Below the pieces are notes generated by a model. It was not told the DNA's origin. It was given only the letters and a program-made list of their open reading frames with translations, and made no database searches. This document shows positions 1-64,000 of a DNA stretch of 64,000 nucleotides, piece after piece. Source of the DNA: Sagittula stellata E-37 (GTDB lineage: Bacteria > Pseudomonadota > Alphaproteobacteria > Rhodobacterales > Rhodobacteraceae); the NCBI RefSeq assembly GCF_039724765.1, contig NZ_CP155729.1, positions 682,001 through 746,000 of the forward strand. The letters run 5' to 3'. Positions within the stretch are counted from its first letter, which is position 1. The number at the start of each line of letters is the position of its first letter. The position numbers and the translations under genes were made by a program.

Positions 1-1264
1 GCCCCTCGCGAGCGAGACGTCGAAGCGATGATCGACTCGTCCTGTGATTCCCTCCAAGTTCAAACCGCTCGAACCCGGATGCCGTAAGAATCGCGTCTAT
101 CGCCATCGGTCCCGCGTGGCCGAATTCACGCGCGCGGTAGTCGTAGATCGCCTGCGCGGGATCGCCGAAGACTGTGACGCCGCAGTCTCCAGGTAAGGCC
201 CCAATTAATTCCGTCAGCATATCGCGCCTCGGGCCAACAACGTCTTGCGCCTCGTCTACGATCAGATGCCGACGGCCATCCAGCCATCGCCGCGCGATTC
301 GGTCGTCCCGCGCGATGAGCGTAGTCGCCTGGCGCACCGTACCTTCATAGTCCGTTTCGCCTATGTCTTCGGTCGCATGGCTGACGAACAGGCCGGCGAT
401 CGAGTCAAGCGTGCGGATGTCTACCACTTCCCCGTCTATGACGGGCACACGCGCGAGGAGCTCTGCGACTGCGGTCCGTGAATAGGCAATGACGGAGATG
501 GCTGAGGGATTGAGACCGGACTCAAGAAGGCGGCAAATGCGTCGCTGGATCGTGAAGGTCTTGCCAGCGCCTGGTCCGGCGACGACGACAGCGCGAGCGT
601 CGGGCGGAAGGGCGACAACGCGATCCTGAGAGAAATCCGTCTGAGCCGACGACGCCATACCTGCCCATATCCGCAAGGGTCCGTTTAGCTCCTTCCTCGC
701 ATGCTCCGGCCAGTGCAGGGTCAGGGCCGACAAACGTCGGAGTTGAGCAGGCTTGCTACTCAAGTCGCCGTCCAGCAAAAAGGCGTCTTCTCCGCGTTCA
801 ATCATCGCGACCCAAGCCGAGGCGTCGTCGGACTGTACGTTCTGCGCGTTCCCAACGAACTGGTCGAGCGAGGAGGCCTCATATCGCCAAGAGGGTGGAC
901 CCAGCAGCTCTTCAAGCGTTTCCACGTCGTCTTTCAGACCGTCGTTTAATTCGGCAGACCCATTGGCAAGAGACCGTCCGGCTATGACGCTGACCGCTGT
1001 ATGCGCGACCACATAGACCGGCGTGTTGCGCGTGGTGTGGCGAACCACGACACAATGCTCCACAAGCGCTGCGAGCGCCTCGTGGAAGGCATCATCTATC
1101 TCCACGCCGATCATTTTGGCCAATTCGGGGGCCGTCGAGACACCAGCCCGCTTGAGCGCGTGGACCATTTCGTCCTGAAGTGTCGTGTCCTCCACCGATT
1201 GGGCACCGACGCCATCTGTTGAGGCCGTTAGGCTAAGAGAGCCATCGGAAAATATCCTTGACAT
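1..1264 (-). CDS. UvrD-like SF1 helicase, C-terminus beyond window edge
   Basis: The reading frame is open from an ATG at 1264 leftward to the window edge, giving about 421 visible residues. Helicase motifs appear in the order expected for SF1A: Walker A GPGAGKT at residues 230-236, Walker B LIVDEAQD at 334-341, the motif III-like GDPAQAIYDYR near 367-377, and a motif IV-like GGNHRTS close to the edge. The first 200 residues have no motif I recognise and may be a recognition domain. It should be an ATP-driven DNA or RNA translocase acting in the cytoplasm. It is transcribed divergently from the 830-aa gene, 76 bp away, inside a genomic island, which suggests a defence role. A second in-frame ATG at 658 sits just before the motor domain, but the upstream coding sequence is continuous, so I keep 1264. 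The missing part should hold motifs V and VI. Confidence 0.8.
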   Translation of the reverse strand, partial: MSRIFSDGSLSLTASTDGVGAQSVEDTTLQDEMVHALKRAGVSTAPELAKMIGVEIDDAFHEALAALVEHCVVVRHTTRNTPVYVVAHTAVSVIAGRSLANGSAELNDGLKDDVETLEELLGPPSWRYEASSLDQFVGNAQNVQSDDASAWVAMIERGEDAFLLDGDLSSKPAQLRRLSALTLHWPEHARKELNGPLRIWAGMASSAQTDFSQDRVVALPPDARAVVVAGPGAGKTFTIQRRICRLLESGLNPSAISVIAYSRTAVAELLARVPVIDGEVVDIRTLDSIAGLFVSHATEDIGETDYEGTVRQATTLIARDDRIARRWLDGRRHLIVDEAQDVVGPRRDMLTELIGALPGDCGVTVFGDPAQAIYDYRAREFGHAGPMAIDAILTASGFERFELGGNHRTSRSSLRRLAREG

Positions 1265-1340
1265 GACCTGCTCCCCGTTTGTCCCTCGTCCACAACCAGA
1301 GTCCTTGAGATGATATTGGCCGGAGTGGGGTTGGGCAAGC

Positions 1341-3833
1341 GTGCTAAGCTACGAGGAAATCGATGCGTATCTGGGAGATCGCTACCGTGCTCTAGCCCAA
1401 GAACGTGATGGAGCGCCGGTTTATGCCATCGAACACGGGCTCAACGTGGAGGATGCACGGACTCTCGCCTCCAAGATCGCACGACGGCTTCGAGCTACTG
1501 GAGCTATCGGGTCCGGAATCAGCTGGCCGTTGCTCGCGCTTACAGCCGAGATCGGCTACGCCTACAGGGGGCTGCTTTCCGGCTACTGGCCGCACCTGGA
1601 AGCTGCACTCGGTCTGCACTTGTCCGCCAGTGCTCGCGAGACACTGACCGACCATTACCTTCGTGCGCATCATGCCGTCGGTCTTGCTCACCCGGACAAC
1701 ACTCCATTTTCGCGCGCATTCCGGCACATCGCGTGGCCGCTCACCAACGCACTGGCCCCTCGCCAGATCCATGCCGGTTTGAGCGAGGCGCTTCTGGAGG
1801 TCGCCATGCTGGATCCGGCCGATTCCGCTTTGGTCCGGGCCGTGCAGCAATGCTGTCGACGGAGCGGTTTGCTGGCGCTCAACGATTGGGCGGCAGGAGA
1901 GGCACGAGTGGAGTCCGTCGCCACCGCGATACTCGACGCGCCCGACAGGCGATTATCCCGATCGATCGTCAACCGGCTCGAAAACGACATGATGTCCGCA
2001 ATGCATATCCGCGACACCCTCGTCCGCGCGAGAGTGGAGCGTCGACGGCGCCAGCGGGAACGGTCTCGTGCCATGGTAGACGAGGTCGAGCCGCACGGGC
2101 CTCAAGACGACGATGGCGCGGCGGCGTTGCCGTTTGAACTTCGCGGTGGACTTCGTCTCGGCGCCAGGCTCTTCGCAGCGGACCTGCCTGTCGTCCTCCA
2201 TGCCCGTACGCCACTTCGCTTCACCCGCCATGAAGTGTCTGAGCCCGAACGCCTTCTCACCGGGGAGACCGCGCGTCTGATTCTTAGTGATGGTGAACAA
2301 CTAGTTTTGGACTACCAAGACGAGCGCAACGTACGCCGCACAACCAGCATGAGGTTCACCCGTCCCGAACCAATCCCTTCGCTAATCTCGGTGCACATGG
2401 AGCCTGGTATCCCGGTGCTCGCGGACCTTCGTGAAGATCGTCTCTCGGTATTCGTGTCGCTCGCGCAGCCGCCCGACGACGACCGCGCTCGGACATGGCC
2501 GCGGGAACTTCTGGACGTCGAGATGCGCCTGGAGCTGCGCATCCCAGGCGCTCCTGCCGTTCTCTCCCGCGAAACCCTGCCCACCATCCCCGGGCGGCTT
2601 GCAGCGAGAGGCCCGGGCCTGTCCAACCTGTCATCAGGGTTGCGCGGGTTCGAGGACAAGGAGGAGACGATACGAGCGGCGATGCTGACCATTCGGTGGG
2701 ATGGGGATAATCGGTCGTTTTCACTCGCGGAAGAACAGCTTGAGATTCGATGGTACGAGGCCGAAGACGGATGGCGTGCCTCCGTACCCGACGGGTCCAA
2801 AGACCTTCCCGTTCGCCGCGTTCCTGCCGATGATCCTTTCGCGATCCCGGTTGCGAATGTCCAAGGCACTGGGGCCCAGCTCCTCGTGGTTGACGGGGTT
2901 TCGGCTCCAAATTTCATCGTTGCAGGGCCAAGTCACTTGCGGATGACCGATTCACGGCCCGCGGCGCCGGACGTTCATCGGCAACTCGGCCGTTCGAACA
3001 GCTGCCCAGGACTGCGCGCCGAAACTGAAGCCTGGCTTAGCTGGAGTAGTGCCCGTCCCGTCCACGTGGTGGCCGAGCTCCAGGCCCGAGGAGCCGCCAA
3101 GGTTGCCGAACGCGCGATTGTGAATACGATGTGCGGCGAGATCTGGTTGCAAGAAGAATCAAGGCCGTCGGAAGGCAAACGGTTCCGTGACAGCCTCGCT
3201 GAAGCAGTGATCCGCCTCGATTTGGCGGGGGTAGCTGAGCTGCGGGAGGTCGGACAGGAAATCGGAGAAGCAGATCTGAATGGCTTGCTCGCGGCGCTGG
3301 CTGACGCTTTCGCCGACGTTGTGCCCCCCAGCTGCCTCGAGAAGACGCTCGACGAGAAATGGGCGGAAAGGGCAGACGAGCGCATCGATAACGCTTGGAA
3401 ATCGTTGACACCCGCGCGCACAGAGCGGTCGGCCCCTCCCGTTGACTTTGAGGCCTACAACGCACCGGAGGCCTGGCAGGCCGCCGTCGCTCACGCCGTC
3501 CGAAGCAGCGGCCGTCACGTCCTTGCCGCGATGATCCTCCCGCCGCGCCTCTCCAACGCGCTTCGAAACATCGACTACCAAAACGCCGAAACACTTGAAG
3601 TCGCCCGCGCCATCGCAGACTTCAGGATCGATCGTGGGAGCCTTGCTCGCCAGGCGCGACGGATCTCCGGAAGCGACATCCCGGTGGCACTGTCGCTCTG
3701 GACCGACCCGCGTGCTTTCGCAATGACCGACTGGCTCCCGATCGTCACTGCGCTTTTCGAGGATCGGATGACTGCCCGGGCAATTCGCTATGCCGCTCTG
3801 CGGCTCAGAACTGCTCGATGGGAGGTCGAATGA
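1341..3833 (+). CDS. Large protein of unknown function (830 aa), coupled to an SF2 helicase
   Basis: I do not recognise this 830-aa protein. It starts at a GTG and its stop overlaps the ATG of the next gene (ATGA). The N-terminal 240 residues look helical and end in an Arg-rich stretch (RARVERRRRQRERSR). The middle, about residues 260-560, reads like a series of beta-rich segments with many short hydrophobic strands. The C-terminus returns to helical character. I see no Walker motifs, metal-binding Cys/His clusters, nuclease motifs, signal peptide or membrane segments. Overlap with the SF2 helicase gene and divergence from a UvrD-like gene suggest that the three products form one ATP-dependent system, with this protein as scaffold, sensor or substrate adaptor. 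That role is inference from position only. It is a real gene: the long frame has no competing reading frame of similar quality. Confidence 0.75.
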   Translation: MLSYEEIDAYLGDRYRALAQERDGAPVYAIEHGLNVEDARTLASKIARRLRATGAIGSGISWPLLALTAEIGYAYRGLLSGYWPHLEAALGLHLSASARETLTDHYLRAHHAVGLAHPDNTPFSRAFRHIAWPLTNALAPRQIHAGLSEALLEVAMLDPADSALVRAVQQCCRRSGLLALNDWAAGEARVESVATAILDAPDRRLSRSIVNRLENDMMSAMHIRDTLVRARVERRRRQRERSRAMVDEVEPHGPQDDDGAAALPFELRGGLRLGARLFAADLPVVLHARTPLRFTRHEVSEPERLLTGETARLILSDGEQLVLDYQDERNVRRTTSMRFTRPEPIPSLISVHMEPGIPVLADLREDRLSVFVSLAQPPDDDRARTWPRELLDVEMRLELRIPGAPAVLSRETLPTIPGRLAARGPGLSNLSSGLRGFEDKEETIRAAMLTIRWDGDNRSFSLAEEQLEIRWYEAEDGWRASVPDGSKDLPVRRVPADDPFAIPVANVQGTGAQLLVVDGVSAPNFIVAGPSHLRMTDSRPAAPDVHRQLGRSNSCPGLRAETEAWLSWSSARPVHVVAELQARGAAKVAERAIVNTMCGEIWLQEESRPSEGKRFRDSLAEAVIRLDLAGVAELREVGQEIGEADLNGLLAALADAFADVVPPSCLEKTLDEKWAERADERIDNAWKSLTPARTERSAPPVDFEAYNAPEAWQAAVAHAVRSSGRHVLAAMILPPRLSNALRNIDYQNAETLEVARAIADFRIDRGSLARQARRISGSDIPVALSLWTDPRAFAMTDWLPIVTALFEDRMTARAIRYAALRLRTARWEVE

Positions 3834-6700
3834 CTATGAACGCCTACCTGCGCATGGCCCACGGTGTGCAGGCGCTCCGCCGGCGCGTGGAGCGCGACCA
3901 CGCGCTTCTAGGCGCGCTAGGGGTCGCTGCAGATCCCTTGCCCCACCAAATGGCCAATGTGGCCCGAATTCTGGAGGCGCCCGAGCTGCGGCATCTGCTG
4001 GCCGACGGCGTGGGGCTGGGTAAAACCGTGCAGACCCTTATGATCTTAAATGCCCTGCGCCTCCAGGACCCGGACCATCGGACGCTGCTCGTGGTTCCAG
4101 ACCATCTGATCGGCCAGTGGCTACAGGAGTTGACCACTCGTGGCCACTGCGACGCGGCCTTCATCGACGGCAACACCTCGGAGGATGAGGCCGACGTCTC
4201 AGTCAGAATTATCAAGCCATCGTCGTTGTCGGTGCATCTGAGGCATGGGTCCGAACACTACGACCTTCTCGTCGTCGACGAGCCGCAGAGCTTTACAGTC
4301 GCACAGCGCGACACCCTAGCCCGCGCCCGACCCTTCGCCCAGTTTATTGCTTTGACGGCGACGCCGGAGCTTGGCCGACCGGAAATGCTGCATTGGTTCG
4401 TCTCCATGTTGGAGCCCCTTCGCACCGCTACTGCGGACGACCCAACGGAGGTCATCAGGCGGGACGAGGTGACAGCCGCGGCCTCGATCCGGTCCGCAGA
4501 CGAGGCTCGAACCGCGTTCGAGCGGGATGCATTCGGTCGACGCATCTGCCGGTGGTCGCGGGCCGATTTGCCAGACTACATGCCACGCCGCGACTACACG
4601 CGCGCCAACGTCCCGACTTTCGTCCGCGAGGCCGGTCTTGCCGCCACAGCGCGAAAGGTATTGGCGCGCACCGTCGGCAGCGATCCCATAAGCCGCGCAC
4701 GGGCGCTCCACCGCCTCGGCCGGGCGTCTCGCGACGCGCTTGCCGCCCTACCCAAAGATTTTTACCAGATGCCTGATAGTGCGGATGCGAACATTGGCGA
4801 CTCCCGGCTGGACGCGCTGCTCGACTTCTTAGCGTTGATCCGTGCGGAGGATGCTAACGCGCGTGTACTCGTGGTCGCGGGAGACAACGACACGATGGCC
4901 CGCCTGGAACGTATCTTGCCCGCCTACCTCCAGAGTTCTTCGGAAGGCGAACAGACAAGCATCGCACGTCTAGCGCGCGGTGAGCAGACCGCGGCCGATG
5001 CCGAGGCGGCAATCCGGCGCAACGTCGATACGATCGGCGATTTCGTGAGCGGCTCCGACGACATCCTACTGCTGGGCGATTGGGCCGAAGCCGGGCTAAA
5101 TCTCCATCATGGGTGCGAGACCATCGTCCTCTATTCCTGCCCTTGGACCGTCCGCAGTATCGATCAGTTGGTCGGTCGTCTGGACCGGCTACGACCGGGC
5201 GCGGCGCTGGCGGCGGAGGCGCGAAAGGATCAGGGGCGTATTCGCATACACGCCATCACATGGGCAGGGTCGCCCGAGTCAGACGTCGTCGATGGTCTCG
5301 AACGACTAGGAGTATTCGAGCGCCCAACACCTCCGATGAGCGTGGAGCGCGCCGAAAAGATCGAGAAGCACCTCGGCGCGCTGGCCGCGGGCCGGGAAGC
5401 ACCGGCAGCCTTGGCTGACTTGGAGCTGATGGGTGGGGACGGCACCGGCGAACTGGCAGCCTCCCGCCTCGCGCAGTACGACCCTCACACGGCCGACGCG
5501 GCCCGCGCGCGCCATCGCGCCATGTTGGAACGCAAAAGCCTGCCTGGCGGATTGCGGCCGTCGCGACCGGAACACGGCGCGCGCGGCCCAGAAGAGGCCG
5601 AGCTTCTTGCCTGGCTGGAGGCGCTCCGGGCGTCGAGCCTTTTAGACGTGAGGACAGGATGGAAGGACCAATCGGTAGACGGCGCACGCTACGGCAGTGT
5701 ATGGTACGCGGACCTCGGCGTGAAAGCCTCCGGCGCAACGCGTGACTTATCGTTGGAACTGCTCGAGCGTCGGAACGAAGGCGACCGACGTTCCAATCCA
5801 CGATCCGGTCAGGTCGCTTTTCTACACCACAGACGCCATCTTTCCGACCCTCCGCTCAGGATGGCCACGGACCGCGAAGGTGACGCCCGCCACTTGCACT
5901 TCATAGACCACGGCGACGAATTTCATGAACAGCTTTGCGCCGCGTTCCTGAATCTGGCCGATACCGCGCTCGAACGGGACAGAGTTCCGGTGGCCTCGGT
6001 GGGATATCCGCCCGGTCATTCCGCGCTGTCCGACGTTCGCCCCCTTCTTGTGACGGCAGCGGCATGCAGCCTGTCGCTGCCAATTGACGACGACGCCCGG
6101 TGGGACGGGCTGATGCACGGCCTGAATAGCGAGGACGCGCGCCATCTGCGTCGCTACGCTCGCGCCGGCTCACAGGCCGACGATCGCTGGCTGCGCCTCG
6201 CTGCGCCGACCCGGCTTATCCTGGAAGGACTGGCCATCAACCCTGAGGGGGGCGATCTTGAGCGGTTGCCGGCGTCCCACGTCACAGCCATTCTTGATCC
6301 ACGTGCTAAGACAGGGAGGCTCGTAGTGGGCGATCCCGTAACGCTGCCGGACACCATCCCCCGACTTCGGGAGGCCGCGATGCGTAGGCGGGCCAAGGCC
6401 CACGCCATCAAGCCGCACCTACCCGATCCGGGGCAGGTCGCACGCAGATCCGAACTGGTGACGGCGGAAGCGCACCGCGCGAAAAGTGAGGCGCAAGCGC
6501 GCGCAGCTGCTTTCCGTGCGCAGATTTCGTCCGACGAACGGCAGGCGCGCATCGCGGAAGCACGCGCCATGAGGGTGGAACGCGAGGCCGAGGCGCTGGG
6601 GGCTTTCGCATCGCGACGGCTCGAAAGGATTGTGGGGGAGGAGAAGCTGATTGATACGAGAGTTTGGCAGGTGATCCTGATTCCATTCGAGCGGATTTGA
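3830..6700 (+). CDS. SF2/SNF2-like helicase (956 aa)
   Basis: The first ATG with a good ribosome site (GGAGG at 3821-3825) is at 3830 and overlaps the previous stop. Motif I is DGVGLGKTVQ near residues 59-68, motif II is LLVVDEPQ near 146-153 (DEPQ instead of the common DEAH/DEAQ), and a third motif follows at FIALTATPE. The second RecA-like domain carries QLVGRLDRLRPG, the expected arginine-finger motif VI. The C-terminal 400 residues have no recognised fold and end in an Arg/Glu/Ala-rich segment (about 860-950) likely to form a coiled coil. The layout fits a DNA translocase of the SNF2 or DISARM-helicase type. It is convergent with the GHKL gene, with 86 bp between the stops. Translational coupling to the 830-aa gene implies a stoichiometric partnership. 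Confidence 0.85.
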   Translation: MTMNAYLRMAHGVQALRRRVERDHALLGALGVAADPLPHQMANVARILEAPELRHLLADGVGLGKTVQTLMILNALRLQDPDHRTLLVVPDHLIGQWLQELTTRGHCDAAFIDGNTSEDEADVSVRIIKPSSLSVHLRHGSEHYDLLVVDEPQSFTVAQRDTLARARPFAQFIALTATPELGRPEMLHWFVSMLEPLRTATADDPTEVIRRDEVTAAASIRSADEARTAFERDAFGRRICRWSRADLPDYMPRRDYTRANVPTFVREAGLAATARKVLARTVGSDPISRARALHRLGRASRDALAALPKDFYQMPDSADANIGDSRLDALLDFLALIRAEDANARVLVVAGDNDTMARLERILPAYLQSSSEGEQTSIARLARGEQTAADAEAAIRRNVDTIGDFVSGSDDILLLGDWAEAGLNLHHGCETIVLYSCPWTVRSIDQLVGRLDRLRPGAALAAEARKDQGRIRIHAITWAGSPESDVVDGLERLGVFERPTPPMSVERAEKIEKHLGALAAGREAPAALADLELMGGDGTGELAASRLAQYDPHTADAARARHRAMLERKSLPGGLRPSRPEHGARGPEEAELLAWLEALRASSLLDVRTGWKDQSVDGARYGSVWYADLGVKASGATRDLSLELLERRNEGDRRSNPRSGQVAFLHHRRHLSDPPLRMATDREGDARHLHFIDHGDEFHEQLCAAFLNLADTALERDRVPVASVGYPPGHSALSDVRPLLVTAAACSLSLPIDDDARWDGLMHGLNSEDARHLRRYARAGSQADDRWLRLAAPTRLILEGLAINPEGGDLERLPASHVTAILDPRAKTGRLVVGDPVTLPDTIPRLREAAMRRRAKAHAIKPHLPDPGQVARRSELVTAEAHRAKSEAQARAAAFRAQISSDERQARIAEARAMRVEREAEALGAFASRRLERIVGEEKLIDTRVWQVILIPFERI

Positions 6701-6786
6701 ACGTTGAAAACTGATCAAAATAGAGATCGCAGGCAGGAACCAACTTTGTCGTCGCGCCTGAAATCTGCTGGAAACCTAGCCAAAAC

Positions 6787-8334
6787 CTAGGACCTTGATA
6801 GCCGGTCAAGCATACGATCGATGAGGCTCTTCGCTGTCACTTGGTTGACTGAACAATCGTAAATCAGATCAAAGACTTCCTTGTAGGTGGCTCTTTTGCG
6901 TTCAGGCAGGTGCTCAAAAATGTCGCCTTCTGCTTTCCTCGCATGGGCATCGACTGCCTTCTCGATCGTTGTAAGGCGTGACCGCATTGCACGACGATCA
7001 ACATCCTCGAAAAGATCAAACTCCACAGCTTTTCTCATTTCGGAGAGAAGCGTGCCGATCTCAGCTCTGATTGATTTGGCAAACCGATCCGAAATCGCCC
7101 CTTGCTTAAGGACATCAAGTTTCTCGTAGACCTTGTCGGCCGCGAGCTCGAATGTCTTGAGGCGGTTTCGTTTTTGTGAGGAGACACGGCACTCGCGCGC
7201 CACTTCTGCGCCAACAGGTCTTAGGTGAGCGATAATATTGTCGAGATGTGCGTTGCTCTCGAATTCGTCGCGGCGGCCGTTCGGCACGACACGACCATCT
7301 AGTACGTGAACCTCTCCAATGGTCCAAGAACAGAAGCGATCCTCAGGGAATATCTCTAGGAACAGGCGATCATGGCCTACTTGGATATTGCCAACACGAG
7401 CGCGCAAACCCCGGACTCCCTGTGCCGCGGGAATCGCACCCTGGTAGTCATGATGGATGAGCCAGCCCACAGCGGCCGGCTCGCCATCGATGCTCTCAAT
7501 CTTGAAGGTCTTCAGGCTGCGCAGCGAAGCGCGCTTCGTGTCTGAGTATTCGACATGGTCGCGATAGGGCCGGTAGACCGGCTCCTCTGATCCGTTGATG
7601 TGAATTCGGTACGCCTTGCCAGCGCGGCCATGCTGAGAGAGCAGATCAGCGATCTCCTCACCGAAAGAGAATTCGGGCGAAAACGGACAGGGGCAAACCT
7701 GGCTCACGAAGCTCTCGATCTCAATCTCGTTGAGCAGTCTGTCATTGGCGATACGGCGCGGTTTGATGAGCTCGACCTCGAAGAAATGCGCTGGATAGTC
7801 GTCGGGTTCCAGACGCTTAAGCGTCACCGCCTCTCGAACAATGGAGCGCAGGTCGGAGTCCCTATCATTGGATGCCAGCATGCGCTTAACAACGCGTCCG
7901 TCCCACGTGGCCTCGAGAACCTTCGTGTCGCCCTTGGCGCGCGAGCGGAACACAAGCTGCTGAACATAACCGAGCGCAGAAAGGCGGCCGACGCCTCGAA
8001 ACCCACGTGCGTCCGTGCCTCGTTTATCACTTGCGCCAAAGGAGAGCATTCGCCTGGCGAAGGTCTGATTGGCCAAACCCGTGCCGTTGTCGCGGATCAC
8101 AACTCGGCGGTCGATGTGATCGAGATTAATCTCGATAAGGCCGTCGTTACTGGAAGCAAGAAGTCCGGCAGCTACCGCATCATCGACGGCATCGGTGGCG
8201 TTCTGAATGTACTCGCGGAAGATGGAGAGCGGATTGACATACATGGAGCTGCTAAGAAGCTCCAACACGTCCTTGCCGACGAAGATTTCTGCATCGTCAA
8301 AGCCTTCGTCATCGATATGCGCCGCCTCAGCCAT
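6787..8334 (-). CDS. GHKL (Hsp90/MORC-like) ATPase
   Basis: This 515-aa protein begins with a Bergerat-fold ATPase. The N-box is at E41-N45 (FREYIQNATDA), the G1 box IRDNGTGL holds D82, G84 and G86, and the G2 box GFRGVGRLS covers residues 111-119. After a middle domain resembling the Hsp90/MutL transducer region, the C-terminal 150 residues are charged and helical. Proteins of this kind dimerise on ATP and act as clamps. MORC-like GHKL ATPases paired with SNF2 motors and nuclease-fold proteins are known from predicted restriction-type systems (work of Iyer, Abhiman and Aravind). It is the last gene of a minus-strand run and follows the radical-SAM gene by 21 bp, so it is very likely co-transcribed. 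No membrane segment or signal is seen. An ordinary HtpG is unlikely: the protein is shorter and diverges after the ATPase domain. Confidence 0.85.
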   Translation of the reverse strand: MAEAAHIDDEGFDDAEIFVGKDVLELLSSSMYVNPLSIFREYIQNATDAVDDAVAAGLLASSNDGLIEINLDHIDRRVVIRDNGTGLANQTFARRMLSFGASDKRGTDARGFRGVGRLSALGYVQQLVFRSRAKGDTKVLEATWDGRVVKRMLASNDRDSDLRSIVREAVTLKRLEPDDYPAHFFEVELIKPRRIANDRLLNEIEIESFVSQVCPCPFSPEFSFGEEIADLLSQHGRAGKAYRIHINGSEEPVYRPYRDHVEYSDTKRASLRSLKTFKIESIDGEPAAVGWLIHHDYQGAIPAAQGVRGLRARVGNIQVGHDRLFLEIFPEDRFCSWTIGEVHVLDGRVVPNGRRDEFESNAHLDNIIAHLRPVGAEVARECRVSSQKRNRLKTFELAADKVYEKLDVLKQGAISDRFAKSIRAEIGTLLSEMRKAVEFDLFEDVDRRAMRSRLTTIEKAVDAHARKAEGDIFEHLPERKRATYKEVFDLIYDCSVNQVTAKSLIDRMLDRLSRS

Positions 8335-8355
8335 GTCTCCGCTCCCGTTTCTCTC

Positions 8356-9984
8356 TCACGCGTAAACCTGCGTGATGTCTTTCAGCTGTGTCTTCGTATT
8401 CGTGGTCGGCTGCACATCTTCATCGGTCAGGCCGGCATCTTCGACTCGCTCATCCTCAGGAACCAGATAGGCGTTGATATCTTCAACACGCCGGCGCTTT
8501 TGAGCCTCCCAAATCCGCGCCTCATCTGTTTTGGACATGGGTACAAAGAACCGGGCAGCTTCTCGTAGCTTGCCGGCGGCAAGCTCGTTCAGGTCACGCG
8601 CATAGTCGTTCTTATCGCGCGTACACAGGAAGCCAAGAAGCTCGGTGCGCTCATCGTCCGAAAGCGCCCTCATCGTCGCTTGGAATTCATCGAACTCAGG
8701 CCGCCCGTCGTACTGTTCATACCAGTAACGATTGAAGATGTAGTGATGCGGACGAAGCAAAATGCTTTCGAACTCGTCATAGGTGTCGCCAAACGCCTTC
8801 CGGAAGAATTCAGGTGCACCACTGACGATACCGTGCGTTGCCTGCAAGATCACCTGCATCGAGCGCAGGTAATATGAATTCCAATTCTTTCCGACATGTC
8901 CGCGATCAGGCCGAGTGACCGGTTGGTAGCGCATCGGGAAAGAAAAGATGCGTATGTTGAGTTCCTCATTGAGTGTCACGTTCAGCCGCATACGCTCAAA
9001 TAGATCAGCCGGGCTGTCATTGAAATTATAGAGCATGTAGTTGGAAAGCTCTGTCAGTCCGGCATCCGCCGAATAGCGGATCGCTTGGGCGTAAGGCTTC
9101 TTTACACCTAGATGGTCGAAGGCGATGCGAAGCGGCTTGAGCGCAATCCGTGCTAGCTGCTGCAAGTACATTGGGTCCTTGCACAGGATGCGCGCATCGA
9201 CGCCTTGGTTGAAGTCTACGCGCCGCTGCAGTTCGTACCGTCCCCGTTTGAGCTTGGCGCCTCGCTCAAATCCAAGATCGATAATTTCAGCGATGATTTC
9301 TTTAAAGTTGGCCGAGGCGACCACGTTGTTGTCCATCAGGATCAGGTCACGTTTCTCGCCGTAGAGCTTACTCACCCCTTGGACGACTTCGCTCAGCGAA
9401 TTAGTATCGCGCTGACCACCTTCGAGCTTCGGGACGCCGCAGAATGCGCATTTTCGCACGCACCCTCGTGAGGCATAAGTGAAGTATGCGTCGTTCACAG
9501 GATACTGGTACTCGATGTGATCGAGGATGCTGTAGTCGGGTACTAGGTCCTCGATGGGCTTTCCGTTTACGTCATCGGCATAGAGTTCTTCGTCAAATGG
9601 GTCGAGGCCGAGAGAGACGGCCGGCGCCTCGCCCAGGAGACCCTTGATGAAGCGCACGCCACGCCAGCGCGGTTCGTCGACAAAGTTCTCATGCATCAGC
9701 GAGGCCGCGATGCCGCCGACGAAGACGCGGTGGGCCTGGCCGCCCACGAGGTCGAGGGCATAGTCGATGCTGCGGGCAGTGCGCTCCCACTCGAACGAAA
9801 AGAGTGTCGTGATGTACACGCGGTCCCAGGCCGTCTCATAGGCCGAGGGGTCTTCGCCCTTCACGAACCGAACATTGTCCCGCTTGCCGTTCGGGCCGTG
9901 ATACTGGGCAATCTTCATCAGACCCAGCGGCGGGTACTTGTTCCTGTAGCCCGGTTCTACAAGAAGGATGTTCTTGTTGGCCAT
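8356..9984 (-). CDS. Radical-SAM enzyme with N-terminal B12-binding-like domain
   Basis: This 542-aa protein has the layout of cobalamin-type radical-SAM enzymes. The first 130 residues resemble a B12-binding Rossmann domain (ILLVEPGYRNKYPPLGLMKIA, then FVGGIAAS near 88-95), although the usual DxHxxG cobalamin motif is not evident. The radical-SAM iron-sulfur motif CxxxCxxC is at C175, C179 and C182 (GCVRKCAFC). A C-terminal helical region of about 200 residues is unassigned. Such enzymes methylate, thiolate or rearrange unreactive carbon positions. The gene sits between a ParB-fold gene 254 bp upstream and the GHKL ATPase gene 21 bp downstream. A radical-SAM enzyme amid SNF2, ParB and nuclease-fold genes suggests modification of a nucleic acid or a nucleotide-derived signal. 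The substrate cannot be read from sequence. Confidence 0.85.
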   Translation of the reverse strand: MANKNILLVEPGYRNKYPPLGLMKIAQYHGPNGKRDNVRFVKGEDPSAYETAWDRVYITTLFSFEWERTARSIDYALDLVGGQAHRVFVGGIAASLMHENFVDEPRWRGVRFIKGLLGEAPAVSLGLDPFDEELYADDVNGKPIEDLVPDYSILDHIEYQYPVNDAYFTYASRGCVRKCAFCGVPKLEGGQRDTNSLSEVVQGVSKLYGEKRDLILMDNNVVASANFKEIIAEIIDLGFERGAKLKRGRYELQRRVDFNQGVDARILCKDPMYLQQLARIALKPLRIAFDHLGVKKPYAQAIRYSADAGLTELSNYMLYNFNDSPADLFERMRLNVTLNEELNIRIFSFPMRYQPVTRPDRGHVGKNWNSYYLRSMQVILQATHGIVSGAPEFFRKAFGDTYDEFESILLRPHHYIFNRYWYEQYDGRPEFDEFQATMRALSDDERTELLGFLCTRDKNDYARDLNELAAGKLREAARFFVPMSKTDEARIWEAQKRRRVEDINAYLVPEDERVEDAGLTDEDVQPTTNTKTQLKDITQVYA

Positions 9985-10238
9985 GGTCTGCCTCGATTCG
10001 TGTTCTGTTCCACCTTACCTACCGCAGGCCAGCTTGTCGATCTAGCAGTGGTCACTTCGTAGCTCAGTCTGTGTATGGACCTGACGGAACGGTGTTCGCA
10101 ACCGAATCCTGATCGCCCGGGCACTATATCGTGTAGGTGCATAGATCGCTGGCACAAAATGCAAGCGGTGTAGCGCCCAACTGGGCGGGTAGGCCAACGG
10201 CAGGCATGCAGGCACCGTGACGTGGACCTGACCGGATC

Positions 10239-11240
10239 CTATTGCGACGGTGATTTCGCCTTCTCGAGCTGCTCTCGTATTGTTGCGATTCTGGATTCGA
10301 TCTTCTTAAGTTCAAACTCTATTTTTTGACGAACTCCCGGATTATGCTCAACAATCTCATCGAGCACATCCGGTTCGCAAATCCAAGAGCGGAAGCGCTT
10401 TACCTTGCTGAGTTCGACGCTGTCGCCGCCGGCATGCCTGGCGTCGGTGTAGGCTTCCTCGACATCCACATCCCCCTTCGAAAATTTCTTTAGGATCTGG
10501 GGCGTCTCACAGATAACCGGGAGCTGGTCGCGAATGTCTACAGCGCGGACTTTTCCAGACTTGATAAGCCTTACGACCTTTTGCTCGAAGTCCGCTATCT
10601 CATCGCGGGCCTTCTTAATTTTTCTAGACTTCAAAAACTCGTCATAGTGGCTCCAGCGTTCCCGGCTTTCGTCCTTGTTGTCCTTCATGAACTGGAAGAC
10701 ATTGACCAGGTGTCTGACATGTTGCGGACTAACCCCAAGCTCGCGGGCTAAGTCTGGAATGTCTATTTTTTGATCGACATGGCGACGGTACACGAAGCCG
10801 GCTTTCTCATACGGTGCCCAGTCTTTCTTCCCTTTGACGTGGTACTGCCCGAGCATCGCGTAGACATCTGCGTCGCTTATGTCGGAAGGCAGAATGCGGC
10901 AACGAACCAGGTTCCACTTGGCGGGGTTGTCAGCCGCCAAGGAGCGGTAGGCGGCAAGGCGGCTGTTACCTTCGATGACGACAAAGTCACAGTCGCGAAC
11001 AATGATGGGGTCGATGAGCCCGCCATTGTCGAGAATATCATGCCTAAGCGCTCTGACATGCTCCAGCTTCAGCATCGAACGATAGATCGAATCCTGGTCT
11101 GGTTCAGCCTCGCTGCGGTCTAGAAGGGAGTAAACTCTCGGGTTGTCAGGCCAGAAGTTCAAGTCTTCATGCGGTATGTCGCGTGTAACCGCAGGTATCT
11201 TCTTCTGCCGGATCAGGATGTAATCTTCGTCCGGACTCAT
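10239..11240 (-). CDS. ParB/Srx-fold nuclease-like protein, copy 1
   Basis: A 333-aa protein with a ParB/sulfiredoxin-like N-terminal domain. The phosphate-binding signature VVIEGNSRLAAYR lies near residues 87-99, preceded by the typical segment GGLIDPIIVRD. A helix-turn-helix-like segment follows (DIPDLARELGVSPQHVRHLV, about 160-179), as in ParB and its nuclease relatives. The C-terminal 60 residues look like a coiled coil (FELKKIESRIATIREQLEKA). Its ATG overlaps the stop of the SNF2 gene by four bases, so the two are translationally coupled. In plasmid and phage contexts ParB/Srx proteins are CTPase clamps, nucleases or ATP-dependent phosphotransferases; which applies here is unknown. The remaining similarity to the second ParB-like protein in the operon is confined to the fold and the EGN(S/T)RL motif. 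Confidence 0.85.
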   Translation of the reverse strand: MSPDEDYILIRQKKIPAVTRDIPHEDLNFWPDNPRVYSLLDRSEAEPDQDSIYRSMLKLEHVRALRHDILDNGGLIDPIIVRDCDFVVIEGNSRLAAYRSLAADNPAKWNLVRCRILPSDISDADVYAMLGQYHVKGKKDWAPYEKAGFVYRRHVDQKIDIPDLARELGVSPQHVRHLVNVFQFMKDNKDESRERWSHYDEFLKSRKIKKARDEIADFEQKVVRLIKSGKVRAVDIRDQLPVICETPQILKKFSKGDVDVEEAYTDARHAGGDSVELSKVKRFRSWICEPDVLDEIVEHNPGVRQKIEFELKKIESRIATIREQLEKAKSPSQ

Positions 11241-12715
11241 TCTGCCTCCGCAACGGGGTTCAAAATTTCAGCGACTGCACGACCGAAATCATAGTCGGCG
11301 GCCTTCTCATAGTCTTCCTTGCATACGTCAGACTGCAGCAGTTGTGCGGCCAGACGCTTTGCACTTAGCAGGCTGTCCACCCAGCAATCGATCGTATCAT
11401 CGCAGATGAGGTTCCATATGTAGCACTCGCGCTTCTGCGAGATACGGTGAATTCTGTCCTGTGACTGAAGATAGTCATCCAGACTGAAAGACCTATCATA
11501 GTAGATGGCATGGTTGGCTACGGTCAGTGTCAATCCCTCCTTCGCGGCACCCGGTGTCGCCACAAGAACGCTTATATCTTCGCGGTTCTTGAAGTCTTCG
11601 ATGGCCCGGTTTCTTACCTCTATCGGTAGTTCACCGTGCACTCTGACCGCACCGTACTCCGCCAAGCGGCGACACAGCCATTCGGCGTTCCGCACGAACG
11701 AAGTCCAAACGATAACCTTGCTACCGTCGTCGGTTGCCTCGCGCACAAGACGGTTCAGCTCAGCGACTTTGCCAGGCTCCTCCTTGTAGTTCTCATCCAC
11801 CAGCGCCGGATTGGACGTAACCTGGACCAAGCGAAGCAAACGCTTTAGGACGGCTTCAGCGTCATCCTCGGCCAGTTGCCCGCCCTGCATGACTTCCGCG
11901 CGTGCTTGCTCGCGATATGTGTCGTAGAGCTTTGCCTGATGCGGTGCCATGTTGGTGGTAACAGAGCGCACCACCTTGTCAGGGAGTTCGATACCGGTTG
12001 ATTTTTTTGTTTCGCGGATGGAAAACGCCCGAAGTTTCTCAAATACAGACGCGAGGGCATCCGCGAATTTCTTCTGGCGCTCTGGGCTATGGTGAAGGTC
12101 GTTGTCCAATGACAGGTCTGATCGGAATGCTTCGAAGTCTTCGCCGAGCGCTTCGCCCCCATCGAGAAAGAAGACTTGTGACCAGATATCCTCGGGCCGG
12201 TTGGCCACAGGCGTTCCTGTCATGATGACCCGCCGCGCAAAGCCTTCCCGAAGTTCATGAAACGCCTGCGTCAGCGCCGCTGAGGGGTTCTTGATCTTCT
12301 GCGCTTCGTCAAGGATCACGCCTACTCTGCGCGTCTTCAAGAACATTTCAAGGCGCGGCTGTTCGGAGCGCACAACCTCGAAGTGTCCAAGCACAATTCG
12401 GGCAGAAGAGTTGAAAACGAAGAAGTTGTGCTTACGATCCTGGCTGAGGATTCCCGGTTTTATGTGCGTGTGACTGGCCAGCTCTTGCCGCCAGTTTTCT
12501 ACAAGCGCGCGCTTCGTGATGATCATCACCGTATCGACCGTCCTCTCGGCCAGCCAATGCAAGGCAAGATCGACTGCAATCTTAGTCTTTCCGAGCCCTT
12601 GCTCGTGAAAGAGGGCTGCGTATTCCAACCCCTTTACGGCCTCGACCGCATCAAGCTGGTAAGGAAACGCCTTAAACCTGGCTGTGAGGTTCAATCTTGG
12701 GTCCGGGCGCAGCAT
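11237..12715 (-). CDS. SNF2-family ATPase/helicase
   Basis: A compact 492-aa SNF2 motor. Motif I is HEQGLGKTKIA at about residues 37-47, motif II is ILDEAQKIKNP at 134-144, and motif III is IMTGTPVANRPED. The second lobe has the typical GLTLTVANHAIYYDRSFS and the motif VI sequence QSQDRIHRISQKRE. It is close in size and shape to minimal SMARCAL1/phage-type SNF2 proteins that are often paired with small nucleases. It follows the nuclease-like gene by two bases and overlaps the next ParB gene, so it sits in the middle of the coupled block. It probably translocates along double-stranded DNA and drives the nuclease or ParB partners. I see no fused recognition domain, so target choice must come from a partner. 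Confidence 0.9.
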   Translation of the reverse strand: MLRPDPRLNLTARFKAFPYQLDAVEAVKGLEYAALFHEQGLGKTKIAVDLALHWLAERTVDTVMIITKRALVENWRQELASHTHIKPGILSQDRKHNFFVFNSSARIVLGHFEVVRSEQPRLEMFLKTRRVGVILDEAQKIKNPSAALTQAFHELREGFARRVIMTGTPVANRPEDIWSQVFFLDGGEALGEDFEAFRSDLSLDNDLHHSPERQKKFADALASVFEKLRAFSIRETKKSTGIELPDKVVRSVTTNMAPHQAKLYDTYREQARAEVMQGGQLAEDDAEAVLKRLLRLVQVTSNPALVDENYKEEPGKVAELNRLVREATDDGSKVIVWTSFVRNAEWLCRRLAEYGAVRVHGELPIEVRNRAIEDFKNREDISVLVATPGAAKEGLTLTVANHAIYYDRSFSLDDYLQSQDRIHRISQKRECYIWNLICDDTIDCWVDSLLSAKRLAAQLLQSDVCKEDYEKAADYDFGRAVAEILNPVAEAE

Positions 12716-12717
12716 AT

Positions 12718-13125
12718 CTAGTAGCCTGTATCAATCGTCAGAATGTGCGATCCTACGGCTCCGTAGGCGGCCTCAAGTTCACGCACCAGCTTCGTAGCGG
12801 TGGGCCTGGCAATGAATGGAACGGCCAAGTAGAAGAACGCTGCCTCATGAAACGCAAGGTAGCGCACGAAAGAGGCAAGTTGCCGATGGGAGCGAGGTGA
12901 TATCAGGTCCGCCTGCGTTTTGGCCTCTCCGATAACGACGAATGTGCGGGGCACATCCTGAGCGTATAGGTCGGGTAAATGGCCGCCAATGCGCTGCGGG
13001 CGCTCGCGCCCCATCTTCTGATCATCCAGATATAACGCCAAGTTCCCGGCTCCACCGTGCTTCTTTCTGACGTATGCCGTCAGCCTGGAGACCAGTAGAG
13101 CGTGCTCGTCGGACTCACCGGACAT
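12718..13125 (-). CDS. Small PD-(D/E)XK-like nuclease
   Basis: A 135-aa protein whose centre reads HLPDLYAQDV followed about ten residues later by FVVIGEAKTQ. The spacing D-x(n)-E-x-K on adjacent predicted strands is the core of the PD-(D/E)XK nuclease fold (as in VRR-NUC and Holliday-junction resolvase relatives). No other domain fits in the length. It starts at the ATG overlapping the last base of the ParB copy 2 stop and ends two bases before the SNF2 start. Pairs of a small VRR-NUC-type nuclease and an SNF2 helicase are common in phages and mobile elements, which supports the assignment. The nuclease call rests on motif reading, so it is moderate; an inactive structural relative is possible. 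Confidence 0.65.
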   Translation of the reverse strand: MSGESDEHALLVSRLTAYVRKKHGGAGNLALYLDDQKMGRERPQRIGGHLPDLYAQDVPRTFVVIGEAKTQADLISPRSHRQLASFVRYLAFHEAAFFYLAVPFIARPTATKLVRELEAAYGAVGSHILTIDTGY

Positions 13126-14135
13126 CAGCCAGCATCAACTATCAATGATTGCAGGGTCTGCAGAGCATCTATCGCCGCTTCAACGTGCCTCAATGTGGCT
13201 CCGTCATCTTCCCTGAACGACTGAATTTCCGGCATCGAGTACGCTTTGCTGGCAATCGCAGCGGCCAGTTGTGCGAGGGATGCCTTCTGAAGTTCGACGT
13301 TGTCCGTCTCGCGATCGAGCGCCCTGATCGCCATCTTCATTCCGTCTTTGAGAAAGATGGCCTTTGCGTTCTTGTCCTTCAGCACTGCAGGAAGTTGCCT
13401 CACCTCCTGCAAGGTGTTGATACGGCGATCCTTAATCCACTCAGCAAAGTCCGTGCCCGAAAAGCCGTTCATGAGGATAGCCTCCTGAACGCGAGGGCTC
13501 TGGTACTCGACGAAACCGGAAAATCGCTCCGGATCGAACTCGTCCGCTTCACACAACGGGCGATAGAACTCCTCCATGTCGGCGTAGGCCTGAATCGAGC
13601 GCGTTACGTCCCTCTGATTGCCCCCGCATAGAGCGACAATTCTCTCAAGAGGCATCAACTCCACGTTCTGTAGCTCGTGCAGATATCGCGCTTTAGAGTA
13701 GGCATCCCACGGGCGCGGCCCGACAAGATGAGCCTGAAGACGAATGGCATCGATGCTTTCGGGTTCTAGGCGGTTGTGTACCAGAGCGGGTATCTTCGAC
13801 CAGTCTCCGGTAGCACCCTTCTTGTGGAGATCGCGATAAATCCACAGCCGCGTGTTGCCCTCGATGCAGACGAGCGAGCCGTCTTCTCGCCTATCCACAA
13901 TGATCGGCTGGCGAATACCGCGATTGGCAATGATGGACTCTCTTAGCCTGGAGGGCGTTGTGGTGTCGGCCAGAGCTGTTGGGCTATCACTCGATGGCGC
14001 GTTCAGAGCAAGGCCTATATGGTGATCACCGATCACGCCCTCATCGAATATCTCAAGAAATCGGCGAATTCTTGGGTTCGTCGTATCAAGCTTTACTTGA
14101 TCGATCGGTAGGTTCTGAAATTCGCCGGATGTCAT
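13125..14135 (-). CDS. ParB/Srx-fold nuclease-like protein, copy 2; first gene of the six-gene run
   Basis: A 336-aa protein with a ParB-like N-terminal domain starting QNLPIDQVKLDTTNPRIRR, then GIRQPIIVDRR and the signature LVCIEGNTRLWIYR near residues 85-98. The opening NLPIDQVKLDTTNPR is the classic ParB N-terminal strand. A possible HTH follows (LERIVALCGGNQRDVTRSIQ). The ATG at 14135 is preceded by a strong GGAGGAAG ribosome site, which decides the start. It is the first large gene of a minus-strand block in which consecutive genes touch or overlap, so the promoter should lie at 14136-14470. It could bind a specific DNA site or nucleotide and load the SNF2 motor. Divergence from the other ParB copy suggests that the two have different jobs. 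Confidence 0.85.
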   Translation of the reverse strand: MTSGEFQNLPIDQVKLDTTNPRIRRFLEIFDEGVIGDHHIGLALNAPSSDSPTALADTTTPSRLRESIIANRGIRQPIIVDRREDGSLVCIEGNTRLWIYRDLHKKGATGDWSKIPALVHNRLEPESIDAIRLQAHLVGPRPWDAYSKARYLHELQNVELMPLERIVALCGGNQRDVTRSIQAYADMEEFYRPLCEADEFDPERFSGFVEYQSPRVQEAILMNGFSGTDFAEWIKDRRINTLQEVRQLPAVLKDKNAKAIFLKDGMKMAIRALDRETDNVELQKASLAQLAAAIASKAYSMPEIQSFREDDGATLRHVEAAIDALQTLQSLIVDAG

Positions 14136-14205
14136 CGTCTTCCTCCGTCACTGGCGGGTTAGGCATGCCAAAGCGCTCACGGCCACAACGGCTATACTTC
14201 ATCAT
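14086..14205 (-). CDS. Possible 39-aa leader ORF overlapping the ParB copy 2 start
   Basis: Two tandem ATGs at 14205 and 14202 open a short frame that begins MMKYSRCGRERFGMPNPP and stops at 14086, about 50 bases inside the ParB copy 2 gene in another frame. Its codons read through the ribosome site of that gene, so translation could influence ParB copy 2 expression. There is no recognisable domain. The evidence is only an open frame of plausible composition, so it may be chance. Confidence 0.25.
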   Translation of the reverse strand: MMKYSRCGRERFGMPNPPVTEEDDDIRRISEPTDRSSKA

Positions 14206-14470
14206 AATCAACAGCAGCCGGTCCGGGTCAACTGGGCGGAGACTGGCTCACGCCTCGCGGGTTGCCGACAAGGTCGGTCTTCGTCCCAAGCTGACGGGCA
14301 TTGTCCAGAGTCACTATGGCTTCGGAGGGTCGCATGACGCGCGTATGGAGTGTGGTGAGCGGACGGCTGTCCAACTGTCTCGACCACCAAGTGTCGATCG
14401 ATGCCTAGCATGTGCCAAACAACTGGCGCATGCTGCGCGATCAATCGAAAAGGGGCGCGTCAGCGCGACT
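14136..14470. other. Intergenic region, probable promoter region of the six-gene operon
   Basis: About 335 bp between the integrase stop and the ParB copy 2 start. Apart from the possible 39-aa leader, no convincing gene is seen. It must hold the promoter for the leftward operon, but I cannot single out a -35/-10 pair with confidence, and no extended repeat or hairpin stands out. Confidence 0.5.
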
Positions 14471-15625
14471 TTATCCCAAGGATTGCCTGAGGTTCTGCGC
14501 GACCGCATCGGCCGCCATCCGCACCGGCTCGGCGGCGAGGTGGGCGTAGCGGGCCGTGGTCTGGACCTGCGTGTGCCCGAGCAGCTTGCCGATCATGGGC
14601 AGGCCCTGACCCGAGGCGACGGCGGTCGACGCGAAGGTGTGCCGCAGGTCATGGATGCGGACGTCCTTCACCCCGGCGCGGGCGCGAACGCGCTGCCAGA
14701 AGGGCTGGAGATCGCTCAGGCGCTTGCCCGGTAGGATGCCGGTGATGACCCACGGGTTCTCGTCGATGTGCTGAGCGTCGCGGAGCAGGTCGACGACGGG
14801 CTGTCCGAGATGGACGACCTTGGCGCCCGACTTGGAATCTGGCAGGCGCAGAACGCGCTCGGCCAGATCGACGTGGGCCCATTTCAGCGTCATGATCTCG
14901 TTCAGCCGACAGCCGGTCAGGATCAGCAGGCGGGCGGCGAGAATGGCCGATGGCAGTTCGATCCCCTCCGCCTCCATCTCGCGCAGCACCTCGCCGATCC
15001 GGCGCAGTTCCGCCGCGCTGAGAAAGCGTTCGCGCTTCTCCTCGGGATACTTCCGGATGTGCTTTCGCGGGTTGGTGCCGTCCGGACGCAGGCCCCACAT
15101 CTCGGCGAGGCCGAACATCTTCGAGACCACTTCGAGGCGGCGGTTCGCCTGATAGGGGATGTGGCGGAGGTCGTGGTGGAACTTCGCCACGTCCGCCCGG
15201 GTGATGCCCGTGACCGTGAGCTGGCCGAGCGCGGGCAGGATGAAGCGTTCGAGGTTGCGGCGGTACTCCTTGGCCGTGCTCGCCTTCACGCGGATCGCGA
15301 TGTGCTCCTTGTCGAACCGCTCCGCCAGCTCCTTCACCGTGATCGCCTTGCGCCCAGCGTCGCGTTCAGCGGCGGGGTCCTCGCCATTGCGTGCGGCGGC
15401 GAAGATGGAGATGGCGCGGTTGCGCGCCTGCTCGCAGGTCAGCACCGTGCTGGGCCCGAGGCTGATCCGCCGGGACCGGCGTCCGGCGCGATACTGGACC
15501 ACGTAGCCCTTGCGCCCGCTCGGCAGCACCCGTAGCCCGAAGCCAGGGATCTCGCTGTCCCAGACGAAGTATTCGGTGGAGCGGGCTTCCGCGGTGTCGA
15601 CGAGGCGTTTGGTGATCCTGGGCAT
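14471..15625 (-). CDS. Tyrosine recombinase (island integrase)
   Basis: A 384-aa P4-type integrase. Residues 1-90 form the DUF4102-like arm-binding domain (DSEIPGFGLRVLPSGRKGYV), followed by a SAM-like core-binding domain at about 95-185. The catalytic domain carries all expected residues: R240 (TGCRLNE), K265 (DSKSGAK), H325 and R328 (HDLRHTF), H351 (LGHTQ) and the nucleophile Y360 (ARYAHL). It should therefore be active. Enzymes of this family integrate islands into the 3' part of tRNA genes, matching the initiator-tRNA fragment at 17472-17515. Its third-position GC is high, like the chromosome, whereas the cargo to its left is more AT-rich. The ATG at 15625 starts MPRITKRLVD, a normal integrase N-terminus. 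Confidence 0.93.
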   Translation of the reverse strand: MPRITKRLVDTAEARSTEYFVWDSEIPGFGLRVLPSGRKGYVVQYRAGRRSRRISLGPSTVLTCEQARNRAISIFAAARNGEDPAAERDAGRKAITVKELAERFDKEHIAIRVKASTAKEYRRNLERFILPALGQLTVTGITRADVAKFHHDLRHIPYQANRRLEVVSKMFGLAEMWGLRPDGTNPRKHIRKYPEEKRERFLSAAELRRIGEVLREMEAEGIELPSAILAARLLILTGCRLNEIMTLKWAHVDLAERVLRLPDSKSGAKVVHLGQPVVDLLRDAQHIDENPWVITGILPGKRLSDLQPFWQRVRARAGVKDVRIHDLRHTFASTAVASGQGLPMIGKLLGHTQVQTTARYAHLAAEPVRMAADAVAQNLRQSLG

Positions 15626-15845
15626 GGCGCTCTTCGGTGGTTCTTTCGCCGTTCCACAGTGCCGGAGTGTGGGCGGAATTCAACGAACACATTGAAATTG
15701 CGAAGAAAAAGGAAATGCCTCGCGTTTCCGCGCAAGGCGTTTCGGCGCGCTGATGCGGGAAATCGACGAGCCCAGCGAATCAGAACGCAGGTTCCGGTGC
15801 CCGCGGACCGTTGATAGGCTCGGTGAAAAAGAAACTGGCGATCCG

Positions 15846-17285
15846 ATGGCTTCCAAGACCACCCTGAATGCGAAGAACCTCGAAGCGCTAGGCGCCGAGC
15901 GCCTGGCGCAATTGCTGATCGAGGTCAGCACCGGCAACGCGGCGGCCAAGCGCAAGCTCCGGCTCGCGCTGGCCGGCGCCCAGAGCCCGAGGGAGGTGGC
16001 GTGGGAGATCACCAAACGCCTGACCAGCATCGCTCGCGCGCGCAGCTTCATCACCTGGAAGAACCGCAAGGCGCTGGTCACGGATCTCGAAACCCAGCGC
16101 CGCGCCATCGTTGAGCAGATCGCGCCGGCCGATCTGGATGAGGCGCTGGCGCTCATGTGGCGGTTCATGGCGCTCGCCAGGCCGGTGTTCGAGCGCTGCG
16201 ACGACTCCAGCGGCACCGTCATCGGAATCTTCCACCAGGCCTGCGCCGATCTGGGCCGGCTCGCCGCGAAGGTCCGGCCGGACCCGAAGGCGCTCGCCGA
16301 CGCTGTTCTCGATGCGCTGCAGGACAACGGCTATGGCCAGTATGACGGCCTGATCGGCATCATGGCTCCGGCGCTCGGCGCCGAGGGGCTGGCGACCCTG
16401 AAATCGATGGCCGAAGAACTCGGTCGTTCGTCCGTGCCGGTGCCGCCGAAAGACCAATGGAGAGCGGTGGGCTGGGGCACGGGCGGCACCACGTATGAGC
16501 ACGAGATGCGGGCGCGTGGGCGCACCAGCACGGTCGCCATGGCGCTGAGGAACATCGCCGACGCGCAGGGAGACGTCGACGGCTTCATCGCCCAGTACGA
16601 TCCGAAGACCCGCAAGGTGCCGCAGATCGCGGCCGAGATCGCGCAGCGCCTGCTCGCGGCCGGCAGGGCGGGTGAGGCGCTGGGGTTTCTCGAGCGCGCG
16701 GAGCTCGGCGACGGGTTGCGGGTTCCACTGGCATGGCAGGACATCCGCCTGCAGACGCTGGAGGTGCTGGGTCGCGGCGAGGAGGCGCAGGCGTTCCGGT
16801 GGGACTGTTTCGAACGCACGCTCTCCGACAGCTACCTGCGGGCGTACCTCAAGCGGCTGCCCGACTTCGACGACATTGAGGCCGAAGAGCGGGCGATGGC
16901 GCAAGTCATGGCCTATCCGAGCCTTCTTCACGCCCTGCAGTTCTTCCTCGACTGGCCGGCGCTGGATCGCGCCGCCGAGATCCTTCTGGCCCGGCACGAC
17001 GAGATCGACGGGGATCACTACGAGTATCTCGCCCCCGCGGGGGAGGCCCTGTCAGAGCGTCATCCGCTGGCCGCGACGCTGGTGCTCCGCGCGATGATCG
17101 ATTTCACGCTCACCAGATCCCGTGCGAAGCGATATCGCTATGCCGCCGAGCACGTGGTCTCCTGCGCTCGGCTCGCGCGGGACATCCCGGACTTCGGCGC
17201 GTTCGAGACGCACGACGCATATGTCGCCCGGCTGAAGGAGGAGCATGGCAGGAAGTTCGGCTTCTGGTCGCTCACCGCCGCCTGA
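15846..17285 (+). CDS. DUF6880 family protein
   Basis: A 479-aa protein starting MASKTTLNAKNLEALGAERL, which I recognise as the conserved opening of the DUF6880 family found in many alphaproteobacteria. It is mainly helical with repeat-like segments (for example AAGRAGEALGFLERAE and VLGRGEEAQAFRWDCF) suggesting TPR- or HEAT-like helical pairs. No catalytic motif or membrane segment is seen. An upstream in-frame start at 15753 exists, but family members begin at MASK, so 15846 is chosen; its ribosome site is weak. The gene lies between the integrase and the attachment site and is thus island cargo. The function is unknown. Confidence 0.8.
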   Translation: MASKTTLNAKNLEALGAERLAQLLIEVSTGNAAAKRKLRLALAGAQSPREVAWEITKRLTSIARARSFITWKNRKALVTDLETQRRAIVEQIAPADLDEALALMWRFMALARPVFERCDDSSGTVIGIFHQACADLGRLAAKVRPDPKALADAVLDALQDNGYGQYDGLIGIMAPALGAEGLATLKSMAEELGRSSVPVPPKDQWRAVGWGTGGTTYEHEMRARGRTSTVAMALRNIADAQGDVDGFIAQYDPKTRKVPQIAAEIAQRLLAAGRAGEALGFLERAELGDGLRVPLAWQDIRLQTLEVLGRGEEAQAFRWDCFERTLSDSYLRAYLKRLPDFDDIEAEERAMAQVMAYPSLLHALQFFLDWPALDRAAEILLARHDEIDGDHYEYLAPAGEALSERHPLAATLVLRAMIDFTLTRSRAKRYRYAAEHVVSCARLARDIPDFGAFETHDAYVARLKEEHGRKFGFWSLTAA

Positions 17286-17471
17286 TGGTCGTGCTACCGG
17301 AAAATCAGGTCTCGGCCCGTTGGAAGCATTATGGAAGCACGAGGCCGAAAAACGCTGCGCAATCCCGACAGATCGTGCGCAGCGGAGCCTCGCCCTCGGG
17401 ATAGGCAAGTGTCGGAAACTGCGAAAGAACGCGCGCTTCCGAGTGATTGTTCATGATACGTTCGACACGAT

Positions 17472-17515
17472 TCATAACCTGAAGGTCGTAGGTTCAAATC
17501 CTACCCCCGCAACCA
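17472..17515 (+). repeat. Attachment-site repeat: 3' part of initiator tRNA-Met
   Basis: The 44 bases from the anticodon loop (TCATAACCTGAAGG) through the T-arm (GGTTCAAATCC) to the acceptor end and CCA match the 3' part of tRNA-fMet (CAU). The 5' half is absent: no GCGGGG acceptor strand or D-arm precedes it within 80 bases. This is the fragment that remains on one side when an integrase recombines in a tRNA anticodon loop; the intact gene should lie at the other end of the island, left of this window. I list it as a site, not as a functional tRNA. Confidence 0.85.
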
Positions 17516-17537
17516 AATTTCCCTAAATATACTGAAT

Positions 17538-17562
17538 AAAAACCTCCCCTTGGAAGGTTTTT
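17538..17562 (+). terminator. Rho-independent terminator of the tRNA-fMet locus
   Basis: An AAAAACCT arm and an AGGTTTTT arm flank a short C/G-rich centre, and the right arm runs into a T-tract. It follows the tRNA fragment by 22 bp and is probably the original terminator of the initiator tRNA gene, kept with the attachment site. Confidence 0.7.
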
Positions 17563-17682
17563 GTCGTTCGAGGTTTCGCGCAGATTGGTGGTCGCAACGA
17601 TTCCAGTGGTTTGACGGTTGGTCTGGTCGTCATATGCATTAAGGCACGCGAAGGAACGAACATTCATATATCCAATCCGTCA

Positions 17683-19002
17683 TCAAATCACCGCGTCGAC
17701 CGCCTCTGCCAGCTTGTCCGTCAACTCCGTCAGTTGGTCGTCTTCGATGATGAACGGAGGGGCCAGAAGGATGTGGTCGCCGTGCCGTCCGTCAATCGTT
17801 CCGGACATCGGGTAGCAGATAAGTCCCGCTTCGAACGCGGCCTTCTTGATCTTGCCAGCCAGACCTTTCGCCGGGTCGAACGGGGCTTTTGTGCTCCTGT
17901 CCTCGACCAGTTCGATCCCCCGGAAAAGACCGCGACCGCGCAGGTCTCCGACGTTTGGGTGCTGGCCGAAACGTTCGAACAGACACTCCTCCAACTTCCG
18001 CCCCTGGTCCTTCACGCGTGATACGAGGTCACGCTCCACCAGGGCCGTCAGCACCGCGTGTCCGGCGGCAGCGGCCGTAGGGTGGCCGATGTAGGTGTGC
18101 CCGTGTTGAAAGAAACCCGATCCTGCTTCGATAGCGCCATATATTTCGGCAGAGCACAGCATCGCGCCAATGGGTTGATACCCGGCCCCCAGTCCCTTTG
18201 CGATACACAGGATGTCCGGCGCAATTCCGTCCTGCTCGCAGGCAAACAAAGATCCCGTGCGGCCCATTCCGCACATCACCTCATCCAGAATCAGCAACAC
18301 CCCATAGCGGTCACAGATGTCGCGGATGCGTTTGAAGTAACCCGGAGCAGGAGGCAGAGCCCCTGCTGTCGCGCCAACCACGGGTTCGGCCATGAAGGCC
18401 ATGACCGTGTCGGGGCCAAGTCTCAGTATCTCATCTTCGAGGGCCTGCGCCGCACGCAGGCCGTAGGCCTCCAAGCTTTCTCCGTCATGCCGGTAGCGGT
18501 ATTCATAGCAGGGGTCTATGTGGCTGACGTCCAGCAACAAGGGGCCGAACTGAGCCCTTCGCCACGCGTTGCCGCCAGCACTGAGCGCCCCGATGGTGTT
18601 GCCGTGATAGCTTTGCTTGCGGGCGATCAGCTTGCTGCGCTGCGGTTCGCCTTTCTCCACCCAGTATTGGCGTGCCAATTTGATTGCTGCCTCGGTGGCC
18701 TCGGACCCGCCGGATACGAGATAGACGCGGTCGATACCTTCGGGCGCGTGGGCGATCAACAGATCGGCGAGCGCTTCGGCGGGGGCTGACGTAAAAAAAC
18801 CGGTGTGGGCAAAGGCCAGCTCGTCGACTTGCGCCTTGATGGCATCTGTGACGGTCCTGTCGCTATGGCCGAGGCAGGACACAGCGGCGCCGCCCGATCC
18901 ATCCAGATACCGTATTCCGCTGGCATCGATCAGGTAGCAGCCATCGCCCTTGACGGCGACAGGGGGGCTTTGCCGGGTATGGCGTGGAAAAATGTGAGAC
19001 AT
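17683..19002 (-). CDS. Class III aminotransferase (PLP-dependent)
   Basis: A 439-aa fold-type I aminotransferase. Class III features include the phosphate-binding segment VSGGSEATEAAIKLAR, the ring-stacking and cofactor segments YHGNTIGALS and LILDEVMCGMGRTGS, and the PLP lysine in CIAKGLGAGYQPIGA. Enzymes of this subgroup move an amino group from an omega-amine or beta/gamma-amino acid to pyruvate or 2-oxoglutarate. It ends 168 bp after the island attachment site, so it is the first chromosomal gene there. It shares the strand with the gabT-like gene 126 bp upstream, so the two may be co-transcribed. Substrate specificity cannot be read; the neighbouring decarboxylase and amidase suggest amine catabolism. 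Confidence 0.88.
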   Translation of the reverse strand: MSHIFPRHTRQSPPVAVKGDGCYLIDASGIRYLDGSGGAAVSCLGHSDRTVTDAIKAQVDELAFAHTGFFTSAPAEALADLLIAHAPEGIDRVYLVSGGSEATEAAIKLARQYWVEKGEPQRSKLIARKQSYHGNTIGALSAGGNAWRRAQFGPLLLDVSHIDPCYEYRYRHDGESLEAYGLRAAQALEDEILRLGPDTVMAFMAEPVVGATAGALPPAPGYFKRIRDICDRYGVLLILDEVMCGMGRTGSLFACEQDGIAPDILCIAKGLGAGYQPIGAMLCSAEIYGAIEAGSGFFQHGHTYIGHPTAAAAGHAVLTALVERDLVSRVKDQGRKLEECLFERFGQHPNVGDLRGRGLFRGIELVEDRSTKAPFDPAKGLAGKIKKAAFEAGLICYPMSGTIDGRHGDHILLAPPFIIEDDQLTELTDKLAEAVDAVI

Positions 19003-19128
19003 GACAGGCTCCCGTGTGGCTGGACGACGTGCAAACGGCCAACTTCAGCGTGACCTGCGAAGGCCCAAACAATCAAGCCGGAGCTGTGCTGCTCCGGCTT
19101 GTCAGTCTCAGGTTGTTCAGGCCGCCAA

Positions 19129-20559
19129 TCAGGAGGCCGCTTGATCGGCCATGGCGGCGGCAAGCGCCGCCTCGAAGATCGCCATGCCTTCGTCGATGAT
19201 CGCATCCGACGCGGTCAGTGGCACCATGATGCGGACGGCATTGCCGTGCATGCCACAGGCCAGAAGGATCAGCCCTCGCTTCAGGGCATGGGCCACGACT
19301 GCCTTGGTCAAAGCCGCGTCCGGGGTGGCCGTTTCGAAATCGGTGACGAACTCGACCGCCAGCATCGCGCCGATGCCGCGAATGTCCCACATCCGGTAAG
19401 GTGCAACGCGTGCACCCATGTCCGCGAACCGCGCACGCATGGCCTCTCCCATCGAGGTCGACCGGGCAAGAAGCCCTTCGGACTCGATGGCCTCGATGGC
19501 GGCAAGCGCGGCAGCACAGGCGACCGGATTGCCCCCGTAGGTGCCGCCCAGACCGCCCGGGGCCATGGCGTCCATCACGTCGGCGCGGCCCACGACACCG
19601 GCGATCGGATATCCGCCAGCCATGCTTTTGGCGACGGTGATCAGGTCGGGTGCCACGCCGGAGTGTTCCACCGCGAACCACGTTCCGGTGCGGCCGAAGC
19701 CGGCCTGGATCTCGTCGGAGATCAGCAGGATGCCCTCACGGTCGCAGATTGCCCGCAGGGCTTGGAACAGCTCGGCGGGTACAGGATGGTAGCCGCCTTC
19801 GCCAAGCACCGGTTCAAGAATGATTGCGGCCACCCGGTCGGGCTGCGCATCGGTAAGGAAGAGCGTTTCGAGCGCGCGGATCGAATCGGCGACAGTGATA
19901 CCGTCACGCTGGCTCGGGAACGGAACGCGGTAGAGATCGGTCGGGAAAGGCCCGACATCACGCTTGTAGGGCGAAACCTTGCCAGTCAGGCCAAGGGTCA
20001 ACAGCGTGCGACCATGATACCCGGCAGTGAAGGCGATCACGCCCGGGCGTCCCGTGGCGGCACGGGCGATCTTGACCGCGTTCTCAACGGCCTCGGCACC
20101 GGTGGTGACGAGCAACGACTTCTTCGGAAAGTCGCCGGGTGCCAGTGCGTTCAGTTTCTCGGCCAGAGCGACATAGGGTTCGTAGGGAACAACCTGGAAC
20201 GACGTGTGGGTAAACCGGTCTTCCTGAGCCTTGGCAGCGGCGATCACGTCGGGATGACGGTGCCCGGTGTTCAGCACGGCGATGCCGCCGGCGAAGTCGA
20301 TGAACCGGTTGCCTTCGACATCCCAGAGCTCTGCATTCTCGGCACGGTCGGCAAAGACCGGAGCGGCAGAGGCCACGCCGCGCGCGACGGCGGCTTCGCG
20401 ACGGGCGAGCAGGGCTGCGTTTGATGCGGATGACGTCCGGCTCGTGACCGAAGGTGCCGACTTGACCTTCTCCGTCACGGGACGCTTTTTTGCGGTTGTG
20501 GCCGACGATTTGGGCGCGCTGCGGGAGCGGCCTTTGCGCGGTTCAGTTGCAGTGGTCAT
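19129..20559 (-). CDS. gabT: 4-aminobutyrate aminotransferase-like enzyme with basic N-terminal extension
   Basis: A 476-aa class III aminotransferase with GabT-like segments: TTGAEAVENAVKIARAATGR, AGYHGRTLLTLGLTGK, LISDEIQAGFGRTGTWFAVE and the PLP lysine in TVAKSMAGGYPIAGV. It converts 4-aminobutyrate or a similar omega-amino acid to the semialdehyde. The ATG at 20559 has the ribosome site GGGAG; an upstream in-frame start adding MIASSAGRPA lacks one. Unusually, the first 45 residues are rich in Lys, Ala, Ser, Thr and Arg (for example KGRSRSAPKSSATTAKKRP), an extension normal GabT (about 425 aa) lacks. It is divergent from the HTH-cupin regulator, which probably controls it. The exact substrate is inferred. 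Confidence 0.85.
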   Translation of the reverse strand: MTTATEPRKGRSRSAPKSSATTAKKRPVTEKVKSAPSVTSRTSSASNAALLARREAAVARGVASAAPVFADRAENAELWDVEGNRFIDFAGGIAVLNTGHRHPDVIAAAKAQEDRFTHTSFQVVPYEPYVALAEKLNALAPGDFPKKSLLVTTGAEAVENAVKIARAATGRPGVIAFTAGYHGRTLLTLGLTGKVSPYKRDVGPFPTDLYRVPFPSQRDGITVADSIRALETLFLTDAQPDRVAAIILEPVLGEGGYHPVPAELFQALRAICDREGILLISDEIQAGFGRTGTWFAVEHSGVAPDLITVAKSMAGGYPIAGVVGRADVMDAMAPGGLGGTYGGNPVACAAALAAIEAIESEGLLARSTSMGEAMRARFADMGARVAPYRMWDIRGIGAMLAVEFVTDFETATPDAALTKAVVAHALKRGLILLACGMHGNAVRIMVPLTASDAIIDEGMAIFEAALAAAMADQAAS

Positions 20560-20670
20560 GGCGGGTCTCCCTGCGCTCGATGCAATCAATATACTTGATG
20601 CTTGGCCACTTTATTTGTCAACCGATTTGGCGGCCGCCACCTTCTTGAGCGGAGCGACGCCTGCAACTAT

Positions 20671-20697
20671 CTGAATTCGCTTGCTTCAAGAATTCAG
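20671..20697. promoter_or_regulatory. Dyad operator between the gabT-like gene and its regulator
   Basis: Outer arms CTGAATTC and GAATTCAG are perfect inverted repeats, and the centre adds CTTG-CTT-CAAG. The nested dyad lies in the divergent intergenic region directly before a candidate -35 for the regulator gene. It is the obvious binding site for the HTH-cupin protein, though this is inference. Confidence 0.55.
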
Positions 20698-20727
20698 TTG
20701 ACCGTCTGAAAATCCCGTCGCTTAATA
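20698..20727 (+). promoter_or_regulatory. Candidate promoter of the HTH-cupin regulator
   Basis: TTGACC at 20698 is followed by AT-rich CTTAATAA about 17-19 bases downstream. The -35 touches the end of the dyad, so a regulator bound there would interfere with RNA polymerase. The spacing is approximate. Confidence 0.35.
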
Positions 20728-20759
20728 AAATTGACAAGACGACAAAGGAGATTCATCGC

Positions 20760-21329
20760 TTGGACATTGGCGGAAGGCTTCGGGAAGTGCGCGAATCGCG
20801 CGGAATGTCCCAGCGTGACCTGGCCGGTCGTGCCGGACTGACCAGCAGCGCGATTTCCCTGATCGAACAGAACAAGTCCAGCCCCTCCGTCGCTTCTCTC
20901 AAGCGGCTGCTCGACGCCATACCGATGAACCTGTCCGAGTTCTTCTCGGTTGTCGAACAGCGCAAGACGCCGAAGTACTTCTACGCGCCGGACGAATACA
21001 TCGAACTTTCCCCGCAGGATATCGGGCTGGGCGTCGGCGCTGCCCGTGTGTCCTTGCGGCAACTTGGCGACGCCTCGCGGCACTCGCTTCAGGTCCTGCA
21101 CGAAACATATCCCGCCGGCTCGGACACTGGTCCGGAGCTGCTGCGGCACGAAGGAGAAGAGGCGGGCATCGTCGTGTCCGGGTTGATCGAAGTGACGGTC
21201 GCCGACCAGATACGGGTGCTCAATCCGGGAGACGGTTATCTGTTCAGCAGCCAGCTCCCGCACCGGTTCCGCAATATCAGCGATGCCCCATGCGTGGTCA
21301 TCAGTGCCTGCACACCGCCAACGTTTTGA
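20760..21329 (+). CDS. HTH (XRE) regulator with C-terminal cupin domain
   Basis: A 189-aa regulator with an XRE helix-turn-helix at residues 1-65 (LREVRESRGMSQRDLAGRAG, then SAISLIEQNKSSPSVASLKR) and a cupin ligand domain at about 110-185 (GSDTGPELLRHEGEEAGIVV and PGDGYLFSSQLPHRF). PuuR-type regulators with this layout sense polyamines, GABA-related compounds or amino acids. The start is TTG at 20760 with AAAGGAG at 20743-20749; no in-frame ATG gives a full HTH. It is divergent from gabT and upstream of the TRAP operon in the same direction, so it likely controls both. The ligand is inferred to be the transported or transaminated compound. Confidence 0.88.
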   Translation: MDIGGRLREVRESRGMSQRDLAGRAGLTSSAISLIEQNKSSPSVASLKRLLDAIPMNLSEFFSVVEQRKTPKYFYAPDEYIELSPQDIGLGVGAARVSLRQLGDASRHSLQVLHETYPAGSDTGPELLRHEGEEAGIVVSGLIEVTVADQIRVLNPGDGYLFSSQLPHRFRNISDAPCVVISACTPPTF

Positions 21330-21475
21330 TAACCCCGGCGCAACACCGTGTCGCGACGTGCGTCAAGCGGGTCGGTTTGGACTTTGGCTTGTCAAGCTGT
21401 GAAAGGCTGCTAGCCTTTTCCGTACCAACGGGGCCGCATGCAAGAATAGCAAGCGGTCCAAGAAACAGGGAGAAC

Positions 21476-22441
21476 ATGATGAAATCATTCAGAATCGCCA
21501 CTTTGGGCGCGGCCATTGCCATGATCGGCACCGTCGCGACCGCCGAAGACCGTTTCATCACCATCGGCACCGGCGGCCAGACAGGCGTGTACTATGTGGT
21601 GGGGCAATCCATCTGTCGACTGGTCAACCGGAACACGGCTGAAACCGGCATCAAGTGCACCGCGCCGTCGACCGGCGGTTCCATCGCGAACATCAACGCG
21701 ATTGCCGCAGGCGACATGGACATGGGCGTGGCCCAGTCCGACTGGCAGTACCACGCCTACAACGGTACGTCCGAATTCGAGGGCAAGCAGTTCGACAAGG
21801 AACGCGCCGTCTTTTCCGTTCACAGCGAGCCCTTCACCGTCGTGGCACGTGCCGACAGCGGCGCGACCAGCTTCGACGACCTGTTCGGCAAGCGCGTGAA
21901 CGTGGGCAACCCGGGTTCGGGCCAGCGGGCCACCATGGACGTCGTGCTGAACGCGATGGGCAAGTCCGATGCGGACTTCGCACTCGCCTCAGAACTGAAG
22001 CCGGCTGAGCAGTCGGCTGCACTGGGCGACAACAAGGTGGATGCGATCATCTACACCGTCGGCCACCCGAACGGTTCGATCCAGGAAGCGACCTCCACGG
22101 TCGACGCGAAACTGCTGCCGGTGACCGGTGAGGCCATCGACACGCTGGTTTCGGAAAACCCCTACTACGCCAAGGCCGTGATCCCGGGCGGCATGTACGC
22201 CGGCAACCCCGATGACGTGGAGACCTTCGGCGTGAAGGCGACCTTTGTGACGTCGTCCGACGTTCCGGACGATGTGGTGTACGAAGTCGTCAAAGCGGTC
22301 TTCGACAACTTCGACCGCTTCAAGGGCCTGCACCCGGCCTTCGCCAACCTGAAAGAAGAAGAGATGATCTCTGCCGGTCTCAGCGCACCGCTGCACCCGG
22401 GCGCAGAGAAATACTACCGCGAGCGCGGCTGGATCGAGTGA
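21476..22441 (+). CDS. TAXI-family TRAP transporter solute-binding protein
   Basis: A 321-aa periplasmic protein with a signal peptide (MMKSFRIATLGAAIAMIGTV, cleavage likely after ATA). Mature features of the TAXI family include ITIGTGGQTGVYYVVGQSIC near the N-terminus and PSTGGSIANINAIAAGDMD. It binds a small carboxylated solute and delivers it to the permease encoded next. The start at 21476 has AGGGAGA seven bases upstream; the frame extends further 5' but those codons precede the signal peptide. It is separated from the permease gene by 109 bp with a strong hairpin, the usual arrangement that lets a binding protein be made in excess. The solute is unknown; the neighbours suggest an amino acid, amide or amine-derived acid. 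Confidence 0.9.
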   Translation: MMKSFRIATLGAAIAMIGTVATAEDRFITIGTGGQTGVYYVVGQSICRLVNRNTAETGIKCTAPSTGGSIANINAIAAGDMDMGVAQSDWQYHAYNGTSEFEGKQFDKERAVFSVHSEPFTVVARADSGATSFDDLFGKRVNVGNPGSGQRATMDVVLNAMGKSDADFALASELKPAEQSAALGDNKVDAIIYTVGHPNGSIQEATSTVDAKLLPVTGEAIDTLVSENPYYAKAVIPGGMYAGNPDDVETFGVKATFVTSSDVPDDVVYEVVKAVFDNFDRFKGLHPAFANLKEEEMISAGLSAPLHPGAEKYYRERGWIE

Positions 22442-22466
22442 TCCCAAGAACCTGAGTCAAAAGACC

Positions 22467-22492
22467 GGCACCTCCGCAAAACGCGGGGGTGC
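22467..22492 (+). promoter_or_regulatory. Intercistronic stem-loop after the TAXI gene
   Basis: GGCACC-T-CCGC and GCGG-GG-GGTGCC arms close on an A-rich loop. No T-run follows, so it is more likely a 3' stabiliser and partial attenuator than a full terminator. This would raise binding-protein over permease expression. Confidence 0.5.
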
Positions 22493-22550
22493 CCCGAGCC
22501 CACGCATGATGGGCCGGCGCTGAAAAAACAGCGGCAACCGGGGGACGGAT

Positions 22551-25316
22551 ATGACTGACAGAGACAACCAATTCGAAGCGGCCGCCGTGGAAAACGCAGC
22601 CGCCGGGAAGAGTGGACTGAGCCAGGCGGAAATCGACGAGCTGGTCGCCTCCTCGGACACGGGCGGCAGGTCGCCTTCGCCTGCGATCAGCAAGTTGATC
22701 ACCTGGACGGCCATCGTCTGGTCTCTTTTCCAGCTCTGGATTGCCAGCCCGCTGCCCTTCATGCTGAGGTTCGGCGTTTTCAATGACACCGAAGCGCGGT
22801 CGTTCCACCTTGCCTTTGCGTTGTTCCTTGCCTTTCTCGCCTATCCGGCAGCCCGCTCGACCGTACAGCTTATTCTCGGCGTCGGTGTTCCGGCGATTTT
22901 GACATTCCTCTTCATGTACGGCGCAAAGGACGACACGGCGATCTGGTGGATCCCGCTCGTTGGCATCGGCATGATCGCCGCCGTGCTGCTGGGATCCCCC
23001 AAGGACCGCGTGCCGCCATGGGAATGGGTGCTCGCCGTGCTTGGCGCCTGCTCGTCGCTGTATCTCTACTTTGCCTATGACGCGATTGCCCAACGGGTCG
23101 GCGCGCCGATCACGCCGGATTTCGTCGTCGCGGTCATCGGCATCATGATTCTTCTCGAAGCGACGCGTCGCGCGCTCGGCCCGGCCCTGATGATCGTGGC
23201 GACCGTGTTCCTCGTCTACACGTTCCTCGGGCCGATCATGCCCAGCATCATCGCACACAAGGGCAACAACCTTTCGGAGGTCGTGAACCACCAGTGGATC
23301 ACAACCGAAGGCGTGTTCGGCATCGCGCTGGGGGTCTCCACTTCCTTCGTGTTCCTGTTCGTGCTGTTCGGGTCGTTGCTGGATAAGGCAGGCGCGGGAA
23401 ACTACTTCATCCAGGTGGCCTTCTCTCTCATGGGGCACATGCGGGGCGGACCGGCCAAGGCGGCCGTCGTCTCCTCTGCCATGACCGGCCTGATTTCCGG
23501 CTCTTCCATCGCCAACGTGGTGACAACCGGCACTTTCACCATCCCGCTTATGAAGCGCGTGGGCTTTTCGTCCGAGAAAGCCGGGGCGGTCGAGGTGGCG
23601 TCCTCGGTCAACGGACAGATCATGCCCCCGGTCATGGGGGCCGCTGCCTTCCTGATGGTCGAATACGTCGGTATCCCCTATTTCGATGTGGTCAAGCACG
23701 CCTTCGTGCCCGCCGTCATCTCTTACATCGCGCTGGTCTATATTGTGCACCTCGAGGCGATGAAGGCGAACATGCAGGGTCTGCCCCGCGTGGTCGAACC
23801 CAAGCCGCTCGTCGCGTGGCTTATGAGCCTCGCGTTCACCATCGCCGTGATCTGTGCGCTCAGCTTCGCCGTCTACTACGGCATGGGCTGGATTCGTCCT
23901 GCGTTCGGTGCCTATGCGGGGTACATCGTCTTCGCCCTGCTGGTCGCGGTCTACGTGGGCCTTCTGCGTGTGGCTTGCCGCGAAAACCGGCTGAAGATGG
24001 AAGATCCCAACGCGCCGGTCACGAAGCTGCCGGTGCCCGGTCCGACAATCCGGGCCGGTCTGCACTTCCTGCTGCCGGTCGTCGTCCTTGTCTGGGCACT
24101 GATGGTGGACCGCTTGTCGCCGGGCCTGTCTGCCTTCTGGGCAGCGGCCTTCATGGTGTTCATCCTTGTCACTCAACGTCCGCTAGAAGCGATCTTCCGC
24201 GGCGAAGGCGATCTGGGCGGCGCGATGCGCAACGGCTTCCGTGAACTGATCGAGGGGCTGGAAGCGGGCGCCCGCAACATGATCGGCATCGGAATCGCCA
24301 CGGCGACGGCCGGTATCATCGTGGGGGCCGTCAGCCAGACCGGCGTGGGTTCGGCACTGGCCGACGTGGTCGAGGTCCTGTCGGGCGGGAACATCCTGGC
24401 CATCCTGTTCCTGACCGCGATCCTTTCTCTGATCCTCGGGATGGGCCTGCCCACCACGGCGAACTACATCGTCGTGTCGGCTCTGCTGGCGCCGGTTATC
24501 GTCACCCTCGGCCAGCAGAACGGCCTGATCGTGCCGCTGATAGCCGTGCACCTCTTCGTCTTCTACTTCGGGATCATGGCCGACGTGACGCCTCCAGTGG
24601 GGCTCGCGTCCTTCGCGGCGGCGGCTGTGTCGGGCGGCGACCCGATCCGGACAGGCGTGGTGGCGTTCTTCTACTCGCTCAGGACCGCGGCGCTGCCGTT
24701 CCTGTTCATCTTCAACACCGACCTGCTGCTGATCGACGTGGACTGGATACACGGGATATTCGTGTTCATCACGGCGACCATCGCCATGCTGCTGTTCGCC
24801 GCAGCCACGCAGGGTTGGTTCCTGGCGCGGAACAAGATCTGGGAGTCGGTGCTGCTTCTGCTCATCGCCTTCACCTTCTTCCGTCCCGGGTTCTGGATGG
24901 ATATGGTGGCTCCGCCCTTTGCCCAGGTCGAACCGGCACGGTTCGAGCAGGCGCTTGGCGATGCGCAGCCGGGAACCGAGATCAGGCTGACCGTGGACGG
25001 TCTGAACGCCGTGGGTGATCCGGTGACCTTCACCGCCCCTCTGACGGTGCCCGAGGGCGAGACCGGTGCCGACAGGCTGATGGCCACGGGGATCGAGACC
25101 ATCGACCGCGATGGCAGTGTCATCATCGACAACGTCGCTTTCGACAGCCCCGCACAGAAGGTCGGTCTCGACTGGGATCAGGAAATCGTCGAGGTGCTCG
25201 CGCCACAGGCGCAGCCGTCCAAGTACCTGATGTACCTGCCGGCGCTGCTTATCCTGGCACTTGTGGTCTGGTTGCAGCGTCGCCGCCGCCCCCAGCCGCA
25301 AGTGGCCCACGCCTGA
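22551..25316 (+). CDS. TRAP transporter fused permease (4TM/12TM) with DUF3394-like tail
   Basis: A 921-aa membrane protein in which the small (DctQ-like) and large (DctM-like) TRAP subunits are fused, as is typical for TAXI systems. About residues 45-200 hold the first group of membrane segments, and about 200-800 the large subunit, with the conserved GSISGSSIANVVTTGTFTIP-like loop near residue 325 and LILGMGLPTTANYIVV near 630. The C-terminal 120 residues contain a periplasmic DUF3394-like domain (PGTEIRLTVDGLNAVGDPV) and a last membrane segment before a basic end. It imports the TAXI-bound solute using the sodium or proton gradient. It is followed by usp after 12 bp. Confidence 0.9.
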   Translation: MTDRDNQFEAAAVENAAAGKSGLSQAEIDELVASSDTGGRSPSPAISKLITWTAIVWSLFQLWIASPLPFMLRFGVFNDTEARSFHLAFALFLAFLAYPAARSTVQLILGVGVPAILTFLFMYGAKDDTAIWWIPLVGIGMIAAVLLGSPKDRVPPWEWVLAVLGACSSLYLYFAYDAIAQRVGAPITPDFVVAVIGIMILLEATRRALGPALMIVATVFLVYTFLGPIMPSIIAHKGNNLSEVVNHQWITTEGVFGIALGVSTSFVFLFVLFGSLLDKAGAGNYFIQVAFSLMGHMRGGPAKAAVVSSAMTGLISGSSIANVVTTGTFTIPLMKRVGFSSEKAGAVEVASSVNGQIMPPVMGAAAFLMVEYVGIPYFDVVKHAFVPAVISYIALVYIVHLEAMKANMQGLPRVVEPKPLVAWLMSLAFTIAVICALSFAVYYGMGWIRPAFGAYAGYIVFALLVAVYVGLLRVACRENRLKMEDPNAPVTKLPVPGPTIRAGLHFLLPVVVLVWALMVDRLSPGLSAFWAAAFMVFILVTQRPLEAIFRGEGDLGGAMRNGFRELIEGLEAGARNMIGIGIATATAGIIVGAVSQTGVGSALADVVEVLSGGNILAILFLTAILSLILGMGLPTTANYIVVSALLAPVIVTLGQQNGLIVPLIAVHLFVFYFGIMADVTPPVGLASFAAAAVSGGDPIRTGVVAFFYSLRTAALPFLFIFNTDLLLIDVDWIHGIFVFITATIAMLLFAAATQGWFLARNKIWESVLLLLIAFTFFRPGFWMDMVAPPFAQVEPARFEQALGDAQPGTEIRLTVDGLNAVGDPVTFTAPLTVPEGETGADRLMATGIETIDRDGSVIIDNVAFDSPAQKVGLDWDQEIVEVLAPQAQPSKYLMYLPALLILALVVWLQRRRRPQPQVAHA

Positions 25317-25328
25317 AGGAGACTGGAC

Positions 25329-25754
25329 ATGTTCGACAACATCCTCTTGCCGATTGATCTGAACCACCCGTCTTCCTGGGAAAAGGCCCTGCCGATGGCG
25401 CAGAAGCTGAGCGGTGAAACGGGTACGATCCACCTTCTCGGCATCGTCCACGACATCGGCGCCGCCTCGATCGCTGCCTTCCTGCCAGCGGACTTCGAAA
25501 CCAAGGCCTTGCAGAAGATGAAGTCCGATCTCGACGCCTTCATCGCCAGCAAGTTGACGGAAGGGAGCAAAGCCTTGGCCCATGTCGGTCACGGACATAT
25601 CCCTGAACACATCTTGTCTGCGGCCAACGACCTTGGGGCGGACCTGATTGTCATGGCCTCCCATCCGCCGGAAGAGCTGATGACCTTCCTTGTGAGTTCA
25701 AACGCCGACAAGGTGGTGCGTCACGCAAAGCAACCGGTGCTGGTGGTGCGCTGA
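25329..25754 (+). CDS. Universal stress protein (UspA family)
   Basis: A 141-aa single-domain Usp starting MFDNILLPIDLNHPSS. The C-terminal ATP-binding pattern is GADLIVMASHPPEELMTFLVSSNADKVVRHAKQPVLVVR, shown here only as the family outline G-x2-G-x9-G(S/T); in this copy the glycines are partly replaced by SN, so nucleotide binding may be weak. Usp genes commonly trail TRAP transporter operons in roseobacters, and TeaD in Halomonas regulates such a transporter. A similar role here is likely given the 12-bp gap. Confidence 0.88.
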   Translation: MFDNILLPIDLNHPSSWEKALPMAQKLSGETGTIHLLGIVHDIGAASIAAFLPADFETKALQKMKSDLDAFIASKLTEGSKALAHVGHGHIPEHILSAANDLGADLIVMASHPPEELMTFLVSSNADKVVRHAKQPVLVVR

Positions 25755-25794
25755 ACCCAACGGCGCATCGCGGCGCCATACACAACTGGCCAGT

Positions 25795-25813
25795 CCGCCC
25801 CTTTTGGGGGCGG
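25795..25813 (+). promoter_or_regulatory. Hairpin between usp and the amidohydrolase gene
   Basis: CCGCCCC and GGGGCGG arms close on a TTTT loop. There is no trailing T-run, so full termination is unlikely. It may mark the boundary between the transport and enzyme halves of the operon. Confidence 0.35.
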
Positions 25814-25843
25814 TCGGCCACACCAACTGGAGACTGTCCGTTT

Positions 25844-26812
25844 ATGACACCCTTCGCCATCGCGGGCGTGCAGATGCACGTTGCGGCCCTGCATTCCAAC
25901 GTAGAAGGCATGCGCCACAGGATCGAAGTCCTGATGGCCCGCTTTCCCTGGACGCAGATGGTCCTGTTTTCCGAGCTGGCGCCCTACGGTCCCCTGGATC
26001 GTTTTGCCCTGCCTTTCCCGAACGACGCCCTGCAACAGTTTCAGGACGATGCCCGCCGCTACGGGATCTGGCTGATCCCCGGCTCCATGTTCGAGCGCAC
26101 CGAAGACGGGCGCATTTTCAACACCTCTGTGGTCATCAACCCCGATGGCGACATCGTGGCTAAGTACTCGAAGATGTTCCCTTTCCGCCCCTATGAGGCG
26201 GGCATCTCTGCCGGGACCAACTTCTGCGTTTTCGATGTGCCCGAAGTGGGCCGCTTCGGCCTGTCGATCTGCTATGACATCTGGTTCCCGGAAACCACGC
26301 GCCAGCTGACCAGCCAGGGCGTGGAGGTCCTGCTGCACCCGGTCCTGACCGGCACCACGGATCGCGACGCGGAACTGGCCATCGCCCGTGCGACCGCTGC
26401 GCAGTTCCAGTGCTACGTCTTCGACGTGAACGGTCTGGCGGCAGGCGGGGTCGGGCGTTCGCTTGTTGTCGATCCTTCGGCCACCGTGCTGCACCAGTCG
26501 GCCGGGCAGGAGGACATGTTCCCGATCGAGGTCGACCTGGAGCAGGTCCGCCGCCAGCGCGAGACTGGTCTGAAAGGTCTGGGGCAGGTGCTGAAGAGCT
26601 TCCGCGATCGCGAGGCCGACTTCACGGTATACAACCGCGCAAGTGGTGCCGATGCCTATCTCAACACGCTTGGACCATTGGAAATGCCGCGACAGGGGGC
26701 CACGCGCGGGCTGAGGACATCGGATCCTCGGACGGCGCTCGGATATTCCGAGCACCCCGACGCCCCACCTCAGAATATCTCGGTTTTCCACGGCAAGACC
26801 GGATCGGAGTGA
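25844..26812 (+). CDS. Nitrilase-superfamily carbon-nitrogen hydrolase
   Basis: A 322-aa amidohydrolase. The catalytic triad is visible: E44 in LFSELAPYG, K110 in AKYSKMFPF, and the nucleophile C143 in LSICYDIWFPE. Members hydrolyse amides, nitriles or N-carbamoyl compounds; the length and Tyr-Asp after the cysteine favour an aliphatic amidase or carbamoyl-amine hydrolase over a true nitrilase. It lies upstream of a PLP decarboxylase and an ATP-grasp ligase in the same direction with short gaps, so it probably cleaves an intermediate of that pathway or the imported amide. The exact substrate is unknown. Confidence 0.87.
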   Translation: MTPFAIAGVQMHVAALHSNVEGMRHRIEVLMARFPWTQMVLFSELAPYGPLDRFALPFPNDALQQFQDDARRYGIWLIPGSMFERTEDGRIFNTSVVINPDGDIVAKYSKMFPFRPYEAGISAGTNFCVFDVPEVGRFGLSICYDIWFPETTRQLTSQGVEVLLHPVLTGTTDRDAELAIARATAAQFQCYVFDVNGLAAGGVGRSLVVDPSATVLHQSAGQEDMFPIEVDLEQVRRQRETGLKGLGQVLKSFRDREADFTVYNRASGADAYLNTLGPLEMPRQGATRGLRTSDPRTALGYSEHPDAPPQNISVFHGKTGSE

Positions 26813-26860
26813 TCCGGAGGCGCCATGGAAGAAGCGGACGCGTAAGAAGAGGAGCTTGCG

Positions 26861-29614
26861 ATGAACTCTCAACCCGGCGACAGATCGCTTCCGTCGATCA
26901 ACGAATACTACAGCGCGACCCAGCTTCGTTCCGACAGGTGGAGCGCGCTCAGGGAAGCCGCCGAGGGGTTGTCGCGTGAAGGCGCGGAAGGTCGCAAGGG
27001 CAAAAAACTGCTCCAGACCGCCGAGCACCTCTTCGACTCGCTCGAAGTGATCGAGGCCTACTGGGCCTTTCCCGGGGCCAGCAGCTTTGCCCATCTGCGC
27101 AGGTTGCTGAACCATGGCAATTACGATGAACTTTTGACGGCGGTGCGCCGGGTGGCGCGCGCCCTCGCCTCGGGGGCGTACCGCCGCCGCACCGTGCCGC
27201 TTTCCTCCGACGAACTCGACAACGAGGATTTCGAGGACGAAGCCGCGTTGTCGCCGGAGGCGCGCGCGCTCGGGCGTCCCTATTTCGAGGTGCTGATCGT
27301 CGATGACGTCAGCGAACAGCAGGAGCGTTTCCTGCGCCACAGCCTGTTGCGGATGCGCCGGTCGGAGGATCCGTTCATCTACGAGCCGGTCGTCGTCCCG
27401 TCTATCGAGGACGCGCTGATCGGCATCCTGTTCAACCACAACGTCCAGGCGGTGGTGGTACGGCCGGGGCTGGCCCTGAAGTCGCGCAACGACCTGCCGA
27501 TCCTGTCGCGCTATCTTAAGCGTGTCGGCGATCCTGAAGATGTCGAAGCCATCCAGCCGCACGAATACGGTCCCGAAGCCTGTCGGCTGATCGCGCGGGT
27601 CCGTCCGGAACTGGATGCGTATCTCATCACGGATCGTTCGGCAGAGGACATCGCAGGTCTCGATCTGGGGATCTGTCGGCGCGTCTTCTACAATCAGGAA
27701 GACTTCCTGGAATTGCACCTGAACATCCTACGCGGCGTGAACCGGCGCTATAAGACGCCGTTTTTCACCGCGTTGAAGGAGTATTCCAAGCAACCCACGG
27801 GCGTCTTCCACGCCATGCCGATCTCGCGCGGGAAGTCGATCAGCCGGTCGCACTGGATTCAGGACATGGGCGCGTTCTACGGCCCCAACATATTCCTCGC
27901 CGAAACATCGGCTACGTCCGGCGGGCTCGACAGTCTGCTGGAACCGCGCGGTCCGATCAAGGAAGCGCAGGACATGGCGGCGCGGGCGTTCGGAGCCAAG
28001 CACACGTACTTCGCCACCAACGGGACATCGACCTGCAACAAGATCGTCACGCAGGCGGTGGTCAGGCCGGGCGACATCGTGCTTGTCGACCGGGACTGCC
28101 ACAAGTCGCACCATTACGGCATGGTGCTGGCCGGGGCGAACGTCGTCTACATGGACAGCTACCCGCTGCACCAGTTCTCGATGTACGGCGCGGTGCCGCT
28201 GACCGAGATCAAGCACCACCTGCTCAAACTGAAGGCCGCGGGCAAGCTGGACCGCGTGCGCATGATAACCCTGACCAACTGCACGTTCGATGGACTGGTC
28301 TACAACGTGCAGCGGGTGATGGAGGAATGCCTCGCCATCAAGAAGGACCTCGTCTTCCTTTGGGATGAGGCATGGTTCGGGTTCGCCCGGTTCGAGCCGA
28401 CCTACCGCCAGCGCACCGCCATGGCGACGGCCAACACATTGCGTGAGAAGCTGAAAGAACCAGAGACCGCCGCAGCCTGGGAAGCGCAGCAGGCCAAGCT
28501 TGCCGACGCCAGCGATGAAGAGTGGATGAACACGCGGCTGGTGCCGCCGCCCGATGCCCGTGTGCGGGTCTACGCGACGCAATCGACGCACAAGACGCTG
28601 ACGGCGTTGCGACAGGGCTCGATGATCCACGTCAACGATCAGGACTTCAAGGGCGAGGTGGAACAGGCCTTCCACGAAGCCTTCATGACCCACACGTCGA
28701 CATCGCCCAACTACCAGATCATCGCCTCGCTCGACGTGGGGCGCAGGCAGGTGGAGCTTGAGGGGTTCGAGTTCGTGCAGCGGCAGGTCGAAAGCGCCAT
28801 GTCGATCCGGCGCGCGGTTTCGACCCATCCGTTGCTGGAGAAGTACTTCCAGGTGCTGACCATCGCGGACGTGGTGCCGGAAACGTATCGGGCCAGCGAG
28901 TCGACGCATTACTACGATCCGCGGCAGGGGTGGACCGACAAATGGGCGATGTGGGCAGAGGACGAATTCGTGCTCGATCCCACGCGGATCACGCTTGCCG
29001 TGGGTGGCACCGGCTGGGACGGCGACACCTTCAAGACCAAGATCCTGATGGACAAATACGGCATCCAGATCAACAAGACCTCGCGCAACTCCGTTCTGTT
29101 CATGACGAACATCGGCACGACGCGGTCTTCGGTCGCTTACCTCATCGAAGTGCTGGTGGAGATCGCGAACGAACTGGACGATCTCCTGGACGATGCCTCC
29201 AAGATGGAGCGGAGATCCTTCGAGAACCGCGTTGCCGCATTGGTGGAACACGTCCCGCCGTTGCCTGACTTCAGCCGGTTCCACGACGCTTTCCGTGCAG
29301 ATGGCGACACGCCCGAGGGCGATATCCGGACGGCCTACTTCCTGGCCTACGAAGAAGACAACTGCGACTATCTCGCGCTGGACGACGCATTGATGGAGCG
29401 GCTCGAAAGCGGCGAGGAACTCGTATCGACGAGTTTCATCATTCCTTACCCGCCGGGCTTCCCGATCCTCGTGCCCGGGCAGGTGATCAGCCCCGAAATC
29501 CTGAAATTCATGCGCGCGCTCGATGTCAGCGAAATCCACGGATACCGGGCCGATCTCGGCCTGCGCGTCTTTACCAAAGCCGCGCTCGATGCCGTGATGT
29601 CAAAGAAATCCTGA
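26861..29614 (+). CDS. Orn/Lys/Arg decarboxylase-like PLP enzyme
   Basis: A 917-aa fold-type I enzyme of the Orn/Lys/Arg decarboxylase group. Residues 140-290 form a receiver-like wing domain (YFEVLIVDDVSEQQERFL). The PLP domain starts near 300, with FATNGTSTCNKIVTQAVVRP, DRDCHKSHHYG, the PLP-stacking WDEAWFGF at 501-508 and the Schiff-base lysine K578 in STHKTLTALRQGS. The C-terminal domain ends near 915. An N-terminal extension of about 140 residues is unusual compared with inducible decarboxylases (about 710-750 aa). It should decarboxylate a basic or related amino acid to an amine. The ATP-grasp gene follows after 15 bp, so the amine may be ligated to an acid next. No biochemical substrate can be stated. 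Confidence 0.85.
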   Translation: MNSQPGDRSLPSINEYYSATQLRSDRWSALREAAEGLSREGAEGRKGKKLLQTAEHLFDSLEVIEAYWAFPGASSFAHLRRLLNHGNYDELLTAVRRVARALASGAYRRRTVPLSSDELDNEDFEDEAALSPEARALGRPYFEVLIVDDVSEQQERFLRHSLLRMRRSEDPFIYEPVVVPSIEDALIGILFNHNVQAVVVRPGLALKSRNDLPILSRYLKRVGDPEDVEAIQPHEYGPEACRLIARVRPELDAYLITDRSAEDIAGLDLGICRRVFYNQEDFLELHLNILRGVNRRYKTPFFTALKEYSKQPTGVFHAMPISRGKSISRSHWIQDMGAFYGPNIFLAETSATSGGLDSLLEPRGPIKEAQDMAARAFGAKHTYFATNGTSTCNKIVTQAVVRPGDIVLVDRDCHKSHHYGMVLAGANVVYMDSYPLHQFSMYGAVPLTEIKHHLLKLKAAGKLDRVRMITLTNCTFDGLVYNVQRVMEECLAIKKDLVFLWDEAWFGFARFEPTYRQRTAMATANTLREKLKEPETAAAWEAQQAKLADASDEEWMNTRLVPPPDARVRVYATQSTHKTLTALRQGSMIHVNDQDFKGEVEQAFHEAFMTHTSTSPNYQIIASLDVGRRQVELEGFEFVQRQVESAMSIRRAVSTHPLLEKYFQVLTIADVVPETYRASESTHYYDPRQGWTDKWAMWAEDEFVLDPTRITLAVGGTGWDGDTFKTKILMDKYGIQINKTSRNSVLFMTNIGTTRSSVAYLIEVLVEIANELDDLLDDASKMERRSFENRVAALVEHVPPLPDFSRFHDAFRADGDTPEGDIRTAYFLAYEEDNCDYLALDDALMERLESGEELVSTSFIIPYPPGFPILVPGQVISPEILKFMRALDVSEIHGYRADLGLRVFTKAALDAVMSKKS

Positions 29615-29629
29615 GGGAGGTGAACCATA

Positions 29630-31081
29630 ATGGCCAAGAAAACACTGAAGAACATTTCTGAGATCCGTCGGTATTTCCACACCAACAAGGATCCAATCTA
29701 TTTCGTGTCAGCCACGAACTTCAACCTGCTCGGGCTCGACGAATGGGTGAAGAACTTCAAGTACATATGCTACATGGATTGCTTCGACGGGCGCCATCCG
29801 AACGTCTTCGTGCCATCGGAGATGCCACATGACGAGTTCCAGTCCATCGAGGACATCAACAACTACCTGCTCCAACACAAGGAGGTCGTGGACCTCGTGA
29901 AGTCACGCGGCGGCAAGCCGAAGTTCGTCTTCCTGATGTTCGACGAAAAGACCGAGAAGCTTGCCAAGGACCTGGGCGGCGAGGTCTGGTTCCCCAAGGC
30001 CAAATTGCGCACTGCGATGGACAACAAGATCGAGACGGTTCGCGTCGGCAACAAGGCCGATGTGCCGTCCGTGCCGAACACCCTGTCGGAAGTGAAGGAC
30101 TACGCGCACCTGCAGGAGATCTGCGAGGAGGCGGGGCTGGGCGACGACCTCGTGCTGCAGTCCGCCTTTGGCGACAGCGGCCACACCACCTTCTTCATCA
30201 AGTCCGAGGCCGATTTCCGCAAGTACGAGCACGACATCGTCGGCGAGGGCGAGATCAAGATCATGAAGCGCATCGACTGCCGCGGTTCGGCGATCGAAGC
30301 GTGCGCAACGTCGCAGGGCACCATCGTCGGCCCGCTGATGACAGAACTGGTGGGGTTCAAGGAACTGACACCATATCGCGGCGGCTGGTGCGGGAACGAG
30401 ATCTTCTCCACCGCGTTTAGTCCCAAGCAGCGTCAGAAGGCGCGTGCGCTCACCTTCCAGTTCGGCGAACAGCTTCGCAAGGAAGGCTACCGGGGGTACT
30501 TCGAGCTGGACTTCCTCATCGACAAGAAGAACGACGACATCTGGTTGGGCGAACTGAACCCGCGCATCACCGGCGCATCGTCGATGACGAACCACGCCGC
30601 TTTTGCCCATGCCGACGCGCCGCTCTTCCTGTTCCACCTGCTGGAGTTCTCGAAGAAGCCCTTCGAACTCGACGTGGATGAACTGAACGCCCGCTGGGCC
30701 GATCCCGACATGATCGATTCCTGGAGCCAGATGGTCATCAAGCACACCGAAGACAGCGTCGACATCATCACCGAGGCGCCGCAGTCCGGCATTTACCGGA
30801 TGAACGACGACGGTTCTGTCGAATTCAACCGTTTCGACTATCACCGCCGCGCGGTGGAGACCGAGAACGAGGCCTTCTTCCTCCGCATCTCCAATGTGGG
30901 CGATTATCGCTACGAAGGCGCCGATCTGGGCATCCTCGTCACCCGTGGCCGGTCCATGACGCAGAGTTTCCAGTTGACCGAAAAGTCCAAGCGCTGGATT
31001 GACGGCATCAAGGCCAGCTACAAGGCACGGGCTTTGCCCTCGGCCACTGCGTTCGAGGACCCGGCCTTCAAGATCATGTAG
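29630..31081 (+). CDS. ATP-grasp ligase (carboxylate-amine ligase type)
   Basis: A 483-aa ATP-grasp enzyme. The ATP-binding region is visible from LVLQSAFGDSGHTTFFIKSE (the flexible loop) through GEIKIMKRIDCRGSAIEACA, and the metal-binding end FELDFLIDKKNDDIWLGELNPRITG shows the acidic residues E and N that hold magnesium. It lacks biotin-carboxylase hallmarks such as the carboxylase C-domain or a BCCP partner nearby, so a carboxylate-amine ligase is more likely than a carboxylase, although databases may call it biotin carboxylase-like. It follows the decarboxylase by 15 bp with the ribosome site GGGAGGTG. It probably joins the decarboxylation product or an amino acid to a carboxylate. Confidence 0.82.
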   Translation: MAKKTLKNISEIRRYFHTNKDPIYFVSATNFNLLGLDEWVKNFKYICYMDCFDGRHPNVFVPSEMPHDEFQSIEDINNYLLQHKEVVDLVKSRGGKPKFVFLMFDEKTEKLAKDLGGEVWFPKAKLRTAMDNKIETVRVGNKADVPSVPNTLSEVKDYAHLQEICEEAGLGDDLVLQSAFGDSGHTTFFIKSEADFRKYEHDIVGEGEIKIMKRIDCRGSAIEACATSQGTIVGPLMTELVGFKELTPYRGGWCGNEIFSTAFSPKQRQKARALTFQFGEQLRKEGYRGYFELDFLIDKKNDDIWLGELNPRITGASSMTNHAAFAHADAPLFLFHLLEFSKKPFELDVDELNARWADPDMIDSWSQMVIKHTEDSVDIITEAPQSGIYRMNDDGSVEFNRFDYHRRAVETENEAFFLRISNVGDYRYEGADLGILVTRGRSMTQSFQLTEKSKRWIDGIKASYKARALPSATAFEDPAFKIM

Positions 31082-31092
31082 GTTTCAAGGGA

Positions 31093-32094
31093 ATGCTGTT
31101 CCGCGCCATCCATGAAGATGAGCCCGGGCCGAAATGGTCCGGGCTTTTCTCGGAATACCGCAACGCCTACCTGACCTGGTGGGCGCGCGAAGGCGTGGCC
31201 GTGCGTCCGACCTACATGGAAGGTCTGAACGCGATGCGCACCCACATGCCGGAAATCGTGCCGCTCTATGAGCGGTTGGTCGAATTGGCGGGGGGGGGCG
31301 ATCGCGAGGCGCGGTTTCTCAGTTTCTACTGCCCGCCGCGGTATCTGACCGGGTGCAGTCAGGCGATCTGGCCCGGCGACAAGCCGTTGATGGTGCGAAA
31401 CTACGACTACAATCCGCACGCGGTCGATGCGGTTCTGCTCCGGACACGTTGGCAGGGGCGGCGGGTGATCGGCATGTCGGACGGGCTGTTCGGGCTGGTG
31501 GACGGGATGAACGAGGACGGGCTTGCGGTCTCGCTGACCTTCGGTGGGCGGCGCGAAGCCGGTGTCGGGTTCGGCGTGCCGCTTTTGCTGCGCTACATTC
31601 TCCAGACTTGCACCACGGTGCCCGAGGCCATCGACGTGTTGGCGCGCGTGCCCAGCCACATGAGCTACAACGTCACCGTGCTGGATGCGGAACGGCGGTT
31701 CGCGACCGCCTATCTGGCCCCGGACCGGGCGCCACAGATCACCCACGCGGCCGTCGCGACCAACCACCAGGAGCGGGTCGAATGGCGCAGCCACGCACGG
31801 CTGACCGCGACCGTCGAACGTGAACGCTACCTGTTGCAAAGGCTCACGCTGCATCCGGAGCCGGAGGACAAGTTCATCCGTGCTTTCCTGCGTCCGCCGC
31901 TCTATTCGCTGGCCTTCGACCGCGGGTTCGGCACGCTCTACACCGCCGCGTACAGGCCGCGGACCGGCCGGGTCGAGGTCTTCTGGCCGGGCCGGCAATG
32001 GTCGAAGAGCTTCGACGCCTTCGAAGAGGGCGTGATGTCCATCGCCTACCCGCAAATGACCACGGCCCCTGCGCACTATCCGGGCGGCGCATAG
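31093..32094 (+). CDS. C45-type autoproteolytic acyltransferase/hydrolase
   Basis: A 333-aa protein resembling the acyl-CoA:6-aminopenicillanate acyltransferase (peptidase C45) family of N-terminal nucleophile hydrolases. The candidate nucleophile is C88 in TGCSQAIW, which would become the N-terminus after self-cleavage; the following MVRNYDYNP and GLFGLVDGMNEDGLAVS are family hallmarks. Such enzymes transfer or hydrolyse acyl groups on amines. It follows the ATP-grasp gene by 11 bp and closes the operon, convergent with betC. The first codons overlap a terminator-like hairpin at 31121-31145. The start at 31093 keeps the conserved W-x-LF-x-Y-x3-Y opening, so I do not move it downstream. Confidence 0.82.
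   Translation: MLFRAIHEDEPGPKWSGLFSEYRNAYLTWWAREGVAVRPTYMEGLNAMRTHMPEIVPLYERLVELAGGGDREARFLSFYCPPRYLTGCSQAIWPGDKPLMVRNYDYNPHAVDAVLLRTRWQGRRVIGMSDGLFGLVDGMNEDGLAVSLTFGGRREAGVGFGVPLLLRYILQTCTTVPEAIDVLARVPSHMSYNVTVLDAERRFATAYLAPDRAPQITHAAVATNHQERVEWRSHARLTATVERERYLLQRLTLHPEPEDKFIRAFLRPPLYSLAFDRGFGTLYTAAYRPRTGRVEVFWPGRQWSKSFDAFEEGVMSIAYPQMTTAPAHYPGGA
31121..31145 (+). terminator. Terminator-like hairpin within the first codons of the C45 gene
   Basis: AGCCCGG and CCGGGCT arms enclose an 11-base loop and are followed by TTTCT. It has intrinsic terminator shape but lies 28 bases inside a coding region. It may attenuate expression of the last operon gene when ribosomes are sparse, or be a chance feature of the GPKWSG codons. 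Confidence 0.35.
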
Positions 32095-32145
32095 ACGCAG
32101 CGGCAGGCCCGCCACAGCACGCGGCAGACCTGCCCAGATCATCCC

Positions 32146-33666
32146 TCAGAGCGGCGGGAACCTGTAACGGTTATTGGCCACGGCCCAGTCCATATGGTTG
32201 CGGACGTATTCCTGCGTGGCATCGCGCGGCGGGTTGTAGTCCCAGTGCTCGCCAGCGCCTGCCTCCATTGCGGCATGCAGCGCGCGCCGGGACTTCTGGG
32301 TCCGGATCACGTCTTCCCGCAGCGTCGCGCTGTTCCAGCGCTCGGCCACCTCGGCGGCAAAGGCGGATGCGGCGTCGGCATAGGCCGGGTCGGAAGCGAC
32401 GTTCACCTTCTCCATCGGGTCCTTCGAAAGGTCGTAGAGCTGCGCGGGGTCGGGATCGCAGTGGATGTACTTCAGTGACCCGCGCCGGATCATGAACACC
32501 GGCGAAGGCGTCATCTCGGCGCAGTATTCGCCGATCGCCACGTCGACCGGATCGTTTTCCCCACGCGCAAGCGGCATCAGGGAGCGTCCGTCGACCGGTT
32601 CGCCCAGCATCGACGTGTCGCCTCCGCCCGCTTCGATGAAGGTCGGGAGCAGGTCGATCAGCGAACAGGCGTTCGGGGCGGCTCCCTTGGCCACGCCCGG
32701 TCCCGTCATAATCATCGGGATGCGGGCCGAATGTTCGAAGAAGTTCATCTTGAACCACAATCCGCGCTCGCCCAGCATGTCGCCGTGGTCTGCCGTGACG
32801 ACCAGCAGCGTGTTGTCCAGCTCGCCGATGTCTTCCAGCGTCTTCACCAGCGCGCCAACCTTGCTGTCAAAGTAACTGACATTGGCCAGGTAGGCGCGGC
32901 GTGCGCGGTGGACCTCTTCATCGGTGAGGGGAATGTAGCTGGCCTCGATCCCGTCCATCACGCGGCGCGATCCGGGGTCCTGCTCTTCCGGGGCCAGCGA
33001 GTACTCCGGCATGTCGACGTCGTCGTCGGAATAGAGGTCCCACCATTCGGGTTTGGCGACGTAGGGGTCGTGCGGGTGGATGAAGCTGGCCACCATGCAA
33101 AACGGCGTCTGATCCCCGGCGGCCCGGTCGCGGCCACGGTCGATCAGCCAGCGGCGAGCGGCGAACTCCACCTCGTCGTCGTAGTCGGTCTGGTAAGTGG
33201 CGACGGCGACGCCGCTTTCCTTGACCGTCTGCATGTTGTGATACCACTTGTCGATGCGCTCATCGGGGGCTTCCCAATCGGGCGTCCAGGCAAAGTCGGC
33301 GGGGTAGATGTCGGTGGTCACGCGATCCTGGAAGCCGTGCTTCTGGTCGGGACCGACAAAGTGCATCTTGCCGGACAGGCAGGTGCGGTAGCCGAGCGCC
33401 TTCAGGTAATGGGCAAAGGTCGGCACGGAGGCGCGGAATTCGCAGGCGTTGTCGAAGGCTGCGATCCGGCTGATGAGCTGGCCGGACATGAGGGCGAAGC
33501 GCGACGGTGCGCACAGCGGTGAATTGCAGTAGGCGGCATCGAAACGCATGCCGCGTGCCGCGAGGGCATCTATATTGGGCGTCTTTGCTGACCTGTGGCC
33601 GTAGGCGCCAAGGAAATGCGGCGCAAGCTGATCGGCCATGATCACGACGATGTTGGGACGGGTCAC
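32146..33666 (-). CDS. betC: Choline-sulfatase
   Basis: A 506-aa type I sulfatase. The formylglycine signature CAPSR is at residues 52-56 (NSPLCAPSRFALMSGQ), with C52 converted to formylglycine, and metal-binding D12 in IMADQ precedes it. The choline-sulfatase-specific layout is clear: LSGKMHFVGPDQKHGF, TTDIYPADFAWTPDW, TADHGDMLGERGLWFKMNFFE and a C-terminal end RNHMDWAVANNRYRFPP that resembles Sinorhizobium BetC. It hydrolyses choline-O-sulfate to choline and sulfate in the cytoplasm, feeding glycine betaine synthesis. betA/betB/betI are not in the neighbourhood. It is convergent with the C45 gene, with 51 bp between stops, and divergent from the histidine-kinase gene. Confidence 0.9.
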   Translation of the reverse strand: MTRPNIVVIMADQLAPHFLGAYGHRSAKTPNIDALAARGMRFDAAYCNSPLCAPSRFALMSGQLISRIAAFDNACEFRASVPTFAHYLKALGYRTCLSGKMHFVGPDQKHGFQDRVTTDIYPADFAWTPDWEAPDERIDKWYHNMQTVKESGVAVATYQTDYDDEVEFAARRWLIDRGRDRAAGDQTPFCMVASFIHPHDPYVAKPEWWDLYSDDDVDMPEYSLAPEEQDPGSRRVMDGIEASYIPLTDEEVHRARRAYLANVSYFDSKVGALVKTLEDIGELDNTLLVVTADHGDMLGERGLWFKMNFFEHSARIPMIMTGPGVAKGAAPNACSLIDLLPTFIEAGGGDTSMLGEPVDGRSLMPLARGENDPVDVAIGEYCAEMTPSPVFMIRRGSLKYIHCDPDPAQLYDLSKDPMEKVNVASDPAYADAASAFAAEVAERWNSATLREDVIRTQKSRRALHAAMEAGAGEHWDYNPPRDATQEYVRNHMDWAVANNRYRFPPL

Positions 33667-34048
33667 GTGTTTTCTCCGGAATGAATGGGCAGATGAAGGG
33701 TTCAGCCCAAGGGTGGGGGCGGCTGGTACTGCAGGCTCTTCCGGTGGCGCGGTTTCATTTGCACATCATTGCACCACGTGGGGCGGACCCGCCAAGCGGA
33801 AAGCGAGGCCGGTGTGCAGGTGTGCTGCGGATAACCATTTGATAACCGTCCTCTGGCTACAAAGCCGAAGGCGGTCGAGCGCAGTTCCGCGACACTGTCT
33901 CGCGTTGGGCGGCCCGACGTCCACATGCTGGCGACTATCCCGCCAGCTTTCGCACCAAATGTTGGAGGAGCTACCGACTCATGCCTTGCGCCAAGAACCG
34001 CCAACGCAAAGGTTTCTTTCGGGTCGGACTGCCACACGGTCCGCGACC
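33667..34048. other. Divergent intergenic region upstream of betC and the kinase
   Basis: About 380 bp. The kinase frame stays open upstream to 33638, but those codons lack protein-like character and a good ribosome site. No gene, repeat or strong hairpin is convincing; it should hold promoters for both flanking genes. Confidence 0.5.
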
Positions 34049-35188
34049 ATGACGCGGCTTCTTGTCGTGGGCAAGACAGATGCCCGCCGGTCCCAGGTGG
34101 CCGGAATGCTGAAGGAGGGTGCGCCGGCGTCCGATCTGGAATTCACGACCGATGGGAGGGCCTGCCTCCAACGGATCGCCGAGTTGCCTCGCATCGATTG
34201 CGTGATCCTCGTCCCCGACAGCGAGGACCCGTGCTGGCCGGAACTGGTGACGCAAGTCGCGCTGACGTGCCCGTTCATGGCGGTGGTCTACATTGCCGCC
34301 CCCGCGGACGCGGGCATTGCGGTCGACGTGATGAAGCGCGGGGCGCAGGACTATTGCGTGCTGACGAAGATCACGGCGGAGGGACTGTCCCGCGCCGTGG
34401 CAAATGCCGTTCAACGCACGGAAATGGCCCGCAGGATAGACGACCAGCAATACAGCTTGAGAACCTTTGCGCATGTCCTCGTTCATGACCTGCGCGCGCC
34501 GCTGCGGTCGGTCGGCGGCGGCATCGACATGCTGATCGAGGACCTTGCACCCGAACACAAGCACACCCATGCGGAGGTTCTGGAGTTCATCCGGGGTGGC
34601 GCCCAGAGGATGGAGCGGCTGATCGTGTCGCTCTACGGATTGTGCAGGGCGGATGCGAAACCCCGGCAAACGACCGTAGACCTCGTGGACATCGTGACGG
34701 ACCTGCGAATGGCGCTGAACGCGGACCTGATGGAACGGGAGGCCGACCTTCTCCTGGTCGGCGACGCGCCCAGCGTCCACGCCGATCCGGTCCTGCTGCT
34801 GCAGTTGCTTCAAAACCTCGTGGCGAATGGCATCAAATTCAATCGTGCCGCGCGTCCCCGCGTCGAAATAACCGGCGCGACAACGCCTTTCGGCTGGCGG
34901 ATCGAAGTCGCGGACAACGGAATAGGCATCGCGGAAGAGCACCGGATCCAGGTTTTCGAGCCCTTCGCCCGTCTGCACGGCGAAGGCGAGTTTCCGGGCA
35001 GCGGACTGGGGCTTGCGACGTGCAGTCGTATCGCTGCGCGCCACGGCGGCCATCTGAGCTGTATCTCCCAGCCGGGGGAGGGTGCACGCTTTGTCCTCGA
35101 TCTTCCGCGCCCGGAAGGGGAGGTTGGCCAAACACAGATCACGCGTCCCTCGGCGACCCTGAAAAACGTGGCCCGCGCGCTGCGCTGA
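34049..35188 (+). CDS. Sensor histidine kinase with degenerate N-terminal receiver
   Basis: A 379-aa cytoplasmic kinase from the ATG at 34049 (MTRLLVVGKTDARRSQ). Residues 1-120 have the receiver fold outline, but the acidic pocket is replaced (VVGKTD for the usual VVDDD) and the phospho-acceptor position reads CVILVPD without the expected Asp, so phosphotransfer to this domain is unlikely. The HisKA dimerisation helix holds the phospho-accepting His in VLVHDLRAPLRS, and the ATPase domain has LLQNLVANGIKFN (N-box), VADNGIGI (G1) and GSGLGLAT (G2). No membrane segment is present. The frame extends upstream to 33638, but that part looks non-coding. No partner regulator is adjacent. Confidence 0.85.
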   Translation: MTRLLVVGKTDARRSQVAGMLKEGAPASDLEFTTDGRACLQRIAELPRIDCVILVPDSEDPCWPELVTQVALTCPFMAVVYIAAPADAGIAVDVMKRGAQDYCVLTKITAEGLSRAVANAVQRTEMARRIDDQQYSLRTFAHVLVHDLRAPLRSVGGGIDMLIEDLAPEHKHTHAEVLEFIRGGAQRMERLIVSLYGLCRADAKPRQTTVDLVDIVTDLRMALNADLMEREADLLLVGDAPSVHADPVLLLQLLQNLVANGIKFNRAARPRVEITGATTPFGWRIEVADNGIGIAEEHRIQVFEPFARLHGEGEFPGSGLGLATCSRIAARHGGHLSCISQPGEGARFVLDLPRPEGEVGQTQITRPSATLKNVARALR

Positions 35189-35209
35189 CCCGCGGGCTGC
35201 CGCCCAGCA

Positions 35210-35214
35210 GAATC
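35210..35214. promoter_or_regulatory. GANTC (CcrM) site upstream of gcrA
   Basis: GAATC lies nine bases upstream of the candidate gcrA -35. In Caulobacter, CcrM methylation at GANTC sites controls cell-cycle promoters including gcrA, so position makes this site meaningful. Confidence 0.45.
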
Positions 35215-35222
35215 GCACCGCC

Positions 35223-35250
35223 TTGTAACTTTGGGCGCGATGATTAGAAT
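35223..35250 (+). promoter_or_regulatory. Candidate gcrA promoter
   Basis: TTGTAA, a 16-base spacer and TAGAAT give a good sigma-70-type pair. Transcription would begin near 35257 and give a leader of about 60 bases that includes the hairpin at 35277-35304. Confidence 0.5.
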
Positions 35251-35276
35251 ATGGCCTCAAACGAATAGACCGTCAG

Positions 35277-35304
35277 GCGGCCGGGACAAACGCGGCCGCT
35301 TTTT
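35277..35304 (+). terminator. Terminator-like hairpin in the gcrA leader
   Basis: GCGGCC and GGCCGC arms with an 11-base loop are followed directly by TTTTT, 16 bases before the gcrA start and just before its ribosome site. It can stop transcripts from the kinase gene, but it also lies downstream of the best gcrA promoter, so it may act as an attenuator. Confidence 0.5.
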
Positions 35305-35319
35305 CAATAGGAAGCTCCG

Positions 35320-35904
35320 ATGTCGTGGACAGATGAACGCGTGGAAATGCTCAAGAAGATGTGGTCGGAGGGTCAGTCGGCCAGCCAGATCGCAAAAGAG
35401 CTGGGCGGCGTGACCCGCAACGCGGTGATCGGGAAGGTACATCGCCTCGGGCTGTCGAACCGCGCGGGCAGCGCGCCCGCTCCGGCAGAAGCGAAGCCGG
35501 AAGCCAAGCCGCAGGCGGCCAAGCCGAAACCGGCGCCGAAGCCCGCCGCTGCCTCCGAAGCCAAACCGGCAGAGCCCGCGCCGGCACCCGCTGCGGCCGC
35601 ACCCGCGCCGCAGTCCCCGGCGCGCAAGCAGATCATTCCGGCGGGCCAGCCTCTGCCGCCGCAGCCTTCTACCAACGAGATCAGCCCTGAGGCGCTGGCG
35701 AAAGTCAACGAAGTCGAAAAGAAGGCGAAGAAGCTGACCCTGATGGAATTGACCGAACGGACCTGCAAGTGGCCGGTCGGCGATCCCGCGACGGAGGACT
35801 TCTGGTTCTGCGGGCTGCCCGTCCAGCAGGGCAAGCCCTACTGCGAGGCCCACGTCGGCGTCGCGTTCCAGCCGATGAGCGCGCGCCGCGACCGGCGGCG
35901 GTAA
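35320..35904 (+). CDS. gcrA: Cell cycle regulator GcrA
   Basis: A 194-aa GcrA protein. The N-terminal HTH (MSWTDERVEMLKKMWSEGQS, then GGVTRNAVIGKVHRLGLSNR) is the canonical alphaproteobacterial sequence that binds CcrM-methylated promoters and sigma-70. A Pro/Ala/Lys-rich linker spans about residues 48-110. The C-terminal domain TCKWPVGDPATEDFWFCG, followed by GKPYCEAHVGVAFQP, contacts sigma-70 and has a Cys/His set typical of the family. The start has AGGAAG upstream. GcrA activates DNA replication and division genes in the swarmer-to-stalked transition; in roseobacters it also contributes to CtrA-dependent traits. Confidence 0.93.
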   Translation: MSWTDERVEMLKKMWSEGQSASQIAKELGGVTRNAVIGKVHRLGLSNRAGSAPAPAEAKPEAKPQAAKPKPAPKPAAASEAKPAEPAPAPAAAAPAPQSPARKQIIPAGQPLPPQPSTNEISPEALAKVNEVEKKAKKLTLMELTERTCKWPVGDPATEDFWFCGLPVQQGKPYCEAHVGVAFQPMSARRDRRR

Positions 35905-35930
35905 CTGCACGCCCGATTGCCGTGAGGGGA

Positions 35931-35952
35931 TTGGCGGGAAGATGCCCGCCAA
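35931..35952 (+). terminator. Probable gcrA terminator
   Basis: A perfect TTGGCGGG/CCCGCCAA stem with a six-base loop lies 26 bp after the gcrA stop and is followed by a broken T-stretch (GGGCGTTTGTTT). It fits an intrinsic terminator of moderate strength. Confidence 0.5.
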
Positions 35953-36021
35953 GGGCGTTTGTTTCGTAGCGGATGACGACCGGGTCTTCACCGGTGACGA
36001 AGGGTGCAGTATAGGCGGCCC

Positions 36022-37380
36022 ATGCAGAATCCCCCAGATCTTCGCCCCGACCTTGCGCGCGCCCGCATCACCGACACTGTCCGCGACGGCCAGCCGACCA
36101 TCGGCATGGTCTCCCTCGGCTGTCCGAAGGCGCTGGTGGACAGCGAACGCATCCTGACCCGCCTGCGCGCCGAGGGCTACGGTATTTCGTCCGACTATTC
36201 CGGCGCCGATGCGGTGATCGTGAACACCTGCGGTTTCCTTGACAGCGCGAAGGCTGAAAGCCTCGATGCCATCGGCGAGGCGCTGGCGGAAAACGGGCGG
36301 GTGATCGTCACCGGTTGTCTGGGGGCGGAGCCGGAGTACATTACGGGGTCACATCCCAAAGTGCTGGCGGTGACTGGTCCGCATCAGTACGAGCAGGTGT
36401 TGGATGCCGTCCATGGCGCGGTGCCGCCGTCGCCCGATCCCTTCATCGACCTTCTTCCGTCCACCGGTGTCTCTCTCACGCCGAGGCATTACGGCTATCT
36501 GAAGATTTCCGAAGGCTGCAATCACAAGTGCCGGTTCTGCATTATTCCCGACATGCGCGGCCGCCTTCAAAGCCGTCCGGCCCGCGCCGTCCTGCGCGAG
36601 GCGGAAAAGCTGGTGGAGGCCGGTGTGAAGGAACTTCTGGTCATCAGCCAGGACACCTCTGCCTACGGGACGGACTGGAAGGACCGCGACGCGAAATTCC
36701 CCTTTGTCGACCTGGCCCGCGACCTTGGCGACCTGGGCGCCTGGGTGCGGCTGCATTACGTCTACCCCTACCCGCACGTGCGGCAGGTGATCCCGCTGAT
36801 GGCGGAGGGCAAGGTGTTGCCTTACCTCGATATCCCCTTCCAGCACAGCCACACCGACACCCTGCGCCGCATGGCCCGGCCCGCCGCCGCTGAACGCACT
36901 CTGGACGAGATCGCCGCGTGGCGGGCGGACTGCCCGGACATTGCGCTGCGCTCCACGTTCATCGTCGGTTACCCCGGCGAGACCGAAGCGGAATTCCAGC
37001 ATCTGCTCGACTGGATGGACGAGGCGCAGCTCGACCGTGTGGGGTGCTTCCAGTACGAGAACGTGGATGGCGCCCGCTCCAATGCGCTGCCGGATCACGT
37101 TCCGGAAGAAGTGAAGGCCGAACGCTGGGCGCGTTTCATGGAAAAGGCGCAGGCGATCTCGGAGGCCAAGCTGGCCGCAAAGGTGGGGCAACGGCTGGAC
37201 GTCATCGTCGACGACGTGGACGTGGACGGCATCGCCACCTGTCGGACGAAGGCGGACGCGCCTGAGATCGACGGCAACCTGTTCATCGACGAAGGCGCCG
37301 GGGCGTTGCAGCCGGGTCAGATCGTGACGGTCGAAGTGGACGAGGCCGGGGAATATGACCTCTGGGGACGGCTGACCTAA
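36022..37380 (+). CDS. rimO: Ribosomal protein S12 methylthiotransferase
   Basis: A 452-aa methylthiotransferase. The UPF0004 domain has its three cluster cysteines in [24 protein letters not shown] and VTGCLGAE; the radical-SAM motif is [11 protein letters not shown]; and a TRAM domain ends the protein ([18 protein letters not shown]). The [12 protein letters not shown] opening is RimO-specific rather than MiaB (which has TYGCQMN). It adds a methylthio group to Asp88 of ribosomal protein S12. A GTG at 36004 would add six residues, but the ATG at 36022 is preferred. It ends by overlapping the stop of the next, convergent gene. Confidence 0.93.
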
Positions 37381-37838
37381 CCGGCGGTCTCCTCCTCCAG
37401 GTGCATCTTGATGTCGATCAGCACCTTCTGGATTTCCAGGGTTTCCTTCAGCATCCGCTTGGCTTCGTTGACCGAGATGTCGCCGTCGACCATCGACGTG
37501 TGATATTCCGCCATCAGCATGGCGAAACGTTGCGACAGGGCGATCACATCGGAGTTCATCCCGCCCGGCGTGCGCGCGTTGCGGCGGTCCTCGGTGAAGT
37601 GCAGCGTTATGCCCTTGAGCTCTGCCAGTGCGGCAGTGACATGCGGGTAGGAGGCCTTCTCTTCCAGCGCCGCCACTACATCCACCGGCATGAAGCGCTC
37701 CGTGTGTTCAACATGATTGGAGTAGTACCGGCCCAGTGTTGCCTTGGACTTGCCTGCAAGCGCACAGGCACGCTCTATTCCGACGTCTTTCACCAGGGCT
37801 TCGCTGTGCTTTTTCAGGTAGTTTCCGACGTTCGCCAT
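37377..37838 (-). CDS. Conserved small protein with HTH-like N-terminus
   Basis: A 153-aa protein starting [20 protein letters not shown]. The segment [23 protein letters not shown] looks like a helix-turn-helix resembling phage CII-type or plasmid regulators, followed by a helical C-terminus rich in Glu and Lys. It is probably DNA-binding, but I cannot name a family. It is convergent with rimO, overlapping it by four bases, and divergent from tdk. It reads like a chromosomally conserved gene rather than a recent acquisition. Confidence 0.7.
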
Positions 37839-38046
37839 CGTGTTTCTCTCATTTTGGGGGCCATGGTGCGCGGGTGGCGCGTTGCAGTCCCATTACCCGC
37901 GGAAGGCGCCGACGTCATGGCGAAATCAACCCACTGGCAACAGGGCGCTCACTCTGACACCCGGTGCAGGCAGGCCGCCCCGCGATCCGGCGAGGACAGC
38001 CTTGGCCGCTCTTGCCACCGCCGGTTGGCTGACGCAAAAGCGGATC

Positions 38047-38625
38047 ATGGCCAAGCTGCACTTCCATTACTCGACCATGAACGCGGGCAAGTCGACGCTG
38101 CTTCTTCAGGCGGCGCACAACTACAATGAACGCGGCATGGAGACATACCTGATGATCGCGGCCTTCGACGACCGCGCTGGAAAAGGGCGGATCGGGTCGC
38201 GCATCGGGCTCGCGCGGGAGGCGGACGTTTTCGGCACCCATTCCGACCTCTTTCAGATGATCGAGGCGCGGCGGGCGAAGGGTGAAGTGGCCTGCATTTT
38301 CGTCGACGAGGCGCAATTCATGACGACCGAACAGGTCTGGCAGCTTGCCCGCGTGGTCGATGACCTCGACGTGCCCGTCATGGCCTATGGTTTGAGAGTG
38401 GATTTCCGCGGTGAACTGTTCCCGGGCTCGGCCGCGCTGCTGGCTCTGGCGGACGTTATGCGGGAGGTGCGGACCATTTGCCACTGCGGTCGAAAGGCGA
38501 CGATGGTGATCCGGCAGGACGCCGAGGGCCGCGCACTGCTGGACGGTGCGCAGGTCCAGATCGGCGGCAACGAAACCTACGTCAGCCTGTGCCGCCGTCA
38601 CTGGCGGCAAAAGGTCGGGCGCTAG
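38047..38625 (+). CDS. tdk: Thymidine kinase
   Basis: A 192-aa type II thymidine kinase. Walker A is STMNAGKST near residues 8-16, the DEAQ box is IFVDEAQFMT, and the lasso-region zinc ligands appear as ICHCGRKA and CRRHW at the C-terminus. It phosphorylates thymidine in the salvage pathway. The ATG at 38047 gives the family-typical MAKLHFHYSTMNAGKS start; the upstream extension of the frame is not protein-like. It stands alone, 71 bp before the GNAT gene. Confidence 0.93.
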   Translation: MAKLHFHYSTMNAGKSTLLLQAAHNYNERGMETYLMIAAFDDRAGKGRIGSRIGLAREADVFGTHSDLFQMIEARRAKGEVACIFVDEAQFMTTEQVWQLARVVDDLDVPVMAYGLRVDFRGELFPGSAALLALADVMREVRTICHCGRKATMVIRQDAEGRALLDGAQVQIGGNETYVSLCRRHWRQKVGR

Positions 38626-39138
38626 GTATGGGTAGGGCTCAGGCCGTCACCACGGGGCTACGATTTGGCCGAAGCGAACGCCTTCCAAACTCGCGGTGCC
38701 TAGGGTGATACGGCGGGCGACAGTCAAGGACCTTGCACGGATCCAAGAGATCGCCGAGGCGTCCTATGCCCGGTACGTGTCGCGTATCGGGCGTCGCCCC
38801 GCGCCCATGGATGCGGATATCGAAGCGCAGATCGGGCAGGGTGCCGTGTACGTCCATGACGGCCCACCGCCGCTTGGTTACATCGTGTTCTGGTCCGAGG
38901 GGCGCGACATGACGCTGGATGCGGTGGGCGTGGCGCCAGACGCTTCCGGCCGGGGCATAGGAAAGGCGCTGATCGGCTATTGCGAGTCGGAAGCCGCACG
39001 TCTGGGGTTGGACCGTGTCAGCCTCTATACCAACGCCAAGATGACAGAGAACCTCTCCATGTACCCGCACCTCGGCTACGTCGAGACGCATCGGCAGATG
39101 CAGGACGGTTTCGACCGGGTCTTCTTCGAAAAGCCGGT

Positions 39139-40257
<1,119 letters not shown>

Positions 40258-40379
40258 GGTCTCCTCCTGCGTTGCGGCCAGCATCCGCACCGCAGGAGGT
40301 GTGTCAAGCAGCGCGTGGCGGAACCCGTCTCCGTGCCGCGCGTTTTGTTTGCAGTCCCCAGACGCAAAGGAGCAACGAC

Positions 40380-40625
40380 ATGGACCGCTTGGCGTATTTC
40401 ATCGCGCACATCGCGGGCGCCAGCATCGCAGGCGCCGCGCTGATCGTCTTCTTCATCTTCGGTTGGTATAGCTGGACTGCCTTCGCAGTCGCAGGCGTGA
40501 TCGGCCTCGTGGCGGCTTGGCCCGTCGGCAAAGTCATCTCTGTCCGGATCAAGAAGAACGATCCCAACTGGCACTATTCAGGCGGGGTGGGTATCGTCCC
40601 CGACCCCAAGGCGCCTGAACTCTGA
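40380..40625 (+). CDS. Small membrane protein with two transmembrane helices
   Basis: An 81-aa protein with two hydrophobic stretches: HIAGASIAGAALIVFFIFGW at about residues 10-29 and TAFAVAGVIGLVAAWPVGKV at about 34-53. A charged cytoplasmic or periplasmic tail follows (ISVRIKKNDPNWHYSGG). The start at 40380 follows AGGAGCAACGAC, a good ribosome site. No family is recognised. It is divergent from the KAS III-like gene and convergent with csaA, so it is a single-gene unit. Confidence 0.65.
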   Translation: MDRLAYFIAHIAGASIAGAALIVFFIFGWYSWTAFAVAGVIGLVAAWPVGKVISVRIKKNDPNWHYSGGVGIVPDPKAPEL

Positions 40626-40647
40626 CGCATTTTCGTCCGGCGCGTCC

Positions 40648-40986
40648 TCAGCAGAGCCGCGCGCCGTTCGGGACCGGGTGGTCTGGGCGCGCGAGCGTTA
40701 CAGCATTTTCCGCGTCGTGGTATCCGAGAACCAGCACTTCGGACATGAACGGTCCGATCTGTCTGGGCGGAAAGTTGACCACGGCCGAAACCTGGCGGCC
40801 GACCAGGTCTTCCGGCACATAGTGAACCGTGATCTGGGCCGAGGACTTCTTCTCTCCGATCTCCGGCCCGAAGTCGATCCACAGCTTGATCGCGGGCTTG
40901 CGCGCTTCGGGGAACGGTTCGGCCCGGGTCACGGTGCCGACGCGGATGTCCACCGCCATGAAATCGTCGAATGTGATCTCACCCAT
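40648..40986 (-). CDS. csaA: tRNA-binding-domain chaperone CsaA
   Basis: A 112-aa OB-fold protein with the CsaA pattern: DDFMAVDIRVGTVTRAEPFP, KLWIDFGPEIGEKKSSAQIT and a C-terminal FMSEVLVLGYHDAENAVTLA. CsaA is a dimeric export chaperone with a fold shared with the tRNA-binding domain of MetRS and Arc1p; other members bind tRNA, so the function is not certain. Its start overlaps the proC stop by eight bases, so the two are co-expressed. Confidence 0.88.
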   Translation of the reverse strand: MGEITFDDFMAVDIRVGTVTRAEPFPEARKPAIKLWIDFGPEIGEKKSSAQITVHYVPEDLVGRQVSAVVNFPPRQIGPFMSEVLVLGYHDAENAVTLARPDHPVPNGARLC

Positions 40987-41794
40987 TGCTCAGTTCCTTG
41001 GATCGGTTGGCGGCCGCGGCCACGGTTGTTTTCATCAGGGGCGCCAGCCCGTCTTCCTCGTTCATCAGCACATCCAGACCGGCTTGAGTCGTGCCGTTCG
41101 GAGAGGTCACGTTGCGCCGCAATTGCGAAGGGTCGTCATCCGCCTGCATGGCAAGCGCACCCGCGCCCGCAACGGTCGCCTTGGCGAGGGTCATGGCCAG
41201 ATCCGGCGCAAGCCCCTGTGCCTCACCGGCGGCGGCCATGCATTCTATCAAATGGAAGACGTAGGCCGGGCCTGAGCCCGAAAGGCCGGTGACCGCGTCC
41301 ATCTGCGTCTCCGCTTCCAGTTGAACGACCTCTCCCACCGCAGACAGAAGCGTTTCGGCGAGGTCGAGATGAGCGTCGCTCGCCTTGCTGTTACCGATCA
41401 TGGCGGTGATCCCCTGGCTTATCGCGGCGGGGGTGTTCGGCATGGCCCGGATCACTGGGGTGTCGCTGCCGAGGATGCTTTCGTAAGTTCCGATGGAAAT
41501 GCCCGCAGCGACGGAGACGAACAGTGTCCTGCCATTGCCCATGGCTTGAAGCGTGGGCAGCGCCTCGCCCATCATCTGCGGCTTGACGGCGATCAGGACG
41601 ATGGCTGGCTCGGCCGGCAGTTCCTCGTTCAGGTGTACGCCGCGACCCTTCAGCCAGTCCGAGGGGTTGGGGTCCGTCACCCAGACGGAATTTGCCGGCA
41701 GTCCGCGCTTGAGCCAGCCTTCCAGCATCGCCGATCCCATCTTGCCGCAGCCCAGCAGCACAAGCCCCTTCTCGGCCAGTATCCCGTCTTTCAT
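40979..41794 (-). CDS. proC: Pyrroline-5-carboxylate reductase
   Basis: A 271-aa enzyme with the NAD(P)-binding start LVLLGCGKMGSAMLEGWLKRG and the family signature SGPAYVFHLIECMAAAGEAQGL, then AKATVAGAGALAMQ and NVTSPNGTTQAGLDVL near the C-terminus. It reduces 1-pyrroline-5-carboxylate to proline in the cytoplasm. The gene overlaps csaA at its 3' end, forming a proC-csaA pair. The 5' neighbour, 335 bp away, is a divergent SLC13 permease. Confidence 0.93.
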   Translation of the reverse strand: MKDGILAEKGLVLLGCGKMGSAMLEGWLKRGLPANSVWVTDPNPSDWLKGRGVHLNEELPAEPAIVLIAVKPQMMGEALPTLQAMGNGRTLFVSVAAGISIGTYESILGSDTPVIRAMPNTPAAISQGITAMIGNSKASDAHLDLAETLLSAVGEVVQLEAETQMDAVTGLSGSGPAYVFHLIECMAAAGEAQGLAPDLAMTLAKATVAGAGALAMQADDDPSQLRRNVTSPNGTTQAGLDVLMNEEDGLAPLMKTTVAAAANRSKELSNG

Positions 41795-42129
41795 ACCTGT
41801 TCCTCCTGCTGCTTAGTGGCACCGCCAAGACGTAGCCCCAAGCGGAGGCAAAGGGCAATGCGGGCGACGTGGAAAGCGGCATGGGGACGGGCTGTCCACC
41901 GCCGTCACGAGCCGAAGGAAGCTCTCTTCTGCAAAATGAGCAGCGGCTGGCGAAGTTCGATGGCGAAGTGGTCGTGCGGTTGCGCGGCCCATTGACTTCG
42001 CTTCGTGTCGGGGCACACGTCTGCGCAAAAGGACAGACTATCACACGCAGTCCCATCGACCGGGCGGAACCTTGACCGTGCTCGGGACTTGTGCCGAAGG
42101 GTGTGTATTCTGTGAACCGGGGAACCTTG
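41795..42129. other. Divergent intergenic region proC / SLC13 permease
   Basis: About 335 bp. No small gene is convincing on either strand, and I see no terminator or repeat. It must hold the two promoters. A GTG at 42112 could extend the permease by six residues. Confidence 0.5.
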
Positions 42130-43917
42130 ATGCTCGACCACCTTTACGGAACGGATGCGCCGCTGGTCGCACTTGCGATCCTCGTGATCCTGTTCATCAC
42201 TTTCACGTTCGAGAAATTCCCGCCCGAGGTGACCGCCTCCGGAGCGGCGGCGCTTTTCATCATCCTGGGCATGGTCCCCAGCGACCAGGTCATGGCGGTG
42301 TTTTCAAGCTCGGCCCCCATCACCATTGCCGCGATGTTCGTCGTCTCCGGTGCATTGGTCCGGACGGGCGTGCTGGACGCGCTGGCGGGCATTGTCATCG
42401 ACAAGGCGCAGGCTCGCCCGATGATGGCCATCGGGTTGTTCATTTTCGCGACCATCGCGGCCTCTGCCTTCATGAACAACACGCCGGTCGTGCTGGTGCT
42501 CATCCCTGTGGTGATCCGCCTTGCGCAAAGCTTGGAACTTGCGCCCACGCGGCTGCTGATCCCGCTGTCTTATGCGGCGATCCTGGGCGGGACATGCACT
42601 CTGATCGGCACCTCGACCAACATTCTCGTTGACGGGGTGGCAAAGGACGCCGGGATCAAGCCGTTTTCGATCTTCGAAATTGCGCCGGTCGGACTGGCCG
42701 TTGCCGTCGTCGGTGGATTGACGATGATGATCCTGGGCAAGGTGCTCTTGCCAGACCGGGCACAGAAGGAAAGCGGCACCGAGGACGCGGAAACGGCGTT
42801 CCTGTCCGAGATCACCGTCAGGTCCGCCTACCCGCATGTCGGCACGGCCCTTGGAAAGATCGCCGACTTCCAGCGGTCCGGCGTTCGCGTGACCGGTATC
42901 CGGCGCGGCGGCAGGATCGAACGCAGCGACCTCGGCAAGCGGGTGATCGAGCGGGGCGACGCGCTGATCGTCATCGCGCAGACGTCCGAACTCCTGACAC
43001 TTGCGGAACAGCCCGGTCTGCGGGTCGGCCTGCGGCGGTCCATCGAACTGGATCCGGAGGCAGAGGTGAAGGTGGTCGAGGCCATCGTCACACCCTCGCG
43101 GCGCAGTTCCGACCTTCGGATCGCCGATCTGGCCCTGGGGCGGCGTGCCGGCGTCCGCGTGTTGGGTGCCTACCGCCCGCGCCATATCGCCGGGGCGGAT
43201 CTGTCCGGCGTACATCTGCGGCCCGCTGACAAGCTGTTGCTGGAAGGCACGCCGGAGGGGTTCGAGGAACTGACGCGCTCGGGCGACGTGGTGAACGTCA
43301 CGGCACCGGGCGGCCGCGCCTATCGCCGTAGGCAGGCGCCCATCGCGGTTCTGGCGCTGGTGGGCATCGTCGTTCTGGCCGCGCTCGATCTTATGCCGAT
43401 TGGTGTCCTGGCGCTGATCGGTGTGGCTGCGATCCTCGTCCTGCGCTGCATCGACAACGACGAGGCGTGGAATTCCATCGATGGCGGTGTGCTTGTCCTG
43501 ATCTTCGCGATGCTCATCGTCGGGCAGGGACTGGAGAACACGGGTGCCGTTGAACTGCTGGTCGGCTGGCTCATGCCTTTTCTCGACGGCCTGTCGCCTT
43601 TCGTCACGCTTATCGCGATCTATGCCGTGGGTTCGATCCTGACGGAACTCGTGACCAACAACGCGGTGGCGGTCATCTTCACGCCCATCGTGATCTCGCT
43701 CGCCGCACAGTTGGGTGTAGATCCGCGACCGTTCGTTGTGGCGGTCATGTTCTCGGCAAGCGCCAGCTTTGCCACGCCTATCGGCTACCAGACCAACACA
43801 CTGGTCTACGGTGCCGGCAACTACAAGTTCTCCGACTTCCTCCGCATGGGCGTGCCGATGAACCTGATTGTCGGGCTGACCGCCGTGCTGGCGATCAGCT
43901 TTTTCTTTCCGATGTGA
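42130..43917 (+). CDS. SLC13-family anion permease with RCK_C domains
   Basis: A 595-aa membrane protein of the SLC13/ArsB group. The first half has about five membrane segments and the conserved FMNNTPVVLVLIPVV plus GGTCTLIGTSTNILVDG. The middle (about residues 195-385) is a soluble region with two RCK_C-type repeats (SGVRVTGIRRGGRIERSD and AGVRVLGAYRPRHIAGAD). The second half repeats the transport motif ELVTNNAVAVIFTPIVISLA and IGYQTNTLVYGAG. Relatives carry sulfate, dicarboxylates or arsenite; the substrate here is undetermined. It is convergent with the tannase gene, with only three bases between the stops. Confidence 0.85.
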   Translation: MLDHLYGTDAPLVALAILVILFITFTFEKFPPEVTASGAAALFIILGMVPSDQVMAVFSSSAPITIAAMFVVSGALVRTGVLDALAGIVIDKAQARPMMAIGLFIFATIAASAFMNNTPVVLVLIPVVIRLAQSLELAPTRLLIPLSYAAILGGTCTLIGTSTNILVDGVAKDAGIKPFSIFEIAPVGLAVAVVGGLTMMILGKVLLPDRAQKESGTEDAETAFLSEITVRSAYPHVGTALGKIADFQRSGVRVTGIRRGGRIERSDLGKRVIERGDALIVIAQTSELLTLAEQPGLRVGLRRSIELDPEAEVKVVEAIVTPSRRSSDLRIADLALGRRAGVRVLGAYRPRHIAGADLSGVHLRPADKLLLEGTPEGFEELTRSGDVVNVTAPGGRAYRRRQAPIAVLALVGIVVLAALDLMPIGVLALIGVAAILVLRCIDNDEAWNSIDGGVLVLIFAMLIVGQGLENTGAVELLVGWLMPFLDGLSPFVTLIAIYAVGSILTELVTNNAVAVIFTPIVISLAAQLGVDPRPFVVAVMFSASASFATPIGYQTNTLVYGAGNYKFSDFLRMGVPMNLIVGLTAVLAISFFFPM

Positions 43918-43920
43918 GCG

Positions 43921-45318
43921 TCACTCGGCCATGATCGACGTCGGCGGGGTGTCGTCGTTCAGCCAGCGTTCCATCGGCGCCATAGGGTCGAGGGATGCCG
44001 CGTTGATGCCGCCGGGCCCCGGCAGGATACCGCAGTGGTCGAGGCCGGGCACCATGAAGAGGCGGACGCTTTCCTTCAGCGTTTCCTCACCCCCGGCAGC
44101 TTCGGATGCCTGTTCGTACCAGTCGACGGTTTTGTAAGGGGTCACAATGGCATCGGCCCAGCCGTGATAGACGATCATCTTGCCGCCCGCCGCGCGGAAG
44201 GCCGACAGATCGGGATTGTCGCCGTTGTAGACCTCGGCCATCGTTTCCAGCCGGGCCGGATCGGTCTCGATGTCGAAATCGAGCGGCGAGTATTCCGCGC
44301 CGGGATCGTCGGCGAAGGCCATGTATTGCGTGAAGCCGGTGGTGAACGCGGGCACCAGCGGCGCCGCCCCCTCTGCGTTGCCGGTCAGCCAGAGCCACCA
44401 GAACGGTTCCGACCCTTCCGGGATGCCGCCGGGGTACAACTGGTCGCCCGCCGCGTTGCGCGGCCCCTCGCGCCACTTCATCAGCGCATCCATCTTGGTA
44501 TTCGACAGACCTAGGGAACTGTAGTCGATCTCGCACGCGCGGGGATCTTCGATCAGCCCGTCCTCTGTGCCGTCCGTCGCATCGCATTGCTGCATCACGA
44601 GGTCGCCGATTGCCTTGGCGTCGTCCGGGCCGAGGATCTGGCTGCCGTCGTCGGCGGTTTTGGCCTGCACGAAGAAGGCCATCGCCGTGGCGACCAGCCC
44701 GGTGTAATCCATCGCAGGTGCGCCCGATATGATGCCGTCGAACATCTCCGGATAGCGCTGCGCGGCGACATGCGCCATGCGCCCCCCGGTGGAGCATCCC
44801 TGGAAGATCGCCTGTTCTGCCTGCCCGCCATAGAACGCGTCGATCAGGACGCCCGCCACTCGGTTGGTTTCCCCGATAGAGCGCCAGCCCCAGTCCCGCT
44901 CCGCATGGGGATTGTTCGCCGCCCAGGCCGCGTCGACGACCGACAGCGCGTGGTGCCCGCTGTCCGAGGTGGCCGTGGCGTAGCCCAGTTCCAGCCCGGG
45001 ACGCATGGCATTGACCCAGCTTGCCCCGGCATCGGCCCGCCCGAGAATGCCGCAAAAGCCGCCGCAGCCCGCTTGGTAATACTTGCCGTTCCAGTTCTCG
45101 AGGGGCAGGCGCACCTCTATCGAGATCGAGGGAAGTGCGGTTGCGCGCACCTCGCAGTAGCTGGGCAGGCTGTTCTGTGCCGCGACGGCCCGCGCCGAAG
45201 TGACGTAACCGCCGCTGAACACGACGTCGCGCAACGCGGTGCAGTCCGTTTCCGATTGCTGGGCAAATAGCGGGGTCGCGCCGACGCATAGCGCCAGCGC
45301 GGCAAATGTGGTCTTCAT
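43921..45318 (-). CDS. Secreted tannase/feruloyl-esterase-family hydrolase
   Basis: A 465-aa alpha/beta hydrolase with a signal peptide (MKTTFAALALCVGATPLFAQ). The nucleophile elbow is GCSTGGRM, the acid lies in HGWADAIV, and the catalytic His is in PGLDHCGI; two cysteines flank this core as in the disulfide typical of the family. It should cleave ester bonds of phenolic acids (gallate, ferulate) in the periplasm or outside the cell. Released hydroxycinnamates or benzoates could feed the nearby pob/pca pathway, about 2 kb away, which is an inference from proximity. The ATG at 45318 follows GGAGGACATC; upstream frame extension lacks a signal peptide. Confidence 0.87.
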   Translation of the reverse strand: MKTTFAALALCVGATPLFAQQSETDCTALRDVVFSGGYVTSARAVAAQNSLPSYCEVRATALPSISIEVRLPLENWNGKYYQAGCGGFCGILGRADAGASWVNAMRPGLELGYATATSDSGHHALSVVDAAWAANNPHAERDWGWRSIGETNRVAGVLIDAFYGGQAEQAIFQGCSTGGRMAHVAAQRYPEMFDGIISGAPAMDYTGLVATAMAFFVQAKTADDGSQILGPDDAKAIGDLVMQQCDATDGTEDGLIEDPRACEIDYSSLGLSNTKMDALMKWREGPRNAAGDQLYPGGIPEGSEPFWWLWLTGNAEGAAPLVPAFTTGFTQYMAFADDPGAEYSPLDFDIETDPARLETMAEVYNGDNPDLSAFRAAGGKMIVYHGWADAIVTPYKTVDWYEQASEAAGGEETLKESVRLFMVPGLDHCGILPGPGGINAASLDPMAPMERWLNDDTPPTSIMAE

Positions 45319-45383
45319 GATGTCCTCCCTTGGGCTTTCTCCCTTGGGTAGAATTGCGGGAGCGGCGTGTGTTCTCAAGAAAA

Positions 45384-45408
45384 AAGGGCGCCCGTGCGGG
45401 GCGCCCTT
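45384..45408 (-). terminator. Rho-independent terminator of the ybjN gene
   Basis: AAGGGCGCCC and GGGCGCCCTT arms with a five-base loop; on the minus strand the stem is followed by a T-run (TTTTTTCTTG). It lies 26 bp after the YbjN stop and before the tannase start. Confidence 0.75.
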
Positions 45409-45434
45409 CGCGGGAACGGACATTGATCGGGCGC

Positions 45435-45935
45435 TCAGGCGCGTCCGTAGGCTTCGGCCATGGCGATCTGCAAGGCGTCCTTCGCGCTGCGGTCGGTCCA
45501 AGCCATAAGCTGGAAGGCCGGGTAATAGCGTTCAGCCGACAGCACGGCGGCGGTAATCATCGTATCGATCTGCTCGGCCGAGGCGATGTTGCCGCCTGCA
45601 AGCATCAGCCCGTACTTGTAGACCATCAGGCGCTGCTCTTCCCAATAGCTGAAGCAGCCGGCCCAACACTGGTCGTTCACCGCGTTCAGCCCTTCGTGCA
45701 GGACATGCATGCGGTCTGCCGACGGCTCCATCTCGAAGGTGCAGATCAGGCGGAGGGTTTCGTCCGGGTGGCTCCATGCAAGCGTGACGGAATACGTCCG
45801 CCATTGCCCCTCGACCGCCATGGCGATCTGGTCGTCGGTCACGCGGTCGAAATCCCAGTCGTTGAACTGGGCGATGTTCTCGACGATGTCGATAGGATGC
45901 AATTCGTCCGTCAGATACTGCTCGGATAAAGCCAT
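45435..45935 (-). CDS. YbjN domain-containing protein
   Basis: A 166-aa protein starting MALSEQYLTDELHPIDIVEN, with the YbjN outline: QWRTYSVTLAWSHPDETLRLIC, a strand-rich centre, and VNDQCWAGCFSYWEEQRLMVYKYGL. YbjN resembles type III chaperones in fold and influences stress and motility phenotypes in enterobacteria; the alphaproteobacterial members are uncharacterised. In Rhodobacteraceae this gene often stands next to proC and csaA; here the SLC13 and tannase genes lie between. Confidence 0.8.
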   Translation of the reverse strand: MALSEQYLTDELHPIDIVENIAQFNDWDFDRVTDDQIAMAVEGQWRTYSVTLAWSHPDETLRLICTFEMEPSADRMHVLHEGLNAVNDQCWAGCFSYWEEQRLMVYKYGLMLAGGNIASAEQIDTMITAAVLSAERYYPAFQLMAWTDRSAKDALQIAMAEAYGRA

Positions 45936-46093
45936 GCCGCCACCTCATTTTTCTTTTGTAGCGCCGGGTGGTTGTATGCGCCCCAGCACTTGCTGCCTGC
46001 TCAAGGGTCTTGGGGGCGTACCCCATGCCCTCGCTAGATATCGTGCCTGCGGCCATGGGGCGGTGTAAAGCAAAACTTTGTTGATAACTTAAT

Positions 46094-47053
46094 TTACTTG
46101 TGGATTCTTTCCGATTCGGACTCGTAAAGTGTAGAATCGTGTACGGCGTGCCGCAGGGCCTTTTCGAACAGTTGCCGGCTACGGGATGTCACCGTGTCGG
46201 GCCGCGTCATGAGGCCGACCGGTCCCGCCGTCAATCTCAGGTCGAAGTCCAGGGACACCAGCCTCCCGTCGGCAAGGTCCTGGGCGATGACGCCTTCGGA
46301 AATGAACCACAAGGCATCCGATACGCGCAGGTAGTTGCGCCCGAACGCCCCGGAGACGCAGTCGATGCGTTCGGGGAAGGGGGCCAGCCCCTGCGCCAGG
46401 CACCAGCGATCCAGCAACGGGCGGATCGCGGCGTCTTCCGGCGGGTAGAGGATGCACCAGTCCGCCAGGGCATCCACGCTGACAGGCGCTTTCGTTAGGG
46501 GGTGGCCGGCGCGCGCAACGCAGACCACGGGTTCGAGGTAGAGCTGCGTGAAGGACAGCCCCTGCATGGCTTCCGCGGCCCCCATTCGCCCTACGATCAT
46601 GTCGAGCGCTCCGGACTTCAGCGCGTCGGTTAGTACCCCATGAGAGCCATCGCGCAACATCAGTTGCGTGTCCGGCGCCGCCCGGCGAAAGCGCGCGACG
46701 GCCTCGGGCATCAGCCGCGCCGCGACGCTGGGAAGTGCGCCGACGCGTAGCGTCTCGCGCCCTCCGTCCCGAAGATCGCTGACCCCTGCGATACCACGGT
46801 GCAGCGCGGCCAGGCTTTGGTTCGTGAAATCCAGGAACAGGGCGCCCTGCGGTGTTAGGCGGGTGCCGCCCCGGTCGCGCGTCATCAGCGTGGTGCCAAG
46901 CCCCTCCTCCAGTTCCTTAAGCGTCTTGGACAACGCCGGGGGCGACAGGTGCAGCGCGGCACAGGCGGCCTTCAGACTGCCAAGACGGGCGATGGCCGAA
47001 AAAGCCTCAAGATGGCGCAGCTTGACCTGCGTGATACGGGAGATTGTTGTCAT
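46094..47053 (-). CDS. pcaQ: LysR-type regulator of the pca cluster
   Basis: A 319-aa LysR protein with an N-terminal HTH (VKLRHLEAFSAIARLGSLKA, then LHLSPPALSKTLKELEEGLG) and a ligand domain. The wording HLEAFSAIA...SLKAAC...LSPPALSKTLKELE matches PcaQ rather than CatR or BenM types. PcaQ activates pca genes in response to beta-carboxy-muconate. It is divergent from pobA with a 79-bp gap, the normal place for its binding site, though I could not define one certainly. Confidence 0.88.
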   Translation of the reverse strand: MTTISRITQVKLRHLEAFSAIARLGSLKAACAALHLSPPALSKTLKELEEGLGTTLMTRDRGGTRLTPQGALFLDFTNQSLAALHRGIAGVSDLRDGGRETLRVGALPSVAARLMPEAVARFRRAAPDTQLMLRDGSHGVLTDALKSGALDMIVGRMGAAEAMQGLSFTQLYLEPVVCVARAGHPLTKAPVSVDALADWCILYPPEDAAIRPLLDRWCLAQGLAPFPERIDCVSGAFGRNYLRVSDALWFISEGVIAQDLADGRLVSLDFDLRLTAGPVGLMTRPDTVTSRSRQLFEKALRHAVHDSTLYESESERIHK

Positions 47054-47066
47054 AATGGTTAACTAA

Positions 47067-48311
<1,245 letters not shown>

Positions 48312-48358
48312 GATGGGCGCCGATCTCCGAAAGGATCGTCGCGCCCCGCGGAGGATAC

Positions 48359-48751
48359 ATGACCAACCGTTACGAAACAGGCATGAAAGTGCGCCGCCGC
48401 ATCCTCGGCGATGCCCATGTGGACCGGGCCGAGGCCGCCAAGACGCCGTTCGACACGCCGTTCCAGGAGATGATCGCCGAAACCGCCTGGGGCAACGTCT
48501 GGGCGTCGGACCGGATCACCGACAGGGAGCGCTCTATGCTGACGCTGGCGGTGCTGGCGGCGACCGGCAGCTTCGATGAGATCCCGATGCACATCCGCGC
48601 CACCGCGCGCACCGGTGCATCGAAGGAGGACGTGGCCGAAGCCTTCCAGCACGTGGCGATCTACGCCGGTGTGCCGAAGGCGAACCACGCTCTGAAACTT
48701 GCCAAACAGACCTATGCCGAAATGGAAGACCAGGGAAACGCGCACCCCTGA
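48359..48751 (+). CDS. pcaC: 4-Carboxymuconolactone decarboxylase
   Basis: A 130-aa protein of the CMD family. The outline matches: [36 protein letters not shown] and [20 protein letters not shown] followed by [14 protein letters not shown]. It converts 4-carboxymuconolactone to beta-ketoadipate enol-lactone, the step after PcaB. The start at 48359 has GGAGG at the right distance. It follows pobA by 47 bp and precedes pcaH by 14 bp. pcaB and pcaD are not in the window, so they must lie elsewhere. Confidence 0.92.
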
Positions 48752-48765
48752 GGAGGAAGACCCGA

Positions 48766-49488
48766 ATGACCAACGGATACACCGCGCGGGACAGGGGCTG
48801 GCACCCGCCGGCGCTGACCCCGCTTTACAAGACCAGCGTCGCGCGCAGTCCGCGCTTCGCGCCCATCGGTGCAGCGACGTCACTGTCGGAAGAGACCGGC
48901 CCGGTCTTCGGGCATGACCTTCTCGGACCGAAGGACAACGACCTGATCACCAACTTCGCCGCGCCCGGCGAAATGGCCATCGGGCCGCGCATCGTCGTTC
49001 AGGGCACCGTCCGCGACGAATTCGGCCGCCCCGTGCCGCACACGCTCGTGGAGGTCTGGCAGGCCAATGCGGGCGGGCGTTACCGCCACAAGAAGGAAGG
49101 CTACCTTGCGCCGCTCGATCCGAACTTCGGGGGCTGCGGGCGCTGTATCACCGACGAGAACGGCTTCTACGAGTTCCGCACCGTGAAGCCCGGTCCCTAT
49201 CCGTGGCCCAACGGCCCGGACGACTGGCGCCCGGCCCATATCCACGTCTCCGTCTTCGGTCACAGCTTCGCGCAGCGGCTGATCACGCAGATGTACTTCG
49301 AGGGCGACCCGATGATCTGGCAATGCCCCATCGTCGGCACCATCCCCTCACGCGAGGCGATCGAGACGCTGGTCGCCCGGCTGGACCGCGCCGGATCGAT
49401 CCCGATGGACGCGCTTTGCTACCAGTTCGACATCACTTTGCGCGGCCGCCGCCAGACGATGTTCGAAAACCGCATGGAGGGGATGTGA
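48766..49488 (+). CDS. pcaH: Protocatechuate 3,4-dioxygenase beta subunit
   Basis: A 240-aa intradiol dioxygenase subunit. Iron ligands are in the typical context: Tyr in GPYPWPNG, and His-His in [12 protein letters not shown], with a further Tyr earlier in the RYRHKKEGY region. The opening with [21 protein letters not shown] is PcaH-like. With the alpha subunit it opens the ring of protocatechuate between carbons 3 and 4, giving beta-carboxy-cis,cis-muconate. It overlaps the pcaG start by one base (TGATG). Confidence 0.94.
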
Positions 49489-50090
49489 TGACCGGACCGA
49501 TGACGCACCGTGCCAAGGAAAGCCCCTCGCAGACGGCGGGCCCCTACGTTCACATCGGCTGCACGCCCAACTTCCTCGGGATAGAGGGCGTGTACCCGGA
49601 GGACCTCGGCACGCGCTTGATCACCGGCGATCCCGCCGGAGAGCGCATCACCATCAAGGGTCGCGTGATCGACGGCGCGGGCAACGCGCTGAAGGATGCC
49701 CTGATCGAGGTCTGGCAGGCCGACGCCGAAGGCAGGTTCGCCGGCAAGGGCGGGGCCGAGGGCTTCACCGGCTGGGGCCGTTCGCCCGGTGACATGAACA
49801 CCGGCGAATTCACTTTCGAGACGCTGAAACCCGGCCGGGTGCCCTTCCCGGATGGCCGCCTCCAGGCGCCCCATGTCACCTTCTGGATCGTCGCGCGCGG
49901 TATCAATCTCGGCCTGCACACCCGGATGTATTTCGCCGACGAAGAAGAGGCCAATGCCGAGGATCCGATTCTCACCCGGATCGAGCATCAGTCGCGCGTC
50001 CCGACTTTGCTGGCGCGGAAGGATGGCGATGCCTACCGCTTCGACATCCACCTGCAGGGGCCGGATGAAACCATCTTCTTTGATATCTGA
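49488..50090 (+). CDS. pcaG: Protocatechuate 3,4-dioxygenase alpha subunit
   Basis: A 200-aa subunit starting [20 protein letters not shown]. The PcaG outline is SQTAGPYVHIGC, VWQADAEGRFAGKGG, GWGRSPGD and FWIVARGINLGLHTRMYF. It forms the active hetero-oligomer with PcaH and lacks its own full set of iron ligands, as is normal for the alpha chain. It is coupled to pcaH through TGATG. A terminator-like hairpin follows its stop. Confidence 0.94.
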   Translation: MTGPMTHRAKESPSQTAGPYVHIGCTPNFLGIEGVYPEDLGTRLITGDPAGERITIKGRVIDGAGNALKDALIEVWQADAEGRFAGKGGAEGFTGWGRSPGDMNTGEFTFETLKPGRVPFPDGRLQAPHVTFWIVARGINLGLHTRMYFADEEEANAEDPILTRIEHQSRVPTLLARKDGDAYRFDIHLQGPDETIFFDI

Positions 50091-50102
50091 TGATACCCTG
50101 AC

Positions 50103-50129
50103 GCCGGGGGACTTTAGCGGTCTCCCGGC
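50103..50129 (+). terminator. Terminator-like hairpin after pcaG
   Basis: GCCGGG and CCCGGC arms, with inner GAC/GTC pairs and small bulges, are followed by T-rich TTCTCTGTTT. It lies 12 bp after pcaG and 65 bp before the BKACE gene, so it may separate the two or reduce expression of the latter. Confidence 0.5.
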
Positions 50130-50193
50130 TTCTCTGTTTCGCAAATACTCACTATCCTGAAGGTCCCAAAAGGACCAACGCCCGAGGCTGTTC

Positions 50194-51024
50194 ATGACCA
50201 AACCCTGCATCATCTGCGTCGCCATCACCGGCTCCGTACCGAAGAAGAAGGACAATCCGGCGGTGCCGATCTCCATCGAAGAGCAGGTGGAAAGCACGCA
50301 GGCCGCGTTCGAGGCGGGGGCGTCGATCATGCACGCGCATGTGCGCAACGACGACGAATCCACGACTTCTGACCCTGAGAAGTTCGCGCGGCTGGTGGAA
50401 GGCATCCAGAAACACTGTCCCGGCATGATCATCCAGCTTTCGACCGGAGGTCGCTCCGGGGCGGGGCAGACGCGTGGCGGAATGCTGCCGCTGCGCCCCG
50501 ACATGGCGTCGCTGTCGGTCGGATCGAACAATTTTCCCAGCCGGGTCTACGAGAACCCGCCGGACCTCGTGGATTGGCTCGCCTCCGAGATGAAGACCTA
50601 CGGGATCAAGCCGGAAATCGAGGCCTTCGATCTCAGCCACATCTTCAAGGCCGCCGAGATGAACCGTGACGGGCGTATCCCGGGCAAGCTCTATGTTCAG
50701 TTCGTGATGGGTGTCAAAAACGCCATGCCTTGCGACCGCGAGGTCTTCGACTATTACATCAAGACGGTCGAACGGCTGGCGCCGGACGCCGAATGGTGCG
50801 CGGCCGGGATCGGTCGGCACCAGGTCGAAGTCAACGAGTGGTGCATTGCCGCCGGCGGGCATACCCGCACGGGGCTTGAGGACAACGTTCGCTGGGACCG
50901 CGACACACTCGCTCCGTCGAACGCCGCGCTCGTGGAGCGCGCCGTGAAACTCTGCGAGAAATACGAGCGCCCCGTGGCGACCTACGCACAGGCGCGCGAG
51001 ATGCTGGGGCTGCGCGCCGCCTGA
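50194..51024 (+). CDS. BKACE-family beta-keto acid cleavage enzyme (DUF849)
   Basis: A 276-aa TIM-barrel protein of the BKACE family. Zinc-ligand context is visible in IMHAHVRND, with the family CoA and substrate loop LSTGGRSGAGQTRGG and the ASLSVGSNNFP strand. BKACE enzymes cleave beta-keto acids with acetyl-CoA (or similar) into acetoacetate plus a new CoA thioester (Bastard and colleagues, 2014). Placed after pcaG, the most likely substrate is beta-ketoadipate, giving acetoacetate and succinyl-CoA in place of PcaIJ/PcaF. That specificity is inferred. The ATG at 50194 follows GAGGCTGTTC, a weak ribosome site. Confidence 0.85.
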   Translation: MTKPCIICVAITGSVPKKKDNPAVPISIEEQVESTQAAFEAGASIMHAHVRNDDESTTSDPEKFARLVEGIQKHCPGMIIQLSTGGRSGAGQTRGGMLPLRPDMASLSVGSNNFPSRVYENPPDLVDWLASEMKTYGIKPEIEAFDLSHIFKAAEMNRDGRIPGKLYVQFVMGVKNAMPCDREVFDYYIKTVERLAPDAEWCAAGIGRHQVEVNEWCIAAGGHTRTGLEDNVRWDRDTLAPSNAALVERAVKLCEKYERPVATYAQAREMLGLRAA

Positions 51025-51121
51025 GGCGCCCATCCCGGAAGCGGCCGGAATATTGGCGCGACGGTAAGCACGATGGCTATCTGGCCGCCGCATGGCGTGT
51101 GGCCGGATGCCCGGTGTGCGC

Positions 51122-51664
51122 TCAGGACATGATCATCGCACTGAAGCACGCGTTTTGCACGGCGGGCACGGTCCCCGGTGGGGTGACGAGGAAATTCTGT
51201 TCAAGCAGCACCTCGTCGTCTTTCCTGAGCTGGAAGCGCCACGGCCCTTCCACCATTTCGAAGGGTTTCTCGAACGTGAAGAGGTTGACCGCCGGTTCGC
51301 CGGGGTCGAGCGGCGCAGACCAGATCTCCACTTCCTGGCCATTCTCGCCCATGGGCGGATGGCTCACCACAACCTCTAACAGCAGTGGTTCGGACTCCGC
51401 GTCCAGCCATGCGCCGATGCCGAAGGAAATGCCTAGTTCCGCCGGAACGATCTGCGTTACCACGTCCACCGTCTGGTGCTGGTCGATGAGGTTGATGATA
51501 CCGGAAACCGTGCCCGGCTCCTCGCGGCTGCCGTTCTTGGCAACATCGCAATGCACCCCGAACTGCATATCGGACAGCGGCGGTCGCACGAAGCCGCCGG
51601 TCTCCTGCGCAGAGGCGGCAGCGGACATCGTCAGGAAGGCGGCGATCAGGCAGGTGCGAAACAT
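51122..51664 (-). CDS. Secreted DUF3859-domain protein
   Basis: A 180-aa protein with a signal peptide (MFRTCLIAAFLTMSAAASAQ). The mature part carries the DUF3859 outline: VVTQIVPAELGISFGIGAWL and LEVVVSHPPMGENGQ. Function unknown; likely periplasmic, beta-sandwich-like. The start at 51664 follows AAGGGAAG. It lies downstream of the pckA terminator on the same strand, so it needs its own promoter. Confidence 0.78.
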   Translation of the reverse strand: MFRTCLIAAFLTMSAAASAQETGGFVRPPLSDMQFGVHCDVAKNGSREEPGTVSGIINLIDQHQTVDVVTQIVPAELGISFGIGAWLDAESEPLLLEVVVSHPPMGENGQEVEIWSAPLDPGEPAVNLFTFEKPFEMVEGPWRFQLRKDDEVLLEQNFLVTPPGTVPAVQNACFSAMIMS

Positions 51665-51770
51665 GGTCTTCCCTTTCGAGAACCGGTTGCCGCCTATATC
51701 TAGCACGGCTCGGCAGGTGGGCGCAGGCAGGATTTCCGCACCACGGCAAGAGACCGCCTGAAAACGAAAA

Positions 51771-51799
51771 AGTCCTTCGCGGGTGGACCGCGAAGGACT
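51771..51799 (-). terminator. pckA terminator
   Basis: AGTCCTTCGCG and CGCGAAGGACT arms with a seven-base loop; on the minus strand a TTTTTCGTTTT tract follows. It is the strongest intrinsic terminator in the window and lies 24 bp after the pckA stop. Confidence 0.85.
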
Positions 51800-51823
51800 G
51801 GAGCTCATGTTATGCGATGGGCG

Positions 51824-53428
<1,605 letters not shown>

Positions 53429-53770
53429 AGCTCCTGTGCAGCGCTTGTCCGAGAAAGAAAATTACGCGACGACATGCGCCGGTAATCGATCCTTTAGCAC
53501 GTCGTTTTTCCGGGTGAACAGGACGCATTCGCGCAGTTAGCGATACCACCCGAGGTTTAGCGATACCATGTCGTCTGGCGGGCGGATGCCTGCCTGCTTT
53601 GTAAGAAACCTATACATAAGCAGTGGGACATTTTAGCCATTCCTTTGTCAAATTCGGTTCCCCTTGGGAGAGGCGCGGAGTCCGATTCGCAGTTAAGGAT
53701 TGCCGCAGGGCGAAAAATCGCTGATACTTAGGGAAAAAATACAAAAACAGAGCAGTACAAGGACAATACC
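53429..53770. other. Divergent pckA/chvI intergenic region
   Basis: About 340 bp with no gene. It must hold promoters for both genes; the 12-bp repeated box at 53537-53568 is its main feature. Confidence 0.6.
53537..53568. promoter_or_regulatory. Paired 12-bp direct repeat, probable operator of pckA
   Basis: TTAGCGATACCA occurs at 53537-53548 and again at 53557-53568, exactly 20 bp apart, so both copies face the same side of the helix. This fits a dimeric regulator occupying two sites. In Rhodobacter sphaeroides the LacI-type regulator CceR controls pckA; whether these boxes match its motif would need checking. Confidence 0.5.
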
Positions 53771-54472
53771 ATGTCGAAAATCGCCCTCGTGGACGATGAC
53801 AGGAACATCCTGACATCGGTATCGATGACTCTGGAGGCAGAGGGATTCGAAGTCGAGACCTACAATGACGGACAGGCCGCACTGGACGCCTTCACCAAGA
53901 AGATGCCCGATATGGCCGTGTTCGACATCAAAATGCCGCGCATGGATGGCATGGACCTGCTTCAGCGTGTTCGCCAGAAATCCAAGATGCCGGTCATCTT
54001 CCTGACGTCCAAGGATGACGAGATCGACGAGGTTCTCGGCCTGCGCATGGGCGCGGACGACTACGTGAAGAAACCTTTCTCGCAACGCCTTCTCGTTGAA
54101 CGGATCCGCGCGCTCCTGCGTCGCCAGGAAGCGGTGGCCGGCGACGCGGTCGGCGAGACAGAAGAGACCAAGCTGATGACCCGCGGGTCGCTGACAATGG
54201 ACCCGCTGCGGCACGCGGTGACGTGGAAGGGGCTCGACGTGTCTCTGACCGTGACCGAGTTCCTGCTGCTGCAGGCACTGGCGCAGCGCCCCGGTTTCGT
54301 GAAGTCGCGAGATCAGCTGATGGACGTGGCCTACGACGATCAGGTGTACGTGGACGACCGGACAATCGACAGCCACATCAAGCGGCTGCGCAAGAAAATG
54401 CGCTCTGTCGATCCGGAGTTCTCCGCCATCGAAACGCTCTACGGCATCGGCTATCGTTACAACGAAGAGTGA
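53771..54472 (+). CDS. chvI: Response regulator ChvI
   Basis: A 233-aa OmpR-type regulator. The receiver starts [20 protein letters not shown], the phospho-acceptor is the Asp in [14 protein letters not shown], and the conserved lysine is in DDYVKKPFS. The DNA-binding domain ends the protein ([14 protein letters not shown], then [10 protein letters not shown]). The sequence matches ChvI, which with kinase ChvG and periplasmic ExoR controls the acid, envelope and host-interaction response. chvI appears intact here, but its kinase gene, starting four bases after the stop, is broken by an IS element. Confidence 0.93.
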
Positions 54473-54475
54473 TGA

Positions 54476-55213
54476 ATGGCGCTGGCCGAGCGGATCGCGA
54501 TGGGTAAGGACGGCGATGAGAACCGTCGCGACGCCGATGTTGTGCTGGGCGACGACTGGGTCGCCCCGGACAGCACGGTGGAAAAGGAAATGCGTGCCAC
54601 GCGTGCGCAGCGCGGACTGTTCACGCTCAATCGCTCTCCTCTGACCCGCAAGATCATCACGTTCAACCTGATCGCGTTGAACGTGCTGGTTGCCGGGGTG
54701 CTCTGGTTGAACTCGTCCCGCGATACGCTGGCCATCCAGCGTATCAACGCGCTCCAATCCGAAGTGGAGCTGCTGGCCGAGGTCTTCGAAAGCCAGCTGC
54801 AACCGGGTGCGGCGCCGCTGGGTTCAGCGCAGGGCGTCGACGTCGCGGCCATCCTGCAGGGTGTCGACCTGCGGGAGGGCACGCAGGTCATGGTCTTCGA
54901 CAGCGCGACCTTCCTCGTCGGCGAGACGGAGGGCAAGATGCCCGCCGCGATCCCCCTCCGGGCGGAGGAGGAAAAGCCGACGGTCATCTCCGATTTCCTC
55001 AACGGTGCCTGGCAGGGGGTTGCCGGGCTTTTCTCTTATTTCTCCGGCATTATGGAGCAAACTCACCAAATATGGTTACATCACCATCAGAAAGTTTTCC
55101 ACTACACTAAGCTACTGGATTCACGAAATATTTCAAATCCATTCCCAACATGTCCACAACTTTCACACAAGCCTTTGAACAGATTCAATAAGTGGACTCA
55201 GATACTTGCCTAA
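54476..55213 (+). pseudogene. chvG: chvG sensor kinase, truncated by an IS element
   Basis: The 5' part of chvG: 190 native residues with a cytoplasmic N-terminus, the first membrane helix (IITFNLIALNVLVAGVLWLN at about 60-80) and the start of the periplasmic sensor domain. The frame enters the IS end at 55046 and continues with IS-encoded residues GIMEQTHQIWL and about 44 more before the stop at 55213. The second membrane helix, HAMP, HisKA and ATPase domains are absent, so the product cannot be a kinase. The 3' half is not found downstream; the other side of the element is comM. Confidence 0.88.
55046..55078 (+). repeat. Left terminal inverted repeat of the IS1595 element
   Basis: About 33 bases starting GGCATTATGGAGC and ending near ATATGGTTA, the complement of the right end at 58465-58497. 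In the chvG frame it encodes GIMEQTHQIWL. Confidence 0.9.
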
Positions 55214-55381
55214 GTCGGCGCTTTGATTTCCAGCAAGAGAAAGGGTACACCTTTAGGTATCAACTGCGACACGGTGATTACTCTGCCTGCCGTGGCGAGG
55301 TCTTAGGACTGAGGCAGTATGCGGGTTCTGGCAGGCCCGCCAGTTGATGTAGCGGGCTGCGCTTTCGGGCGCGGTCCGCAC

Positions 55382-55783
55382 TTACAAGTGCGCACGCAAG
55401 ATTGGCCCTTGTCGCGACAGTTGACGGACTTGTTTTGCTTTAATCCGGTAGAACGAATCCACCCAAACTTCTGTGCCGTTTTTTGCTGACTTCAAAGCAC
55501 ACCTATAGTTTTTTCCATGGTCCGCGTAGTATCCGACAAGAACCTGCCTTGGATTCTTCTCGACTTGGACCACCACACCGCTCGCGATAGCGAGCGGTAG
55601 CCAGAGCAAATCAAAGTCGGTTACGTCGGGGTGCTTCTCGGCAATGTGGCGCAAGCCAGATTGCCCCAAATACACCCAAGGGCAAGGCCAGGATAGTTGG
55701 CGCCAAACGGAATCTGGGAGCACGCCTACCTGCCTAGGCTGCCCGTTCCTAACCTGCTGAACGTGCTCAAGAGTAAAAGTCAT
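55382..55783 (-). CDS. Passenger gene: possible PBECR-type (barnase/EndoU-like) nuclease toxin
   Basis: A 133-aa protein with GLRHIAEKHPD in the middle and YYADHGKNYRCALKSAKNGTEVWVDSFYRIK towards the end, summarised here as H-x3-KH, H-GKNYR and VDSFYR elements. This pattern resembles the PBECR nuclease group (phage barnase-EndoU-colicin-RelE-like), with His, Lys and Arg as likely catalytic residues. It lies directly downstream of the DUF6471 gene, with a 12-bp gap, so it may be the toxin of a toxin-antitoxin-like pair. The family call is tentative. Confidence 0.5.
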   Translation of the reverse strand: MTFTLEHVQQVRNGQPRQVGVLPDSVWRQLSWPCPWVYLGQSGLRHIAEKHPDVTDFDLLWLPLAIASGVVVQVEKNPRQVLVGYYADHGKNYRCALKSAKNGTEVWVDSFYRIKAKQVRQLSRQGPILRAHL

Positions 55784-55795
55784 AAGGCGCGTAAT

Positions 55796-56083
55796 TCATC
55801 GCCTGCTTGTCTCTACGTCAAGATCTAAAGCTTCCGTACACTGAAACAAGAACGCCGCGCTAAACCCGCCTCGGCTTATCTTGTTCGCAACACCGCCCTT
55901 GCTCATCTCAACGCCTATCGCGGCCAACCTTTCGGTTAGCTGCTCTATGGTTACGCCTTGCTGGCGCATAGCATCGCGCAAGAACTCCTTGGCCCGGTCT
56001 TCAAACTCTGCGTTGACAGGGCTGCCCTTCCTAGCGGTGGGCTTCGGCGGCGCCCGCCGCTCGACCTTTCCGATTGCGTTCAT
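55796..56083 (-). CDS. Passenger gene: DUF6471 HTH-like protein
   Basis: A 95-aa protein with the DUF6471 outline AKEFLRDAMRQQGVTIEQLT, then GVEMSKGGVANKISRGGFSA and FLFQCTEALDLD. The fold looks like an XRE-type helix-turn-helix. It is likely the antitoxin or regulator for the adjacent nuclease-like gene and may bind the palindromes at 56098-56115 and 56156-56173. The ATG at 56083 is chosen over an upstream TTG at 56095. Confidence 0.75.
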   Translation of the reverse strand: MNAIGKVERRAPPKPTARKGSPVNAEFEDRAKEFLRDAMRQQGVTIEQLTERLAAIGVEMSKGGVANKISRGGFSAAFLFQCTEALDLDVETSRR

Positions 56084-56097
56084 ATCTAGCCTCAATA

Positions 56098-56173
56098 ATC
56101 ACCGGATATGGTGATAATAACTGTTGACGGCCCGGTTGTCCAATGCGATAACGTAGTCACCATATAAGGTGAT
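56098..56173. promoter_or_regulatory. Two operator palindromes flanking the transposase promoter
   Basis: ATCACC-N6-GGTGAT at 56098-56115 and GTCACC-N6-GGTGAT at 56156-56173. Between them TTGACG (56124-56129), a 17-base spacer and GATAAC form a candidate transposase promoter. The second palindrome covers the ribosome site (AGGTGA), so a bound protein could block both transcription and translation of the transposase and the divergent DUF6471 gene. Confidence 0.5.
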
Positions 56174-56179
56174 TCCCAG

Positions 56180-57139
56180 ATGCCCCAGCACTTCCTCCTC
56201 TCTCCGAAAGCCAAGACCCTCTCGCTGGTCAAGATCATGCGCATGTCGGAAGAAGAGGCACGCAAGGCATTCCAAGGCCTGCGCTGGCCGGAAACTGATG
56301 GTGAGCCGATCTGCCCGGAATGTGGTTGCGTCGAGCATTACGACCTCAAGACCCGCCCTGTGTGGAAGTGCAAAGGCTGCGGCAAGCAGTTCAGCGCCAC
56401 CAGCGGCACAACGTTTCACAGCCGCAAGCTGGCGATCCGCGACATTCTCGCCGCCATCGCCGTCTTCATAAACGGCGCTAAGGGCTACAGCGCCCTTCAA
56501 CTGTCCCGCGATCTGGCCGTTGACTACAAGACTGCGTTTGTCCTGCTGCACAAGGTTCGTGAAGCCATAGAGAACGCTCGCGAAGCTGGCGCCCTGAAAG
56601 GTGACGTTGAGGTTGATGGCGCCTACTTCGGTGGGTACGTGAAGCCCGCCAACGAGCGCAAAGACCGCAAAGACCGTCGCAAGTTGGAGAACCAAACCGG
56701 CAAGCGCCAAGTTGTTGTCGTTGTCCGTGAGCGTGGCGGTCGCACTGTTACCAGCGTTGGCAAGACCGAAGCAGAGGGCGTGCAATTGGTTGCACGGACC
56801 GTCGAGCGCGGCGCAACGGTTCATGCTGATGAGGCGTCCCATTGGGACCGTCTGGCAGCTGCGTTCCCGATAAAGCGCATCAACCACAAAGAGGCATACT
56901 CCAAGGACGGCGCCTGCACTAACCAAGCCGAGAGCTTCTTTAGCCGCCTTCGCCGCGCTGAGATCGGCACGCATCACCATATTGCTGGCGCATACCTCGG
57001 TGCGTACGCTGCTGAAATGGCTTGGCGTGAGGACAACAACCGCGTTGCCAATGGATATCAGTTTGTCATGGCGGCGGGTGCCGCAGCGCTTGGCGGGAAG
57101 TCCGAGCGGATGTGTGGATACTGGCAGCGACGCGCCTAA
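56180..57139 (+). CDS. IS1595-family (ISXO2-like) transposase
   Basis: A 319-aa DDE-type transposase. The N-terminal zinc ribbon is visible as CPECGCVEH and CKGCGKQFSATSG near residues 50-80. The catalytic domain has the first Asp in VEVDGAYFGG, the second Asp in TVHADEASHWD, and the last acidic or Asn position in ACTNQAESFFSRLRRAEIG (IS1595 members use DDN/DDE variants; here N followed by E). It mobilises the element. The start at 56180 follows AGGTGATTCCC. Confidence 0.92.
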   Translation: MPQHFLLSPKAKTLSLVKIMRMSEEEARKAFQGLRWPETDGEPICPECGCVEHYDLKTRPVWKCKGCGKQFSATSGTTFHSRKLAIRDILAAIAVFINGAKGYSALQLSRDLAVDYKTAFVLLHKVREAIENAREAGALKGDVEVDGAYFGGYVKPANERKDRKDRRKLENQTGKRQVVVVVRERGGRTVTSVGKTEAEGVQLVARTVERGATVHADEASHWDRLAAAFPIKRINHKEAYSKDGACTNQAESFFSRLRRAEIGTHHHIAGAYLGAYAAEMAWREDNNRVANGYQFVMAAGAAALGGKSERMCGYWQRRA

Positions 57140-57397
57140 TAGGATGGATTCTGGACAAGAATCTTGACCAAACCAACCAAGCCAGATAAAAGCACAGACA
57201 TCGGCGAGGAGTGGAAACCGCGCCGATGCCTGCTCTGAAACCCCTGTGGAGGGGATCAGGTTGGTAGAATGTCCCCCAACGGGGCTGCACCCGGATAGCC
57301 ATGCTACGGCATCGCACACCGGCTGGAAGGGGTTATCCTCATGGGTTCCCCCTATGATACTCCCGGCAACTTCCAGTGCCGGGTCTGGCCTGAGGGG

Positions 57398-57886
57398 TCA
57401 GGAATGATAGCCGAGCAGGTCCCCGTCTTTGCCCTGTTCGTGCGCTTCTGAGGAGGCTGCAATCTCCTCGGCTTCTGAGCCGCCCTTGGGCGGCTCATTC
57501 TCTTTGGGAAGGGAGTATGTCCCATCCTCATTCTTTCTGACAGATCCCCGGTCAGAGAGGCGTTTAGTTGCCGTGTAGTAGTAGTTGCGATGCATGGAAT
57601 TGATGTCAAAACCGACGGTTGGCAGCAAATCCTTGATTTCGTCGTTGGAAAGTGGCCCACCACCCATATCTTGAAGAACCCGAAGGATTGCATCCACCAA
57701 GGACATATCGGACCCGGCGTCCGAGCTCCTTGTTTTTTCAACATGGTGGGCCGCGTCATCAACATCAGTCAGGAGCACTTCCGCCGCAGCGATCTTGCGC
57801 TCAATGTGCGCGATTTGAGCGCGCAGCGAGGCAGCTTCCGCCCTCCACGTTTCAACGGTCTTGTTTGTGAGGGTAATGCTCGACAT
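57398..57886 (-). CDS. Passenger gene: coiled-coil plus winged-helix-like protein
   Basis: A 162-aa protein from the ATG at 57886 (MSSITLTNKTVETWRAEAAS). The N-terminal 50 residues form a coiled coil (SLRAQIAHIERKIAAAEVLL). The segment LVDAILRVLQDMGGGPLSND, then EIKDLLPTVGF and TATKRLSDRGSVRKNEDGTYS, reads like a winged helix. A Gly/Glu-rich tail follows. It has the same plan as the adjacent 157-aa gene (coiled coil then winged helix), suggesting duplicated origin or partnership. Function unknown. Confidence 0.65.
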   Translation of the reverse strand: MSSITLTNKTVETWRAEAASLRAQIAHIERKIAAAEVLLTDVDDAAHHVEKTRSSDAGSDMSLVDAILRVLQDMGGGPLSNDEIKDLLPTVGFDINSMHRNYYYTATKRLSDRGSVRKNEDGTYSLPKENEPPKGGSEAEEIAASSEAHEQGKDGDLLGYHS

Positions 57887-57954
57887 GACAGCCCCGATTC
57901 GATTTTCCGACATGTATACAGTGCGGCACGTCATCGGTCAATCTCACGTCAACA

Positions 57955-58428
57955 TCATGATGTGCCAACGCCCATCAATCTCCACAGCTTGTACGGCCCC
58001 CACGGCCCGTGGTCTGTCGTAACGCCGCATTCCTCTATCAAGCCCTGACGTGCGCATTCCTTGATGCACGCCCCGATCCGCTTGCGTAGCGTTGCCATGG
58101 TAGCATCGTCAGCAGTAAGCCCGCGATCCTCACACCATGCCTCGGTGATCTGGCGGGACGTGAGGGGACCATCCGCCTCGCGCAGCATGTTCAACACGAA
58201 CGCCTTGACGCTGCCCTTCTTGGCCCGGTGCTTGGTAACATATTGCTTTATGGCGTACGTGTCGGCCTGTGGATCGAAGAGACGGATAGCCGCGTCCAGG
58301 TGGTCTATGTCCACCGTTAGCTTCTTGATCTGTTCGCGGTAACGGTCGCGCAGCGCGGATAACTCAGCGTGCTTTGCGACCAAGCCCGCAACTGTGTTCG
58401 GGCGTTCATACTGAGGTTCGTTTTTCAT
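57955..58428 (-). CDS. Passenger gene: coiled-coil plus winged-helix-like protein
   Basis: A 157-aa protein from the ATG at 58428 (MKNEPQYERPNTVAGLVAKH). Residues 15-60 look like a coiled coil (LSALRDRYREQIKKLTVDID), and the C-terminal half like a winged helix (VKAFVLNMLREADGPLTSRQ, then ATLRKRIGACIKECARQGLI). It precedes the 162-aa gene on the same strand, with a 68-bp gap to its chosen start, and probably shares its transcript. It could be a regulator or accessory transposition protein; I recognise no family. Confidence 0.65.
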   Translation of the reverse strand: MKNEPQYERPNTVAGLVAKHAELSALRDRYREQIKKLTVDIDHLDAAIRLFDPQADTYAIKQYVTKHRAKKGSVKAFVLNMLREADGPLTSRQITEAWCEDRGLTADDATMATLRKRIGACIKECARQGLIEECGVTTDHGPWGPYKLWRLMGVGTS

Positions 58429-58455
58429 GACCCCAGCATAGCTAACCATTTCAGG

Positions 58456-59415
58456 TTATTCAACTAACCATATTTGGTGAGTTTGCTCCATAATGCCGGG
58501 GAACTCCGGGAACTCGTCCATGAAGAGGACGCCATTGTGGGCGAGACTGATTTCGCCCGGTTTCGCGCCGCGCCCGCCGCCGATCAGCGCCGCCATGGAG
58601 GCCGTGTGATGCGGTTCGCGGAACGGCCGGGTGCGGTAGATGCCGCCATCGGTCAAGAGCCCCGCGATGGAGTGGATCATGGATGTTTCAAGCGCCGCGA
58701 CCGCAGTCAGCGGCGGCAGGAGGGAAGGCAGGCGCGCGGCCAGCATAGATTTGCCCGACCCCGGCGGCCCGATCATCATGAGATGGTGGCGCCCGGCGGC
58801 GGCGATTTCGAGTGCGCGTTTGGCCCGCTCCTGCCCCTTCACGTCGCGAAGGTCGCGCGCGGAAGGATCGGCGCGGACTTCCCCCGGTCGAGCCGGTTCA
58901 AGGATCTCCTGCCCGGAAAAATGCCTGATGATTTCCAGAAGGTTGGAGGCACCGAGGACATTGCAGGCCTCCACCCAGGCCGCTTCGGCGCCGGATGCGC
59001 GCGGGCAGAGCAGGATGCGGTCTTCCTCGGCGGCGGCCATGGCGGCGGGCAGGGCGCCCAAAACGGGCACGAGTCCGCCGTCCAGGGACAATTCGCCAAG
59101 CGCCACAGTCTGCGCCACGGCATCCTTCGGCACGATCTCCAGCGCAGCCAGCAGCCCCAGCGCGATGGGCAGGTCGAAGTGCGACCCTTCCTTTGGCATG
59201 TCGGCGGGTGACAGGTTGATCGTGATCCGTTTCGACGGGAGCGCGATGGACAGCGACGTCAGTGCTGTGCGCACGCGGTCGCGCGCTTCGGAGACGGCCT
59301 TGTCCGGCAGGCCCACGATGGAGAACGCCGGGACACCCGGGGTTACGGCGCACTGAACCTGGACCGGGCGCGCCTCGACTCCTTCGAAGGCGACCGTGTA
59401 TGCTACGGCAACCAT
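58456..59415 (-). pseudogene. comM: comM/yifB ATPase, truncated by the IS element
   Basis: The first 306 residues are ComM (Mg-chelatase-like AAA+): MVAVAYTVAFEGVEARPVQV, the Lon-like domain with SIVGLPDKAVSEARDRVRTA, Walker A IGPPGSGKSMLAARLPSLLP and Walker B VLFMDEFPEF. The frame then enters the IS end and finishes GIMEQTHQIWLVE. The sensor-1/2 and C-terminal parts of the usual 500-residue protein are missing, so branch-migration activity in natural transformation is probably lost. The 3' half is not on the other side of the element, which is chvG. Confidence 0.88.
58465..58497 (-). repeat. Right terminal inverted repeat of the IS1595 element
   Basis: About 33 bases running TAACCATATTTGGTGAG to CCATAATGCC, the exact complement of the left end. 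In the comM frame it also encodes GIMEQTHQIWL, so both broken genes carry the same tail. Confidence 0.9.
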
Positions 59416-59719
59416 GACTCCCTCGCGCTGTACCGATCCGGCAGATTGTCTCGGGACTGGTTAGAAAGGCGTTAACGACGTCTGTGTTCGAACCATCCGG
59501 CGGTGAAACTGGTGCGTCCATGGCTTAGGCGGTCTTGAAACAGCCCCTTGGATACTAACAGGTTTCCGATCTTTGCGGGCGGCCAAGGCGACCGCCAGCG
59601 CAATCGAATCCATGCGCACCGACGGACCTGTCGGATAGTCGCCAATCAACGCAACTGTCGCTCTACTTTGCGCAGGATCGACGCCTTGCCCTGTCTGCCA
59701 ATCCGGGCGCGCGCACGTC
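59416..59719. other. Intergenic region upstream of comM
   Basis: About 300 bp between the comM start and the ThDP-enzyme stop. No gene or strong hairpin seen; it should carry the comM promoter. Confidence 0.5.
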
Positions 59720-61432
59720 TCAGGACTTCGAGACCGCGACCTCGATGAGGGCGAGGCCCTTGCGTGCAGCGACATGGTCGAGCGCCAGTGACAGCGAGGC
59801 GCGGAACTCTGCCACGGTTTTCGCATGGCGTGCAAATGCGCGCGAGGCCTCGGCGACCTTGACGAAATCCGGGCTGGGCGAGAGGTCGGTCAGGGGCACG
59901 GCGTTGGCGCGCGCGGCGTGACCGTCAGGGTAGATGTCCAGCACCGACTGTCGGACCGCGCCCCATTCGGCGTTGTTCAGCACAAGGACCAGCATCGAGA
60001 TGCCAAGGCCCTCGGCGATCTGGTGGCAGGCGACCGGGTTGGCGAACATGTACGACCCGTCGCCCATCGTCGCCACCACCGTCCGTTCGGGCCGTGCGAG
60101 GGCAAAGCCCATCGCGGCAGGAAAGCCCCAGCCCAGCCCGCCGGAATGGGGCCCGTCGAACCAGCTTTGGTGTGTTTCCAGCTTCATCGACGGCAACTGG
60201 CAGCCGAGCTCCGAGAATATGGCGGCATCGCGGTTCTGTATATGCAGCGCGAGTTCGTGGCTGACCCAGCGTTTGGTCAGCGCAGCCGCCCCCTCATCTG
60301 CACGTGCGGCGTCGAAGCGGGCGGTTCTGTCCGTTTCGTTGATCTGCGCGATGGCCTTGGCGCGGTCCGCGGCTTTATGGCCGTCGGCGTCCCTGAGGTC
60401 TGAGAGGGCGCTTTCCAGCGCGAGGATGGCGGGCGAGATCTCGGACGTCACGGCGATGTCGCAGCGGAAATTCCGCACGCCCGAGCGGTCTTGCAGCGGG
60501 CGGGGGCCGATCTGGATGACGGTTGCGTCCTCCAGCGGTCCGGCCAGCGCAGGCGACCAGGGCGCCAGCACGTCAAGGCAGAGGATCACGTCGGCCCTTT
60601 CCAGCCAGGGGCGGGGGTCCGGGCCGGTGGCCATCGGGTGCGTCGTGGCCAGCGCCAGTTCGACGGCCCAGTATTGGCAGACCGGAATGCCCCAGGCTTC
60701 GGTCAGCCGTGCCAACGCATCGAAGGCTTCGGGGGAGCCGGCACCGTGCTGGGCGAAGATCACCGGGTTATTGGCCCCGGCGATCAGTCGGGCGATCTCG
60801 TCCATCGCCGCCGGGTCGGGACCAATCGTGGCGGGACGCATCTGCGGGCGGCGCAGGGCGCCCTCGGCAGGCACCGTCTCGCACAGCACCTCGCGGGGGA
60901 GGCTGACGTAGACCGGGCCCTTGGGCGTCGATGAGGCGATGCCATGGGCGCGGTCGGTCACATCGAAGACCTGTTCGGGGAAGCGCAGCTCGTAGTCCCA
61001 CTTCGTCGCCTCGCGCACCAGACCGGCCTGGTCGAGCATCTCCTGCCCCCAGCCGATGGGCACCGTCCGCGCGCCCAGCCGTCCCCGTTCCAGCGTCGGC
61101 GTGCGGCCGGAAAACAGCAGCATCGGGATGTTGTCGCAGGCCGCGTTGATCGCGCCCATCGCCACGTTCGCAAGGCCGACGTTGGTGTGCACCATGACCG
61201 CCTGCGGGCGGCCGGTGGCCAGAGTGTAGCCGTGTGCCATGCCGATTGCCGCGCTCTCGAAGGCCACGGTGACAGTGCGGGGCAGCGTCATGCCCTCCGC
61301 CTCTGCCTCGGACAAGCCTTCGATGACTGGGGGAAAATCAGTGCCGGAATTGGCAAAGACGTAGTCGACACCCAAAGCGCTGAACCGCGACAGCAGCGCT
61401 GCCCCGGCGGTCATTCTGTTGTCTTCGGTCAT
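59720..61432 (-). CDS. ThDP-dependent enzyme of the acetolactate synthase/benzoylformate decarboxylase group
   Basis: A 570-aa three-domain ThDP enzyme. The catalytic Glu is in TVAFESAAIGMAHGYTLATG, the central FAD/nucleotide-like domain spans about 190-340, and the ThDP motif starts GDGSYMFANPVACHQIAE and ends with VLNNAEWGAV (GDG-x~25-NN). It decarboxylates or condenses a 2-keto acid. It is not the biosynthetic IlvB: that gene is longer and paired with ilvN, which is not here. The expected substrate may relate to the nearby enolase-type gene, but they are on opposite strands and 1.4 kb apart, so this is weak. Confidence 0.85.
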   Translation of the reverse strand: MTEDNRMTAGAALLSRFSALGVDYVFANSGTDFPPVIEGLSEAEAEGMTLPRTVTVAFESAAIGMAHGYTLATGRPQAVMVHTNVGLANVAMGAINAACDNIPMLLFSGRTPTLERGRLGARTVPIGWGQEMLDQAGLVREATKWDYELRFPEQVFDVTDRAHGIASSTPKGPVYVSLPREVLCETVPAEGALRRPQMRPATIGPDPAAMDEIARLIAGANNPVIFAQHGAGSPEAFDALARLTEAWGIPVCQYWAVELALATTHPMATGPDPRPWLERADVILCLDVLAPWSPALAGPLEDATVIQIGPRPLQDRSGVRNFRCDIAVTSEISPAILALESALSDLRDADGHKAADRAKAIAQINETDRTARFDAARADEGAAALTKRWVSHELALHIQNRDAAIFSELGCQLPSMKLETHQSWFDGPHSGGLGWGFPAAMGFALARPERTVVATMGDGSYMFANPVACHQIAEGLGISMLVLVLNNAEWGAVRQSVLDIYPDGHAARANAVPLTDLSPSPDFVKVAEASRAFARHAKTVAEFRASLSLALDHVAARKGLALIEVAVSKS

Positions 61433-61939
61433 CTCGGCCTCGCGCTCAATTTCTCACATAGTGAGGTGAAAATCGCTGTAGTGATCGAAAGCCCTGTTCG
61501 GCTTGTCAAGCGCCCCGCGCGCGTCGAAAACTGGCACTGGCAAGGGGCGGATGTCCCGAATGTTCTCGCCTTAGTTGCAGGCGAAACCGTCCTGCCGCGC
61601 GGCCGATCCGCGAGAGCTGGCGCAAGGGTCATTTGAACGGGGTTTAGAAAGACCGGCACAATTGAACGGCGTGCGTGCCCTCTCGGCAGATTTGCCATGA
61701 AAATCGCCTGCCGGGTAAAAGTACGTGGCGCTGCCGTGACGAACTTGTCCCAAAGTGCATCCTTTCAGTCCTGCGAAAGGATCACACCATCGAACCATGG
61801 GATCAAACACCTAGGGAGCGGGCCGTTGCCAAATTCAGGCATCCCCGACGCATGGCAGTCGTGGTTTCCCCGGAGACCGGCCGCCGACGCGCGACCCAGC
61901 AAGCTGCCGAGCGGATCGGCGGGGTATGTGCCGCGCTCC
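61433..61939. other. Intergenic region without recognisable gene
   Basis: About 500 bp between the ThDP-enzyme start and the GntR stop. Short open frames on both strands show no protein-like composition. No RNA gene, repeat or terminator stands out. It should hold the promoter of the ThDP-enzyme gene. Confidence 0.5.
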
Positions 61940-62650
61940 TCAGGTCACGCCAGCCCGCAACAGCACGCTGACAGCGCTGTCGAAATGTTCCGACATGGAT
62001 GTCTCGGCGCGACTGGCATCCTGCGCCATGATCGCCGTCGCAATGCGTTCGTGGCATTTGATGTTCTCCCGGCGGTTCTGGTGCGTTGCCCGCGAGCGCC
62101 AGCCGATGGCCCAGGTCTGCCGCGTGATGATCCAGAAGCTGTCGACCAGCATAGCATAGAGGTGATTGCCCGAGGCCTTCGCGATCAGGGAATGAAAGCG
62201 AATGTCCAGTTCCATCAGCTCCGTGTGTCCCCCTTCGAGGGCGGCAAACATGCGGGTGGTGATGTCCAGGAGTTCCGTGGCTTCGGCGTCGCTGCGGCGC
62301 ATCGCAGCCAGTCCGACGGTGCGCATTTCCAGCGTCCGGCGCACATCCAGTACCTGCTGGATGCTGATCCCCCGACTGTAGGTCGCATGATCCAGCACGA
62401 GGCTCAGGGCAGAGGCATCGGGCAGGGCCACGCGGGCCTTTCGAGACCCGCCGATATCGAGAATCCGCAGCGTCGCGAGGCCGCGTAGGGCCTCTCGGGT
62501 GACAGGGCGGGATACGCCCAGATGCTCGGCCAAGGCGGCCTCCGACGGCAGCGTATCGCCTGGCCGCAACGCTTGCGTGCGAATGAGGTCGCGGATGCCC
62601 GTCATGGCCATTTCGGCCAACCCCGGCTCACTGGATATTGGCTTCGTCAA
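61940..62650 (-). CDS. GntR/FCD-family transcriptional regulator
   Basis: A 236-aa regulator. The winged-helix domain has ALRPGDTLPSEAALAEHLGV and SRPVTREALRGLATLRILDI. The FCD ligand domain has the metal-binding residues in LDIRFHSLIAKASGN and further His in CHERIATAI and SMSEHFDSAV. FCD regulators usually bind sugar acids or keto acids and repress the adjacent catabolic gene. It is divergent from the enolase-superfamily gene with paired palindromes between, so it very likely controls it. Confidence 0.9.
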   Translation of the reverse strand: MTKPISSEPGLAEMAMTGIRDLIRTQALRPGDTLPSEAALAEHLGVSRPVTREALRGLATLRILDIGGSRKARVALPDASALSLVLDHATYSRGISIQQVLDVRRTLEMRTVGLAAMRRSDAEATELLDITTRMFAALEGGHTELMELDIRFHSLIAKASGNHLYAMLVDSFWIITRQTWAIGWRSRATHQNRRENIKCHERIATAIMAQDASRAETSMSEHFDSAVSVLLRAGVT

Positions 62651-62732
62651 AAGAGGCCTCTCAGCTCAGTTTCGCTTGGTTCCCGTCATCGAGGGGTCCC
62701 ATCACAGGATATTCTGCCAGAATGCATGAATT

Positions 62733-62763
62733 TTGTCTGACAATCCATTGGAAATTGTCACAA
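62733..62763. promoter_or_regulatory. Paired GntR-type operators
   Basis: TTGTCTGACAA (62733-62743), a perfect palindrome that fits the FadR/FCD pattern TNGTNNNACNA, and TTGTCACAA (62755-62763), also palindromic. The centres are 21 bp apart, two helical turns. They are the likely binding sites of the divergent GntR regulator. Confidence 0.6.
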
Positions 62764-62859
62764 AATATGGCGGCGATGGATCGTGGCAGATAGGGTCCGC
62801 CGCAACGAACGCCGTTGGCCTAAACCGGCCTCACCGGACGCTTAGGGAGGACATCTGAC

Positions 62860-64000
62860 GTGAAGATCACCGCCATCCGCACCTATCGTGCGGAGGAATT
62901 CGCCAACGTGCTTTGGGTTCACGTTGAAACTGACGCCGGGATCACCGGCCTTGGCGAAACCTTCTACGGGGCCGAGGCCTGCGAGGCGCATATCCACAAC
63001 ACGCTCGCCGTGCGCCTGCTGGGCCAGAACCCGTTGAACATCGAGGCGCTGCACAAGGAGATGGTCAGCCTGCCCAACGCGCAGGCGTCGACCGGGGTCG
63101 AATATCGTGCGGCCTCTGCCGTCGATATCGCGCTGTGGGACATCTTCGGCAAGGTCGCGGGCCAGCCGGTGCATGTGATGCTGGGCGGCCAAAGCTGGGA
63201 CCGCATCCGCGTCTACAACACCTGTGCGGGCACGCGCTATGTGCGGACCAACAAGATCAAGCCGGTCGATACGTGGAACCGCGATGAAGGCCAGTACGAG
63301 GATCTCGACGCCTTCATGACCGACGCGGGCGCGCTGGCGGAGAACCTGCTGGAAAGCGGCATCACGGCGATGAAGATCTGGCCCTTCGATCCGCCCGCGA
63401 TCGAGAACAAGGGCATGTTCATCACCGCCGAACAGATGAAATCGGCAGTGAAACCCTTCGAGCAGATCCGCAAGGCCGTGGGCGACCGGATGGAGATCAT
63501 GGTCGAGATGCACTGCCTGTGGAACCTGCCCGTGGCCAAGGACATCGCCCGCGTGCTGGAGGACTACGCCCCCCGCTGGTACGAGGACCCGATCCGCATG
63601 AACAACGCGCAGGCACTGGCGGAGTTCGCGGCGTCGACGAACGTCTGGACCTGCGCCTCCGAAACGCTGGGATCGCGCTTTGCCTACAAGGAGTTCATGG
63701 ACCGGGACGCCGCGCATGTGGTCATGGCCGATCTTTGCTGGACCGGCGGGCTGACCGAGGGGCGCAAGATCGCTGCCATGGCCGACACCTACCACCGCCC
63801 CTTCGCGCCGCATGACTGCATCGGCCCTGTCGGCTTTGCCGCCGCGATCCACATGTCCTTCAGCCAGCCCAACACGCTGATCCAGGAATCGGTGCGCGCC
63901 TTCTACAACGGCTGGTATCGCGAGCTGGTGACCGAGGTGCCGCGCATCGAAGGAGGCTATGTCTACCCGATGGAAGGCCCGGGCCTCGGCACCGAGCTGC
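62860..64000 (+). CDS. Enolase-superfamily dehydratase/racemase, C-terminus beyond the window
   Basis: About 380 residues of a mandelate racemase/muconate lactonizing enzyme family protein. The N-terminal capping domain starts MKITAIRTYRAEEFANVLWV. In the barrel domain the metal ligands appear as VEMHCLWN, WYEDPIR and CASETLGSR, a Lys-type base is in AMKIWPFDPP and a His in FAPHDCIGP. It resembles sugar-acid dehydratases more than racemases, but the substrate cannot be named. The start is GTG at 62860 with AGGGAGG at 62844-62850. The divergent GntR regulator and operators suggest induction by its substrate. Confidence 0.88.
   Translation, partial: MKITAIRTYRAEEFANVLWVHVETDAGITGLGETFYGAEACEAHIHNTLAVRLLGQNPLNIEALHKEMVSLPNAQASTGVEYRAASAVDIALWDIFGKVAGQPVHVMLGGQSWDRIRVYNTCAGTRYVRTNKIKPVDTWNRDEGQYEDLDAFMTDAGALAENLLESGITAMKIWPFDPPAIENKGMFITAEQMKSAVKPFEQIRKAVGDRMEIMVEMHCLWNLPVAKDIARVLEDYAPRWYEDPIRMNNAQALAEFAASTNVWTCASETLGSRFAYKEFMDRDAAHVVMADLCWTGGLTEGRKIAAMADTYHRPFAPHDCIGPVGFAAAIHMSFSQPNTLIQESVRAFYNGWYRELVTEVPRIEGGYVYPMEGPGLGTEL

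Follow-up and report, generated by a model that had tools for sequence, protein, structure and literature searches.

What do six neighbouring minus-strand genes on a genomic island of Sagittula stellata E-37 do, and do they belong together at all? An earlier note had taken them for one six-gene operon and a possible new defence system. We followed them up in the whole 64,000-nucleotide stretch that contains them (the window) and among their relatives in genomes, plasmids and viral contigs. They belong to a widespread, exchangeable gene set in which a radical SAM enzyme and an Hsp90-like ATPase are combined with DNA-cutting partners. The set probably serves bacteria as a defence, not yet described, against incoming DNA.

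Genes, motifs and the tRNA-Met island

All six open reading frames were found where the earlier note had placed them and with the spacing it described (Table 1): ParB1 and NUC overlap by 1 nt (13125), NUC and SNF2 are 2 nt apart, SNF2 and ParB2 overlap by 4 nt (11237-11240) and 21 nt separate rSAM from GHKL. They fall into two cassettes, a core of rSAM and GHKL (6787-9984) and a ParB-NUC-SNF2-ParB cassette (10239-14135). A small ORF in the gap between them, c56, was rejected as a gene, being seen solely in the window and in its 97% copy L001. A sigma-70 scan gave 4 sites versus 2.8 expected from shuffles.

Table 1. Positions of the six genes, of the island features and of the neighbouring cluster
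Feature	Position	Strand	Size or match
GajB/UvrD-like helicase gene start, DISARM/ARMADA-like cluster	1..1264	(-)	extends beyond window
830-aa protein, neighbouring cluster	1341..3833	(+)	no Pfam or PADLOC match
SNF2-type helicase (DpdE/BrxH-like), neighbouring cluster	3818..6700	(+)	
GHKL, core Hsp90-like ATPase	6787..8334	(-)	515 aa
Radical SAM enzyme (rSAM), core	8356..9984	(-)	542 aa
Gap between core and ParB cassette	9985..10238		254 nt
ParB2, ParB superfamily (NPR, EGNxR)	10239..11240	(-)	333 aa
SNF2-family motor	11237..12715	(-)	492 aa
NUC, small PD-(D/E)xK-type nuclease (predicted)	12718..13125	(-)	135 aa
ParB1, ParB superfamily (NPR, EGNTR)	13125..14135	(-)	336 aa
Tyrosine recombinase of the island	14471..15625	(-)	PF00589, 1.1e-21
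DUF6880 gene, within the island	15753..17285	(+)	PF21810, 1.2e-192
Right end repeat, 3' part of tRNA-Met	17472..17517	(+)	46 bp
Left repeat copy	G000:C1:670734-670779		left of window

The genes do lie on a genomic island, as had been claimed. It measures 28.8 kb, both its ends were located as a 46-bp repeat of tRNA-Met, and the tyrosine recombinase is encoded inside. The genes at 1-6700 were dismissed as parts of the rSAM system, since they belong, along with DrmA, DrmB and the GajB-like gene, to a DISARM/ARMADA-like cluster (the GajB family match, 1.4e-23, was obtained on the Jannaschia copy, L001:18710-20968). The same trio adjoins the rSAM-GHKL core in locus L046 too.

The protein types named in the earlier note were all borne out. 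The SNF2 motor matches PF00176 (4.8e-29) and PF00271 (5e-18) in Pfam, as well as phrog_62, a family of long phage helicases (4.7e-96). Pfam matches of the two ParB proteins are weak (E = 0.016 and 0.024), yet NPR and EGNxR are invariant in 23 rows; ParB2 also matches TIGR00180, under the family cut-off (E = 1.4e-4). Although NUC has no match in Pfam or PADLOC, its motif P51-D52 ... E67-A68-K69 does not vary across the 24 different sequences compared, the window's own among them, which predicts a nuclease of the PD-(D/E)xK type. No sequence-specificity domain was recognised among the six proteins. In their ParB and SNF2 parts, the latter by its phrog_62 match, they resemble phage polyvalent proteins of the DarB/DdrB type, where passages of PMC5512222 describe both domains as common; in the window, by contrast, SNF2 and ParB are encoded by short genes of their own, linked to a nuclease gene and to the rSAM-GHKL core.

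The radical SAM protein matches PF04055 under the Pfam curated cut-off (E = 2.5e-4); despite this, the cysteines of its CxxxCxxC cluster motif (C175/C179/C182) are kept without exception in the 27 aligned rows. Its N-terminal region is like B12-type radical SAM proteins through weak matches to several such models only, and Pfam gave no B12-binding domain.

GHKL matches HATPase_c_3 (E = 1.7e-9) and, across profile positions 24-149, the HtpG N-domain (E = 1.1e-12). The N, G1 and G2 boxes of the Bergerat fold mark it as a GHKL/Hsp90-like ATPase; E41/N45/D48, D82/G84 and G111/G114/G116 are invariant in 26 rows, with a conserved P-N-G-R-R-D stretch. GHKL shares its Bergerat-fold motifs, and also its transducer Arg region, with HtpG, BbrUII/HgiDII-type restriction proteins and paraMORCs, which according to passages of PMC3710099 occur in R-M neighbourhoods. 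Its matches to HtpG and HSP90 models are limited to the N-terminal part and far below cut-off, the BbrUII match reaches 15.9 bits, and unlike these proteins GHKL is dedicated to an rSAM partner. One branch holds 64 rSAM-adjacent GHKLs.

Co-occurrence and exchange of the cassettes

Relatives of rSAM were found at 69 genome loci, and 48 genome loci have 6 kb on both sides. These 48 are the count to trust, because among the 31 loci typed as 'neither' in the wider set are distant rSAMs as well as fragments and short contigs; L006 was typed there as an SNF2 locus solely on account of an SNF2 that is unrelated (18-23% identity), the locus having no ParB. Near-copies among the 48 are L023/L024/L027, L028/L031, L035/L038 and L001/window. 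GHKL directly follows rSAM at 47 of the 48 loci. The ParB cassette is present at 25. Another 12 have the alternative c6, a nuclease-DGQHR fusion that keeps a conserved D/E motif; neither is present at 11 and both at none. The naive value for this mutual exclusion, 1.9e-5, is computed on related loci. L008, which lies outside the 48 on a contig of 7.6 kb, may hold both: besides c6 it shows a ParB gene beginning where the contig is cut off. Strand and side of the ParB cassette relative to the core differ among loci. The proposed operon stands as a non-random unit, but it consists of two cassettes (4 + 2 genes) whose arrangement is not fixed, the six-gene set being one of several configurations of a wider modular family. 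Loci devoid of the ParB cassette number 23 of the 48; in 13 of their genomes that were checked, a ParB1 match was absent genome-wide in 12, and the 13th contains another, complete system.

The association is reciprocal. Of the 72,556 plasmid records, 12 carry a full-length rSAM and GHKL is found in exactly those 12, which also include every record with ParB1 (7) or NUC (6); full-length c6 is found in the other 5, and no record without rSAM carries the ParB cassette or full-length c6. Starting from ParB1 in viral contigs (six of the eight were also recovered by the rSAM scan), rSAM lay within 6 kb in 8/8 and GHKL in 7/8. Genes occurring separately and at random, which the earlier note had named as contrary evidence, are not what we see, the ParB/nuclease cassette being found only with the core (7/7 plasmids and the viral contigs above). 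Islands do gather unrelated genes, but a mere chance neighbourhood is hardly credible against such counts in plasmids, genomes and viral contigs.

The family is spread patchily. Of 385 genomes sampled in the class, 2 have it (one of these a fragment), yet 85% identical relatives occur in MAGs labelled Acidobacteriota and Binatota. Carriage on a tRNA-Met island, on plasmids typed as conjugative (7 of the 12 rSAM records) and on 19-127 kb IMG/VR contigs would also suit a weapon used chiefly between elements, one that keeps out plasmids or islands or secures its own maintenance (addiction) in the manner of selfish R-M genes, instead of host antiphage defence. We regard this as quite unlikely, as the island bears a second, DISARM/ARMADA-like cluster and mobile elements carry many defence systems. 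The mobile island and the adjoining defence-type cluster were counted in favour of the defence reading.

Relatives carry further partners. Configurations of the wider family comprise DGQHR, the nuclease-DGQHR fusion, PIN+GHKL2, TcmP/HerA/GHKL and NurA/HerA/GHKL. Beside the core, every one of the 25, 12 and 11 loci encodes a nuclease or a DNA protein of DGQHR/HerA type, be it PD-(D/E)xK with SNF2 and ParB, c6, PIN_8 (18 of the 48 loci), NurA/HerA-like or HerA. L002, whose rSAM is 90% identical to that of the window, has PIN+GHKL as its sole partner. Plasmid pNL1 of Novosphingobium aromaticivorans DSM 12444 has the arrangement PIN-GHKL2-DGQHR-rSAM-GHKL-c6. A DGQHR/DndB-like gene, c2, which matches the DpdB model (1.1e-14), is the next gene upstream of rSAM in 40 typed loci; in 26 the two genes share exactly 8 nt. 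The window has neither c2 nor the PIN nuclease with a second GHKL, both frequent among relatives, and no DndB match was found elsewhere in its genome by a search whose control was positive in 2 of 14 genomes.

Comparison of 4-fold sites between L014 and L016 gave 54-65% identity for c2, SNF2 and NUC versus 44% for rSAM and 29% for GHKL. The former are thus more recently related, and cassettes have been exchanged between cores. In four rhizobial pairs the rSAM protein is 96-97% identical while its 4-fold sites are just 37-46% identical. So far diverged, these sites rule against pure recombination as the source of the high identity and point to purifying selection, accompanied by cassette exchange. 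The partners are 71-79% identical in the fully saturated pair L019-L082. To judge from these sequences, rSAM may act on an invariant substrate while its partners change faster.

Comparison with known systems

The earlier note had seen no match of the set to Dnd, Ssp, Dpd, BREX, DISARM, Zorya, Druantia or Hachiman. No system in PADLOC-DB matches the six-gene set, and no description of it was found in the literature searched. Dpd is defined by the DpdA transglycosylase, and the DpdA model is absent from the matches of the six (best 25 of 34 for SNF2). Many relatives are Dpd-like in having a DGQHR/DpdB-like protein next to the presumed modifying enzyme, an SNF2 motor and a nuclease. However, DpdE is the sole Dpd model matched by the six, and a full-length DpdE was rejected because only the helicase part aligns (e.g. 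726-1156 of 1176); to our knowledge, neither radical SAM nor GHKL is a Dpd component. Dnd and Ssp, defined by DndC/DndD/DndE or the Ssp core, are echoed in relatives by DndB-type DGQHR (c2, c6) and a HerA (c10) resembling part of DndH (9e-48), but the six proteins match no Dnd or Ssp model.

Zorya, defined by the ZorA/ZorB motor with ZorD, is matched in the SNF2 part of ZorD only (5.7e-45), with ZorA/B absent. DISARM is defined by DrmA and DrmB, which sit in the neighbouring cluster; the six show DrmD-type helicase similarity only. BREX, defined by PglZ, BrxC and PglX, is echoed only by BrxH-type helicase similarity of SNF2 (1.5e-17). ParB2 is weakly like the PADLOC candidates PD-Lambda-5_A (E = 3.9e-5) and PDC-M38A (7.8e-7), in the ParB part only, their remaining components having no counterpart; PD-Lambda-5 membership was rejected, full-length PD-Lambda-5_A and its partner being absent. 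From the same PADLOC comparison, membership of Dnd, Dpd, Zorya, DISARM and BREX was rejected as well.

What the core and its cassettes may do

We tentatively regard the set as a restriction-type system, modular and mobile, that is directed at incoming DNA. Most likely, the core of rSAM and Hsp90-like ATPase would put a chemical mark onto host DNA or a DNA-bound nucleotide, and the two ParB-type DNA/NTP-binding proteins, the SNF2 translocase and the PD-(D/E)xK nuclease would load on DNA, travel and cut where the mark is absent. We infer strongly that the system is one of defence, moderately that rSAM acts on DNA, and weakly the order of marking, reading and cutting. The best argument for DNA modification is c2 upstream of rSAM, given that a 2026 paper describes DpdB, a ParB-like ATPase, as driving modified-base insertion into DNA (passages of PMC12839542). 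The window's lack of c2, and of a DndB match elsewhere in its genome, counts against the DNA-mark reading. So do the lone PIN+GHKL partner of L002, the PIN and TcmP partners in general, which would also fit RNA targets, the lack of a recognised sequence-specificity domain, and the nearest named families of rSAM, all weak matches, which judged from their names presumably act on proteins, RNA, lipids or cofactors.

The core might instead modify a protein or RNA (tRNA, ribosome), its partners being toxins or effectors restrained by it or freed on infection, as in abortive infection. The best named family match of rSAM is RimO (5.8e-5, weak; PDB match E = 0.0017). This and the frequent PIN_8 partner agree with such a role, but both main cassettes carry DNA-type nuclease motifs with SNF2 or ParB/DGQHR, atypical for RNA targeting, and we think it rather improbable.

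Alternatively, the core would make a small molecule (an altered, viperin-like nucleotide or a signal), which would either stop the invader from replicating or activate the ParB/nuclease cassette. ParB-superfamily proteins bind and hydrolyse NTPs (passages of PMC12839542 and PMC5512222). The conservation of rSAM fits an invariant small substrate, and some small distant rSAM relatives are located among phage replication genes. These distant, mostly phage rSAMs showed no consistent partner in Pfam searches of ten neighbours (five without a match, the others a second radical SAM, terminase, UvrD, phosphoesterase and VapE); the rSAM search gave at least 8000 matches at E<=0.001, a measure of abundance and not a total. 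Still, the six proteins show no recognisable cyclase or kinase domain and none of a nucleotide-binding effector, and viperins are single-enzyme systems, whereas GHKL is dedicated to rSAM. A small-molecule product is therefore unlikely.

Returning to the DNA-mark reading, its fullest form is conceivable, if somewhat doubtful: rSAM driven by an Hsp90-like ATPase would install a novel DNA mark read by exchangeable nuclease cassettes (ParB-REase-SNF2-ParB, REase-DGQHR, NurA-HerA, HerA-TcmP, PIN-GHKL), a new modular class of self/non-self DNA recognition in Pseudomonadota, Acidobacteriota, Binatota and Verrucomicrobiota, with a distant form in Bacillota. We know of no restriction-type system that marks DNA by radical chemistry; if the core does so, this would be new chemistry for such systems. 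It would also mean a plug-and-play logic, in which one extremely conserved enzyme pair works with alternative nuclease cassettes. The findings suggest a joint role for several plasmid genes annotated as 'radical SAM', 'DGQHR' or 'ATP-binding', and offer, on environmental plasmids such as Novosphingobium pNL1, a testable family that may lead to a new DNA mark or an antiviral small molecule.

Six genes on a tRNA-bounded island

The six minus-strand reading frames described in the earlier note were all recovered at exactly the proposed positions. Neighbours from ParB1 to ParB2 overlap, touch or lie 2 nt apart, and a 254-nt gap separates these four genes (the cassette) from rSAM, a radical SAM enzyme, and GHKL, an Hsp90-like ATPase (together, the core). 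For ParB1 and ParB2, Pfam returned two very weak ParB_N matches.

Features of the island (window positions; G000:C1, contig of the window's own genome)
Feature	Position	Strand	Assignment
ParB1	13125-14135	-	ORF
NUC	12718-13125	-	ORF; Pfam: no match
SNF2	11237-12715	-	Pfam SNF2, 4.8e-29
ParB2	10239-11240	-	ORF
rSAM	8356-9984	-	Pfam radical SAM, weak, 2.5e-4
GHKL	6787-8334	-	Pfam GHKL ATPase, 1.7e-9
Tyrosine recombinase	14471-15625
46-bp direct repeat	17472-17517; G000:C1:670734-670779		3' part of tRNA-Met gene
Second cluster	1-6700; G000:C1 about 675960-681009 (L071:7960-13009)

Judged by their sequences, all six genes appear intact, since motifs are kept in rSAM, GHKL, NUC and both ParB proteins. 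The rSAM CxxxCxxC motif (C175, C179, C182) is present in 27 of 27 aligned rows, P51-D52 ... E67-A68-K69 of NUC in all 24 different sequences, window counted, and NPR and EGNxR are common to ParB1 and ParB2 (23 rows). GHKL, which matches HtpG at profile level (1.1e-12), retains the ATP-site residues E41, N45, D48, D82, G84, G111, G114 and G116, and its alignment contains a P-N-G-R-R-D stretch, which we take to sit where Hsp90 has its middle-domain arginine. The phage family nearest to SNF2 is the helicase part of phrog_62 (4.7e-96), a very long protein family (profile of 1881 positions).

The genomic island proposed earlier is correct and now has ends. The tRNA-Met repeats, at the left copy of which ARAGORN calls a complete tRNA-Met, delimit 28,784 bp, in which DUF6880 and a second cluster accompany the recombinase and the six genes. 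G+C content is 54-56% across 7001-14000 versus mostly 60-67% in the flanks (2-kb windows), with a second dip near 55-57 kb of the window. The island recurs in Jannaschia seohaensis (L001), where 19.2 kb match at 95% identity up to the repeat. By count of match rows, the repeat region is matched in 34 of 41 genomes, most matches presumably being tRNA genes themselves; in several genomes (e.g. G406:C31, G009:C1) they are paired or tripled some kb apart, as if many islands used this site.

The second cluster encodes DrmA (4e-191), DrmB (8e-75), a GajB/UvrD-like protein extended at its N terminus (assignment tested on the L001 copy), an SNF2 of BrxH/DpdE-like type and an 830-aa protein assigned to no family, in which no methyltransferase motif was seen. 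This gene mix resembles DISARM and also the ARMADA systems of PMC12458937. Relatives of the last three proteins adjoin the rSAM core in Aureimonas (L046).

Core and cassette as separate units

An rSAM scan of 84,980 genomes gave 69 loci from Pseudomonadota (mainly Alphaproteobacteria), Acidobacteriota, Binatota, Verrucomicrobiota and, distantly, Bacillota. Their genes were typed by all-against-all comparison and again with HMMs; 68 rows (67 loci and the window) have an rSAM ORF, L066 and L069 lacking one. Among 48 full-flank loci (at least 6 kb on either side, rSAM >400 aa), GHKL lies directly behind rSAM in 47 and directly ahead of it in the sole exception, L065. The cassette is present in 25 of the 48 (24 by clustering alone, which missed L036), and in some cassettes the ParB genes number three and the nuclease (c11) is diverged. 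Twelve others carry c6, a ~780-aa nuclease-DGQHR fusion related to DndB (4.4e-11), with a conserved R-Q-x-D ... V-E-C-T nuclease-like motif and DGQHR in 16 sequences.

Cassette and c6 never occur together in the 48 (naive hypergeometric 1.9e-5, the loci being related and some near-copies). On a 7.6-kb contig outside this set (L008), c6, rSAM and GHKL are followed at the cut end by the start of a ParB gene (L008:7140-7637, HMM 2.4e-41), which counts against strict exclusion and is the sole hint that the two may coexist. The remaining 11 loci all carry another partner set beside the core: TcmP-like, GHKL and HerA (L012, L051, L067), DGQHR and c12 (L029, L067), NurA/HerA-like and GHKL (L054, L065), or PIN and GHKL (L002, L023, L024, L027, L046). 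The DGQHR gene c2 is found near rSAM in 26 of the 48, and PIN_8 with a second GHKL in 18. The window locus has neither, and searches of its own genome revealed no DndB elsewhere and no such PIN, the search for the latter having no positive control.

The TcmP-like set, whose HerA resembles that of DndH, also adjoins the core in L044 and is possibly a second radical-SAM defence module; a DUF5131-type gene lies nearby in L012, L044 and L051, and the L051 copy matches the PADLOC candidates PDC-M30B and PDC-M41B. NurA-like nuclease, HerA-like ATPase and GHKL adjoin rSAM in L054, L065, L096 and L097; Marinitoga camini virus 1 (L085) has rSAM, HerA and NurA, but the stretch covered contains no GHKL. 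In L113, where a short rSAM (452 aa) precedes the cassette and GHKL was not detected, a degraded or variant system is possible.

The six genes had been read as one operon. The four genes from ParB1 to ParB2 are indeed contiguous, but the system is two cassettes, set apart by the gap and varying in placement. SNF2 and rSAM were typed together in 44 loci (43 once the false L006 is removed), with the cassette upstream and on the rSAM strand in 29 (28 without L006), upstream but on the opposite strand in eight, downstream opposite in five and downstream same in two. The rSAM tree (80 rows, 71 with known state, six classes; 22 of 76 inner branches weak) requires at least 24 state changes. Between the window and L087, rSAM and GHKL are 91% and 89% identical, but SNF2 only 52% and NUC 34%. 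At 4-fold sites, L014 and L016 share 54-65% identity in c2, SNF2 and NUC versus 44% in rSAM and 29% in GHKL; cassette and core thus differ in history. A GHKL tree (FastTree) sorts by partner, with one branch apiece for 64 proteins with rSAM, 18 with PIN and five with TcmP/HerA, while the two with NurA/HerA need two changes.

Reciprocal searches

Because the loci had been chosen by rSAM, searches were also started from other genes. Among 72,556 plasmid records, full-length rSAM occurs in 12 (8-9 distinct cases, allowing for re-sequenced plasmids), four more being distant partial matches. GHKL was found in exactly these 12, ParB1 in seven and NUC in six of them and nowhere else, and full-length c6 in the other five. 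Partial c6 matches occur in 29 further records; the 25 of these that were listed all bear DGQHR annotations, in some cases of the phosphorothioation or Dpd type. The c2 search gave the 12 and one weak record, and the PIN search the 12 (one over just 27% of the query) and three partial others; on a Roseomonas plasmid, PIN lies far from rSAM.

On viral contigs, ParB1 alone retrieved eight loci (six also recovered by rSAM), with rSAM within 6 kb in all eight and GHKL in seven. A search of 385 genomes from the class to which the window belongs placed rSAM in the window's genome and, as a fragment together with GHKL, in one more, besides five weak matches (E 1e-6 to 9e-4); ParB1 proper occurs in the window's genome only, with five weak others. 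Of the 23 full-flank loci that lack the cassette, 13 had their whole genomes searched for ParB1, which gave no match in 12; the remaining genome, that of Azospirillum TSO22-1, carries a second complete system (L037).

Proposed mechanism and relation to known systems

Dnd and Dpd DNA-modification systems include DGQHR/DndB-type proteins. In 40 typed loci c2 lies directly upstream of rSAM, and in 26 of these the two genes overlap by exactly 8 nt. Nuclease, SNF2 and ParB fit a DNA-scanning cutter. Given these DNA-cutter parts and the upstream DGQHR gene, we favour a scheme in which the core would put a mark on DNA and the cassette would read it. Alternatively, the core may yield a nucleotide product or act on an RNA or protein substrate, or the system may serve exclusion between elements. 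All genes of L019 and L082 are equally diverged at 4-fold sites (34-41%), and protein identity is 96% for rSAM versus 71-79% for its partners. This pattern is consistent with an enzyme whose substrate does not vary and whose partners face changing pressure. The spread is smaller between the window and L004 (rSAM 87%, SNF2 83%, GHKL 77%, NUC 69%).

Six distant rSAM relatives examined on phages and plasmids (~300 aa or partial) lend the DNA mark weak support: four have annotated DNA methyltransferases no more than 6 kb away and two have none that close, and such genes are common on phages and plasmids. Many viral contigs (L153-L185) carry distant, mostly short rSAMs (about 280-330 aa) with a DFNQGxD-type motif, some near SNF2, UvrD or VapE genes. 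According to PMC12839542, DpdB is a ParB-like ATPase driving insertion of the modified base, though dispensable in some clusters.

PADLOC-DB 2023 shows similarity for SNF2 and ParB and two very weak GHKL matches (E 0.018 and above); NUC and rSAM drew no match. Among the matches listed from open-licence full-text literature, no description of the gene set was found; it may bear a name elsewhere. We file the system as new, of the broad restriction-type kind and outside the named families.
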